Source: Liolophura sinensis
Taxonomy: Eukaryota; Mollusca; Polyplacophora; Chitonida; Chitonidae
Direction: 5' to 3'
Length of the DNA stretch: 64,000 nucleotides
Assembly: GCF_032854445.1 (NCBI RefSeq)
Contig: NC_088307.1
Location: 2,728,001 to 2,792,000, forward strand
Shown: piece by piece, positions 1-64,000 of the stretch
Position numbering within the stretch: the first letter of the stretch is position 1
How the letters are laid out: each line of letters opens with the position of its first letter
Translations under genes and position numbers: made by a program
The notes under the pieces: model-generated
Database searches by the model: none
What the model was told of the DNA's origin: nothing
The model's input: the letters and a program-made list of their open reading frames with translations, nothing else

Positions 1-248
1 ATGCCAACAAATCAATTTTCCTGATAAGATATTAATCAAACTTCAAAGAAGACAAAAAACTATTAGCCCCATGATGAGTGCCAATCCAGGAAGCACCAAG
101 GCAATGTTGCCAGTTTTGATTTATGATGTTGGGGCATTACAAAAAAAATAGACAACAAATAATATATCCCGAGTTATTTAGGAAAAGATAATTTCTTCTG
201 ACGTGTTTGGAAACTGTATAGATCAACTTCTAAAAGGGAATTCTTATG

Positions 249-835
249 AAGCCATGGGATGTGCCATTTGATGTGCCATATGATGTGCCATGGGGTGTGC
301 CATGGGGTATGCCATGTGATGTGCCATGGGGTGTGTCATGTGATGTGCCATGAGGTGTGTCGTGATGTGCCATGAGGTGTGTCATGTGATGTGCCATGGG
401 GTGTGTCGTGATGTGCCATGTGCTGTGCCATGGGGTGTGCCAGTTGATGTGCCATGGGTTGTGCCAGTTGATGTACCATTGGGTGTGTCATGTGGTATGC
501 CATGTGATGTGCCATGTGCTGTGCCATGGGGTGTGCCAGTTGATGTGCCATTGGGTGTGTCATGGAGTATGCCATGTGATGTGCCATGGGGTGTGTCATG
601 TGATGTGCCATGGGGTGTGACGTGCTGTGCCATGGGAGGTGCCATATGGTATGCCATGTGATGTGCCATGGGTTGTGCATATTGATGTGCCATTGGGTGT
701 GCCATGGGATGTACCATGTGGTGTGCCATGGGGTGTGCCTTGTGATGTGCCATGGGATGTGCCATGTGATTTGTTATCGGATGTGCCATGTGATGTGCCA
801 TGTTATACCAAGTGGAAACACGAGGCCATGTGATG
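249..835. repeat. 12-bp tandem repeat (GATGTGCCATGG-like)
   Basis: About 48 degenerate copies of a 12-bp unit alternating between GATGTGCCATGN and GGTGTGCCATGN. Because 12 is a multiple of 3, long reading frames stay open on both strands (plus-strand CHGV/CHVM, minus-strand MAHH/MTHP repeats). These overlap in several frames at once, have no conserved domain and no splice context, so I treat them as by-products of the repeat and not as genes. Confidence 0.9.
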
Positions 836-2147
836 TGCAATCTTACAGCAAACACATCACTCATAGCCCACCCATATATGGTCAAAAGGAAAAACAGATT
901 TTGGGTAACTTAAGCAGAAACAGATGCGTTGTCAGGTTACAGAAATTACACCTGCCTGACTGGACAAAACCAGAAGTCCATTACCTATTTAACTCCCCTA
1001 TAATTACCCACGGCACATTTCACATGTTACATCATCTGGAGAACCTTGCACCACCTGGTGGAGAAATATGCCAACCTCTTGGCTGGAAATTGTGAAATCA
1101 GTCATGGGAATTCTAATTGTAAAGTTCTGCTACAAGAACTGGCCACACCATGAAACGGACACTCCGTATTTAAAAACTACGGTTTGGCGGATCATTGTTG
1201 CTATACAGTTAAGAACCTGCTGACTATTTGTATATTTAAAAGCAACTTTAAAACAACTACTGTCAAAGAAATTGTCCCTTTATGAAACTGTTGTCAAAAC
1301 TTTTTTTCAAGTCTGTCAACACAAGCGCGTTTGGAACATTTTTTCCCACCATGCATCAGCCATTTCTCAAATGTTTGTTGTGCAATAGAGAGAGAAAAAA
1401 ATATGTCGCTGTGCAGATCCGTCACATAATGTGTTAGAGATCGAAAAAAAGTGTTAAATGCCATGGAGACCAGCTATAGGGAGGTAGAATTCTTCAGGGT
1501 AACTGACTTTTGATGAAACTGTGTGATGAAACAGGGTGGTGATTTCGACTGCCTCAATGTGCACGATTTTGCTTACTTTGAACAGAAATATCTCGGCTCA
1601 CAAAAAACACAAGTTACACCATTCAAATTTCCTTTGTCTAATGTTTCTTTTAAGGTTACGTTTTGCACTGTAACACTAACGTAGTTCATACCATTTAATT
1701 CTTTGTTTAGTGCTTAGAACATACTGGTGAATTAGTTCATATGGAGTCCTGGACCTGACAAGCAGTCTGAAATAAAGCTAAACAGAGTAAGAAGGAAACT
1801 GGATCACCTCATGTTATACCCGAAAATCTTTATGAAGTAAAGACTAGTGAAAAGAACAGCGCATTGGCTAAACATAAACGTTTAATAATACGTATCAAAT
1901 TCCCATTAATTCTACAAGGAACACCAGCTAGTCATGTTTGCGAGAAACAGAGCTCTTCACACTTTATCTGAACGAAACTCTTTACTGACATAATTTTCCA
2001 TCAAAGTCCTGGTATCTTCTCTAAACAGATTGCACCAAGACAACTCAGGACATTATCAAAATGTGGAAAATAAAAATGATGTTTTTACATAATCGTTCTT
2101 AATGTCCAGCATTGACTCATTGTGATGTTGCTGTCATATTCCAACTA
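836..2147. other. Intergenic DNA, nothing recognised
   Basis: AT-rich sequence downstream of the MRRF stop codon. No coding exon, tRNA or known repeat could be supported here. It may include the MRRF 3' UTR nearest 2522. Confidence 0.5.
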
Positions 2148-2151
2148 ATGG

Positions 2152-2216
2152 TGGATATATCTGGCCAGGATATATTTGGCCAGGATATATCTGGCCAGGA
2201 TATATCTGGCCAGGTC
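2152..2216. repeat. 15-bp tandem repeat, about 4 copies
   Basis: Four near-identical copies of GGATATATCTGGCCA lie about 300 bp beyond the MRRF stop codon. Confidence 0.9.
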
Positions 2217-2522
2217 ACAAGCTGATGTATTTAACAGATCATGATTTCAATGTAGGACAGACTGCGTTCACATGTGAGAGAGGTCAGATGATTCACAAAT
2301 TTCAAAAGTTTCCTCTTCTTTATATCACTGATAAGTTGAATTCCCCTCACAGTTTGTTCATTAACTCATCAGAGGTTTCCACAGAATTTCATCCCACTTA
2401 AAAGGCATTGTAGATTCCACCTCATCACACAGATCCTCTCTCAGAAACAGAACCAACTTCTCATGCCACTGCCGCTGCTGACGTTCTCAACGTTTACGTC
2501 TATATCCTCCAGGTTCTACAAA

Positions 2523-5500
2523 TCAATGTCCTAACAGCTCCTGCTGTTTTGCTTTCATCATAGCCTCAGCCTTTTCTGATGAACTGTGCATTTCATTTAT
2601 AATCTAAAACATAGAAAAAATCAATTTTAATTGTTTCCTGAAAGGAAATCAAAAATTTCATAAATACAGCTGAAAAGTAAATTTCTTACATTCACTACAT
2701 TACAGGGGGACTACCCTGTCTAAGGTGTTGATACAGTGTTAAAAAAGAATATTATTTTACAATAAAGAACAATATTAAACTGCCACATACATGTACTTGA
2801 AATATTGTATATAAAAATATTCTATATGTAACCATATTTTGGCTGGGTTTGAGAAGGTTAAAACTCCAAAAATAAGGACAAAATCTAGCCAAGAAGAAAG
2901 AAAAAGTGTGTATGGGGACTAAAGGGGGATAACTCTTCCTACCAGCGTTTGTATATTTTTAACCAGATCTTCAGGATGCGACGACTTGGCCTGTTTTAAT
3001 TTCTTTGAATATTTGTTGTGAACATCTCGTAGTTTATCTTTTGTTGTGTCACAAATAGTCTTTGCTGACTTGGCCAGGTTTTCTCTGTGTTCCTTTGTAA
3101 CCCTAAAAGAAAAAAAAAAAACCAAAAAATGAACACTTGAAAATTTACATCAAACACATGTAATCTGAATTAGAAGCTGAGCATTGCCAAATTGGCTGAG
3201 CAGCATTCAACTTCGTAGTGGAAAGAAAGAAAAATTCAATCTCAATTATAATTTTTGAACATAGTGGTCTAAACCCTGCAATCAACTGAATGACAAACAA
3301 ATATTTTACAAATGTACTTTCTTGCTGTGTAACATCATAACACGATGTTTCACTCTCATGGACTCTCCCAAAGTTTCCCACCATCTTGAAAAGTATTATC
3401 TGTTGAGGTATACTATGTTACTCTTTTTTCAAGGAACTTAAGTCAGACAATCCAGGAAACTTGTTTCTAGGATCAAAAGCAGAATAATAGGCGAGTTTTG
3501 CATTTGAACAAATTTGTTAATGCATGTCAAAAAAAGTTCTACTGTATAATGTGACATGAAAATGTTAGACCACATTTGATGACAGTAATTTAGCCACCTC
3601 CTGTTTCACTGTGTCCCAGATGCACATGATGCTTTCTGGAGTACATGTACAGTATTAACACCAATCAAATCACAAATGACACGGGTTTCCTTCAGGAAAC
3701 TTGACACATCTGTAAACTTGACACATCTCAAGTTCACAAAAGTTTGGTTCAATTTTTTTCGCTGTTCATCTGCTCAAAAGAACTTTTTGGACAACTTTTT
3801 TCGGACAACCATGTTACAGTGAATGTGATCCAAAAAAGTTGCCTAAAATTTGACAGATCACATGACACATCAGGACTTTTTTACCTGAAGCAATAAAAGA
3901 GTTCGAACTTGAAACTGCCCTACATGTCCTTCACTGTGCATGCTAGACACATGAGGCTGAGTTAACATGTTTCATCTGTAAATATTCCCTTGCTATTCTC
4001 AGCAGCCATTGTCCCAGAAGCCTCCTTACTTTGGGATTGGCACAAACAGAGTGTTTCCTTCCTGCTGAGGATTGACGTTCATCCCGGACTTCATGATAGC
4101 TTCCTTGACGGCTGGAAGATACTGTGTAAATGAAAAAAGCACAAGTTTATGTATTTATTTATTTGACTGGTGTTTTACGCCGTACTCAAGAATATTTATC
4201 GCTTATATGACTGCAGCCATCACTATGGTTTAAGGAAACTGAGCAGCTGGGGGGAAACCCATCTGCAGGTTACAGATAGACCTTCCCACGTATGGCCACT
4301 TCTGAGGAAGTCTGCCATGAGCTGGACTTGAACTCACAGTGACTTATAGGTACAAAACCTGAAACTCTTTAAGTCAGTTGTAGTGTCTGCCAAAGTTTTG
4401 ACATCCTATCTATTAAGCTTGGCCTCCACCATGGATCTTTCACTTAAAATGGGCCCTGGGTAGAAGAGGACGTGAAATCGTATGGAGAGGATGAATTGGC
4501 CAATGTGAATTTGTGTTTGTTTTAGAGGTAGAAAACATAAAAATAACAGATCCATGATGAGAAATTCCCTAATTTGACGACCTAAAATTTTGACTAAGTT
4601 GCACATTTTGTGGGATTCCAAGAGTTCTATTGATGTTAGAAAGGTATTCTGAGGTTTGTTTGGAAGACAGGATGATATCCCACCGGAAAAGTACAAGTAC
4701 ATGTATTTTATGACATTTGTCTGCCTCTAAAAAGGCTAGTTCTGAGACAAAGTTTAAGGTCATTTAACGAAGGTGACTTGCTAAAAAGCTTCCCACAATC
4801 CATTAGGTACATCAGATATCCACGTTTTATGATAAGCATATATATGAATCTATTTACCAATCACATTTCATGGCTTCCCAGGGTAAAACCTAACTCATCT
4901 CACCTGGGGACAAGCAGAGAGGTTAATCATAACCAGGTGTGGAGACTTCTGAGCCACCTGGCCCAGTTGGTTGATTGGAAACGATCCATCCTCTGTGTCA
5001 GCCATAATACTGTCAAACACACCTGTGAATACACAGAAAGGCATTAAAGAAAAGACAACACTAGACCAAACATATATATATACATGGATAAAGTATCTAA
5101 CAGCCAGTTGGGGGCCTTGTAATAATTCCTTATTAGCATTGTTGATTTATAGCTACCAAGATCGTCAGAAAAAAAAGTCTGTGGCCATTTATGTCTATTT
5201 TCACCATTCTTCCTCTGTGGCCATTTATGTCTATTTTCACCATTCTAACTCTGTGGCCATTTATGTTTATTTTCACTGTTCTTCCTCTGTGGCCATTTAT
5301 GTCTATTTTCACCATTCTTCCTCTGTTGCCATTTATGTCTATTTTCACCGTTCTTCCTCTGTGGCCATTTATGTCTATTTTCACTTTTTTTGCTACAAAC
5401 CTCAGCTTATACATGTATTATTTGTTGTCTGTTCTTTTAAAGTGTTAGTTTAACAACCACTATGCATTGTCATAACCAGACTTGTTGCCGTGTAAAAAGA

Positions 5501-7286
5501 CTTAAAACCAGTATCCATTTACATTACCACGACTCCAATTCTTCCCTTATTAACATAAACACGAAAGTGAAAGTAGAAGCTGACCTATAGTAGTGCGTAG
5601 TGTGAGATGCCTTATGTACTCCTCTTTTTGATGCTCTAACACCTGCTGTAGGCCTGACCTGTAACCCTCCAGGTCTATCACTTCTCCCACTTCCTCCTCA
5701 CTCAGATCCACCTTTGTACCACCAGGCTTTCCTCCTTGTAATATAAACATCAATGAATATTCACAAAATTACTCTATTTCACCTTAAGTTAAGTATTTTT
5801 CAACTGGCATTTTTTGCCAGGTAAAAAAGAGTAATTAAAGAATTAGATTGGGAAATCTACAAAATGTCATTGCTTACATATGTACATAAATTTTGTTTTT
5901 TTAAATAAAGCATTTGTAACTTTTCAAGACAATTAGTGAGAAATGATTCACACATATACTTTTAACCAGCTGAAATATTCTTAAGTAAAGCATAAAACAC
6001 TAATCCCTCTCCGGCCGTAAGTGGGAAGGTCTGCCAGTAACCTATGGATGGTCGTGGGTTTCCCCCGGGCTCTGTCCAGCTTCCTCCCACCATAATGCTG
6101 GCCACCGTCATATAAGTGAAATATTCCTGAGTACGGCGTAAAACACCAATCAAATAGATAAATAAATAAAACACTAATCAAATAAATAAACGCACCATTT
6201 AAGTACTGAAAATACATTTATTTATATATTCATTTATATTTTTTTTAAGTACTTCTTTCTTTAATTTTTGTTTAAAGAAATTAACATTGTCAACAATTTT
6301 TCACATATATGTATATGACCGTCAGTTTCTATGGTGAAGATAACCAGGAATAACAACCAACCTTCAGGCTTCTCCATGTAAGACTACACTAAACAGCAGT
6401 GTAAATCGTAGACTTTCTGTAATTCTTCAACCTTTTCGTATGTTTGTAAGGAGTTTATTCACGCATATTCTGAAGACATTATTTTGTGTTGACTGATAAA
6501 ATTATACTTTTTACGCAGCCCTGAAAGTGGCTAATCCAACCAATGTAGTTCTGTCTCCACACTCTTACTAAAAATGTGTATAAACTGTGCTGAAAGTTGC
6601 TTTTTCATACGCGAAAATGTTGAGTAATTTGGGTAATCGGAATTTGAAATCAGGTCGTCATATTTCTATTTTCTGAAATAAAAATTTAAAAATTCCTTGA
6701 CTGGGGTTGAACCCACATCTCGTGTGACCTTAGCTATTGAAAGCAAAGCACCTTAACCATACGATCATGAGCAACTCTTCAAATACACATATATATTTTA
6801 TTTGTACTTACCCAATATGAAATTAAATTTCCACAACACATCTTTTCAATAATTCCAAAGGCTAAAATCCACTCAAATTTTTGTTGAAATAACTTCTAAA
6901 ATCTAAATATTTCATAAACCAGAACAGACCATTTGGTTTGCTTGGGGTTTAACATCACTTTCTGATTAAACCAAGATAGAAGTTGTTATTTATGCATGGG
7001 AATATCTAAAACAGTTCACATATCACTACATACCTTTTTTCTCTTTCTTAAATTTCTTCGCATAACTCCTCATACACAACACACACCCTGAAGGTTTCAT
7101 GTTGCTGGACATCAAAGGTAGATTATCTTTTCTCCAGGCTTCATGTTGTCGAGTCGAAAGCAGCGTCATTGGACGAGTCATGTTACAGGTTTCAAATAAT
7201 GCTAACCTCACTGGTTGTACTGATAATGCCTTCAATAGGTTGCCTCCCTTTATTTGTGAGAGACATATCCTTTGCAATACTGACAT
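2523..7286 (-). CDS. MRRF: Mitochondrial ribosome-recycling factor, complete (6 coding exons)
   Basis: Known role: RRF enters the post-termination mitochondrial ribosome and, with EF-G2mt, splits it for reuse. Coding exons on the minus strand: 7286-7034, 5734-5585, 5022-4904, 4121-4030, 3102-2943, 2603-2523. All junctions are GT-AG and all phases agree, giving 855 nt (284 aa). Residues 1-84 form a basic, acid-poor leader ending MRSYAKKFKKEKK, as expected for mitochondrial import. The RRF fold follows: LRTTIG near the exon 2/3 junction, SGMNVNPQQEG and VPIPKVTKEHRE (the family hallmark, PxVTxEHR) near residues 185-212, then a Lys-rich helix and the C-terminus AEAMMKAKQQELLGH. Length is close to the human protein (about 260 aa). 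The start is the ATG at 7286, eight bases after an acceptor at 7295, so a non-coding 5' exon probably lies upstream near 8.9 kb. Introns hold a SINE, a MITE and a 36-bp array. Confidence 0.96.
4149..4350 (-). mobile_element. SINE-A copy (minus orientation), MRRF intron
   Basis: On the minus strand it has the family landmarks in order: GAGTTCAAGTCCAGCTCATG (B-box region), GGGAAGGTCT, AAGAATATT-type 3' region and an (AAATA)n tail. It is degenerate and lacks the first part of the tRNA-like head. Confidence 0.85.
4565..4767 (+). mobile_element. MITE-D copy, MRRF intron
   Basis: A degenerate member of a roughly 200-bp family whose ends are inverted copies of TACCCTAAATGACCTAAAAT. The internal landmarks are GAGAGTTCTATTGATGTTAGAAA and GGATGATAT (first written with one mismatch here: CAAGAGTTCTATTGATG). 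Compare the copies at 19286, 28040, 28653, 44069 and 54287. Confidence 0.75.
5176..5392. repeat. 36-bp tandem repeat, 6 copies
   Basis: Six copies of a 36-bp unit containing GGCCATTTATGTCTATTTTC, in the MRRF intron between the exons at 5022 and 5585. The unit is 12 codons long, so repetitive frames stay open on both strands; no protein homology is visible. Confidence 0.92.
5998..6171 (+). mobile_element. SINE-A copy, 5' truncated
   Basis: It starts inside the body (CTCTCCGGCCGTAAGTGGGA) and ends with ACGGCGTAAAACACCAATCA followed by an AAATA-rich tail. It lies in MRRF intron 1. Confidence 0.9.
6697..6775 (-). repeat. tRNA-like relic
   Basis: On the minus strand there is a good A box (TGGTTAAGGTG), a B box (GGGTTCAACCCC) and a long variable region between them, as in a serine/leucine-type tRNA or a tRNA-derived SINE head. 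The acceptor ends do not pair well, so a functional tRNA is unlikely. Confidence 0.5.
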
Positions 7287-7432
7287 CCTGTCCACTGTAA
7301 ATAATAATAGAAGCATACTTTACACTATATCAAATATTGCATAGTATCAGCTTTATGTATGAACAATAGTGCAGGTATATAGGCCCCACAAACAAACGCT
7401 TATCATACATGTAGGCCTAACTGGCTTATATT

Positions 7433-7585
7433 TACTTATTTATTTATTTGATTGGTGTTTTACACCGTACCCAAGAATATTTCACTTACATGATGGTGGC
7501 CAACATTACGGTGGGAGAAAACTGAGCATAGCCCAGGGGAAACCCACAACCATCTGCAGGCTGCTGGTAGACCTTTCCACGTACA
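7433..7585 (-). mobile_element. SINE-A copy (minus orientation)
   Basis: Plus-strand order is TTATTTATTTGATTGGTGTT, the 3' module, AACCCACAACCATCTGCAGG, then the position of the B-box half, which is missing. It is truncated at its 5' end. Confidence 0.9.
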
Positions 7586-7636
7586 ACTGGTTTATACATG
7601 CCATTCAAAACTGAATGGATGTATATGTATGCTTGA

Positions 7637-7757
7637 GCTTTAACTTCGTACTTAACAACTTTTCAGTCATATGATAACGAAAAGTCATTAGGTGTGTGTA
7701 CATATATGTGTCTTCGAGTCCATGCCACCAAAGTGTTGTCACCAATGAAGCATCATG
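7637..7757 (-). mobile_element. SINE-B fragment (minus orientation)
   Basis: It matches the 3' half of the element at 62755-63086 in reverse: TTTTCAGTCATATGA, a GTGTGTAC segment, then CGAGTCCATGCCACCAAAG. Confidence 0.75.
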
Positions 7758-9290
7758 CTGACGCAGGGGCGTAGGAAGTGGGGGTGGGGGTTGGGTCAAG
7801 GGGGCCATGCCCCCCCCCCCCCCCCCCACACTTTTCAGGTACAAGAAATACACTTGTAACAAAAACAGGCCCCTTCGCAGAATAAAACATCACACTATTG
7901 CAAATATATTTTCTCGGTAAACTAAACATGGTAAACTGCAATTTTCCCTGTGCACATTACTATTAGTATAGGGCCTACATTTTTTTTTGTCCTTGGGCCT
8001 ACATATTTATATATGTTTATGAGTTAGCTCCCTTAGATGGGACTTGTCAGTTGATTGAAATGGAGCCGCCTGAAAAACTTCGTCGAGTTCAATGGTCGAT
8101 AGATTCCTTTTTTACGACATCTGCAAATCGAACTTTGCTGTCTAGCAATACAAGCCCCTCCACAAGAGAACAAAGTCAGGCAGTGAAGTTACACCATCAA
8201 CAGCAAATCAAGATGTAAACAACAGCAAAATAAACAACAACAACTACTATAGCTTAATACAATTGATATATAAATATTAGGCCTAAGAACTGCTGACAAC
8301 TTTGTCATATGCCTGGGTATAATTTAAAAAAAAATATTTTATGGGATCTAAATTTGTATTTTTGAAAATTGGTCCACTCACAGTATTTAACCTAGGATAA
8401 AACGTCAAAGGTGTGTGATGACTTATTTAATATACAAAATCCCAACTTATCTTAATACTAGCTTCTAAAGTGTTATCATATGCGAAGCTTAGGCCTGAAT
8501 GTTTGACAAAATTAGCATATAATAACAATTAATAATGGGTAAAAAAGCAGGCCTATACATAGGGCGTGCAATCTCTCCTATAGCCTGATTGGCATTTTTA
8601 AACATTTTTTTTTTACTATTATGGTATATTTTTTTACTAGGTTGCCAGTACTTTCAGTCGCAGATAAGAACTTTGTTTGGACTGAATCAGAGTGATCGAG
8701 ATATTTTAAAATTCTAAGTCAATCATTATGAATGTAACTTTGTCTAATTTCGTCTACGTCACATCAATTGACAGTTGATATCCAGATCTGTTACCACATC
8801 AACTCGTTCCCAGTTTAATCATCTAAGATGTTATATACACCAGTCATAAACCTAGTCGACTGTCCATAACCGATTTAACCGATAAAAGCGTATGCTTTCT
8901 ATGAAGCACGTGTTTGAAAGTTTACCTTATCTGCATCCACTGTACTAAACGTCATTGGTTTGTGGGTATGGCGTGGTTTGGTTCAAATTGCAAACTTAGA
9001 AAAATAGATAGAGGCGTGCAAATGGTAGTGAGAGCCAAATAAATTTGGTTTGATATGTTAGCTTTCAGAAAACCTGGAACCGTCTTAAAAATTATGCATG
9101 TATCATTTGTCACAGAGTTTCACTGTTTGTTCGAGTTTTTAAAAAGTCCTTATTCCTCATTTTACCGTTGTTAATAGGTTTAAGTTTTTAATATCAATGT
9201 CAGATTAAAACACAAATCGGCCCAACTTTTAAAGAAAAGAAAAAACTTCACAGAATAATTGGACGTTGCAACTCCCTCCTTATTGTCATT

Positions 9291-12200
9291 ATGTCGGGAT
9301 TGGTAAGTTATATCTGCTTGTTTTTCCATGGGCTAGTGAAGGTGCTGTGTATGAAGGGCGATGTTGCTGAATTTCGCGATGGCATCTGTTTGTACAACAA
9401 CAACAACCACACACAAGTCGCTAGGCGCTAGGTGAAAACTAAAAATCCTTTTCCTTGTAAAAATTTACTTCACCACTTTTTGCAGAGAGTAGGAAGAAAT
9501 TTCTGTTTAACACTTCTTAAATGGCCAAACGCTAAACTACAGTAGTAGCCTTTGCACTGCCGAGTGCGGTGGCCAAGTGGTCGCAGACCCGTCCAAACTG
9601 TCCGACATCGTTTAACTTTCAACAGTTGAACGATGTCGGATAGTCTGGACCGTCATTGCGATGCATTAGAAGCATTATTCCTGGTAACTCTCCCAACACT
9701 TCATGTTGGTCAATACAGACAGTTTCATTCAGCAACTATCGCAGTATCAGACATCAGACTTGTCGAATTTGTCCAAAAGTTTATACACATAAACAGCAGA
9801 TATTTTGATATCCCAGCGAAACATTTTCGGTTGGCTGTTTTGTTGCTTCTTTACTTGGCACTCAGTTGAGCATGTGGTATGATACAGCTTAATATCTATC
9901 TCATTTTTTTCATTTTGTCATTTATTGGATTGATCAATGAATATGTCAGACGTAAAAAATGTAAAACAGTTACCGGTGCCCTAAAAGTCCTCAACTGATT
10001 GGTGAAGGATGGGGCATCATATACAGGCACCTTTTCTGTATTGCTCTCCAAGTACATGTACTAAACTCATTCGTCATATTTGAGCACGTCATCATGTGGT
10101 CTACATGCATGTAAGAATTACTACATCATCTGATGTAACTAATCTCTGTAATCTGTCTCAGGGCTTCCTAGTTTGATCTGGATGAGCTTTTTATCATGCC
10201 ATTTCATATGCACTTTGTCATCATGTGATCTACTGGAACACTTCGTTATGTGATCTACCAAATCACTATGTTGTATGTCATGATCACATGGACTCGTCAG
10301 TGGGGTGACATAGAAGTGTTTATTACCAATAAGCAGTACAATGTTGTTATCATGTGTCATGACCAGAGTAATCTCCCTTGTATAGTGTACAATGCAGTTA
10401 GTACATTTTACAACATAGTAAGCATCTGATTTAGCTGAGTGCATTGTTATTGATTTTATCTACAATGTATCATCTGGTCTATTTTAGCTACTTTAAAAAG
10501 CACTTTGTCATAAAATACTATTGTTTTTTCATACATAGTGATCAGAAATTACCTAAACTTGTCTATATCAGTTTTAAATGTATTTTCCTCCACATGTCAT
10601 CATTTTCATCTAAGTGAAAAATTCTTGAGCAAGATGTTAAACACCAACCAGTCATTCCATCAATCTAATGTATGTATAGCTTTAATAATCAGAAGTGGTG
10701 CTAACATACATGAAGACTGATGGGTTCCTGGGTGACCCTCAGGCTCAACTCCTATTCTAGTATTCTAGTTTCTTTCCAGATCACATAAGATTATCACTTC
10801 AAACTGAGGTAATGCCATGTCAATTTCACTTTGTGCCTTACGAATGAGTGGACATAAAAAATCTAAAATTGGAATAAAAATAAAACAGAAAATCACCCTT
10901 TTCAGTTTGTCCAATCTTGAGGGGTATTTCATGAAATAAATACATGTAAATAAATGATTCCATTACATGCAAAAAAGTTTCATTTTACAGACATCAGGGG
11001 AGGTAACCCTCTCTGTCACTTCTCCAATGGGATGAGTACTATTATAAGGTTTTCAGTTTTTGAAAAGGTTGTGTATATTGATGGTTACAGGTTGAATAAA
11101 TCATTGTGGTTAGTCAAAGGCTTGAACAAATGTCAAGATTGTGGGTTTGAGACATCATAGCTGCATTTGAATACTTATAGAACTCTGTAAACATGCATAC
11201 TCTTCATATCCAACTTATCTGTATCATCAGCATAGCAATTTACATTTTCACATACAAGTGTACATGATATCACATGTGCATCTCCCCTAATACTATGAAA
11301 TCATTTTTCTTTCATGTTGTGGTTTTATGTGCCAGTATCTTTTTGTAGAGTTTGTAATTTTTTGTTTAATGTCTGTTTTTGTGATGGATTATCCTGATGT
11401 AAAACATGTAGGTTTTCAGCACCAGAAGTAATACATTTGCATGTTATGGCCTTTCCTTTCCTCTAAAATGGACTTTTTAGGGCAAATTTTTAGGTCAGAA
11501 TTCAGTAATTATATCCCGTCAGTTGCACCAATTGCATTGAAACTGTGTGTACATCTTCAGTACCATCTAAACATCTACTTGCTTATTAAGTTTGTTCTTG
11601 GAAATGCTGGGGGATGGAAAGGGGTATTTCGGACATTCAGAATCTAGTTACATCTGGTGTTCCTTGAGCAAAGTCCTGAGTACATGTGTACATCTACAGC
11701 TATAGCAAATAGCACCACTTCAGTGGCCTAAGGGTTTAGACCGTCGGTCTCAAAGTTGGGAGACTTGACATCAAGAATGTACATGTGTACATCTACAGCT
11801 GTAGCAAATAGCACCACTTCAGTGGCCTAAGGGTTTAGACCGTCGGTCTCAAAGTGGGGAGACTTGACATCAAGAATGTACATGTGTACATCTACAGCTA
11901 TAGCAAATAGCACCACTTCAGTGGCCTAAGGGTTTAGACCGTCGGTCTCAAAGTTGGGAGACTTGACATCAAGAATGTACATGTGTACATCTACAGCTAT
12001 AGCAAATAGCACCACTTCAGTGGCCTAAGGGTTTAGACCGTCGGTCTCAAAGTTGGGAGACTTGACATCAAGAATGTACATGTGTACATCTACAGCTGTA
12101 GCAAATAGCACCACTTCGGTGGCCTAAGGGTTTAGACCATCCGTCTCAAAGTTGGGAGACTTGACATCAAGAATGTACATGTGTACATCTACAGCTGTAG

Positions 12201-14856
12201 CAAATAGCACCACTTCAGTGGCCTAAGGGTTTAGACCGTCGGTTTCAAAGTCGGGAGACTTGACATCAAGAATGTACATGTGTACGTCTACAGCTGTAGC
12301 AAATAGCACCACTTCGGTGGCCTAAGGGTTTAGACTGTCCATCTCAAAGTTGGGAGACTTGACAACAAGAATGTACATGTGTACGTCTACAGCTGTAGCA
12401 AATAGCACCACTTCGGTGGCCTAAGGGTTTAGACTGTCCGTCTCAAAGTTGGGAGACTTGACAACAAGAATGTACATGTGTACGTCTACAGCTGTAGCAA
12501 ATAGCACCACTTCGGTGGCCTAAGGGTTTAGACTGTCCGTCTCAAAGTTGGGAGACTTGACATCAAGAATGTACATGTGTACGTCTACAGCTGTAGCAAA
12601 TAGCACCACTTCAGTGGCCTAAGGGTTTAGACCATTCGTCTCAAAGTTGGGAGACTTGACATCAAGAATGTACATGTGTACATCTACAGCTGTAGCAAAT
12701 AGCACCACTTCAGTGGCCTAAGGGTTTAGACCATCCGTCTCAAAGTTGGGAGACTTGACATCAAGAATGTACATGTGTACGTCTACAGCTGTAGCAAATA
12801 GCACCACTTCAGTGGCCTAAGGGTTTAGACCGTCGGTTTCAAAGTCGGGAGACTTGACATCAAGAATGTACATGTGTACATCTACAGCTGTAGCAAATAG
12901 CACCACTTCAGTGGCCCAAGGGTTTAGACCGTCGGTCTCAAAGTCGGGAGACTTGACATCAAGAATGTACATGTGTACATCTACAGCTGTAGCAAATAGC
13001 ACCACTTCAGTGGCCTAAGGGTTTAGACCGTCCGTCTCAAAGTTGGGAGACTTGACATCAAGAATGTACATGTGTACGTCTACAGCTGTAGCAAATAGCA
13101 CCACTTCAGTGGCCTAAGGGTTTAGACCATCCGTCTCAAAGTTGGGAGACTTGACATCAAGAATGTACATGTGTACATCTACAGCTGTAGCAAATAGCAC
13201 CACTTCAGTGGCCTAAGGGTTTAGACCATCCGTCTCAAAGTTGGGAGACTTGACATCAAGAGTGTACATGTGTACGTCTACAGCTATAGCAAATAGCACC
13301 ACTTCAGTGGCCTAAGGGTTTAGACTGTCCTTCTAAAAGTTGGGAGACTTGACATCAAGAATGTACATGTGTACATCTACAGCTATAGCAAATAGCACCA
13401 CTTCAGTGGCCTAAGGGTTTAGACTGTCCTTCTAAAAGTTGGGAGACTTGACATCAAGAATGTACATGTGTACATCTACAGCTGTAGCAAATAGCACCAC
13501 TTCAGTGGCCTAAGGGTTTAGACTGTCCTTCTAAAAGTTGGGAGACTTGACATCAAGAATGTACATGTGTACATCTACAGCTGTAGCAAATAGCACCACT
13601 TCAGTGGCCTAAGGGTTTAGACTGTCCTTCTAAAAGTTGGGAGACTTGACATCAAGAATGTACATGTGTACATCTACAGCTGTAGCAAATAGCACCACTT
13701 CGGTGGCCTAAGGGTTTCGACCGTCCTTCTCAAAGTCGGGAGACTTGACAACAAGAATGTACATGTGTACATCTACAGCTGTAGCAAATAGCACCACTTC
13801 AGTGGCCTAAGGGTTTAGACCGTCCGTCTCAAAGTTGGGAGACTTGACATCAAGAATGTACATGTGTACGTCTACAGCTGTAGCAAATAGCACCACTTCG
13901 GTGGCCTAAGGGTTTAGACCGTCGGTCTCAAAGTCGGGAGACTTGACATCAAGAATGTACATGTGTACGTCTACAGCTGTAGCAAATAGCACCACTTCGG
14001 TGGCCTAAGGGTTTAGACCGTCGGTCTCAAAGTCGGGAGACTTGACATCAAGAATGTACATGTGTACATCTACAGCTGTAGCAAATAGCACCACTTCAGT
14101 GGCCTAAGGGTTTAGACTGTCCTTCTAAAAGTTGGGAGACTTGACATCAAGAATGTACATGTGTACATCTACAGCTGTAGCAAATAGCACCACTTCGGTG
14201 GCCTAAGGGTTTAGACTGTCCTTCTAAAAGTTGGGAGACTTGACATCAAGAATGTACATGTGTACATCTACAGCTGTAGCAAATAGCACCACTTCAGTGG
14301 CCTAAGGGTTTAGACTGTCCTTCTAAAAGTTGGGAGACTTGACAACAAGAATGTACATGTGTACATCTACAGCTGTAGCAAATAGCACCACTTCGGTGGC
14401 CTAAGGGTTTAGACTGTCCTTCTAAAAGTTGGGAGACTTGACATCAAGAATGTACATGTGTACATCTACAGCTGTAGCAAATAGCACCACTTCGGTGGCC
14501 TAAGGGTTTAGACTGTCCGTGTCAAAGTCAGGAGACTTTGCGTCAAACCGAGGTCAAGACTTTAAAAATGATACCTATGCTGCCTTGCTTGGTGCTCGAC
14601 ACTACAAGAGGTTAGAGCAAGGAAACATGACTGATTGCCCCGGTGTCAGTGACAGTAGAATGTGATTTGGGGTGGGTGTTGGGGGGGGGCAGTGTCAAGT
14701 GTGGTGTTTTTGCCTTGACACTTCAGTGGTACTAGCACACGCCTAATGGCTCCTACTTGTCATATGACTGAAACCCCAAGCATACATACATAGTATAGCA
14801 CATGTGTATACAACTATAGTACAACAATAAAATGGATATAACACAATTATAGTATA

Positions 14857-14944
<88 letters not shown>

Positions 14945-17900
14945 CTACATTTACGTGTATACAGTAGGTGTAACTATACTTATTTCTACACGTAGTAGAT
15001 TCTAGGTTAGTCATAGGTTGCGAGCAGTCATGTGCAGTGGAGGGTAAACGTCCATACCACACTGATCTAAATTTCTCTGATCATAGAGCTGCACGTAGAA
15101 ATAAATTCGTTACTCTATCCCTACTTGTTTGATGCTGAAATTTTGTCCTGTTTCCTGGCGAATGCCACACTCCAGTTTGGCGGTCATGTGTCATTTTTTC
15201 CAGTATCAGACTTGCAGAAATGCGGTAACTTATAATATACAGTGTACATGTACATTATATACACAATATATATATCCATAAACCTGACAAGTGATGAAAA
15301 TGATTTTATCTCTCAGTACGATGTAAAGCGTTAATCAGCTGAGCTGCTGTATAAACTGCTGGATTTCTCTGCGGTGTGAATTCTCTCTATTAAAGCTATT
15401 TTATTTCCTTTTTTCGTATTGTTATAGAAGGCAGAACATTCGTCTTGACCCACTGAACAGCTTAGTATAATAAATAATCATGTACACTGTTTCATTGTTA
15501 CAAAACTGTAATACTCTTAGTGTGGTCATCAAAGTGAAATTCTTCGTAGTTACTTTGCTTCTGTAGAATATTCTACACTGTTTTACTATTACACTTTTTC
15601 TAGAATTGTTCATTTTTATTACTCATGTACAAGTACATCAAGTTTATGATACACTGAATTTAAGTAAATATCTTCGTCCCATCCTGAACACTGGAGAGTT
15701 CTAGATTTGCACTAAATTATGCTGTTTGTTTGGGAATACCCTGAGATCATGAAGTTATTCCATCGTAATTGCTGGAGAATTCTAGATTTGCAGCAAACAA
15801 GGCTGTTTACTTGTTTTTCCGAATCATCTTTAAGTCTTTGTACTGTAAATTGTTTGCAAACCTCTCAATAAGACAAGGCTATCAATTTGGGGCTAGACAG
15901 TTTGGGATTCTTAAAACTACTTTTTTTTTTCACATGAGGAGGATCTGAAACTGACAGGTAAACCAGACAATCCTACCTGTACATGTATGTATCCTGTACA
16001 CCGATGAGCATATCTGTTATTTACAGCTGTATGTGACCAGTCTATACTCACCTGGTCAGTCTGGTTATATTGTCTAACTTTTTTTGACATACATGCAAAC
16101 TTTGGTTTCTGTGCGGTATTTTATCCAAGGCATTCACCTTTGTTCTGTATGACCAGTTTACTTCTTGGCATACAGTATAATAAATAGATAGATTTTTTCA
16201 TTGTGTATATAATTTGTTGTTTGTTTTTTTTTTTTGGGGGGGGGGGGCGCTATTTTTTATTGTATTAAAACATTTATTAAACATGTTGTTTATTTCATTC
16301 CACATGATAATTACAAGTAAGTGCAGATGTTTAATATTAATTTAATACTTGTCCAGCTCCTGTTGGCTTCCTATCCGACTGTATGTGGGAAGGTCTGACA
16401 AAAACCTGCGGATGGTCATGGGTTTCCATACATGGGTTTCTCCTGGGCTAGGCCGGGTTTCATGCCACCATACTGATGGTCGCCGTTGTATAAGTGAAAC
16501 ATTCTTAAATTTAGCATAAAACACCAGTCCAATAAATAAATAAATTTAAATTTTCAATCAGAAGTTTCTTACTTAGTTAATACAAGCTGTGGCCATTAGG
16601 TACATTGACAGATACCGGTACATCATGTGTATTACAAGGCAGTGTTATATAAAACCCCTAGTATGAAGGAAATAGAATGATTGTGGTTTTTCTAACACCA
16701 AGTTATCAGCATATTAGCCATATCTTGATGTCGAGCCATATCTTTTCTGTCTAAATTGTAATAAAATATTTCTTTTGGTGCTATAAAAACTTAAATTTTC
16801 CTGGTAGTATAGTACAAATGTCTTAACAATTGTGCCTTCCAGATGCAAACCTCAGAACACTTATCAGGGATCAATACAGTTCTGAGAATCTGGCAAAATG
16901 TGTGACTTATTTATGGACAAAATTTTTAGGCAAACAGTGTATATTGGCAGATGAATGTGAATGGGTATTAACATTACGCCTACCATAGTACAGAATTGTA
17001 ACATCTAAGACAAACTGTAAGAACTGAGAAGTCCATATGCTTGTCTAAAATCATGCATTTTTACTGGCAGGAAATGAGCTGGTGTGTTATGACATACATG
17101 CATTTATTGTTTTTGTTTTATGTTCTTCATTCATGATTGTGAAAATTATTTACGTGGTTAAGATTCAGATTAAGTTGTGAATACATATACGTGTGATCTT
17201 TTCCTTCATGTATATGATATTAAGACATGCTTCAGTACACCTGTTCACCTGAACATGTGTGATATTAAGACATGATGTTCACTGATGTTTATGTATGTGC
17301 ACTGTACGTGTGTATTTAGTTTGAACAGCGTGTTATGAATGGAAATAGTGGGAAGCAAGATGCTCTGGCCTCAGCATGTTCTAATTTACTGTAGTACACA
17401 CTGTAAAGCAGGTAAATGTGTACAGGTAAAAAGTCGGGCTACCTCTACTTTACCTGAAGTGTGTAATTAACGTCAGGTGAGAGAACATGCTTGTCCAGCC
17501 TCCGCACATCCAGCTGTGATTGACAGCTCAGGGGAGTGGACTTACAGTTTTTTTTTAACACACGACCGTTGTCTGTACATATTAGTCATGCGTGTTGTGA
17601 TTGTGTATATGTCAGCCCTGTGAACTAGGTTGTGGTAAACATGTTAAAAAAAACCTGGGAGTTTTCTTGAAATTGCTCCAGGTTTTTTTTTTTTTTGCTA
17701 AGGATAGTCAGGCATGCTGTTTGCCCACATTTTGGAAACTTCTGGATGCATGGTAGAGGAATATAAAATGCTTGAGTAAACCCCAGAGGCCATTACTGTG
17801 TCTACCGGAGCACCTGCCTAAAGCACCTCTGTGTGGTGACGATAAACACTCGCCATTCAAGCCACGTGCCGTCTTTAAGTAAGCAACGCCCATTTGCACG

Positions 17901-20900
17901 GATTGGCCCAGATCAATTGGCTGCCTTCATTGTCAAACTAGTGAGTGACGATTAAAAAAGAACCGACGACATACACCCTGTGATGGCTTTGTCACGGTAT
18001 GTGCCCATCAGTTTTGAGGACGAGAGAGACTTGTGGAGACCGAATCTTAGCCTTGAGCCTAGCTGGATCAGTCCGCAGTATAACCGCTGGAGCTTGGACA
18101 GGTCACCGCGCTTCCAACCTCACCACCAGCATCACACTGACCTAGTACCTTTCTCTAACCAGCGTCTAGCACCCATCCGAGATTTTGACCAGGAATTAAG
18201 ACAACTCAGCAACAACATGAGTCGCATGTACCAAGATATGCTGACCTTGGTGCCGTCAAAGGCCCTGCCGACGGACATCCACATGAATGAAGAGCTGAGG
18301 ATGGACAACCCAATCGTCACCGACATGAACGGCAAGAAAAAGTTTCAGCTGCAGTTTGATGTGCGGCAGTTTCGACCAGAAGAAATCAGCCTGACAACTT
18401 CAGATAACATCCTCACCGTCCACGCTTGTCACGAGGAGAAAAGCGAAGGGAAATCGGCGTTCCGTGAGTATAAACGACAGTACACGATCCCTCCGGTAGT
18501 CTCAGCACAAGCCTTGACTTCCAAACTCAGTCACAATGGTATTTTGTCAATAGAAGCCCCAGTACACATGAGTGACACAATGATTCCCATCAAACACCAG
18601 TGATTCTGACACAGGACTGGGACACATCTGACTCCCTGATGACAACCTTATGAATATGCTCTGTGGACTTAACTCTGGAGATCGCTGAAATTCTTACCAC
18701 TTTTGTCATTCGAGGGATGGCAGAAGAAAAGAAGAAAAAAAAAGAAAAAAACGCAGAAGAAGGAGATGATTCGGTAGAATCAGACTGTTCTGATCAGAGT
18801 ACGTACAGGTACTTGTAAATACATGAAGTCCTTCATTTTGGAGTCGATATCACATTTCTGTGAATTAACAAACGTTTGAAGAAAACAGAACTGTAAGTTT
18901 ATGAGGATTTTAATGGCCTGGAAAATCCAGTAAGAAGCAATATTGTTGGTTGTTGCTACATGTATTTTATGATCAAACTGGTAAAAGCATACTACAGAGT
19001 GCATCTAATCTATTGACCTGATAATGTTGGATGATATGAAGACTGTTCTTGGTGATAATTCTGGAAACTATGGCTGTTTGAAGAAGGCGTTCTGTACATG
19101 TATCTTAGCCATCAAACTGGAATCTTCACAGTTGCGATGTGTCGTAACATTGGGGTAATGAAAACAACAAAATTTGTGTTCATTTTTTGCAGTTTTATTT
19201 TACATATTTGTGTGTTTTGAAAATCCTGTGGTACTGGTATGTAATTGTTTGTATTGTCTGCATCTCACAGCGGCTTATTTAGAAATACCCTAAACGACCA
19301 AAAAATTTCGTCCACAAAAGTGCATATTTAGAGGCAAATAAATTTCACAAATATTATTTTTGTTGCTGAAACCTACAATTTCCCAGTGGAATATCACCCC
19401 CTGTTCCAAGTAAACCTCAAAACACTGTTCTAAAATCAATAGAAAAATGGGCAAGTTAGTCATGGACAAAATTTGCGGTCATTTAGGGTACATTTAAAAT
19501 TTTCAAAATATTTCACTTATACCAGTGTAAGAACTTGTAAGTTTAGCAGGTTGCTGTACTTTTTTATTTAAACACAGTACAAGACCTTGAGTAGAAATTT
19601 TAATTTTTGTTTTAGCATTCATTTGTATAATTACCATTGTAAAAATGAACTGTCTTAATCACAAGTTGATGAATATAACATAGGTGCAGTACATGTAAAT
19701 ATATAACAATGTCAAACAGGATGTGTGTGTACATGACTGTGTAACGTTATTATACATTTGCAAAATATTTATGATCCAGAGTAACAAGAAATGAACTTTG
19801 TCATTGTTACACGAGTGTCTCAGGTTGAAACAAAGCCTGAATCCCTCTTGCATAATGGATAGTTTGTTTATGAATAGACATCGTAAAAATCCCATCCTGT
19901 GCAGACTTTCTCTGAGAAAACGGACGTCCTCTGTCTTTATCAACACGTGTGATGAGTCATTCTTTTTAACCCTGTGAACCTGATTTCATGGCCTGTGGAT
20001 CGCAAAGAAAAAAAGTGTGTGAATATTATGAAAGGGACATGTTAAGGATAAACTACTCTGTGTGTAGTAACGGGAGCTGATGGGTTGTGTTAATGTTTAA
20101 GTTAAGGACTTGTTGGGGACCCTTGAATCGCAGGCACCTGTCAGCAAAAGCTAGCCTCTTTTGTGAGGCGTCACTTTAGCATGGTCAGACATTTGGTCTT
20201 TTGTTCGACTGTTTTATTGCTATCAAAGTATGTCCATGACCTGTTTGGCATGAGTGCCTGAGTAAAAGTCACTGCCATAGAAGCTAGTTTATTGTTGAGT
20301 CGTATCACTTCATGTCCCTGAGAACAACACGAGCATAATTACTGCAGAGTTCATTAGAACAGTTTCCTCTTTGTCACTGTCATACGTGAATGATGTGTTC
20401 AACCTCAAGTAATGAGAAGGGGAAAAAAATGAGGTCATTAGTTGTTGTCTTTTTTTTACCATTCTCGTACAACAGCACAGTTCCTTGTATCACAGGTAAA
20501 CAATGCCTTAGATCCTGGGACACCTGTGCTGATTGCTCTTTTATTTATTTGTCTGTCTGTTTGTCTGTCAGAAGTTCATCTGCCAGATTGCTCTACACTG
20601 TACCTTGTCATTCACCTGTCTTGTACAGTTCATCGTTCTAAATTATTGTTCTGGCTGAATGATCATGAAATAAACATTTTTAACTACATTCTCTGTGTTG
20701 TATTTGTCTGTACACGTTTTGGGGTCCATATGTACAAATACACCAAGTTGATATTATGTAGGGCGTACCTGTGTGGCATGCCTGAATTCACCTCCAATCG
20801 TACTGTATTTTACCTAAGGTTTAGTATTTTTCAGGCAATACAATTCCCGTGATTTGATCGATTCATCCACAGTATGGGGCCACTTAAGAAGTTTTTCTGA

Positions 20901-23900
20901 AGTTTAATTCATGTCGTCACAAAAAATTACGTGCTGTAATTAAGCATCTTAATTATCGAAAATATCTTGTTGAGACCTTTGTGTGCTTGTGAAAGTGCAT
21001 TTTTACATTGCAAACTTTAGGTGAAATACGGTATATTTATAACCTGGGCTCCACAAGCTCTATTCCGTCAGTTCTGTCAGGTATAGATATAATGATTTAA
21101 GGGCGGTATAGATGTACTCGTCAACGTCCTGGCTCTTCACTATTCATCAGTCCACCATGACAATGAGTGATCACCATTTGTTCTGGCTAACATTCATTGT
21201 AAGAAGACCATTATTTTGTCTTCCACCATTATGTTGTGCTTAACTGTATGTCACACTGGAGGTTGTTTTTCTCTAAAATGCCAAAGGTTGGTGGTTTACA
21301 CCAAACACTCCAGTGTCGACCCCCTATTTACTGACCAGTGTCATAATAAGTGAAAAAGTTTTGAGTATGGCGTTATTACAGCTGCAATTATTCAACAGTC
21401 AATTAAACAACATACACCAGAACTGCAGCCTCTCACCAATGCAGTTTCTGTGAGTTCAAGTCCAGCTCATGCTAGCTTCCTCTCTGGCCGTACGTGGGAA
21501 GGTCTGCCAGCAACCCTTGGATGGTCGTGGGTTTCCACTGGGCTCTGCCTGGTTTCCTTCCACCGTAATGCTGGCTGCTGTCGTATAAGTGAAATATTCT
21601 TGAGTATAGAATAGAATAACGATCAGATAAATAAAATGAGTAAATAAATATGCCAGAACTACTCCATTATCATTAAGCTTAATTTAAATCGACATACTTG
21701 TAAATTTACCTATGTAATTGTGTTAATCGACAAAAGACCAATTGACTCCTCTGACATTGCTCACCTGTGAATTTACCTGTGGGGCATTTTCACAGGTAAC
21801 ATAACCATTTAGGCACTTTCTCTGTGATTGCTATGTAATCCAAGCATAATTTGATATTACCAAATGTTTTCCACTCAAAAGTAAGTATGTGCATGTCCTT
21901 AAACTTTGCATGGCTGGATGATTCAAGAAACTTGTTTGCAAAATCCTGTAGGGTTATGACTAAAAACATCAGTATACAGCTGTTGTAAAAAGTTTTAAAA
22001 CTTATAAAAAGTTGATTTTTTCTTGGGTGTGGAGAACAGGTATGATATCAGAGAAGAAAAAAAACACAGGAAAATATCTCAATTTCGACACTGCAATAAT
22101 TTTTACAAACAGGCTTACTGAAGTCTGAAGTACACAGTTAAACAACTAAGTAAGCCCTATTCATTCCTATACTTCATTTCACTGTATGTGACAATCTCAG
22201 ATGTTTCTTTATACACGAGTTTGGTCTGCTGGGTCAGGTATCTGTGTCACTGATTGGGTGCCTACACAGGTACACAGGTACATGTAGAATACCTGTAAAA
22301 GCTGGAGGTATTCTCGTGGTAGTGAAAAAGCTGCATCTGCTAGGGACTATTGACATCTTGTTAAATACAGTTCTGTGTGTATGTGAGTGTGGGGTGTTAG
22401 GAGGGATGGTACGGGGAGGGGGGGGGAGGGGGTCGAGGTATTTCTGCCTCAGGTCACTTTTTCTTTTCAATGCTCACGATATGTAACTTGCCTAGGGCGT
22501 ATACTACATATGGAATTCTTCATTTTTCACCTGATGAGTCACGATTAGGCTCTGGATGTTCAGGTAGCTTTAAGAGAAAAAAACATGTTAGGTAAATCCC
22601 TGAAAAATATGTATTATGGGACTGAAGTCTATTTCATGTATTCCAAGAATCTAAGTGCATTAGGAGATCCAGTCCTGGTGATGATAATTTTGTGCATTGT
22701 ATTGGGCAGTTTTTATGAAAGTTGGGAAATACTACAGAAAATGTTACCAGACAAAACTTTCACCTCAAGGCACTGTATTGTTACAAATGTACCACATGGT
22801 ACTTTAGCAGAAACATATGCGGAATTCCTGTAGAGAAGTAAACACTGGCAGTTTTAAATTTTTATACATGTAGAATATTGCACAGCAGAAGTTGCAAACT
22901 GAGCCACTGCAAGAAATATAGTGTCGCACTGACAAAGACAGCCAGTGCCACTGACAAAGACAGCCAGTGCCACTGACAAAGACAGCCAGTGCCACTGACA
23001 AAAAATATATGTACATGCATGTCTGTATAGATGAACTGTGAATTAAAGAGCTTGTGTGAAATGTTTTTGCTGACTTAAATGTTAAGGCACATGTAATAGT
23101 GGACAGGTAATAGTTGCTTTAAATATGTTACCTGGAAAAGTTTAAAGAAGGGCTTAAGTTAGTGTAGAATATAATGTGTTAAAAATGGTACTTGTTGTAG
23201 CCAAAATTGACACTCATTACTGAGAGGTTAGAGCCAGGAAACATGATTCTGTGGCCTGATGTGACTGGGTGAGATGTCACGTCTGGTGTCTTCAGCATGA
23301 TACTTCAGTGGTGGCAGCACTTTAGTGACATGGACTAGCCGTGCCACCAGAAGACACAGTATATGTCCGCACACCTAATGACTGTTCATCACCAGATGTA
23401 TTGTTACATGTTACTATGAATACCAAACATGCATACATATAATGTGATGGCAGTGCAAACGCATTCAGTATATTTCAGGTAACATTCTTGAGTACGACGT
23501 AAAATACCGATCAAATAAATAAATAAATAAATCATATTTCAGGTGAAAGCCCTAATTGAAATCATTCTTGTACAATGGAATGTACGTATGACATTGTATA
23601 TCTAGGTGACACAAACGTTTCGTGCTATAAATTGCATCCTGTTTGGCCCCAAGCTTTTGTAATTAAAATCTAACATTTATGGAGCCTGAAGCAGTTTGAA
23701 TCATAGTAATGAAAGTGAGTTGTGACATTTTTGCAAATGATCCGACTACGTATCTGTTTAATGGCTACGCATTTAATTGTCAAAACATGATTTCATGGCC
23801 TGAGGGAGTAAGTCATGGTCTGTTGGTTTTAGAGGCATTAACCTTTCAATCACTGGGATGCACAAGGTACGGGTTTAAGTCAAGTCTTATAGACAGGGGA

Positions 23901-26900
23901 TTTATAAATTCCATGGTCTCAATGTCTGTCATGCCTGTAGGACCTCGATGATATTAACTTAAGCTGTGGATAACGCTTGTATGGTCATATGCCCAGTCTT
24001 TCATTCACTGAGGATCATTTGTCTTCCACCGAGATGGTGTACATATCTGTACATCACATACATGACGTGTGGGCAAGTTTGTCAGTGACTTGCCAATGGT
24101 TGCTGGTTTACACCAGGCACTCCAGTTTACTCCACTCGTATCACTACCACTCTGGTGAGTATGGTGGTGTTCAAGCAGCTGTCCATTAGGACAAAATGGC
24201 TTGAGTCCAGGGCCCGTATTTCAGAGTCCAGGGTCCGTATTTCAGAGTCCAGGGTCCGTATTTCAGAGTTTAGGGCCCATATTTCAGAGTCCAAGGCCCG
24301 CATTTCAGTCCAGGGCCCGTATTGCAGAGTTTAGGGCCTGTATTTATTATTTTAAACTTCTTGAGAATGAAATCAAAGTTTCGAACACAACTACAAATAA
24401 AGCACTTGCCTGTAGAAATTTAAAATTTGGACACTGATTCTTTACTGCAGAATAATGTACTCATCACAAGTTGAGTTATTTTCTGATCTGAGTTAGGCTT
24501 TTTAAGCACCTGCAATTTGTGACTTCAGTCTTTAAGTTGCTTGATAAATACATGTATGTATCTGAAACATGTAAGTTGCTTGATAAATACATGTGTGTAT
24601 TTGAAACATGTAAGTTGCTTGATAAATACATGTAGGTATATGAAACATGTAAGTTGCTTGATAAATACATGTATGTATATGAAACATGTAAGTTGCTTGA
24701 TAAATATAGGTCCAGGGCTGATGTTGACGAATCTGAACTTTTCCTCATTGAGTACTGGTACAATGGCCGACTAAGACATATACAAACATTGCATGGACAG
24801 CTCGTGCTGTATCTGATTGGGTGGTTGACCTAACTGAATTCGCATTACCAAATCCAGTTTTCACTGGTTTGTTGTGGGTAAGGTTTTTCAGGTACCAGCG
24901 GAGTAGAGACCCAGTTGCTTTTTTCCTGTTTTCTGTATCCTGTTTCTTACCAATGCATACATCTAATGTAAATCTTCAACCTTTTCAACCACTGAAACAC
25001 TTCTTTCAGTGGACACAATTATCATGAAAATGACACTAAAAGTGATTTGTTTGTGTCATTAAAGATGCAAGCTTCGTAAAACTGTCCAGATTGTTTCTCT
25101 ACACCCCACAGTTCTCTCAGAATGTCTTAACCTATTTGTTGCAGAGGTGGTCGAAAAAGGTTGAACAGTTAGGGTAGATCTGATTGCAGTCGTGTAAATC
25201 AAACATCCTTGAGTCCAGCGTTGAATCCGAATCAAAAAAAAAAATGTATAGAACTTGTCTGCTTATATCACAAATGTGTTTTTTGAGTTGTTGGAAATGC
25301 AAACCTGGAAATTCTTCTGTGAAGCATTATGTGCACTCATGAGATAAATTATAGAATATTTCACACTTGAAGGTGTCATACTTTATCCATACAGTGTCAT
25401 TACATTGAGCTGGATTCCGTTGAAGAGACACGTACGAGTCTCTTGAATCGGTTGTTCTATTATGGTTCTTCTACCCCCAAAACTTCTACAGGTATGTGTA
25501 ACTTGATCACTTTGTATCCACAGTACGGTGTTCTGTTAAAAGGTCAACCTGTCTTAATTAAGGCTGAGGCTTTTGGTTTTTCCTTTTGTGGTCGTTAGAA
25601 AACCGGTTTATGCTAATCGACACAGTATGCATACAAGTAGAACAAACACAGTGGACTTTGTTAATATACGTGTAGTGTTGCGGTCATAGTGCCTCAAGAA
25701 ATATTCACTTTTAGTAGTTACTTTACCTAAATCAGTTATGGTTGTTGACGGTTTATACTTTTTAATACAATGACAAAGGTGTATAGCACAGGTGAAACCC
25801 GTGAATCTGTAGAAAGTTAACACCTATGATTTTACTTTCCTCCAGCCCTTATACATGGCACAGTTATACATGTATTTTACTTACCTGTATTTCACTAACA
25901 TGTTTACATCAGGAAAAATACATGTACCTTTTTGCCCATGGGGTTTATTGTGAGTGTTTTTGGTTAGGCTTTAACGGAGCCTTGTTTTTTTTTTGTTTTT
26001 TTTCTTCTTTTCTTTTACCTGTTTTTTTTTTTTTTTTTTTTTTTTCTTTTTTGCTCCCCAAAACCTCTCCACAGCCAGTAAAAATCGTGTCAAACACATT
26101 ACATTTAAGTACTGGAGCCACTTCTTCAAAAGTGTATTATAAGTTAAATTATTTCTTTTCTTTTTTTTCTTTTTAATTTATGATTTTTTGTTTGCTTGTT
26201 TTTGCTGTTTATTTTAAAGGCATTTAACAACATAGAATTATTTTTAAAGGAAATTTTGTTTAAACTTGTAAAAGTACTAATGTGACCTGCAGACATTCTA
26301 TACATGTATGAAGACCCTCACTGTTTTCCACATGTACTGCTCAGCTGTTTCTGCAAATAGCCTGTCCACAATTATTTGTGTTGTATTAAAGCACGTTTAA
26401 GAGTTTTGTGCTATGAATTACTGCCCCAGTGTGAACTGACAACGTAATTCTCACTAACTCCAGGGGGTCCATTGGATGCATGTGTTAAAGGATTTTTCTC
26501 AAAGCAAACCACATTCAAGATTTTCAAATGTGTGAGAAAGAAAAAAAAAAGAAAGTTGAAAGTACTCATAACGAGATTATCAACCTTTCACATGTGCAGT
26601 GTTTTCATTTCTGCAGGAGTTCTGTCTTCCTGCAAGACCTAAACATGATGACTGTTACAAAAACAACCCCCAAAAGCACCACTGCCTTTTTACAGCCAAG
26701 CAGCTTCACACAATTTCGAAACAAATCCATTGTGATAATAATGTATGACATAAAAAGTGTCCAATCATTGCAGTGTTGGCATTCTCGATTGAAGTTTTGT
26801 GAATGAGTGAGTGAGTGAGTGCTCGGGGTTTAACGTCGTAATCAACAATTTTTCAGTCATATGACGACGAAGGAATCCTTAGGGTGCATGTACGTGTAAT

Positions 26901-29900
26901 GTGCCTCTTTGTTGCAGGACAGATTTCCACCGCTCTTTTATTTAATGCTGCTTCACTGAGACGACTTACCGAAGGCAAGTAAGCCGCCCCGCCCGAGCCA
27001 TTATACTGATACGGGTCAACCAGTCATTGCACTATCCCCTTGATGCTGAAGTTTTGTAGTGTTATATGTTATTACGCATAATAATCTGCACATTAAGAAG
27101 TAAAACCAAATCATTTTATTTGTCCTTTAAACAGTTTAATACAGCATTACATGGCTTCAAGATATGCATGTACATATATACTGTATGCTCTATAACTGAA
27201 TGTGCGCGTGCAGTTGGACATGTGCTAAACATGCACTCAGCACACTTCATTACTACTGTACAATACTGCTTTGAATTATATATTCAAAACGTGTAATGAT
27301 ATTTTAATGTACATAAATCATGTGGTGGGAATATGAAACGTACATGTACGTGTGATCGTTGTATAATGTTGAGTTAAGGCTCTGTGAAGAAGGCTGGCAT
27401 TTTTGTTAGGTTCGCTAACAAAGTGCTGACTGGCTGATTATGCAGGTATAAAGGTGAAGCCAGGGCCACAACAGGTATGTCAAACGGCCGCCAGCTGTCT
27501 GACAAAATATACCAAGATATACATCAATCCGTCTTTCACAGATATTTAAATTTTACTTGTGCCAGGTTAAATGTACATGCATGTATATGAAGAGCATATT
27601 TGTTGCACTGTCACTCGAAGCAATTGATATTATGGGATCCATGAATTTTTTCTGTGTCAAGAAATTTTATGTGACTTTACAAACAGCATGTGTTAGCAAA
27701 GATTATCTTTTGTTAATCTGAATGATATTAGATCTATCACGTGCCCACACGCCACGTAACTTCCACATCAAAACATCTAAAGTTGTTTGTTTCCCATAAA
27801 CCATCTCACACGCAATATGTCAGGCAAAATAATTAAAATACATACATGTAGGATTACAACCCTTTTAAGCAGAATTTTCTCCAAATTCACATCAATATTT
27901 TGTTTGAAAATTAATATTTATCACACTAAGAGTCTCCTTTTTTTTAAATAGGGTCATAAGAAACTAAGAATGAATAAATAATGGCCTTACCAGTTGTATA
28001 GGGCCATATTTTCCTCCAGGTGCTTTCTTGCTCTGTAAGTACCATAAATATCACCCTTGACTAACTTGGCCATTTTCCTCATTCTGTGAGTTCTGTTTAT
28101 TTTAGAAAGTTGTTTTGAGGTTTACATGGAGAACATGAGATGATATTCTACTGGAAAATTATAAATTTTCAGCACCAAAAACAATATTTTGTGACATTTA
28201 TTCACCTTGTCCACCTTTTTGGACAAAATTTTAGATCATTTAGGATATATAGTCAAATTAGTAGTTAATTTTTTTGCTCTTTAAATTAAGAAGTTTATTC
28301 CTTAATGTTAAAACAATACTGGGTGCTAAGCAGTAAGGTACTACATTAGATGAGATTTTACTGTCAAAGCTAAAAATTAGAAAGAAGACTATTTTTCACC
28401 TGCTACAGCTGAGTGCTCATGAATAGGACTGTTTATTTGTGGCTGCTGACGAAAGCTATTTGTTTATGTCTCCCTAAATACGTCATAAAATGTGTCATAT
28501 TTGTGTAATGGGGTCAGTTAATTTATTCAGCGCTCAATTGAATCTGAATTCCTGGAAGAGTGAATGCTTATTCTTCTGCAGTTTGTTAAGCTCTTCATTT
28601 TCGCCCCTATAAAAAAGAAAAGCTTAGTTACTATTATGCTTCTGTCTTCGTCAACCCAAAATGACCATAAATTTCCTAAACAACTAACTTGCTCCTTTTT
28701 CCTGATTGTGAGAGTTCTATTGATATAGAAAGGTGTTGAGGTTTGCTTGGAAAATTGGATGATATTCTACTGGAAAATTGTTAGTTTCACCTCCATAAAT
28801 GATATTTTGTGACATTTACTTGCCTCTTAAAATGCACTTTTGTGGACAAAATTTTAGGTCATTTAGGGTATAAAGATCTTCATTGACATTATTAATACGA
28901 TTTAATTCCTTTATTTATCAGTATTCTCAGTTCAGTGACATGCAGGAACTTGACGTCTTACCCATGCTCTCAGTTCAGCGACATGCAGGAACTTGACGTC
29001 TTACCCATGCTCTCAGTTCAGCGACATGCAGGAACTTGACGTCTTACCCATGCTCTCAGTTCAGCGACATGCAGGAACTTGACGTCTTACCCTTGCTCTC
29101 AGTTCAGCGACATGCAGGAACTTGACGTCTTACCCATGCTCTCAGTTCAGCGACATGCAGGAACTTGACGTCTTACCCATGCTCTCAGTTCAGCGACATG
29201 CAGGAACTTGACGTCTTACCCATGCTCTCAGCTCACTGACATGCAGGAGCTTGACGTCTTACCCTTGCTCTCAGTTCAGTGACATGCAGGAACTTGACGT
29301 CTTACCCATGCTCTCAGTTCAGCGACATGCAGGAACTTGACGTCTTACCCATGCTCTCAGTTCAGCGACATGCAGGAACTTGACGTCTTACCCTTGCTCT
29401 CAGTTCAGCGACATGCAGGAACTTGACGTCTTACCCTTGCTCTCAGTTCAGCGACATGCAGGAACTTGACGTCTTACCCTTGCTCTCAGTTCAGCGACGT
29501 GCAGGAACTTGACGTCTTACCCTTGCTCTCAGTTCAGCGACATGCAGGAACTTGACGTCTTACCCATGCTCTCAGTTCAGTGACATGCAGGAACTTGACG
29601 TCTTACCCATGCTCTCAGTTCAGCGACATGCAGGAACTTGACGTCTTACCCTTGCTCTCAGTTCAGCGACATGCAGGAACTTGACGTCTTACCCATGCTC
29701 TCAGTTCAGCGACATGCAGGAACTTGACGTCTTACCCATGCTCTCAGCTCAGCGACATCCAGGAACTTGACGTCTTACCCATGCTCTCAGTTCAGTGACA
29801 TGCAGGAACTTGACGTCTTACCCATGCTCTCAGTTCAGTGACATGCAGGAACTTGACGTCTTACCCATGCTCTCAGTTCAGCGACATGCAGGAACTTGAC

Positions 29901-32900
29901 GTCTTACCCATGCTCTCAGTTCAGTGACATGCAGGAACTTGACGTCTTACCCATGCTCTCAGTTCAGCGACATGCAGGAACTTGACGTCTTACCCATGCT
30001 CTCAGTTCAGCGACATGCAGGAACTTGACGTCTTACCCATGCTCTCAGTTCAGTGACATGCAGGAACTTGATGTCTTACCCATGCTCTCAGTTCAGCGAC
30101 ATGCAGGAACTTGACGTCTTACCCATGCTCTACAGACATCTTTGCTCTCGAACATACATGTATGGACGTAGATTACACGCATTGTCCACTTAAATAAAGT
30201 GAATGTCAGAACTCTGCTTCAGCGAGTTCAAAAGCAGGTTTTGTTGACATGCATAATTTACATGTACACCTGCTGTGCAGATGAGACTTTTGTCTAACAT
30301 ACTATAATGTTACCAGGGAACATAGTTCACTACTTCATCCTTCATCTTTCACTTCTCTATACTTTTCAATTCTATCTTTCAGCTCCTCGTCTGTTAGCCA
30401 AACACCATTGTTCTTGAATATACATGTATGTACATGTACATGGTGTGTGTGTGTCTCTCTCTGTAGACATGTTTATTACCCATGATTTTCTGTGATAATT
30501 AATTAGCTAAGTGAAACATTTATCAGCATCTCTGTAAAATGTGCCAGTGCTGCACTGTGTCCATGCATGATGGAATGTTTCAGGGTTTCCAAGGAACATC
30601 CAATCAGGCATGGTCGCCGTAGCATAATTCAAATAATCTTGAAGAGACGGGCATGTACATCATGTATGGGGTAAACCAAGTGAATCAGAATTGAACTATG
30701 AAGTGGGCATTAGCATAGAGGTACATGTTTATCTTTCCTTTTACTTAATGTACTGTCTCTGTATTTGACAGCAACCACCACTACCTCCCCCTCCTGATGA
30801 GAAGATGTCTGACAGGGGAGACATCTGCAGGCTATGGGTTGGTAACCTGGACACGAGGATTACAGAGTGAGTCATCTTTTAGATGCTGATTTTTTTACTA
30901 AAATCATAGCCACAATACAATTGCGAAAATGACCTCATCAGCGAGACGATTATTGTGTGATGAGATTGCCGACTTGGACGAGGAATTTGTACATTCCGCC
31001 AGTCTCACTATTTGTGAGACCGCGGTGACAATGAGCCGAGTCGGCATGTCAGGTCTCTTGCATTTTAACGAGATAAGGTGGGGGCTTTCGCAAGCTAACA
31101 TGACTTGAAATGATGTGATTAAGACGTTACAATTATGCAAGATGTATACTCAATCTATCATCTGCAATGAAACTTCGCCTTTTAGCCATGATAGTGTGTT
31201 AGACCCCACCCCCTTCCATAATAAGGTGTTATATGTTACTTGCAGAATACACCTGGGCATGTTTGTCATACTGCATATGCAAGTAGATTGACCAAGTATT
31301 TTCTAACAGTTAAGAAGGTATAGTATACACTGGATGCAGAGAATGGATAGATGTACTTTTAATGAACATGTATTTGAAAATGCATTTTATAATTTGATTT
31401 TTTTGTAGAAAAGGTATACTGAAAAATCATTACATGACGATATAAAGACATAAAGATAAATTAAGTGACAGTAAGAAGTGGCTGTTTACAAGTACAGGTA
31501 CATAAATGTAATTTTGTTGTTGAACAGGTGATGTCACTTGTATTGTTTGCCATGATTGGACACCTGAATCAGTCATTATCTGAGCATGCGTGACCTTAAA
31601 TGGCAATATTGGTCAGATGTGCACAGGTAAATTGAAGCCTTAGGTTTGAAAGTTAGGCATTCAAACAGACATTTCCACATTCCTACCTCTACAGCTCATC
31701 TGTAGCATTCACATAGCTCTAAGATCCTTAACGGATTTGGCCTCGGGTACACAAGCTTCTTTGCTGACTGGCATGTTAACTGAGCTACCTGAACTACCTG
31801 AGTTACCTGAGCTATCCACTGGGTTAAGCACCTTGATTAACCTACTCTTTCAGGGTCAGGTTCTCTATTTCACACAGAAACATTTAAAGTCATTCTGTCA
31901 TTTCTTTGTAGAAAGTTCTGTTTTTTGACACTTAATTGCAAATTTTGTTTGGCTAGTCAGGAGATGTGGATAAACATGTAAGCAGGAATGGGTTACATCA
32001 AGCTGTTAAATAGACAGGTGTCAAAGGCATTTCTGCCAAAACAACCATGTGACTTAAGTTCTCACATCACTGGCTCAAGTCAGCATAGTGGCTAATATTC
32101 TACTTCTTCCCTGTGGGGGGATTGGCATCAAAATAGCACTATAGCAAGACAGAAACATAACAATTTAAACTGTTGTTGATACAGGATGAAACAATATAGA
32201 TACTGTGTCTAACTTTGTTTTTTTATGCTTTACAACATGTGGGGATTCTGTGTCAGAATATGTTACAGTGCAAATCCAGTGCAGTGACTCAAGGCCTCTC
32301 ACAAATGCATTTGTTGTGAGTTTTAAGTCCAGATCAGACTGGCTTTTTGTCCCTGGTTGTATGTGGGAAGCGCTGCCAGCAACCTGATGGTTGAGGCCTC
32401 TACGTATCATTGTATAAGTGAAATATTATCGCGTATGGCGAAGAAACATGAGCGAAATAAATTATGAAATGTTAAATGCTTAATCCATCAGTTTTAATCT
32501 GTGGTGTTAGAATTAAGGGACTTTCCTGTACAGTATATCTAGAGCCGATCTACTCTGTGATCTACACTTCAGCAATTAAGGGTGGATTTTTATATCCATG
32601 TCCTCGGCCGCAACTGGGAAGGTCTGCCAGCAACCTGCAGATGGTCGTTGGTTTCCCCCCAGGCACTGCCTGCTTTCCTCCCACCATAATGCTGGCTGCT
32701 GTGGTATAAATGAAATACTCTAGAGTATGGCATAAAGCACCAAGTAAATAAACAAATAAATGATATCCATTAACAATGTATCACAATGCTACATAATGTT
32801 AAGCATTGGATATGTTCATAAAAGGCACATTTATGAAATACTTGAATGGCTATTTATCTGCAGTGAAGAATGAGTTCACCAGCCATATACAAAACATGTG

Positions 32901-35900
32901 ATGGGAACATTTGTGACATTATAAGGGATTTAGGGCATGTACATGTATGCCTATGATACTGTGAAGGTGTTCATTGCTACATATGTGTTAGCAACTGAGT
33001 GACAGGTTACAAAGTTTTCTAAGCTGGGACTTTTTCTCAAGCCATTTCTGTAACCCAGCACTAACTGTTATTAAAAAGCAGGGAAAATTTCCTCACATTT
33101 TTTGTGGTGTATTTTTTTTTTTTGGTACCGCTGAGGTGTGAGTGTTCATACCAGTAGCTGTGTACCATAATGTTCCTAAAAATGGTACCACTGAGGTGTG
33201 GGTGTTAATACTTGTAGCTGTGTACCATAATGTTCCCAATAATGGTACTGCTGAGGTGTGAGTGTTAATATTCGCAGCTGTGTACCATCATGTTCCCAAT
33301 AATGGTACCACTAAGGTGTGAGTGTTCATACCAGTAGCTGTGTACCGTAATGTTCCCAATAATGGTACCACTGAGGCGTGAGTGTTCATACCAGTAGCTG
33401 TGTACCATAATGTTCCCAATAATGGTACCACTGAGGCGTGAGTGTTCATACCAGTAGCTGTGTACCATAATGTTCCTAATAATGGTACCACTGAGGTGTG
33501 AGTGTTAGTACTTGTAGCTGTGTACCGTAATGTTCCTAATAATGGTACCACTGAGGTGTGGGTGTTAATACTTGTAGCTGTGTACCATAATGTTCCCAAT
33601 AATGGTACCACTGAGGTGTGAGTGTTAATACTTGTAGCTGTGTACCATAATGTTCCCAATAATGGTACCGCTGAGGTGTGAGTGTTAATACTTGTAGCTG
33701 TGTACCGTAATGTTCCCAATAATGGTACCACTGAGGTGTGAGTGTTCGCACCAGTAGCTGTGGACAATAATGTTACCGTTGAGGTGCAAGTGTTAATACT
33801 CGTAGCTGTGTACCATAATGTTCCCAATAATGGTACCACTGAGGTGTGAGTGTTAATACTCGCAGCTGTGTACCATAATGTTCCCAATAATGGTACCACT
33901 AAGGTGTGGGTGTTAATACCAGTAGCTGTGTACCATAATGTTTCTAATAATTTGAATATATGTAGAGCATTTCACCTAAAATTTGGTATGTAAATATCCA
34001 CTTTGAGAAGCATACAAAGGGAAATGATACATTTGATGCTTACACCTATTAAAGTTTTCCTGATAAGAAATTACTTTGGAGTGGAATGGATGAGAATGAA
34101 ACGAAATGTGTCACTTGAAATATGCTACACTTTATACGAAGTACAGTACTCATACGTAATATAGTACCTGAAGCCGTTATAATCTTGGATAAACCTGTTA
34201 TGGTAAATGTAGGGTCAGTTTGTTGTTTTTATCTAACATTTTTTTTATACTTGTACCTGAATGAAAATAGCTTACTGATCAAGCCTGACCAAATGAAAAA
34301 GCAAAACAAGTGCGCAGCAGTTCAGATTTTACTGTCTTTTTATGAATATCGAATATAAATCTTAGAAATTTTAAAAGAGTTACAGAAGCGATTCTGAATG
34401 GCTGGTTTTGAGAGCCAATAGTGTGTCCATGCTGTGTCTTGCCGAAGCTGAGTTTTAGGTACAGTTTGTGGCATATTTATTAAAGCGCAACCTAGGCTAC
34501 AAGATTTAACCCAGGAAATCCTGTCTCCACTGTCAACCAATCAGTGTTGAGTCTGTGTCCCTTTAATGCCAAAGATATAGTCTACATGTACATATACATG
34601 TACATGTAATACATAATAAATTGTAGTTTCTAAACCTGTATACGTTTTAATATTTTCAGGCAGATGTACATGTGTATTAGGCTCGTATTGCACACATATC
34701 CATGCTACAGACATTTGAAATATTTTGTTTTACTTGCTATATTTAATACATATCCATAGGTCATTTTATGTGAAAATTTATGTTTTCTTTTCATTCTTTT
34801 CTACAATCTTTGGGGGTATTTTTTGGGCTTTCTGATTGATGAAGATAGCATTGTACTTGTTTCTTGGGGCCATGTGTAAAACCCTGGAGACTATAGAGTG
34901 TTCACCGGGATTGTTAATTACATCTGCTTACTCAACACTTTCGTCTAGTACGGGTATCTTGTGGCCTTCTTGTTACAATTATGAAGCATCAACCAGTGAT
35001 TCTCTGGCATTAAAACTTTCAGAGACTGCATATTGGTAGATCGTATGCACATGCACACTGTACATTTGACAGGTCAGTTAGGATTTCCACATTGGTAATG
35101 TTTTAAAATGATAACACTATGATAAACGGAAATTGACTGTCTTGTGTTTCAAATTTTCATGTGTAAAACACTGTCGGGTGCATTTCCCTTAAGTGTCTTG
35201 GAGCCTGAATGTATTGTAAATCCAAGATCAATGTTGTATTCGTAATTCTGCTTTGAATGGTAATCTCAGCAACAATACCTCACCATGCTTTAGTCTGGTA
35301 TACCCGCTGATAAACCAAGGCTCATTTTCAGTTAAAACAGCGTGGTGGCCCAGTTATCTTAGAGGGCCATTGAAATGGCTGCAATGCCTGGTACAAAGTA
35401 TGCACAAAGTATTGTTGGATGATTTATACATCTATTCAGACATCTATTTGGTGTTTGACAACTTACACATAAGACACATTTGTGATACAAGTCTATGATT
35501 TATATGCATGCAGACATATGTTTGATGTTTGACAACTGACATAAGACACACATGTGATACAAATCTATGATTTATTACACAATTTGTGAAAGTTTAATTC
35601 CAGGCTAGGACATAGAATTTGTATTCCCCTATTTGTGGGGTCTTGCTGACAAGGCTATGGCATTTGTGGCTGTTTGTTGAAGACCACCTCGTCTTAATGC
35701 CACCAGTATAATGTGTAAGTTTGTCACATGTCCATGACAGGTAGGAAAGTTCATCCGGACAATGAGGTTTACTGATACCATGGACCAGGAGGTGTATGTA
35801 CTGACAATGAACTGCTGACAAGATTTTGACCTTTATGCATTCAACAGCACTACAAAATAATTCAGTTGATGAAGTGTAAATTTTTCTTTTTAGAGAACTG

Positions 35901-38900
35901 CCATTATTGTATATGTATATCATCGTCTGTTAATTTTTATCAACTTACCCAACGATGCCGTAAAGGGACATCACCCTGATGTAACTGGGAAACTCTGCAT
36001 TCTACCTAAGACTTTGTCCCTGACTATGTTACACATTTTGTCTGATTCTGAGAGTTCTGTTGATGTTTGAGAGATGTTCTGATGATGTTAGAGAGATGTT
36101 CTGATGATGTTAGAGAGATGTTCTGATGATGTTAGAGAGATGTTCTGTTGATGTTTGAGAGATGGTCTGATGATGTTAGAGAGATGTTCTGATGATGTTT
36201 ATAGAGATGTTCTGTTGATGTTTGAGAGATGTTCTGTTGATGTTTGAGAGATGTTCTGATGATGTTAGAGAGATGTTCTGATGATGTTAGAGAGATGTTC
36301 TGTTGATGTTTGAGAGATGGTCTGATGATGTTTGAGAGATGTTCTGATGATGTTTATAGAGATGTTCTGTTGATGTTTATAGAGATGTTCTGTTGATGTT
36401 TGAGAGATGTTCTGATGATGTTAGAGAGATGTTCTGTTGATGTTTGAGAGATGTTCTGATGATGTTAGAGAGATGTTCTGATGATGTTTATAGAGATGTT
36501 CTGTTGATGTTTGAGAGATGTTCTGATGTTTATAGAGATGTTCTGTTGATGTTTATAGAGATGTTCTGTCGATGTTAGAGAGATGTTCTGTTGATGTTTG
36601 AGAGATGTTCTGATGATGTTTATAGAGATGTTCTATTGATGTTTATAGATATGTTCTGTTGATGTTTGAGAGATGTTCTGTTGATGTTAGAGAGATGTTC
36701 TGATGATGTTAGAGAGATGTTCTGTTGATGTTTGAGAGATGGTCTGATGATGTTAGAGAGATGTTCTGTTGATGTTTATAGAGATGTTCTGTCGATGTTA
36801 GAGAGATGTTCTGGTGATGTTTATAGAGATGTTCTGTTGATGTTTATAGATATGTTCTGATAATGTTTATAAAAATGTTCTGTTGATGTTTATAGAGATG
36901 TTCTGTTGATGTTAGAGAAGTGTTCTGTTGATGTTTATAGAGATGTTCTGTTGATGTTAGAGAGGTGTTCTGTTGATGTTTGAGAGATGTTCTGATGATG
37001 TTTATAGAGATGTTCTGTTGATGTTTGAGAGATGTTCTGTTGATGTTTATAGAGATGTTCTGTTGATGTTTATAGAGATGTTCTCTTGATGTTTATAGAG
37101 ATGTTCTGGTGACGTTTATAGAGATGTTCTGTTGATGTTTATAGAGATGTTCTGGTGATGTTTGAGAGATGTTCTGATGATGTTTATAGAGATGTTCTGG
37201 TGATGTTTGAGAGATGTTCTGATGATGTTTATAGAGATGTTCTGATGATGTTTATAGAGATGTTCTGTCGATGTTAGAGAGATGTTCTGATGATGTTTAT
37301 AGAGATGTTCTGTTGATGTTTATAGAGATGTTCTGTTGATGTTTATAGAGATGTTCTCTTGATGTTTATAGAGATGTTCTGGTGACGTTTATAGAGATGT
37401 TCTGTTGATGTTTATAGAGATGTTCTGGTGATGTTTGAGAGATGTTCTGATGATGTTTATAGAGATGTTCTGGTGATGTTTGAGAGATGTTCTGATGATG
37501 TTTATAGAGATGTTCTGTCGATGTTAGAGAGATGTTCTGATGATGTTTATAGAGATGTTCTGGTGATGTTTATAGAGATGTTCTGTCGATGTTAGAGAGA
37601 TGTTCTGATGATGTTTATAGAGATGTTCTATTGATGTTTTTAGAGCGGGGAACAGCCATAGTTAATGCTGAAGTTTAATAGCAAGCAGCTCTGAAGAAAT
37701 AGGGTCTTGTATTTGGAAGATACTTCAACTGTGTCCTCCAAAAGAAGTGCATTTTTGGGGGCAAATAAATGTCACAAAATATTATTTTTGGTGCTGAAAC
37801 ATATAATTTTCCAGTAAAATATCATCCCATGTTCCAGTTAAGCAAACCTCAGAACATCTTTTAAAAATCAATAGAAAGTATAATCATAGACGAAATCATT
37901 TAGGATATTTCAAATTTGAATTTGATTGTTTGTCATGGTGTTGGTAGTAGGTGAGGGAGGGAGGCGGGGGGAGGGGTGAGTGTTTGGTGGGGTGGATTTC
38001 CACTGTGACATTGATGCTTACACTGCACAGCCCTATTGCTGAACTAAATCATCAGAAATGTGGTGTAACTTCAATCAGTCAATAATTCCACAAATACTCT
38101 GGTGGGACTCAAACTGGCAACTTTTGGGATGGGAGTAGGTTTTTTGTTAAGATTTCAGATTTTGTATATGCAGTGAATGATACCTGAGATTTTAGTACAA
38201 CTTTCGTTTCTTACACATCAGCGTTGATCCATATACTTTGTCCAGTTACATGTACACTGCCCATGCAGTAATGAAGTTATTTCCCTCTCACGTATACCTA
38301 CATGTATGCCCTAAAGGCAAGGCCTTCATTGTGTATGGTCAAGGGCAGGTAACTCTTGACCCTTTGCATGACTGTGCCACGTGAAGCATGTTCAAATCAC
38401 TGTTCTCATGCTGATCCCAAAGAGACAGAGGTTTTGAATGCCAAAATGTACTCTGTAGTCCAGAATATTTGACTTATACAACTATAGCCAACATAATAAA
38501 GTGGAAAGAACCCACAACCATCTGCAGATTGTTGGCAGGCCTTCCCATGTACATGTACGGGATGGAGAGGAAACCAGCATGAGCTGGACTTGAACTCACA
38601 GTGATAATGCATTGGTGTGAGGCCCGGACTGGGTCATTGTATGGTGTTATTATGCTAACCACTAGGCCATGGAGGCCTCGTCATTATCTTATGTTTTCTC
38701 TCTCTCTCTCTCTACCTCACCCCAGATTCACCTTGCTGAAGCTCCTACAGAAGTACGGCTCCTTGGACAAGTTTGACTTCCTGTACCACAAGTCTGGGCC
38801 TGATCAGGGTAAACCCCGGGGATACTGCTTTGTCAGCTACCACTCACCAGAGGTAAGGCCAGGTGGTTTTCTGGGTTGGGGAGGAAAACCTTAGCTATAG

Positions 38901-41900
38901 TATAAAGAGTCAGGTGGGATTCTCACATTGCATTCTGATAAGGTATAAAGGGGCTTGTCTTTCAGTTGCTAGGCCTCAAGGTGCCAGTTCAGACTCGGCT
39001 TTGGACAGGGGATTGGTAAGCAGTTTGTTGTTTGTTGGAGATCATTTGTCTTCCACCAAGTGTGCATATCTGTATGCCTTATGTTGGATATTTTGTGATT
39101 AATTTGCTTATAGGTCAGTGATTAACCCCAGCCATTGATTTCCTCCACCCGGAAAAATAACCTCCATCATGTGTGAAAAAGTTTCAGGTATGGAGATAAG
39201 CTGTGATCCAGTAAATAGTGAATAAAGCAAAAGGCACTAAATAAAGCAAAAGGTATTAAATAAAGCAACACTACATTGTCGAATCAAACAAGAAACATAC
39301 ATGTATAAGGGAGTTGTAGTGCATTACCATTGTATATTCACTCACTTCTCAGATTTTTCATTGAACTACCGTCGAATTCTCCCATCATGTGACCAAAACA
39401 GAACCCTAAACTTTACCACTCCCAACATAGATTGTGTTTACAGATAGGAAGATTGTTTATCAGTCTGATTGTCACGTGTGTCAGTACATAATAAAGCACT
39501 CCCTTAGGTCAAATGAACTTATGAACTATGATGTACATGTATTCCATGAGCATACTTTTCATGGCACTGCATGCAAATGTATACTCCCTTTCACAAAACA
39601 CTGTGTGCTTTGGTAGATGAAATGGATGAAAACTCTTCAAATGTAACATTTTTGAATGCATTTTCTGGGAGCGATATGAGGTCAAATGACCCATATAGTT
39701 TATTAGAAAAGGATAACACATTTTCAGATTTGTTGGCTTTATTTTATTTTATTGTATGGTGATTCTTTAAAGACAGAAATTGATTTGATGCAATAATCTT
39801 ACCAATATATTATATTGTATATATACATTATTATTATATTTGTTTTATTTTATTGTGTTTATTTTATTTATTGTATTCCGATTCTTTAAAGACAGAAATT
39901 GATTGGATACAACAATTTTCCCAATATAATGAAATGTGGCCAGGAAGTACAGTAAATAAGAAATGCGTGACTCTTTTTCAGGAGGCAAGTCGAGCAATAC
40001 AGGGATTGAATGGGAAGCTGGCGCTGTCCAAGAAACTGATTGTACGCTGGGCCCATGCTGATAGAGCTGTCAGTATATCATTGGGAATCTGGAGTCACAT
40101 AATGTACACATCCTGCAATTTGCCTGAAGCAAGCCCCTGGCCTGCCTCTTGTCTGATGCTGCACGGCCATACAGTTGTCAATATTTCGATTTTATTTAAA
40201 CCATTTTCAAGGGTTTCGTTCTTAATATGATGTTTAAATAAAACCAACATTCTTGAAAATGGTTCAAATAAAATCGAAATATTGAGTAACTTATCACCTT
40301 ATGTCATTTGTTAGAGTTGCTACATCACTCAGTAGAAAGGGAAATATTTCAAGACAAGTACAGGTATTTAATATACTACCAAAAGGTTGAAAAAAAAATA
40401 TTTTAAATTATGGTTGGAAGATACATTTGTGAGAAGATGATAATTCCCTGTTGTATATACATAATTTTGTTTTCTTACTCTAGCAGGAACAAGTGGTGAT
40501 GAAACATGCCGATGGAAAGTTACCTGTACAGTGTACAGCTGAGAGCAAAAGCTCGCTCAGGTGAGTACTTGGGCAGAACATTTCATAAACACTGTCATTT
40601 GTTAGCCCGTTTTTTTTCAACATATCATGTAATCCTCAACCTTTTCGCATATGGAAGACTTTTAGTGCACCTTTTTAATTTGATTTGGGACACAAACACA
40701 AACCTTCCATGTACATGCAGTACAAAATATCATCCAAACTTGTTAACCTTCCATGTACATGTAGTACAAAATATCGTCCAGACTTGTTTACCTTCCATGT
40801 ACATGTAGTACAAAATATCGTCCAGACTTGTTTACCTTCCATGTACATGTAGTACAAAATATCATCCAAACTTGTTAACCTTCCATGTACATGTAGCACA
40901 AAATATCGTCCAAACTTGTTTACCTTCCATGTACATGTAGTACAAAATATCGTCCAGACTTGTTTACCTTCCATGTACATGTAGTACAAAATATCGTCCA
41001 AACTTGTTTACCTTCCATGTAGTACAAAATATTGTCCAAACTTGTTTACTTTCCATGTACATGTAGTACAAAATATCGTCCAAACTTGTTAACCTTCCAT
41101 GTACACATAGTACAAAATATTGTCCAAACTTGTTTACCTTCCATGTAGTACAAAATATCGTCCAAACTTGTTTACCTTCCATGTAGTACAAAATATCGTC
41201 CAGACTTGTTTACCTTCCATGTACATGTAGTACAAAATATCGTCCAGACTTGTTTACCTTACCTGTACATGTAGTACAAAATATTGTCCAGACTTGGTTA
41301 ACTTACCTGTACATGTAGTGCAGTGGGCCTAGGCCACACCAGTTTAAATTGTTGTTTTACAGCAGAACAAATCTTTTTTTGTGTGTCGTTGGAGGCTATA
41401 AAAATAATACTTGAAAATAGTCTAATTTGTGGAAAATATGAACTATTTCAATATTATCTTCCTGTAGAAGACATACTTACATAATAAAAAAGCTGTGAAA
41501 CACAGGAAATTCACAAAAAGCTTAAGGTTAAATAAAATAAAAAAAGATTTCATTTTCAGTTTTGTAGTGTCAATGTACCCATAAAACAATATATGTCGCC
41601 TTACGCCTCCGCCAACTTTGCGGATTGTAATTTTCTAAATTATCTAAAAGCCCATGGTTTCCATGTTTGCAGGGATGTGAATTATAATGACTGTACATGC
41701 CTACTGGTATTTCTTGTCCAGTCCATATACTGTTATAATGACTGTACATGCCTACTGGTATTTCTTGTCCAGTCCATATACTGTTATAATGACTGTACAT
41801 GCCCACTGGCATTTCTTGTCCAGTCCATATACTGTTATAATGACTGTACATGCCTACTAGTATGTCTTGTCCAGTCCATATACTGTTATAATGACTGTAC

Positions 41901-43716
41901 ATGCCTACTGGTATTTCTTGTCCAGTCCATATACTGTTATAATGACTGTACATGTCTACTGGTATTTCTTGTCCAGTCCATACACTGTTATAATGACTGT
42001 ACATGCCTACTGATATTTCTTGTTCAATCCATATACTGTTATAATGACTGTACATGCCTACTGGTATTTCTTGTCCAGTCCATATACTGTTATATTAACT
42101 GTACATGCCCACTGGTATTTCTTGTTCAATCCATATACTGTTATATTGACTGTACATGCCTACTGGTATTTCTTGTTCAATCCATATACTGTTATAATGA
42201 CTGTACATGCCTACTAGTATTTCTTGTCCGTCCATATACTGTTATAATGACTGTACATGCCTACTGGTATTTCTTGTCCAGTCCATACACTGTTTATAAT
42301 GACTGTACATGCCTACTGGTATTACTTGTCCNNNNNNNNNNNNNNNNNNNNNNNNNNNNNNNNNNNNNNNNNNNNNNNNNNNNNNNNNNNNNNNNNNNNN
42401 NNNNNNNNNNNNNNNNNNNNNNNNNNNNNNNNNNNNNNNNNNNNNNNNNNNNNNNNNNNNNNNNNNNNNNNNNNNNNNNNNNNNNNNNNNNNNNNNNNNN
42501 NNNNNNNNNNNNNNNNNNNNNNNNNNNNNNNCTTGTCCAGTCCATACACTGTTATAATGACTGTACATGCCTACTGGTATGTCTTGTCCAGTCCATACAC
42601 TGTTATAATGACTGTACATGCCCACTGGTATGTCTTGTCCAGTCCATACACTGTTATAATGACTATACATACCTACTGGTATGTCTTGTCCAGTCCATAC
42701 ACTGTTAAATGACTGTACATGCCCACTGGTATGTCTTGTCCAGTCCATACACTGTTATAATGACTATACATGCCACTGGTATGTCTTGTCCAGTCCATAC
42801 ACTGTTATAATGACTGTACATGCCCACTGGTATTTCTTGTTCAATCCATATGCTGTTATAATGACTGTACATGCCTACTGGTATTTCTTGTCCAGTCGAT
42901 ACACTGTTATAATGAGTGTACATGCCTACTGATATTTCTTGTTCAATCCATGTACTGTTATAATGAGTGTACATGCCTACTGATATTTCTTGTTCAATCC
43001 ATATACTGTTATATTGACTGTACATGCCTACTGGTATTTCTTGTTCAATTCATATACTGTTATATTGACTGTACAATGCCTACTACTACTTCAATCCATA
43101 TACTGGGGTATTACATGGGTATTGTAACTGCGAAAAATGAAAGACTCTTTTTGACTCCATATTTTGGCACTTTATTTTGCCATCATCAGAACTGTTCTCC
43201 TGATGATGGCAACATAAAGTGACTTCAAATGAGTCTTCTGTTTTTTCGGAGTTATGTTACTTGTGTATTACGTTAAACTAATCAGTGGAACACAAGGTTT
43301 CTCAGGCATTTTTATCTTATATGAAGTATGAAGTGTTGGGAACAAGATGTTGAGTAAAACCAATATCAATGTTTATGGGGCATTGATGTCAGTAAAGAGG
43401 TCAACAACGCTCATGTGACAGCTTGCGATGTTTAATGTTAATTGAAGACCATTGTTCTTCCATCAGCGTGGGGTGCGTATGTGTGTCTTTATGTCTGAAA
43501 GTTTGTCAGTGACATGCTGAAAGTCAGTGGTTTTACCCAAGCATTCTGTTTCCTTCACCCATAAAACTGAAAAAATATGCTACACTCAAATGAATAAATG
43601 AGTAAGTAAAATAAGTATATGTTTTGTACTCTCCATTTCAGCAAGGAAAGGCAAAATTCGTCTTAATAGGAAGCAAACTCAAAATGATGGAGTCCAGTAG
43701 CAGCGATTCAAATTAA
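9291..43716 (+). CDS. RBM18: RNA-binding protein 18, RRM protein (6 coding exons, one junction unresolved)
   Basis: Single-RRM protein of poorly known function, presumed to bind RNA. Exons: 9291-9302 (MSGL, inferred), 30772-30866, 38726-38852, 39982-40068, 40487-40560, 43642-43716. RNP2 is LWVGNL (residues 25-30) and RNP1 is RGYCFVSY (67-74); [20 protein letters not shown] and WAHA follow, very close to vertebrate RBM18. The last exon encodes [15 protein letters not shown] and ends ...SDSN, matching the family's AIEAKLKMM region with a shorter tail. Exon 1 is chosen because ATG-TCG-GGA-TTG is followed by GTAAGT, its phase fits exon 2, and it faces MRRF. The acceptor-to-donor phases of exons 1-4 agree; exon 5 ends in phase 2, but the homologous frame of exon 6 needs phase 0, so a base is missing or extra, or a micro-exon was missed. 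Intron 1 would be 21.5 kb and contains a heat-shock gene. Confidence 0.9.
9551..9650 (+). repeat. tRNA-like head joined to a 22-bp hairpin
   Basis: A-box-like GGTGGCCAAGTGGTCGCAGA is followed by arms 9591-9612 and 9629-9650, inverted copies of each other with two mismatches around a 16-bp loop. It lies 250 bp into RBM18 intron 1. Confidence 0.7.
9651..11669. other. RBM18 intron 1, no feature recognised
   Basis: AT-rich sequence with short open frames only. I see no domain-bearing exon, tRNA or recognised repeat copy. Confidence 0.5.
11670..14545. repeat. 99-bp satellite array, about 29 copies
   Basis: Head-to-tail units of 99 bp each (for example the same landmark at 11776, 11875 and 11974). 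Each carries TGTACATGTGTACAT, the palindrome CTACAGCTGTAG in most copies, TGGCCTAAGGG (fits a pol III A box) and the short dyad GACCGTCGGTC. Copies differ by a few bases, and runs of neighbouring copies share variants such as GTCCTTCTAAAAG, a sign of recent local duplication. The last unit passes into the SINE-B copy at 14546. Confidence 0.95.
14546..14795 (+). mobile_element. SINE-B copy abutting the 99-bp satellite
   Basis: It matches the copy at 62755-63086: TGCCTTGCTTGGTGCTCGAC, GAGGTTAGAGCAAGGAAACA, TGTCATATGACTGAAA, CAAGCATACATACATA. Its 5' head is the final satellite unit. The middle is altered by a G run. Confidence 0.85.
14861..14942. repeat. (GT)n(AT)n(AC)n(AT)n compound microsatellite
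   Basis: The GT and AC blocks flank an AT block symmetrically, so the locus can fold into a hairpin or cruciform. Confidence 0.95.
14943..16344. other. RBM18 intron 1, no feature recognised
   Basis: No supported gene or repeat. There is a weak local duplication of GGAGARTTCTAGATTTGCA (near 15691 and 15773) and a short poly-T/poly-G run near 16220-16246. Confidence 0.45.
16345..16546 (+). mobile_element. SINE-A copy
   Basis: CTGTATGTGGGAAGGTCTGA, CCTGCGGATGGTCATGGGTT, GTATAAGTGAAACATTCTTA and an (AATA)n tail identify the family. The tRNA-like head is mostly missing. Confidence 0.88.
16547..17733. other. RBM18 intron 1, upstream flank of the heat-shock gene
   Basis: No exon or clear repeat seen apart from poly-T runs near 17550 and 17685. 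Confidence 0.45.
17734..17768 (+). promoter_or_regulatory. Candidate heat-shock element plus TATA box
   Basis: GGAAACTTCTGGAT at 17734-17747 fits three alternating nGAAn units (GAA, TTC, then GAt with one mismatch). TATAAAA follows at 17762-17768. A start about 30 bp downstream would give a 5' UTR of roughly 190 nt before the small heat-shock ORF. The spacing is typical of metazoan hsp promoters; function is inferred. Confidence 0.55.
17983..18603 (+). CDS. Small heat-shock protein, alpha-crystallin family (intronless)
   Basis: ATP-independent chaperone that should hold unfolding proteins in the cytosol as large oligomers. The 206-aa ORF is uninterrupted. The start is the ATG at 17983; the codon just before it is GTG. 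Residues 1-117 are a variable N-terminal arm rich in W, P and H. The alpha-crystallin domain spans about 118-194: [17 protein letters not shown] opens it, [10 protein letters not shown] carries the conserved Arg strand, and [13 protein letters not shown] is the signature end. The C-terminal tail has IPI (201-203), the I-x-I/V motif that docks onto neighbouring domains. A candidate heat-shock element and TATA box lie about 220-250 bp upstream. It sits on the same strand inside the inferred first intron of RBM18. The orthologue name (CRYAB/HSPB-like) cannot be assigned with confidence. Confidence 0.95.
   Translation: MALSRYVPISFEDERDLWRPNLSLEPSWISPQYNRWSLDRSPRFQPHHQHHTDLVPFSNQRLAPIRDFDQELRQLSNNMSRMYQDMLTLVPSKALPTDIHMNEELRMDNPIVTDMNGKKKFQLQFDVRQFRPEEISLTTSDNILTVHACHEEKSEGKSAFREYKRQYTIPPVVSAQALTSKLSHNGILSIEAPVHMSDTMIPIKHQ
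18604..19285. other. 3' flank of the heat-shock gene
   Basis: Probable 3' UTR and intron sequence. No further coding potential was recognised, and no AATAAA is seen close to the stop codon. Confidence 0.4.
19286..19490 (-). mobile_element. MITE-D copy, both ends intact
   Basis: It begins TACCCTAAACGACC and ends GGTCATTTAGGGTA, so the ends are inverted copies and the element is bounded by TA on each side, as expected for Tc1/mariner-type target duplication. The 205 bp between contain no ORF. The interior is in the reverse orientation relative to the copies at 28653 and 44069. Confidence 0.85.
19491..21263. other. RBM18 intron 1, no feature recognised
   Basis: Only short open frames; one near 20442-20852 is poly-T/TCTG-rich and has no domain. 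No tRNA or dispersed repeat was identified. Confidence 0.4.
21264..21390 (+). mobile_element. SINE-E copy (fragment)
   Basis: It contains GCCAAAGGTTGGTGGTTTAC, CACTCCAGTG, AAGTGAAAAAGTTTTGAGTA and TGGCGTTA, the landmarks shared with 23978-24150, 38995-39215 and 43440-43615. Confidence 0.75.
21425..21652 (+). mobile_element. SINE-A copy, B box present
   Basis: GAGTTCAAGTCCAGCTCATG is followed by GGCCGTACGTGGGAAGGTCT, GGATGGTCGTGGGTTTCC, TATAAGTGAAATATTCTTGA and an AAATA tail. This is one of the better preserved copies. Confidence 0.92.
21653..22924. other. RBM18 intron 1, G-rich tract only
   Basis: Nothing coding. A tract at 22405-22436 (GGGGAGGGGGGGGAGGGGG) could form a G-quadruplex. Confidence 0.5.
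22925..23000. repeat. 22-bp tandem repeat, about 3.5 copies
   Basis: Copies of CACTGACAAAGACAGCCAGT plus GC lie head to tail. Confidence 0.93.
23216..23442 (+). mobile_element. SINE-B copy
   Basis: ACTGAGAGGTTAGAGCCAGG, GTCTGGTGTCTTCAGCATGA, CAGTGGTGGCAGCACTTTAG and GCACACCTAATGACTGTTCA match the element at 62755-63086. Confidence 0.88.
23474..23531 (+). mobile_element. SINE-A 3' end fragment
   Basis: Only the terminal module remains: AACATTCTTGAGTACGACGT, AAAATACCGATC and (AAATA)n. Confidence 0.8.
23810..24150 (+). mobile_element. SINE-E copy with tRNA-like head
   Basis: The tRNA-like part has GGTTTTAGAGGCATTAACC and ACGGGTTTAAGTCAAGTC (B-box position). The body follows: GAGGATCATTTGTCTTCCAC, TTTGTCAGTGACTTGCCAAT, GGTTTACACCAGGCACTCCA. 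Confidence 0.7.
24202..24346. repeat. 21-bp tandem repeat, about 7 copies
   Basis: Unit GAGTCCAGGGTCCGTATTTCA, with GTCC/GTTT and TCC/CCC variants. Confidence 0.92.
24529..24707. repeat. 39-bp tandem repeat, 4.5 copies
   Basis: Each unit contains AAGTTGCTTGATAAATACAT followed by GTATGTATATGAAACATGT. Confidence 0.93.
24708..26810. other. RBM18 intron 1, no feature recognised
   Basis: Poly-T-rich (25986-26050) and AT-rich sequence without recognisable exons. Confidence 0.4.
26811..27055 (-). mobile_element. SINE-like family C copy
   Basis: GTGAGTGAGTGAGTG is followed by GGGTTTAACGTCGTAATCAA, TTTTTCAGTCATATGACGAC and a GC-rich body (AAGTAAGCCGCCCCGCCCGA). Its outer end resembles the 3' end of SINE-B in reverse, so the two families probably share a 3' tail. 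It is the only copy in the window. Confidence 0.6.
27056..28039. other. RBM18 intron 1, no feature recognised
   Basis: No coding or repeat signal I can support. Confidence 0.4.
28040..28248 (+). mobile_element. MITE-D copy (degenerate)
   Basis: TCTGTGAGTTCTGTTTATTTTAGAAA-type core, GATGATATTCTACTGGAAAA and a terminal GGACAAAATTTTAGATCATT. The 5' end is worn. Confidence 0.78.
28653..28870 (+). mobile_element. MITE-D copy
   Basis: GTGAGAGTTCTATTGATATA, GATGATATTCTACTGGAAAA, ATATTTTGTGACATTTACTT and the 3' end GACAAAATTTTAGGTCATTT AGGGTA are present. It lies about 50 bp upstream of the 43-bp satellite. Confidence 0.85.
28924..30131. repeat. 43-bp satellite array, 28 copies
   Basis: Head-to-tail 43-bp units containing CTCAGTTCAGCGACATGCAG and GAACTTGACGTCTTACCC. 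Copies are almost identical, with scattered CGACATG/TGACATG and CCATG/CCTTG variants. The array ends 640 bp before RBM18 exon 2. Confidence 0.96.
30132..30771. other. RBM18 intron 1, last part before exon 2
   Basis: Unique-looking sequence with CATGTACATG runs near 30420-30440 and a GT/CT microsatellite near 30443-30463. The exon 2 acceptor follows TCTGTATTTGACAG. Confidence 0.45.
31779..31820. repeat. 9-bp tandem repeat
   Basis: Four to five copies of GAGCTACCT variants; one frame reads [11 protein letters not shown] by chance. Confidence 0.7.
32290..32462 (+). mobile_element. SINE-A copy (degenerate)
   Basis: AGGCCTCTCACAAATGCATT, GTGAGTTTTAAGTCCAGATC and GTATAAGTGAAATATTATCG mark the family. 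Part of the body is deleted. Confidence 0.8.
32600..32762 (+). mobile_element. SINE-A copy, 5' truncated
   Basis: AACTGGGAAGGTCTGCCAGC, CTTTCCTCCCACCATAATGC, a GTATAAATGAAATAC segment and an (AAATA)n tail. It lies about 140 bp after the copy at 32290, in the same direction. Confidence 0.9.
33122..33950. repeat. 60-bp satellite array, about 14 copies
   Basis: Units of exactly 60 bp containing AATGGTACCACTGAGGTGTG and GTGTACCATAATGTTCCC, in RBM18 intron 2. TGGTAC and GTACCA in the same unit are inverted copies. Sixty is a multiple of 3, so a 203-aa repetitive frame is open on the minus strand, but nothing suggests a real protein. Confidence 0.95.
33951..36002. other. RBM18 intron 2, no gene recognised
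   Basis: Contains CATGTACATG runs near 34583-34610 and an imperfect tandem duplication near 35440-35578 (TTTGACAACT, ATAAGACACA, TGATACAA repeated). No exon or dispersed repeat is supported. Confidence 0.45.
36003..37641. repeat. 22-23-bp minisatellite grown inside a MITE-D copy, about 70 units
   Basis: The first 70 bp are the 5' part of MITE-D (TACCTAAGACTTTGTCC, then ACACATTTTGTCTGATTCTG). The sequence then repeats GATGATGTTAGAGAGATGTTCT and GTTGATGTTTATAGAGATGTTCT variants for 1.57 kb. The unit is the MITE's own GTTCTGTTGATGTTAGAAAG segment. Confidence 0.93.
37730..37908 (-). mobile_element. MITE-D copy (minus orientation)
   Basis: AAAAGAAGTGCATTTTTGGG, ACAAAATATTATTTTTGGTG and ATATCATCCCATGTTCCAGT are the reverse complement of the MITE body. 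It lies just beyond the minisatellite, facing the partial copy at 36003. Confidence 0.82.
38459..38683 (-). mobile_element. SINE-A copy directly upstream of RBM18 exon 3
   Basis: Minus-strand landmarks are GAGTTCAAGTCCAGCTCATG and a tRNA-like head ending GCCTCCATGGCC. The head lies about 45 bp from the exon 3 acceptor at 38725; only a CT-rich tract separates them. Confidence 0.88.
38995..39215 (+). mobile_element. SINE-E copy, RBM18 intron 3
   Basis: GGAGATCATTTGTCTTCCAC, CAGTGATTAACCCCAGCCAT, TTTCCTCCACCC and GTGAAAAAGTTTCAGGTATG. Confidence 0.7.
39216..39981. repeat. Imperfect direct duplication upstream of RBM18 exon 4
   Basis: GATTCTTTAAAGACAGAAAT and the following 30 bp occur at 39760 and again at 39881, each after a TTTTATTTTATTGT stretch. 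The remainder (39216-39740) holds nothing I recognise. Confidence 0.7.
40179..40284. repeat. 33-bp inverted repeat (hairpin), RBM18 intron 4
   Basis: Arms 40179-40211 and 40252-40284 are inverted copies with about one mismatch around a 40-bp loop. The arms contain ATTTCGATTTTATTTAAACC and its complement. It may be a short palindromic MITE. Confidence 0.88.
40695..41325. repeat. 43-bp satellite array (CCTTCCATGTACATGTAGTA), about 15 copies
   Basis: Units contain CCTTCCATGTACATGTAGTA and ATATCGTCCAAACTTGTTTA. Three copies lack the nine bases TACATGTAG. It begins about 135 bp after RBM18 exon 5. Confidence 0.94.
41683..43100. repeat. 51-bp satellite array interrupted by an assembly gap
   Basis: Units of 51 bp contain TATAATGACTGTACATGCCT and GGTATTTCTTGTCCAGTCCA. 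Fifty-one is 17 codons, so frames stay open for hundreds of residues on both strands; these are not taken as genes. Copies after the gap carry GGTATGTCTTG and CACTG variants, so the two sides are different sub-blocks. Confidence 0.95.
42332..42531. other. Assembly gap, exactly 200 N
   Basis: A round-number placeholder inside the 51-bp satellite. True array length is unknown. Confidence 0.99.
43127..43250. repeat. Hairpin element (inverted repeat), RBM18 intron 5
   Basis: TGCCATCATCAG and CTGATGATGGCA face each other around AACTGTTCTC, and the pairing extends outward through CACTTTATTT/ACATAAAGTG to AAGACTC/GAGTCTT. The whole behaves as one palindromic element of about 120 bp. Confidence 0.88.
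43440..43615 (+). mobile_element. SINE-E copy, just upstream of RBM18 exon 6
   Basis: AGACCATTGTTCTTCCATCA, GTTTGTCAGTGACATGCTGA, GGTTTTACCCAAGCATTCTG and a GAATAAATGAGTAAGTAAA tail. It ends less than 30 bp before the exon 6 acceptor at 43641. Confidence 0.75.
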
Positions 43717-44068
43717 CCAATGGAAATGTTGATACAGGCTCCACTGGTTGTCCATTGGATAAAAGGAAAGGCAGTGCAGGGGCTACAAATTCAAGGCCTA
43801 ATAGTACAAAATCTCAGAGAACTGCTGACAAACCGTATTCTCAGTGTTGTAGACAGTTGTAGTGAAGGACATTCTACTGGAAGTTCTGCTTCAAAAAGAG
43901 TGACAAGCAGTTTCTACAAATTGTCTGGGATGTGAGGAGAAAAAGGGAGTGATGACATCTACAGTATATACATGTGAATTAATGTGTGTTTGTGGACTGG
44001 TTTGTGTGATGTACTAAGGAGGAGTGAATGGACTGCTAGATCTCTGGAGCAACAAGCGATCAGGGTAG
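43717..44068 (+). other. Probable RBM18 3' UTR
   Basis: It directly follows the TAA at 43714-43716. A 71-aa open frame here (43720-43935) has no domain. No AATAAA lies close by. Confidence 0.45.
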
Positions 44069-44285
44069 TACCCTAAGTGACCTCTAATTTCGTCCATGAC
44101 TAAGCTGATCATTTTTCCAGAATCTGAGAGTTTTATTGATTTTAGAAAGGTGTTCTTAGGTTGTTTGGAAGGGTAGGATGATATCCTACTAGACAAATGT
44201 AAGTTTCAGCTCTAAAAGTAATATCTTGTTACATTTATTTGTTTCCAAAGATGCACTTGGTTGGTCAGAATTTTAGGTCATTTAA
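44069..44285 (+). mobile_element. MITE-D copy
   Basis: It starts TACCCTAAGTGACCTCTAAT, with a CTGAGAGTTTTATTGATTTT core and a terminal CAGAATTTTAGGTCATTTA. Close to full length. Confidence 0.85.
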
Positions 44286-44297
44286 AGAAGTATTTCC

Positions 44298-44376
44298 CAA
44301 GTTTGTCACACTGGGACTTGAACTCAGATCGCTGCAGCCCAAAGGCAGAAATGTACCAACTGAGCTAGAGGGAAGT
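44298..44376 (-). repeat. tRNA-like relic
   Basis: Minus strand: an A box in CTCTAGCTCAGTTGGTACAT and a B box in CTGAGTTCAAGTCCCAGTG are both near perfect. The acceptor ends do not pair, so it reads as a tRNA pseudogene or a SINE head without a body. Confidence 0.6.
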
Positions 44377-44493
44377 GCTCATTAGTTACTGCAAGTAAAG
44401 AACAAGAAAGCTGCCTCTGTTACATACATACATACATACATATGCTATGTGACTTATGATTGTGTTCGTGATTTTGGGGGGATTTTGAGGACT

Positions 44494-44757
44494 TTACTTA
44501 TTTATTTGATTGGTGTTCTACTTATTCATGAATATTTCACTTATACAAAGAGGGCCAGCATTATGGTGGGAGAAAACCGAGCAGAACCCGCGGGAGACCC
44601 ATGACCATCTGCAGGTTGCTGCCAGACCTTCTCCCGTACAGCTGGAGAGGAAGCCAGCATGAGTTGGCCTTGAACTCACAGCGACTGCATCGGTGGAAGG
44701 CTCCTGGGTCATTGCTCTGCAATAGCGTGCTAACCACCTTGGGCCACAGAGGAACCA
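44494..44757 (-). mobile_element. SINE-A copy, close to full length
   Basis: On the minus strand it runs from the tRNA-like head (GGTTCCTCTGTGGCCCAAGG, GTTAGCACGC) through the body to an (AAATA)n tail. It is the best single copy for describing the family (about 260 bp). Confidence 0.93.
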
Positions 44758-45651
44758 AGGGACTTTATACACTGTTGAAGTGATTTGATGGGGCAGCATA
44801 TTTTAATATCACAATCTGTGATTTAACCAAGCTGTTTGTTACATTGCCCTGGGATGTGTTTGGCCATATAGTCATGTACATGCATCTGTTAATTCTCCAG
44901 AATTCTCATGTATCTTCACAAAATTGCTGAAATTGTTTTAATAACGTCTGTGGGTAGCCTATTGAAATATAAAAATTGTCAGACAAGTCTCAAGTTCAAA
45001 TCCAGTTCTTATTCTCATTTTTGACTGAAGATTTGTTTCAGCCGCTGTCGTTTAAGAGGAATATGTTCAGCCTCAGATTAACATTAAATTCGTTTTATAA
45101 AAGTCACATAAAGTTGGTTTTATAAAGGTCAGATTAACATAAAGTTTTGTTTTATAAAATTCAGATTAACATAAAGTTGGTTTTAAAATGATCAGATTAA
45201 CAATTGTTTTTAAGAATGTGAGAACATTGTACATTGTTATCTTGCAAAAATCTGAATTGAAGCTGGTAAGGACAAATACTGATCAATGTAACAATCGGAT
45301 GGCCTAATAACAGACAGATATGAAGTTTACCATTTGTCAACCTATTTTAAGAATGAGGTAGCTTGTCCAGATGAACTTCTCTTTTACTTTTATTACTTGT
45401 ATCAGAATTTCAGATTTACGGGTTTTGTATTCCAGCAGGTAAAAACTTTACTATTGTACAACAGCTGTGGTGTGATTCACATGTAGGCCTATTTTGTCGA
45501 CTTAAATAAAGACTGAGAGTTTTGTACCGTATGAATTGAAAAACAGCTTTGTTATTGGTATTTCATGCGAGGTTATTTCGAAATTCCTTTCACTAGTGAT
45601 TTCGGGACGTTGCTCAGACATATATCAGTCAAAAACTCGTATATTTTGTTT
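44758..45651. repeat. Intergenic DNA with a short approximately 40-bp tandem repeat
   Basis: At 45070-45205 the motifs AGATTAACATAAAGTT and GGTTTTATAAA recur three to four times. The rest of the interval holds nothing recognised. Confidence 0.65.
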
Positions 45652-45907
45652 ATTTGTTTGATTCGTGTTAACGCCATATTGGTACTCAGGAATATTTCAC
45701 TTATTTGACTGGGGCCAGTGTTATAGTGGGTGGAAAGCCAGGCAGTGCCCGGTGGAAACCCATGTCCATCAATCTGCTGGTATTTAGAACACCTTCCCAC
45801 ATGTAGTCGAAGGGATAGCCAGCATGGGCTGGACTTGAATTCACAGTGACTGCATTGGTGAGAGGCTTCTGGCTCCAAAGACTCATATAATCTGACTAGA
45901 GGGCCAC
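45652..45907 (-). mobile_element. SINE-A copy (degenerate, near full length)
   Basis: Minus-strand GAATTCAAGTCCAGCCCATG, GGGAAGGTGTTCT, GGGTTTCCACCGGGCACTGC and AAGTGAAATATTCCTGAGTA. Confidence 0.87.
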
Positions 45908-46567
45908 AATACAATCCAAAAGCTACAACAGTGTCAGAACATTTTTATTTTAAAAAATGGGTAAAATGATAGTGATCAAGGTTGTTTGGATTGTTTTCCC
46001 CCTATTTCTGCAAACTTTGCAGTGTATTAATACATTTTCGTACGTCTCACTGGATGACATGGAAACAAAATATTTCTGTCATTTCCACTTTTGCCTGACC
46101 TTTCATGCAGGAACACCTGTCATTGCTCACATTTGGCCACAAGTTCAATGCTTTCCATGTCATATCGGGGAAAATTGCCTCACCTGACGTTATATCTGCA
46201 TGACTCAATGTCACCTCAATAGACAAACTTTATGGAAATTGGCAAAGATGTGTTTCAGGACACATTAGTATATTTGTGAAATAATGTCATTTGTCAATAG
46301 GCCTACAGGTATACCTTTGGAATCCTGGGTTTTGCTATAGACCCTATTCCTCAGGGTTTCTTTTAAGAAAAAACTGCAACTACATTGCTGGTATTCATAT
46401 TAACACTATCTAGGTGTAAAGCTTAAGCTGTTGGCTCACTGTGTATGGTAGCTGGCTACACCCTTAACAGATAAGATAATGTGTTCAAAACCAGCTCTCT
46501 GTGGTCCATCTGTACATTTGTCTGGTATCTGGCAAAGGTTTATACTGGTTTCAGTCACCCTTAATAT
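45908..46567. other. Intergenic DNA, nothing firm
   Basis: A 76-aa frame at 45957-46187 starts with a hydrophobic stretch and is Cys-rich, but has no supporting context. A tRNA/SINE-like fragment may lie near 46430-46560. Confidence 0.4.
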
Positions 46568-47080
46568 TTATTGCCGCCATATAGCTTCGAAACTTATCTG
46601 TTAAAGCATTCTGCTACCCATCACTATGTGACTAGAGCAACTCAACTGGATTATAATAGACCTATGTACAGAACGAACTTATCATACTTCTCGTTAAGAA
46701 CGATTTGCCCTGGAGAATGGAATAAACTACCCACCACTCTGTGTATTATAAATTCCACATCTCTTTTTAAATCCAGACCTTGAGCAATTTGATTAAGATG
46801 CATTTTGGTTGCTTATGAAGGTTAATGAAAAAAAAAAGTTCCCTAAAGTTCCTCTTCCTAAAGTCTTATGCTTCCTGATTCGTTACCACATATGCCTATA
46901 TATGCCTGTAATATCATTACCATTAATCTATGAATATACTCTATAATATAACATTCTACTTTTCATAGGATAGGAAAAGATCTTGTGAGCTTTATTCCTA
47001 CCAAATGTATCACTCATATATACCTATGTATTTAATTTAAGGTTTATGGTGATTAAAAAATGAAATGAAATGAAATAACT
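46568..47080 (+). mobile_element. 3' end of a non-LTR retrotransposon (LINE)
   Basis: The frame 46571-46783 reads HYVTRATQLDYNRPMYRTNL, then SYFSLRTICPGEWNKLP, the pattern found at the extreme C-terminus of LINE reverse transcriptases (R-T-x-x-x-x-F-S-x-R, then W-N-x-L-P). A 270-bp AT-rich 3' UTR follows and ends in (TGAAA)n at 47059-47077, a typical short-repeat tail. The rest of the polymerase is absent, so this is a 5'-truncated dead copy. It lies directly upstream of the C1orf52-like gene. Confidence 0.75.
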
Positions 47081-47248
47081 CCATGTACCTCCATGTAGTT
47101 AACATTGCATAGACACATTTTTCTTTTAATTTATTATTTTTTTTAGATTGTAGTGAAATAGATATTGATGTCAGGTATGTTGCCCCGAGTATTCTCCCTG
47201 GATAGTAATTCTTCAGACAAAGGAGGTCACAAAGTTGAGTGCTGGAAA

Positions 47249-49036
47249 ATGGCGTCAAAAACGAAAGAAGATGTAAACCGGCAGAAAAGAGATCCTTTCG
47301 CTTATTTCGGCGGACTTGGAGATGTGGATGGGGAAGACGACGACTCAGAAAATGAAAAAGACGAGCCGGAGACTAAAGGCTCTGACTTGTCCTTCATCTC
47401 AAAAAGTGAAGTTGGAGAGAATGGACGTAAAGAAAAACTACCGTCAGCTGAGAAAATTCTTGAGACGTCAGCGAAACCAGAATTTTTGAATAAAGATGCA
47501 AAAGTTGACATAGACTGGGAAAAGTTCGCTAAAGACGATACCAGAGAACAAGAAGAACCCATAAACTATTCTTCTAACGCAATACCACCGCCAGCAACGT
47601 ACGATCCAGTCACCGAGCCTTTAAAACCAACAACTGGGGATACTGGCGAAAGTGAGGAGAAAGGAAATCGGAAAAGACGTTCTACAGACGGTACGACTAA
47701 GAGTCTAGGCAAACACAAATCCTTAGCAAAATTGAGAGCATGAGTTTGCTTTGATGCTGGGTTTGGCAAAGTTTTGTTCAACTAAGGATAGAACAGAGCG
47801 CATTACATTTGAAAACCTGATGCAGTTGCCATTGCAGTTTGTCACGGCGTTTGATAAAAAAAAATTACTCATCAAAATGGTCTCTTCGGTCTGAAATTTG
47901 CAGACACATGTTCCTAATTTTTTCGTCTCTTGATTTATCACAAGCAGAACGTTAATGGGATATTTAATTGGCGGCAAGTGCTTAACGTTCCTTGGTAATG
48001 CCCAAAGTCACCCTCTGTAATGACAGCCTCTACAAGGACTGCTAACTGCACCATGATTTTTGCCGCACTTAATGTCAGAGAAAAACTTGGACTATACAAA
48101 ATGAGACTTTTTAGTTCATCTAAGAGCCCCTAAATTAGAAGATTTTTCACCTTTGTTAGAAATTGATCTGAGTAATCACTGGAATACCATTTTTCATATT
48201 TGGAAGGTATCACAAATGTCTTGGTTAAAGTAAAAGAAAGCTAAAATGTGAAGTAAGGTTCAACAAACAACTGAAAACTATGCATAAAAATCCTTTCATT
48301 TATTTTTCAAATTATTTTAAGAGTGTTGAAAGGCATTGATATATTTGAATAGTAAGATGGGCTTTATGGGCGATGTTGACAGTATCTAGGAACTCTGATG
48401 CCACATCACCTTTTTTGCTGATATTCACCAGAAGGAAGAAATTTTTGGGAATCTTTTATCAGTAATCTATTACTCATGGGTAAAAGGGGCTATTCCAACA
48501 TTCAGTGTTGGGATTAGAATTGGAAAAACTTTCTGTGATGTCAGAGTTTAGTAACTCTGAAAGCATGGTCCCTAAGCCTACCTTAGAATTCAAGTGTTTC
48601 AATGCCTTTACTCTTCAAACAAAATCTAAAAAGAAAATGTAAGTATATTTATGCATAGTAATAGTGGTCTACTTTGTGATGCTTACTTCGATTTGTAGAG
48701 GTCTTTTTCTTTAAATTTTCCTTACACAGCTATCTTGATCATTTCTTTTTGGTGTGAGGAAACAGGGCAGAGCCCAGGGGAAACCAACGGACATCCTTAG
48801 GGTGCTGGCAGACCGTAATCAGTTCGACCAGAGAGGAAAACAGCATGAATTGGACTTGATATGCACGAGGTCACAGTAGTCACATTGATGATATGTCACG
48901 GTCAACAGTATAGTGTAACTGTGTGACTTCAGTGTTGGTTGTATCTTTTTCTCTGTAGATTTACTTTGTTCCTTTTTCAGATGTTAATTCTGGAAATGCC
49001 AAGAAGACAAAAGCAGATGGCTCTGATAGCAGCTGA
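47249..49036 (+). CDS. C1orf52 / UPF0690-type nuclear protein (2 coding exons)
   Basis: Homologue of human C1orf52, a small charged protein of unknown function with reported RNA binding. Exons 47249-47690 and 48981-49036 join in frame (G/AT) to give 165 aa. Family landmarks are KRDPFAYFG near residues 13-21, the acidic stretch after it, LPSAEKILETSAKPEFLN, VDIDWEKFAK and NAIPPPATYDPVTEPLKP; exon 2 supplies NAKKTKADGSDSS, like the NAKKAR region of relatives. The frame is open for 28 codons before this ATG, but family N-termini begin close to KDP, so 47249 is preferred. If the intron is retained the frame ends at 47743 with a different tail (164 aa). The gene ends 379 bp from the QTRT1 stop codon, tail-to-tail. 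Confidence 0.88.
48748..48890 (-). mobile_element. SINE-A fragment in the C1orf52-like intron
   Basis: GTGAGGAAACAGGGCAGAGC, CAGGGGAAACCAACGGACAT and GAGAGGAAAACAGCATGAAT match the family in reverse. Confidence 0.82.
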
Positions 49037-49275
49037 CATTAACAACAACAACTGACACTTTTCTGGTAATAAGAAAAGCCATAAATCACTGTTCACCTCC
49101 GTATGGCCTGAGTGGACTCTGGCTTTGGGTGGACTAGGCTTTTGGATGGTGCAACGAGGAGACAGAAGACATCTTTATGAGAAACTGGCTTGCCGTTTGT
49201 GGATGAACTGATGAAAATTTATTATTGGAAACCACTCAAATGCTAGGATCAACACAAATATCACCACAAATGTAA

Positions 49276-49281
49276 AATAAA
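49276..49281 (+). terminator. Poly(A) signal AATAAA for the C1orf52-like gene
   Basis: 240 bp after the TGA at 49034-49036; the first AATAAA on the plus strand after the stop. Confidence 0.6.
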
Positions 49282-49333
49282 ACCAAATCATTTTAACTGG
49301 AAACAAACAAGTGTTCAAGTCTACAGTTTGTTT

Positions 49334-49339
49334 TTTATT
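49334..49339 (-). terminator. Poly(A) signal AATAAA for QTRT1
   Basis: Reads AATAAA on the minus strand, 76 bp beyond the QTRT1 stop (49415-49417). The two opposing signals are only 52 bp apart, so the transcripts should just meet or slightly overlap. Confidence 0.6.
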
Positions 49340-49414
49340 TGATGTTATATACAAGGAAAATGGAACTGAACACATAAAGTAGTTGTGACCAGCACAAATA
49401 TTTATATGTAGGTA

Positions 49415-52400
49415 TCATTGTTTTAACTTCACATTGACACTGTCCAGCGCTTCAACAGCCCACTCAGGGTAATCTCCACTTGGAAAGAGTGTTTTAAAAA
49501 AGTCTTGGATAAACTCTGGGAATTTGTCCTCCTTGATGCTTTCTTGTATTTTCGTCATTAGACTCAGCTGCAATGTAAGAAAATAAGGATGCTCAATTTA
49601 CTAACAAGTCATAATAAATCACTCACTTCATCTGTCCTCAAATTTTTTTAAGTTCAAAAGTATATGACAGCTTTTCTTGCTTTTAACTGAAAATGTATTT
49701 CTGAACCCACTCTAGAACACTTCATAGCAGACCATTTGTGGGTTCAGGGCAAAGCATTTCTGGACTCTAGCAAGCATTTTGATTCCATCCAAGCAATCCT
49801 ACACTCCAACAAAGTATTCGTAGACCCCAGCAAAACAGTTTTTTCTGTACCCTCTAACAAAAATATATGAGCCATTTCTGCTAAAATCATATCTTGAATC
49901 TAGCAAAAACAGAAGGGCAGGTGAGAAATTGTATTTAGATGCCTTAAGGCTTACCTGGTAAGCCACATTGTGGATGGTTAGAAGCTGGCAGGCAACTGTT
50001 TCTTGATTAATGATTGAGTGGAGAAAAGCGCGTGTGTAGCGTTGGCAGGTTAGGCATTTGCATGCTTCGTCGATCGAACGGAAGTCTGAGCTGAACGACT
50101 TACTCCTCAGGTTGAGCTGGCCTGTTGCCACAAGGGCAGTTCCAAATCTCTGACAATAAAGCAAGATGCATGTAGATTTTTGACATCATTGATTGTAAAC
50201 AATTCGTCTTGGTTTGATCACATGCAGCTAATAATGAGTTTTGTTTAAAATCCTATCATTACAGTTATTTTGTTACTCGTTCAGCACTGACTGTTGTGCT
50301 CAAGAGTTCTGCACTGTAACATGCTCGTACTTGTGTGATGACTGTCTGGCTTATTGGCAGGTCCTAGAGGAAATCTGCTAACTGCCAAAGTTTGTATAAA
50401 GCCATAGTCAAACCAGTCACAGCATAACCTCCCTGGCAAAATGCCAGGAAAGCTCCAGCAGTAACCATTACTGCCAACAGTGTTGTCATTGTAAAGACAC
50501 ATAAGGGAAACATTATAATGCCGTTTTTGCTAGGAAGACATGATGGGGGAAACCGGTGTTCTTGTTGAAGATATAATGGCTATTTACTTAAGGTAGCTCA
50601 ATAAATTTACAATGAAAATGTTGTTCCCTAAGGTCTTCACAGACAAAACAAAATACAGAGAAACTAAGGGAAAAGATTGCCATTCTGGTTGGCTTTGACA
50701 GTTTGGAAAGGTATGAGAGTTTTCAACAGGGAAACCTACCATTGTTCTGGTTGGGAAGACATCAGATAAACTTATCAATGTACTGGTTGGGAAGACAGGA
50801 AACTTACCGCTGTTCTGGTTGGGTAGACAATGGGGAAACCTACCATTGTACTGGTTGGGAAGACAGTGGGGAAACATACTTCTGTACTAGTTAGGAAGAC
50901 AATTGGGAAAACCTACTGCTGTTCTGGTTGAGAAGACACAATGGGAAAACCTACTGCTGTTCTGGTTGAGAAGACACAATGGGAAAACATTGCTGTTCTG
51001 GTTGGGTAGACAGTTTGGAAACTTGCGACAGTTCTTATTGTGAAGACAATGTGGACACTTGACATGGTACTGGTTTGGAAGACAATGGGGAAACTTACCA
51101 CTGTACTGGTTGGGAAAACATTTGGGAAACATACTACTGTACTGGTTGGGAACACTAAGGGGAAATTTTGTTCTGGGTCAGAAGACAATGGGGAAACTTA
51201 AAACTGTTCTGGCTGGGAAGACAATGGGGAAACTTACCATTGTTCTGATTGAGAAGACGCAATGGGGAAACTTACTGTTGTTCTGGTTGGGGAGATAATG
51301 GGGAAACCTGCTGCTGTTCTGGTTTGCGAAGACAATGGACAAACTTATTGCTGTTTTGGCTGGGAATACAATTGGGAAACTTACCCCTGTTCTGGTTGGG
51401 AAGACACACTGGAGAAATTTATCGCTGTTCTCACTCGGAAGATAATGAGGAAAATTACTCCCTGTCTGGTTGAGAAGACAACTGGGAAACTTACTACTGT
51501 TCTGACTGGGAAGGCACAATGGAGAAACTTACCCCTGTTCTGGGTGGGGAGACAATGAGGAAACTTACCGCTGTTCTCTCTGGAAAGACAATGGTGAAAC
51601 TTACCTCTGTTCTGGATGGGAAGACACAATGGGGAAACTTACCGCTGTTCTGGTTGGGAAGACACAATGGGGAAACTTACCTCTGTTCTGGTTGGGAAGA
51701 CACAATGTGGAAACTACCTTTGTTCTGGATTGGAAGACACAATGGGGAAACTTACCGCTGTTCTGGTTGGGAAGACACAATGGGGAAACTTATCTTTGTT
51801 CTGGTTGGGAAGACACAACGGGGAAACTTATCCCTGTTCTGGTTGGGAAGACACAATGGAGAAACTTATCCCTGTTCTGGTTGGAAAGACACAATTCGGA
51901 AACTTACCGCTGTTCTGGTTCGAAAGAAAATGGAGAAACTTACTGCTGTTCTGGTTGGGAAGACACAATCAAACATATCACAGCCAAGGGCACAGCACAC
52001 CACAAGATCAACAGCAAACCTGAAGAGAAAGAAAATAAACGTGAGAAAGACAGACAGACATTGTATACATGAAAAAGACTAGCTCATTGTTTTAAAGCCA
52101 TTCAGAGAAAAAAGCTTAAGGCCCTCCTTAAAATATTCTTTGTTATCAGAAAAACTACAGTCAGTCTGATGACAACAACAAGAATTTAGAAGAAATTAAA
52201 ATGGGTGACAAAAAAATATAAACATCCATCAAAGTCCCAATGAAAACTTTAGGGTGACTTTTTAGAAGGGTCAGTTGGGTTACACTTCATGAACAAATTT
52301 TCAATGAAGGCCAAACAAATTCTGAGGCCATCCATAAGCTGGCCGCCATCAAATATTAAAGTGAAATAGTCTTGAGTACGGTGTAAAATAACCATCAAAT

Positions 52401-54026
52401 AAATCAAAATACTACTGCACCAAAGTTCAGCAAAAAAGTGATATGAAGTTGCATGTACATGCATGTATTTTTTATCGTCTTTTATAGAAATTAAAGGCAA
52501 AGAAAGAACTAAAATAAAGTATTTATCAGATGCACGACCATTAAACACTGTCCAGGAAATAGAGGATATTGCACAGTGAAGGTTGAATACCATAAATATT
52601 GTTCAAGTGAGAGGTGGAAATGATTACCCACGACACGCGAATCATTGGGTTATCATTTCTACCTTTCACCAGAACAATATTTATGATATTCAACCTTCAC
52701 AGTACAATATTTATATCCTGACATTTCCTCTACAAGTATATAAATGCGTATCAGTTTATCTGTTGCATCTGTGAAAAAATAAGCAATGTGCCATCTTCGT
52801 CGTATTTCTCTGATTCTATTCATATTCTATTCCATTTCGTTCACATCCGCGCTCACAAAACCTTTCTACAGTTTTAAACGCTGTCTGTAAGTAATTATAC
52901 ATTCTACAAAGGTGCTTAATGCTGATGCAATATAGGTATTTACATAAATTATACACATGAAGAATTTCTAACTCTTTTTTTTTTTTGGTGAACTACACAT
53001 TGTGCGGAAGTGCACAGTCGTGGGTCACGGTCAAGGTCTCCAGCAGTGTAATAGCAAAATGTGATAACAAAAGTGATATCTAACTAGTAAAGATATCATT
53101 TTTATCACTGAAGTAAATACTGGGATTTCACTGATGTATAAATAATAAAATAGCTCGATTTATTTTTTAAAAAGTTTTTAAAAACTCAAGTGCATTTAAA
53201 ACATAGGATTCTATGGTATTCTGTTGGGACCTAGAGAGTATCAGAGACGTCACAGCAATATTTTGGCTTGAAACCGTTCATTTAGGTCCATTTGTTGAAT
53301 GCATTCACAGTTCTGAATGACACTGCATTTTGAAAGATGAAATATATCGATCTCTGTGTGTCAAGTGACAAAAAGCTGAGGTGACATCACTGGTCCCAAT
53401 ATGGTCAGAAAAGGGCACAGTAGAATCCAAAGTTTTACATGCATTTTACAAGGTCAAGCAATATTATAAAAAAATAAAATCAAACTATTTTACCAGTAAT
53501 ATTTAATGGTCTTTTATCTGACACGTACTCCACGATAGTGTGTTCTTTGCTTTAACAGGAATAACAGTGGTCACCCTTGGCTGACTTACAGCCACAAGCA
53601 AAGCAGCAAAAGCTAGACTGATGAGGCAATGATGAAGCCGCTGGCAAGGGTTCTGCAGGTTTATGCCTATTCCTATGTCACGCCTAGCTAGATTTAGCTT
53701 TGTTACCATGGTGACTCACCCAACTCCCATGAGGTAGCGAGGTTTGTCGCAAGGGAGGTAATCCGTGGAAAGTGTTACCATTCTCCAGAACTGAGCCTTC
53801 TCCTCACCTCCACTCAATCCACCAATGCAAAGCCTGAGACATCTCGCTTGGTTAACTCTGAATAAAAGCAAATTGTCTGAGGACTGAGAGAGATGTTAAT
53901 GCAGAGGATTGGGAAAGACTTAATGAAGAAATGAATAGCTATAACTAAATCACACAGCAGCAATATTTAAGCTGTTTTGTTTGGAATGGGTTTGTCAAAG
54001 CCACCTCTATCTGATGAAGTTATAGA

Positions 54027-54111
<85 letters not shown>

Positions 54112-57100
54112 GATACCATACACAAGAATTTTACACATATGGTGGTTTGTAAAGAAGTCTGAAATAAGGTACCAAGCTTTGTCATTTTTAAAACAATGGC
54201 CATATTAAGTACTTCTCCATTAATATGACTGTGAAAGACACCTAATAAAACCGCTAACAGATGTGACTGATGAAGGGAGGAATGTCTACCTGACTTCAAT
54301 TTTATCCATGACCATGTGACTAATTTTGTGACTCAGATTCTGAAAGATTTTAGAAAGATTTTTTAAGATTTGGTCTGACGACTGGATGATATACTTTTAG
54401 AAAAGCATATCTCGCTTTAGTCTTAGCACCAAAATAACATTGTGTAAGAAATGGACTTCGGGGTGAAATTTTAGGTAATTGATTGTGTAACGGCGGTCCA
54501 TTTCAATACACTTTCTTCTCTCAATAAGATAAACACCTTCACAAAATTTTACACACATGGACTTCACAGGGGAGTTTTGGAGTTTGAATTCTTTTGTCAT
54601 CAGTTACAGGTAAACACAGTCCAACAATATCATGTCGTTTGTGAAAAATGTTAGGCCACCTTTCTTGATATTAATTTACCAATTACCTGTCTCACCATGT
54701 TCCATCACGAAGTGATCTTAAACTTAAACAGTCAAAATTTCAAATCACCCTAAAACTTATTTTTTTACATAACCAAGGCCAAATACTATGTGACAACTTG
54801 AATTCTGGCTGAGATATTACAAAACAAATTTCAGCTGAAGTAAAGGGAAGGAACATACCAATTTTAATGATTGAAATTTTGACAAATGTCCGAGATCGTT
54901 TCGTGATGCTGGTGCTAGGGGCACAAATGACACCCAGGAAGTTCTCAACTTTACAAATACTTCACTTTCCAATTTTCACCATTGTTTGTCTCATGTAAAT
55001 TAAGTTTTGTTACAGTTACAGTAAATGTGATGAAAAATACTTTTTTGACCTGTCACTTTCTCTACCTTTCTTGATCAAAGAGTCTGAACTTTCTTTCTTC
55101 TCATGAGCCACGTTCTATCGATCCCTGCCTATGAAAAGGTCATAGCTGAACTGCTTACCCTGTGCACATGTCTTCCTTAGCTCTGGGTCAAGCCCTCCCT
55201 GTACGATGGGGAATATGCTTTGGTCATGTGGTCTTCTGTGTGCCTTTAGGCACCTATCTAACCAACGGATTGTTCTAAGAACAAAAAAAAAAACAAAACA
55301 AAAAACAAAAGTGGTATTCATCATTTCTTGTTAACTGACTCCTACCCCATGCATCAAATATCAAGTCAAAATAGTTTTAAAGTAAGAAAAACAACCAGAC
55401 CCCTTTATATATCTACAATTTTCACAACCATGAACAATAGCTTGTACCCAAAAGGTTGTGCTACAGGCTTGTCAGTACTGTTTATGCTGAACTGAATCAG
55501 CATTACAAAAGCATGCAATCCCCATGGAACCTCCATTACCAGCAAATAAAACAAGCATGCACACTGCAGGCCCTGGAAGTCAAGACACCCAGGTGTTACA
55601 ATTAGACATTTTTGGTGCATTAAAAATAGACCTAGTATAAAACATCTTCGAACAAGGTAGCTACTGAAGGTGGAGGTGCCAGGACCATCAAAAACATCTC
55701 TGAACAAGGTAGCCGCTGTAAAAGAAGGTGTCAGGACTACCAAAAACATCTCTGAACAAGGTAGCCACTGTAAAAGAAGGTGACAGGACTACCAAAAACA
55801 TCTCTGAACAAGGTAGCCACTGTAAAAGAAGGTGTCAGGACTACCAAAAACATCTCTGAACAAGGTAGCCACTGTAAAAGAAGGTGTCAGGACTACCAAA
55901 AACATCTCTGAACAAGGTAGCCACTGTAAAAGAAGGTGTCAGGACTAACAAAAACATCTCTGAACAAGGTAACCACTGTAAAAGAAGGTGACAGGACTAC
56001 CAAAAACATCTCTGAACAAGGTAGCCACTGTAAAAGAAGGTGTCAGGACTAACAAAAACATCTCTGAACAAGGTAGCCACTGTAAAGGAAGGTGACAGGA
56101 CTACCAAAAAAAACTGCTGCTTGTGTTATTCAAATCTCATACTGTCAAGCAACAGAATTCTTTAAACCATTATACTTGTTTGAATGGGGTTTAAAATGTG
56201 ATCGTTTCACCTTTAGCAGGTGTTTTTCACTGCCAACAAAATCTTTGGGTTTGCCTTACCAGACTCTCATAGTAAAGACACCAGACATGATGCCACATAC
56301 TTAGTTATTTCTTGGATTCGCAGTTTTACAATGGAAAATGGGCAGAGGCTGATGGAAACCCACCACCATCCACAGGTTGCTAGCAGACTTTCCCATATAT
56401 GACCAGAGAAAAAGTCAGCATGAGCTCGACTTAAACTGGCATCAGCCGCACTGGTAAGAGGCTCCTGAGTCAATATCTTGCACTAGCATGCTAACCACCT
56501 GGCCAACAGAGGACCCCATGATGCCATAGTCCAAGTAGACTGACCATTATTTGGTTTAACCAGTGGCAGACAAGGAAGTATTGTAAACAACAATTTTTAT
56601 GTTGACAGAATAAACCAACAGAGAATCGAACATATTTTCATGCTGGAAATGACACACTCAGGAATCTTTCACTTAAATAAATAATGGTCGAGGGGGGTCT
56701 TCGTGGCTCAGTTGGTTAGCGTGCTAGCACAGTGTAACAACTCAAACCAATCAAATAACAAATGGGTGGAGCAAACTAGAGAGCCTACATTAAACCACCA
56801 ACCTTTGGCAAGTTACTGACAACACCATACTGGTGAAAGATAAGTGGTCTTCAATAAACGTTAGAGTGTAGGAATGGCTCGGCCACGAGCGTTGTCAATC
56901 ACTTACTGCCATGAAGACCCCAGGGACAATGAGAGTGGACGGATCCAGAAACTCACTGTCAATGACCAGGATTAAACCTGTACACTGTGTGCCAGCCATT
57001 GGGAGTTGAGCCTCTCACCACAAAGCAGCATTCCCATTCAACTGAACTCAGGGGCTTGTTTGCATGAAGTGCACTTCAGTGAAGTACAATGCAACACTAA

Positions 57101-60100
57101 AAAACTACTATGACACTGTATGTTGTACGGGATTTGATTCCATAAAAGTATTTTCAGACTCGCCCTAATTCCTCAACCTTTTTGTTTATGAAAGACCAAC
57201 TTTCAGTTAGATTTCTGCATTTTTTTAAATTGATTTTGAAAAACAAGACTACACTGTAATCATGTCCTCAGAATATGTTTGAATAAACACTTTGCAAACA
57301 CGTGAAAAGGTTAAGGAATTACAGTACCGGTGTGTCAAAACTTAAACCCTCTTCACAAAGTTTAGTTTTTGGTACTGGCAGTTGAAATTTTGACTCATCT
57401 GTCTTTAGGATAACATTCAAGAGGTAAGTTTAAGACTGTATGTCGAGTTTTCACTTCACTCAGAAAAGGATTCGTGGAATCAGCCATTGCTATGAAGAGC
57501 ACTCAGCTAAGGGCTATTTAACACTATGTACACTTCATGAAACTGGCACCTGGCCTCATGCTTAGGATCGCAGGATCTCAACAGCACATCACAAGCTGAT
57601 CAAACCAAATATCTTTCACTAGTGAGGAGGCAGAAGAGTTCCACATTCACCTGTTCATAGCTTCCTCCACCCTGGGGCCTGTAGTTGTACTGTGTACTAC
57701 ATCATCCAGCTGCATTATGATATCAGCGCCTGTAACAAGTTTAAGACATGTATATACAGGTGTCCTCCAGTCTTAAGTCATGGCCTTCAGGAAAGGGCAT
57801 GGTGAGAACATCATACACTAACTACCACTACTGCCAAGATACACTACCTTTGAATTTATTTGATTTTAGAAAAAATCTATAGCATTACAGAATATCTGAG
57901 CATCATGGCTCTTAACATTCTACTTATTTATATATTTTGTGTTTGGCGCAATATTCACAAAACTTTGTTGGAATCAAGTTTATGCGTAGAGCTCACAAAA
58001 ATTGAAAAATTATTTCAACCAGTAAACATGGTAAATTGTGACACATAATGTCTATTTATTTTAGAATTTCAGCTGATATACAGATGATGTATTATTGATT
58101 CTTTTCACAAAATAGAACTGCATATACTGCTTCTTTTTGTTCATGTGCTTTTACCAGGTTCATGTATTGTTATAGATTGGCCTCTGGGAAGATCATCTTG
58201 TACAATTTGAAGATTTCATTATTTATTCATAGACGAAATGGTCCGAGAGTGCCAGGGGCAAACTACCACATTTCATCACATGTGTCTGATAAACGCCCTG
58301 ACTTAATTCTGTAGACAAAACAGCGTGAGAGGGATCTGAACCTGTGACTTCTAAGGTCTTGGAGCCACCAGCTGGAACTAGAACATTCCTTGGCCCCTGG
58401 TCATGTTAAGAAATTACAGATAGAATATTTACTGTTATACCAATAGAATTCTGTATTTCTATGGATTTTTCTGGAGTAAGCATCATCATGGAGCCGTCAT
58501 GGGGGGACTCGAACTGCACCCCTTCCTCAGTAATCTCTGCCAGCTTCAGCAAGGACACCATTTGAAACCCCCCACTGTCCTGAAACAGGAAGGCGAACAA
58601 ATCAATTCATAATTAATTCTTGGTTAATGCCTCATAATTGTTCCATTCCATGTCCTGTCAGGATTAGGCCATACCAAGTTTATTTCATGTATCAGGGAAA
58701 ATCGACATTAAAAAACACAAAAAAGAAATAAAAACAAATCTAAAAAAATACATTTTCATTTTGTTTAATCTTTATGTTTTTATCATTTTCCTGTTTATCA
58801 AGGCTTTCCGATCATGTAAATATGTCTTAAACAGGAAAAATTACCAAGATGATCCGCATATTCCAGATTTAAACTTACAATTCTCTTTCAGCATCATTGA
58901 ATTACATCAGGAGAGTTCATTCCCACCCTGATGAGCAATATATTTTCTACAAGACTGAAGTTCGAAGTTTATTCTAAAGTGCTCAGTGCACAGGTATACA
59001 CAAGGCAATGTTCTAATATACATAACATGAACAACTTGCACAGGTGTGAAATTAATGCACAATATTACATGATTACAGTTGACGGAACGTTGATCAAGGT
59101 TACCACAATCAGTCAATCAAATCAATCTGTCATATAGCTACTTACTGTGAGGAGAGCTCTGTCCCATTTCATGAACTCGTGTAAGCCACCCGCCTTCTCC
59201 AACAACTCGGGGCCCTGTATGTATTAAACATATTTACAATATACACAATATCGTATAACAGTCAGTTTGCATTTATTTATCTATTTATTTATTTGATTGG
59301 TGTTTCACGTCATAGTCGAAAATATTTCACTTATACAACAATGGCCAGCATGATGATGGGAGGAAACCAGGCACAGCCCTGGGGAAACCCACGACCATCC
59401 ACAGGTAGATGGCAGACCTTAATTGCCACGTAGGACCAGAGAGGAAGACAACACCAGCTGGACTTTAACTCACAGCTTCCACATTGATTTGAGGATTCTA
59501 GTTCATCAATATAATTGTGCTGTCATAGCATGCTAACCAAGTTTGAATATGTGACATAATAGCTAGTACACATCCATGTTTACTATGATATGCTCTTACC
59601 ACGATTGAGACTGATTTATCTGACTGTTGTTTTGCACCATTATGACTCAAGAATTACCTTGGTTATTCTGTAACAGCTAGCTGGTAGGCGTATGTAACAA
59701 TGGACTATACATATATTATAGTTTCGGTGTGAATACATATATCCTGAGAAATCACAGACTGAGAATTGTACAGTTGTGTACGCAACACCATAAACTTTAC
59801 AACCTCCTAGTTCTGTTTAATATTAAAGATTCTGTGTTTTATTGTTCTGTGTCAACATACCATATGCCATATACTTTTGTATGGGATTAGTTTAACTCTC
59901 CCATAACTATTAATTCACAATTAAAGTGTTTTTAAATATTTAATAAATAGTCACTAAACTGATTGTGATTAAAAATATCCCAATTTGTCAGGCAAGAAGT
60001 ACATGTAATCTATATATACCGGCCTGTGCCCCAGATGGTAGGTGTTTCCTAGCATTATTTTGCAACCTAGAGCTTTCAGTTGCTCAGGTAGCAATCCTTT

Positions 60101-60250
60101 CAGGGTTCCCTGGGTGCCGACCGGCATAAACACAGGTGTGTCCACTACAGCATGAGGTAGAGTCAGTTCACTCGTTCGGGCTTTCGTAGTTGAACATTCT
60201 GCTATAACACGAAATGTGAGAGCCGACGCACGTGTAGCCGCCAAAGCCAT
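49415..60250 (-). CDS. QTRT1: Queuine tRNA-ribosyltransferase catalytic subunit (9 coding exons, one 1-nt frameshift in this assembly)
   Basis: Known role: with QTRT2 it exchanges guanine-34 for queuine in tRNAs with GUN anticodons. Exons (minus strand): 60250-60020, 59214-59146, 58579-58441, 57729-57651, 55274-55159, 53857-53720, 52019-51944, 50149-49955, 49567-49415. Phases all agree once one missing base in exon 6 is allowed, giving 398 aa (human about 403). Visible motifs: [24 protein letters not shown] with the base-binding Asp (residue 101); [27 protein letters not shown] with the nucleophile Asp 275; and the zinc site CKCLTC plus TIHN (Cys 313, 315, 318, His 343). Exon 6 reads TTTGCATTGGTGGA where FAIGG needs one more base near 53825-53827, probably an assembly error since everything else is intact. 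Intron 7 is filled with copies of the exon 7 end. Confidence 0.96.
50727..51964 (-). repeat. 38-bp minisatellite made of the QTRT1 exon 7 / intron 7 junction, about 33 copies
   Basis: On the minus strand each unit is roughly TTTCCCCATT, then TGTGTCTTCCCAACCAGAAC, then AGCGGTAAG. The real exon 7 ends with the same GTGTCTTCCCAACCAGAACA GCA followed by GTAAGTTTC. So the repeats copy the last 25 or so coding bases (CVFPTRTA) and the 5' splice site. The unit is 38 bp, with 35-36-bp variants lacking CAC; a sub-block near 50750-51170 reads AGTACAGTGG instead of AGAACAGCG. The array starts at the true exon and continues into intron 7. Confidence 0.93.
52330..52405 (+). mobile_element. SINE-A 3' fragment, QTRT1 intron 6
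   Basis: AAGCTGGCCGCCATCAAATA, AAGTGAAATAGTCTTGAGTA, CGGTGTAAAATAACCATC and an AAATA tail. Confidence 0.8.
52406..53719. other. QTRT1 intron 6, no gene recognised
   Basis: A short inverted pair occurs at 52573-52600 and 52676-52700 (AATATTGTTC-type arms around GTTGAAT/ATTCAAC). No other feature can be supported. Confidence 0.45.
54030..54103. repeat. (AT)n microsatellite
   Basis: About 36 uninterrupted AT dinucleotides in QTRT1 intron 5. Confidence 0.98.
54287..54487 (+). mobile_element. MITE-D copy (degenerate), QTRT1 intron 5
   Basis: TACCTGACTTCAATTTTATC, GATTCTGAAAGATTTTAGAA, CTGGATGATATACTTTTAGA and GTGAAATTTTAGGTAATTGA. Confidence 0.75.
54488..55158. other. QTRT1 intron 5, no feature recognised
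   Basis: AT-rich sequence without exon or repeat signals that I can support. Confidence 0.4.
55655..56103. repeat. 52-bp tandem repeat, about 8.5 copies
   Basis: Units contain GGTAGCCACTGTAAAAGAAG, then GTGTCAGGACTACCAAAAAC, then ATCTCTGAACAA. Located in QTRT1 intron 4. Confidence 0.95.
56325..56517 (-). mobile_element. SINE-A copy (minus orientation)
   Basis: Minus-strand head GGTCCTCTGTTGGCCAGGTG, then TTAGCATGC, GAGCCTCTTACCAGTGCGGC and GTGGATGGTGGTGGGTTTCC. The 3' end is missing. Confidence 0.87.
56694..56745 (+). mobile_element. SINE-A 5' tRNA-like head only
   Basis: TCTTCGTGGCTCAGTTGGTT then AGCGTGCTAGCACAGTGTAA; A box TGGCTCAGTTGG. The body is absent and sequence resembling SINE-E in reverse follows, so this is a junction of two elements. 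Confidence 0.7.
56750..57010 (-). mobile_element. SINE-E-like copy (minus orientation)
   Basis: AAACCACCAACCTTTGGCAA, GTTACTGACAA and a tRNA-like region near 56900-57010 match the family in reverse. Confidence 0.55.
59271..59542 (-). mobile_element. SINE-A copy, near full length, QTRT1 intron 1
   Basis: TTATTTATTTGATTGGTGTT, AATATTTCACTTATACAACA, GAGGAAACCAGGCACAGCCC, GAAACCCACGACCATCCACA and the worn tRNA-like head up to AGCATGCTAACC. Confidence 0.92.
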
Positions 60251-60352
60251 CTTTGGGGAATCCCTTAAACAACGTCAACAAATCCAAAAATAGACTTGGC
60301 TGGGCTTCCTCGTGGCCACGCGCGTGCGTCTCGCGTGGTTTCCACCGGCAAA
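60251..60352. promoter_or_regulatory. 102-bp shared promoter of QTRT1 and DOLPP1
   Basis: Only 102 bp lie between the two opposing start codons. The DOLPP1 side is rich in CpG (GGCCACGCGCGTGCGTCTCG). CAAAATGGCGGA over the DOLPP1 ATG fits a YY1 site. No TATA box is seen. Transcription starts must be very close together or overlap. Confidence 0.75.
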
Positions 60353-61845
60353 ATGGCGGATTCCAGCGCGGCTGGGGCTTACAGGGATGTGAACTGTAAT
60401 GAACCAGCGATAAAATGGAAGCCATTGTCTATGACGTTTGTGGAGTATCCAGCAGGTAAGTGGTGCTGCGTATATCTACAGCGGAACTCTGCGTTCGCTC
60501 TGAGATTGGACGTAAATCAGGCGTAATCGGGTGCTTGTCAAGGTGGCATTACAACAACAACAACAGTAGGATTGCTCACCCAGTAATTTATGCCACGCAT
60601 ATGGCACAGTGTTTTTCTAGCCCCTGGCATTAACCAAGAGGGGATCGTCTGACATTTACCAAAGCGCTTACACATTGTTGTAGCGCTGAACAAAAGCCAT
60701 GGGGATTCCCTATGATTTAGTCAGATGGAGACAACTTGCTCTCACTGATATTGGCCACGCTTAGGACTGAAGTTAGAACATTGCAAGGGAAACTCAAGGG
60801 ACTGATTCAGATGAAAGTGCTTGTTCATGCATACACAGGCTTTCATTCCACACTTCTGCTCCTATGATACTGGGGATTTTAGTCTAGCATTCTGTAGCAC
60901 GTGTAAGATGTGTGTTTTTATGTACTACTTGATATCAGAGTTAAGATTTAGACGTTTCCCTATAGTATATCAGCATGTTGCAGCACAGTGCCATCTCCTT
61001 ATCCTATTCCTCCAATCTAGAAGTGGTTTTCTTCTTTTTGATTTTAAAACTTTTCCAACAGTTTGTCAGCAGTGAAAATACTTTATAACAACATTATGAC
61101 AGTTTATTGACATTATAACTGATCACATCATTTATGAATTAACTGTACTAAATGCACGTGAAAATCTCTGTGGAGGATGAAAAATGGTTCAAAAATGGCC
61201 ATTTATAGAAGTTTGGTCAACAGTCATGGCTCTTTCGTAATAATATAACACTTGATATAATAACTGATAAAATCATTTACCAGTTAACTGTATTAAATAT
61301 GAAAGTCTGAAAATCTCTGTGAAGGATAAAAAGGATCCCTGATTGCAAATGGCAATGCAGATACATATGATCAGTAACCGTTGCTCTCTCTTTATTACAA
61401 AAGCTAAATAAGGACTTATCAAGGAAGGTTGTCATCTGCTTTGAGCCAGATCACTGCCCTGCTTTGAACTAGATCACCCCCCCCCCCCCCCATCTTCCAA
61501 ATTAGGCCTGTTAATCCTCAATAGTACAATCCACAATACCATTCATTCACCCTGTAGGTATGTACTAATTTCTGTTGTATACCATTTTGCGTTTTACAGG
61601 AGATTTCATTGGTTTTGTGCTGGCTTGGTTCAGCATGATCCCAATCTTTCTACTGGTCAGTTTTGGTACATTAATTATCTTCAGACGAGATCTTCATACA
61701 GTAAGTGTACACATCATTTTAGTACAAGTGTGTAAAAATGTATGTATCTTTAAAATTGAAACACTACAGTAAATCAAAATGAATAAGCTTCCTGTAGGAA
61801 AATTGATACAAATATACCATTTCTGGGAAAGTTTTTTAAAACCTT

Positions 61846-61884
<39 letters not shown>

Positions 61885-63750
61885 TCTTATATTTGTAATT
61901 TTTAAAATTTTGTTTATATTTTCAGATGTCATATTTACTAGGTTTATTACTAAATGAAGTTGTTAACTGGATTCTGAAACATATAATCAGAGAAAGTCGG
62001 CCATTAAGAGGTAAGAATAAGATAATGAGAGACTCGAGGACAAGCTACACAGACAGTCCAAATGCTAGTAGAATGCAACACTTTCCTGTGTGACGTTTCA
62101 GTGTGTGTGTATTTCATTTATGTTTTATGACCACACATACGCTGATAATTGTGACATAATAAAGGAAAGAACAAATCACAACTTTAAAGATCACAACTTT
62201 AGACAGTCTTGATGCAGGCGGCAAGGGGTTTTACGAGTTTTCCATTGAGGTAAAACCTCTGCCACTGAAAAAAACAATAAAGCTTGGTGTACACGGGAGC
62301 TTAAGACCCTATTTAATTCAATTCTGCTACTGCATGTCACCAGTGGCATGTAAAACCTGACTGCTACAGAAAAGACTAGTATGTAATAATACAAGTCTGA
62401 AAATGGGTACCTGGCATTTTGGCAAACACTCTGTGAAGAAGGTGGTGACCCATATTGTCAGTGTTATGTGATACTGGATCATGGTTTACTTGGTCCAGTT
62501 GTGCTGTAAATCTTTAACTGTTTCGACTTCTAAAGCACTTTTTCAGTGAAATTTTTGTATGCTATTATTATTAAAAGTGATCTGTTTGTGTCACTATAGA
62601 TGCAAGTTTCATAAAACTGATTAAAAGATTATTTGTGTACACCCCATAGCTCTCTCAGAATGTTTCAAAATATTTGTCGAAGAGGTGGTTGAAATGCTTG
62701 AAAAACTATGATACATGGTTAACATTTGTGGTACCATTTTCTCCAATTTAGTGTTTTACCACTTCAGCCTGGAAGTCTAGAGACCCCGGGATCAAACCTG
62801 GGTCAGGTCATAACAAAGACTTTAGAAGTGGTAGTTGATGCTGCCTTGCTTGGCGCTCAGAACTGAGAGGTTAGAGCAAGGAAACAAGACTGATTGGCCT
62901 GGTGTCAGTATAATGTGACTGGGTGGGGTGTCATGTCTGTAGTCTTCAGCATGATATTTCAGTGGTGGCAGCACTTTGGCGACATGGACTCGCCCTGCCA
63001 CAAGAAGACACACCTAATGACTCTTCGTCATCATATGACTAAAAAAATTGTTAAGTACAACAATAAACTCCAAGCATACATACATAAACATATCAAAGGG
63101 GTGTTTTCAAAAATTTCTGACTCCAATTTTTCAAAAGTGAGGATTAAGTCATGAGTAGGCTCAAGGTAAACATCATTAGCACTTGAAAGAAAAAAGAATT
63201 GTTTAATTTTGATGCACTAGAATCAGACCAATCACAACCATTACTTGATTGAATGCTGCCGTTTCTTTGATATTAAACTTGAAAATGTTACCGTACTGCT
63301 TTGATCTACTGTGCTGTATCAAACTCTTGGTATTGGACACCCGATGGTGATTAGAAGTCAGTAACATTCTTGTCTGCCGATCTCTGTTGTTGGCCAAGAT
63401 GTATAGTCTACCCTTGTTCACACAAATGGCCCTTCATCATTGATGTTGCCAGTTTTATTTCAGCCTCTGTTCTTCTTTTTCACGTGTGATTTCACGTGAG
63501 CTCTGTCTGCTTTCCTCCACCCTTAAAAGGTGGCCACCATCATAAAAGTAAAATACTCTTGGACACATCCCAATTTACCAGTGATCGGTATGTCACTACT
63601 TGTGTGTGTGTGTGTGTGTTTATATATGTATATTATTCTGTTCTCTGTTCCAGATCACCAAATATTGTTCACAGAGTATGGAATGCCCTCTTCACATACT
63701 CAGCTCATGTTTTTTGCTGCCTCCTATTTTGTCTTATTTGTTTTTATACG
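60353..63750 (+). CDS. DOLPP1: Dolichyldiphosphatase 1, N-terminal half (4 exons, continues beyond the window)
   Basis: Known role: an ER membrane enzyme of the PAP2 family that removes a phosphate from dolichyl pyrophosphate on the lumenal face so the lipid can be reused for N-glycosylation. Exons 60353-60455, 61600-61700, 61926-62010 and 63654-63750 join in phase to give 128 residues plus two bases. FVEYPAGD matches vertebrate DOLPP1; residues 38-60 and 70-85 are hydrophobic membrane segments; K-x6-R-P (Lys 86 to Pro 94, KHIIRESRP) is phosphatase motif 1; EYGMPSSH (104-111) is motif 2, with PSSH as in this subfamily instead of PSGH. Motif 3 (SR-x5-H) and the rest of the protein must lie to the right. 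Human length is about 238 aa. Confidence 0.95.
60526..61599. other. DOLPP1 intron 1, no feature recognised
   Basis: Contains a repeated AACTGATMAMATCATTTAYSA motif (near 61118 and 61262) and a run of C (61479-61492). Nothing else is supported. Confidence 0.45.
61847..61872. repeat. (AT)n microsatellite, DOLPP1 intron 2
   Basis: About 12 AT dinucleotides. Confidence 0.95.
62755..63086 (+). mobile_element. SINE-B copy, most complete in the window
   Basis: The head has CACTTCAGCCTGGAAGTCTA and GGGATCAAACCTGGGTC (B-box position). The body follows: GCTGCCTTGCTTGGCGCTCA, CTTCAGCATGATATTTCAGT, CCACAAGAAGACACACC, TCATCATATGAC and CAAGCATACATACATAA. It lies in DOLPP1 intron 3. Confidence 0.88.
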
Positions 63751-63883
63751 GTAAGATTGATAAGCATGTGTTAACAAAAATGGAATTGTTCTTGTTAGGA
63801 TGTATCGATGTACTTGAATTGATTTTTTAAAAAAGTATATGGTGTATGTACCACACCACCCATAAACTTGACACTGTTTTATG

Positions 63884-64000
63884 TGAAAGTGCCCATGCAA
63901 TATTCTCAATAAGTGCCAATGCAATATTCCCAATAAGTGCCAATGCAATATTCCTGATAAGTACCAATGCAATATTCCCAATAAATACCAATGCTATATT
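63884..64000. repeat. 24-bp tandem repeat, running off the window
   Basis: About five copies of CCAATGCAATATTCCCAATA plus AGTG, in DOLPP1 intron 4. The true end is outside the window. Confidence 0.93.

Follow-up and report, generated by a model that had tools for sequence, protein, structure and literature searches.

The window analysed here, 64,000 nucleotides of contig NC_088307.1 of the chiton Liolophura sinensis, holds a predicted nine-exon QTRT1 gene on the minus strand and, at 60386..64000 on the plus strand, the 5' part of a DOLPP1-like gene recognized with Pfam. The joined peptide of QTRT1 exons 7 and 8 matched mammalian QTRT1 chains (E 1.7e-35), with bacterial TGT chains also matching the exon 7 peptide, less closely, and Pfam TGT matched the same gene at 6.9e-34. 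A tblastn search with a bacterial TGT sequence recovered exons 1, 2, 3, 6, 7, 8, and 9 in order, exons 2 (E 0.023) and 9 (E 0.62) weakly; exon 5 came from the Pfam TGT match, and the exon 4 peptide was read by eye from the frames. All on the minus strand, the exons lie at 60020..60211 (exon 1, conserved part, also in the Pfam match), 59146..59214 (exon 2), 58439..58579 (exon 3, approximate, no strong donor identified), 57651..57729 (exon 4, approximate), 55159..55274 (exon 5, approximate), 53720..53826 (exon 6, conserved part), 51944..52019 (exon 7), 49955..50149 (exon 8, acceptor TTATTGTCAG/AGATTT, a slash here and below marking the splice boundary), and 49418..49567 (exon 9, the last coding exon). 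Exon 7 reads GTTTGCTG...AACAGCA, encodes 25 residues, and was delimited by the mammalian QTRT1 match, tblastn, and a donor matrix. The number 7, of nine, for the array-bearing exon and the exon 8 start at 50149 both hold as given in the initial annotation. The Asp of the MFDCV motif in QTRT1 we take to be the catalytic nucleophile.

A tandem array spans the boundary of exon 7 and intron 7 (50729-51969, minus strand), and its TRF score of 1064 excludes a chance arrangement. Wrap-around alignment resolved 34 units, namely, exon 7's own unit and 33 diverged copies (50727..51932, minus strand, mostly 38 or 36 bp), with each copy carrying the last 26 or so coding bases together with the 5' splice site. 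The founder unit comprises the last 26 bases of the exon (ATTGTGTCTTCCCAACCAGAACAGCA, 51944..51969, minus strand), GTAAGTTTC, and a few further intron bases. An array of about 33 copies beginning at the real exon had been noted from the letters alone, and the first unit is indeed the exon end CVFPTRTA followed by GTAAGTTTC. The span then given, 50727-51964, captured the array, with limits that TRF corrects to 50729-51969, and the 38-bp unit length described holds for 13 of 34 units, the rest being 36 bp (12/34, mostly lacking one TG) or 31-37 bp (the other 9). The supposed change of the Asp codon GAT to CAT in the copies was a misreading: the repeat begins at the A of GAT (51969), a G occupies that place in 0/33 copies, and because the G lay outside the unit from the start, CAT is the joint between units rather than a mutated codon.

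The mean pairwise identity between units is 0.71. The farther a unit lies from the exon, the less it resembles it (Spearman -0.36, P 0.04). Adjacent units barely exceed remote ones in mutual identity, with means of 0.74 at lag 1 versus 0.69-0.72 at lags 2-11 and no overall trend (Spearman -0.04, P 0.35); the local homogenization expected under concerted evolution of the array is weak. An nhmmer profile recovered 34/34 units, a circular result given that it was built from those units, and pointed to possible decayed outlying units at 50506..50569 on the minus strand (E 0.06 and 3.2, neither good enough for inclusion). Judged by eye, CCAACCAG in the units has the look of a 3' splice site.

Donors were scored with a simple matrix of base frequencies. 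On this scale the authentic 5' splice site, GCA/GTAAGTTTC with a weak A at -1 (51935..51943, minus strand), scores 6.05 versus 10.1 for the first decoy, GCG/GTAAGTTTC (51899..51907, minus strand), and the array contains 14 decoys that equal or exceed the authentic donor, up to a maximum of 11.6. The background is 288 sites reaching the authentic score on both strands of window positions 1-50700, which corresponds to about 3.5 expected in the 1,217 bases of the array. In-register GT is retained in 21/33 copies, a count that excludes units 16, 17, 24, and 26 with GT out of register (25 with them), and is lost in 12/33, units 2-4 among them. GTAAG is kept in 13/33 copies and so not, as had been thought, in most units, and the "dozens of decoy donors" proposed at the outset reduce to the 21 GT sites and the 14 high-scoring ones. 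It had also been argued that use of a decoy would usually shift the reading frame, which is correct in general; the first decoy, however, lies 36 nt downstream in frame and would add 12 amino acids, and an in-frame stop (51866..51868, minus strand), met on read-through after 25 intron-derived codons, precedes every later decoy. With so strong a first decoy in frame, error-free splicing of QTRT1 would be difficult to explain if no further signals contributed.

Similar arrays occur in neighboring genes. We surveyed 164 kb of contig C13, made up of the window and its flanks (coordinates remain window-based), where TRF found 74 arrays with a period of at least 18 covering about 44 kb, or 27% (small overlaps counted twice). 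Four further exon junctions in three genes carry copies, all outside the window: CRAT (identified by Pfam and PDB) twice, a PHYHD1-like gene, and the DOLPP1-like gene; the names DOLPP1 and PHYHD1, and MRRF and RBM18 below, are ones we assume from family matches and human sequences. In CRAT-A (L034, 87879-88375, minus strand), TRF shows some seven 68-bp copies after an exon ending QLAYYR, and five decoys equal the authentic donor CAG/GTGAGT at 88354 in score, with one slightly lower and one weak. In CRAT-B (L033-L034, 81201-85206, minus strand; C13:2809201-2813206), TRF shows, after an exon ending LSTSQ, a 4-kb array of 95- and 306-bp units copying the donor; at least 6 decoys, among the 15 of 38 sites listed, equal the founder donor CAG/GTGAGC at 85179, and GT is lost in the first copies after the exon. 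On read-through, CRAT-A meets a stop immediately and CRAT-B does so 2 codons later.

The remaining two junctions are acceptors. The PHYHD1-like exon FKEDGYVVLDNFL (L037, -14886 to -14471, plus strand; TRF list and Pfam) is preceded by acceptor copies, with six matches to TTCACAG/TTCAAGG of which the last is the real acceptor; the exon matched Pfam PhyH at 2.2e-5, and a PDB search with it gave no match. The exon 6 acceptor of the DOLPP1-like gene is present in two 62-bp copies with 95% matches (L006:2525-2651, TRF) and is a young two-copy case; the joined peptide matched Pfam PAP2 at 1.7e-14, exon 6 alone reached 0.0076, below the cut-off, and PDB offered a distant match only. Both boundary types are thus affected, donors in QTRT1 and twice in CRAT, acceptors in the DOLPP1-like and PHYHD1-like genes, and in all five cases the array extends into the intron while the authentic site stays next to the exon, as predicted by purifying selection on the exon.

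Other arrays near exons were set aside. A PPT2-like exon (L039, -35553 to -35400, minus strand), probably real from its matches to Pfam (E 0.017) and PDB 1pja (E 0.016), is preceded by a 38-bp array that weakly repeats the acceptor region; this array holds little or no exon sequence, and the acceptor fails the 24-nt test described below. A 24-bp array before the first CRAT coding exon (L035, 99845-100041, minus strand) repeats an acceptor-like motif weakly and was not counted. The 43-bp array at 28925-30131 contains GGTAAG, and its edges meet no recognizable exon.

Recurrence was examined for 24 exons of the 164-kb region. For each exon, the 24 nt spanning a candidate splice site, with at most two donors and two acceptors taken, were compared with 1.4 kb of the adjoining intron side. 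Five of the 24 (QTRT1 exon 7, CRAT 88354, CRAT 85179, DOLPP1-like exon 6, and the PHYHD1-like exon) have a junction copy with 0-3 mismatches. Among the 24 exons, QTRT1 exon 7 was given beforehand, and the three CRAT exons, the PHYHD1-like exon, and the PPT2-like exon had come to notice by their own arrays. The remaining sites had 8-12 mismatches, except two that lie in arrays, a GT neighboring that of CRAT-A (6) and, in the PPT2-like exon, a second acceptor-like site (5); reversed-sequence controls gave 5-12. Less biased counts are 1/7 for the DOLPP1-like exons (the repeat there was nevertheless first noticed in the TRF list), 0/8 for the other QTRT1 exons, 0/3 for MRRF and RBM18, and 1/19 for ABC-transporter loci, about 2/37 exons in total with a wide error.

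The ABC-transporter survey, made elsewhere in the genome, scored 19 exon loci out of 173 first-look candidates. At one of them (L053, C1:89874318-89877527, minus strand), blastn (E 1.2e-9) finds an exact 23/23 copy of ...FDEPTR/GTAA in the intron, 64 bp downstream; in the 24-nt test this locus had 5 mismatches, equal to the lowest reversed control, and TRF alone found a junction-spanning array in 0/19 of these loci. Locus L055 (0-2 mismatches) was not counted: the GTs concerned belong to an array within the intron, beginning some 13 nt past the exon, and the two donors scored did not include the likely one. An automatic screen of the 74 arrays returned 19 candidate rows: 4 known exons (QTRT1, CRAT-A, the first CRAT exon, and the DOLPP1-like one), 3 alternative versions of the arrays in the DOLPP1-like and PHYHD1-like genes, 2 that spanned the N gap and went unscanned, 1 dropped as too short (19 residues), and 9 scanned with Pfam, the PPT2-like exon among them, none of which reached the cut-off. 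The screen missed CRAT-B and the true PHYHD1-like reading, both found by eye in the TRF list.

Taken together, we consider the QTRT1 array to be probably a junction-spanning minisatellite, or "mirage," born at random by tandem duplication at the exon 7/intron 7 boundary, nearly neutral, and tolerated by splicing. A segment of about 38 bp straddling that boundary would have been duplicated in tandem, and slippage or unequal exchange would then have lengthened the array, solely toward the intron, since selection would purge any expansion damaging the exon. Repeat birth is common in this chiton genome and would land at random. The splicing machinery, presumably through exon definition, would keep exclusively to the exon-proximal site, and rare errors may be removed by nonsense-mediated decay; with that site in use and most mis-spliced products carrying early stops, the arrays could persist as nearly neutral passengers. 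If seeds were placed at random, the expected number of arrays spanning a junction, obtained by multiplying the summed unit length (4506) by the junction density, would be 1.7-4.1 when 60-150 junctions are assumed, versus the 5 seen. The probability of five or more is 0.03 at 60 junctions, 0.07 at 80, and 0.12 at 95 (range 0.03-0.40), so special targeting, while conceivable, is not needed.

It is conceivable, and in our view unlikely, that the array is functional, with decoys used. The first would give an in-frame 12-residue QTRT1 isoform, or else expression level would be tuned through unproductive transcripts. The frame of the decoy at 51907, its matrix score, and the position of all later decoys past the stop speak for this reading. 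The human interferon-induced transcript 6-16/IFI6, going by the title of a paper cited in PMC2572611, has a minisatellite with multiple splice donor sites; to that extent it resembles QTRT1 as a gene with a repeat carrying splice donors, and its donors would be used, whereas the QTRT1 decoys are known as sequence. However, the insert would fall in the TRTA-RFG stretch, which is identical in mammalian QTRT1, the loss of in-register GT in a third or so of the copies (12/33) includes units 2-4, and the amphioxus cases discussed below are reported, in the available text, without aberrant mRNA (PMC3087553, PMC3902484).

Splice junctions could instead be hot spots for repeat birth through transcription, R-loops, or splice-linked breakage, and the excess of junction arrays over the random expectation, with two of them in one gene, leans that way. 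The excess is, however, not significant for most assumed junction counts, and the CRAT and PHYHD1-like exons entered the count via their arrays, which makes such targeting quite improbable next to random, nearly neutral birth.

That the QTRT1 array is an assembly artefact seems very improbable. The one 200-N gap in the window (42332-42531) does fall inside an array, a different one with a 51-bp unit, but the QTRT1 array has no N at all, its units differ mutually as described above, and the assembly was built, according to the portion of the report available, from HiFi reads at 14X (PMC11068029). The same source gives the species as Liolophura japonica, a name later corrected to L. sinensis (PMC12441733). 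The mitochondrial gene order in the assembly is the one usual for chitons.

The initial annotation had placed the origin of the unit at the QTRT1 exon-intron junction and named dispersed copies as the observation that would speak against it; we looked for them genome-wide and found none. As a pattern with up to 3 mismatches in the whole 609-Mb genome, the unit gave 5/5 matches inside the QTRT1 array, and a whole-genome DNA search with a 151-base query gave 12/12 there, counts that are lower bounds, as that search skips very common words. The coding part is common to mammalian QTRT1, and exon 7 is therefore the source of the unit; derivation of the exon from the repeat is rejected, as the exon peptide has matches in mammalian QTRT1 and, at a greater distance, in bacterial TGT. 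The region is rich in tandem repeats, but a dispersed satellite or mobile element that landed beside exon 7, with its likeness to the exon secondary, would be expected to have copies at many loci. The confinement of the unit to one locus, if not absolute given the skipped words, and its shared coding sequence leave that origin a negligible chance.

A junction minisatellite of this kind has precedents. In amphioxus, mirages are described, in the accessible parts of the reports, for Adh3, the globins BflGb6 and BflGb9, troponin C, and PGBD5, at 5' and 3' boundaries, with units of about 10-160 bp, AG/GT kept in many, possible length polymorphism and somatic instability, and splicing left undisturbed (PMC3087553, PMC3902484). 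Judged by sequence and set against those partial descriptions, the chiton arrays match them in structure: the QTRT1 unit spans the exon-intron boundary, splice dinucleotides are partly retained (in-register GT as counted above, 21/33), and donor and acceptor boundaries are both affected in the genome. They differ in belonging to a mollusc rather than a cephalochordate, in the 33 QTRT1 copies and several arrays within 164 kb, and in being known from one assembly. This suggests, within what those sources cover, that mirages extend to a second animal phylum, and genomes with a high birth rate of tandem repeats may have many of them. A full-text literature search on repeats, splice sites, and minisatellites, with a coverage that mostly excludes subscription papers, found no mollusc mirage. 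In the text available, the intron minisatellites of an earthworm metallothionein gene, where exon 4 duplications are absent from the transcript (PMC12783039), and an abalone intron minisatellite (PMC6905558) are not called junction repeats, and the term "tandem repeat" does not appear in the accessible part of a chiton genome comparison (PMC12005716).

How one site is chosen from a set of near-identical donors is a question for which the chiton arrays offer a natural test, with decoys that, on the simple matrix, fall below, match, or exceed the true site in strength (five equal in CRAT-A, 14 at or above it in QTRT1). Such splice-site choice has usually been studied in engineered genes. Introns, moreover, are said to be gained by internal tandem duplication (ascribed to Rogers, 1989, and to Gao and Lynch, 2009, both cited in PMC3087553), a process like that at QTRT1 in that the duplicated segment contains splice signals and unlike it in that the QTRT1 intron pre-exists and the copies lie inside it. 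Gene predictors could be misled by these arrays, from which new introns or exons could also originate. A broader and rather doubtful proposal is that chitons continuously seed junction minisatellites, at about 1 exon in 20, from two copies (DOLPP1-like, ABC transporter) to dozens (QTRT1, CRAT), and that some decoys, such as the in-frame first QTRT1 donor, are used, which would make the arrays a live source of donors, mini-exons, and unproductive isoforms varying between individuals. Public RNA-seq data exist for the species under BioProject PRJNA973839, according to the genome report (PMC11068029).

Elsewhere in the window, Rfam and tRNA scans found nothing, and an array at 11680-14538 consists of 29 copies of a 99-bp unit (96% matches), part of which looks tRNA/SINE-like by eye, with no tRNA called by ARAGORN. 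Outside it, contig G000:C99 carries at least 7 mitochondrial COX1 copies and is likely an assembled mitochondrial concatemer.
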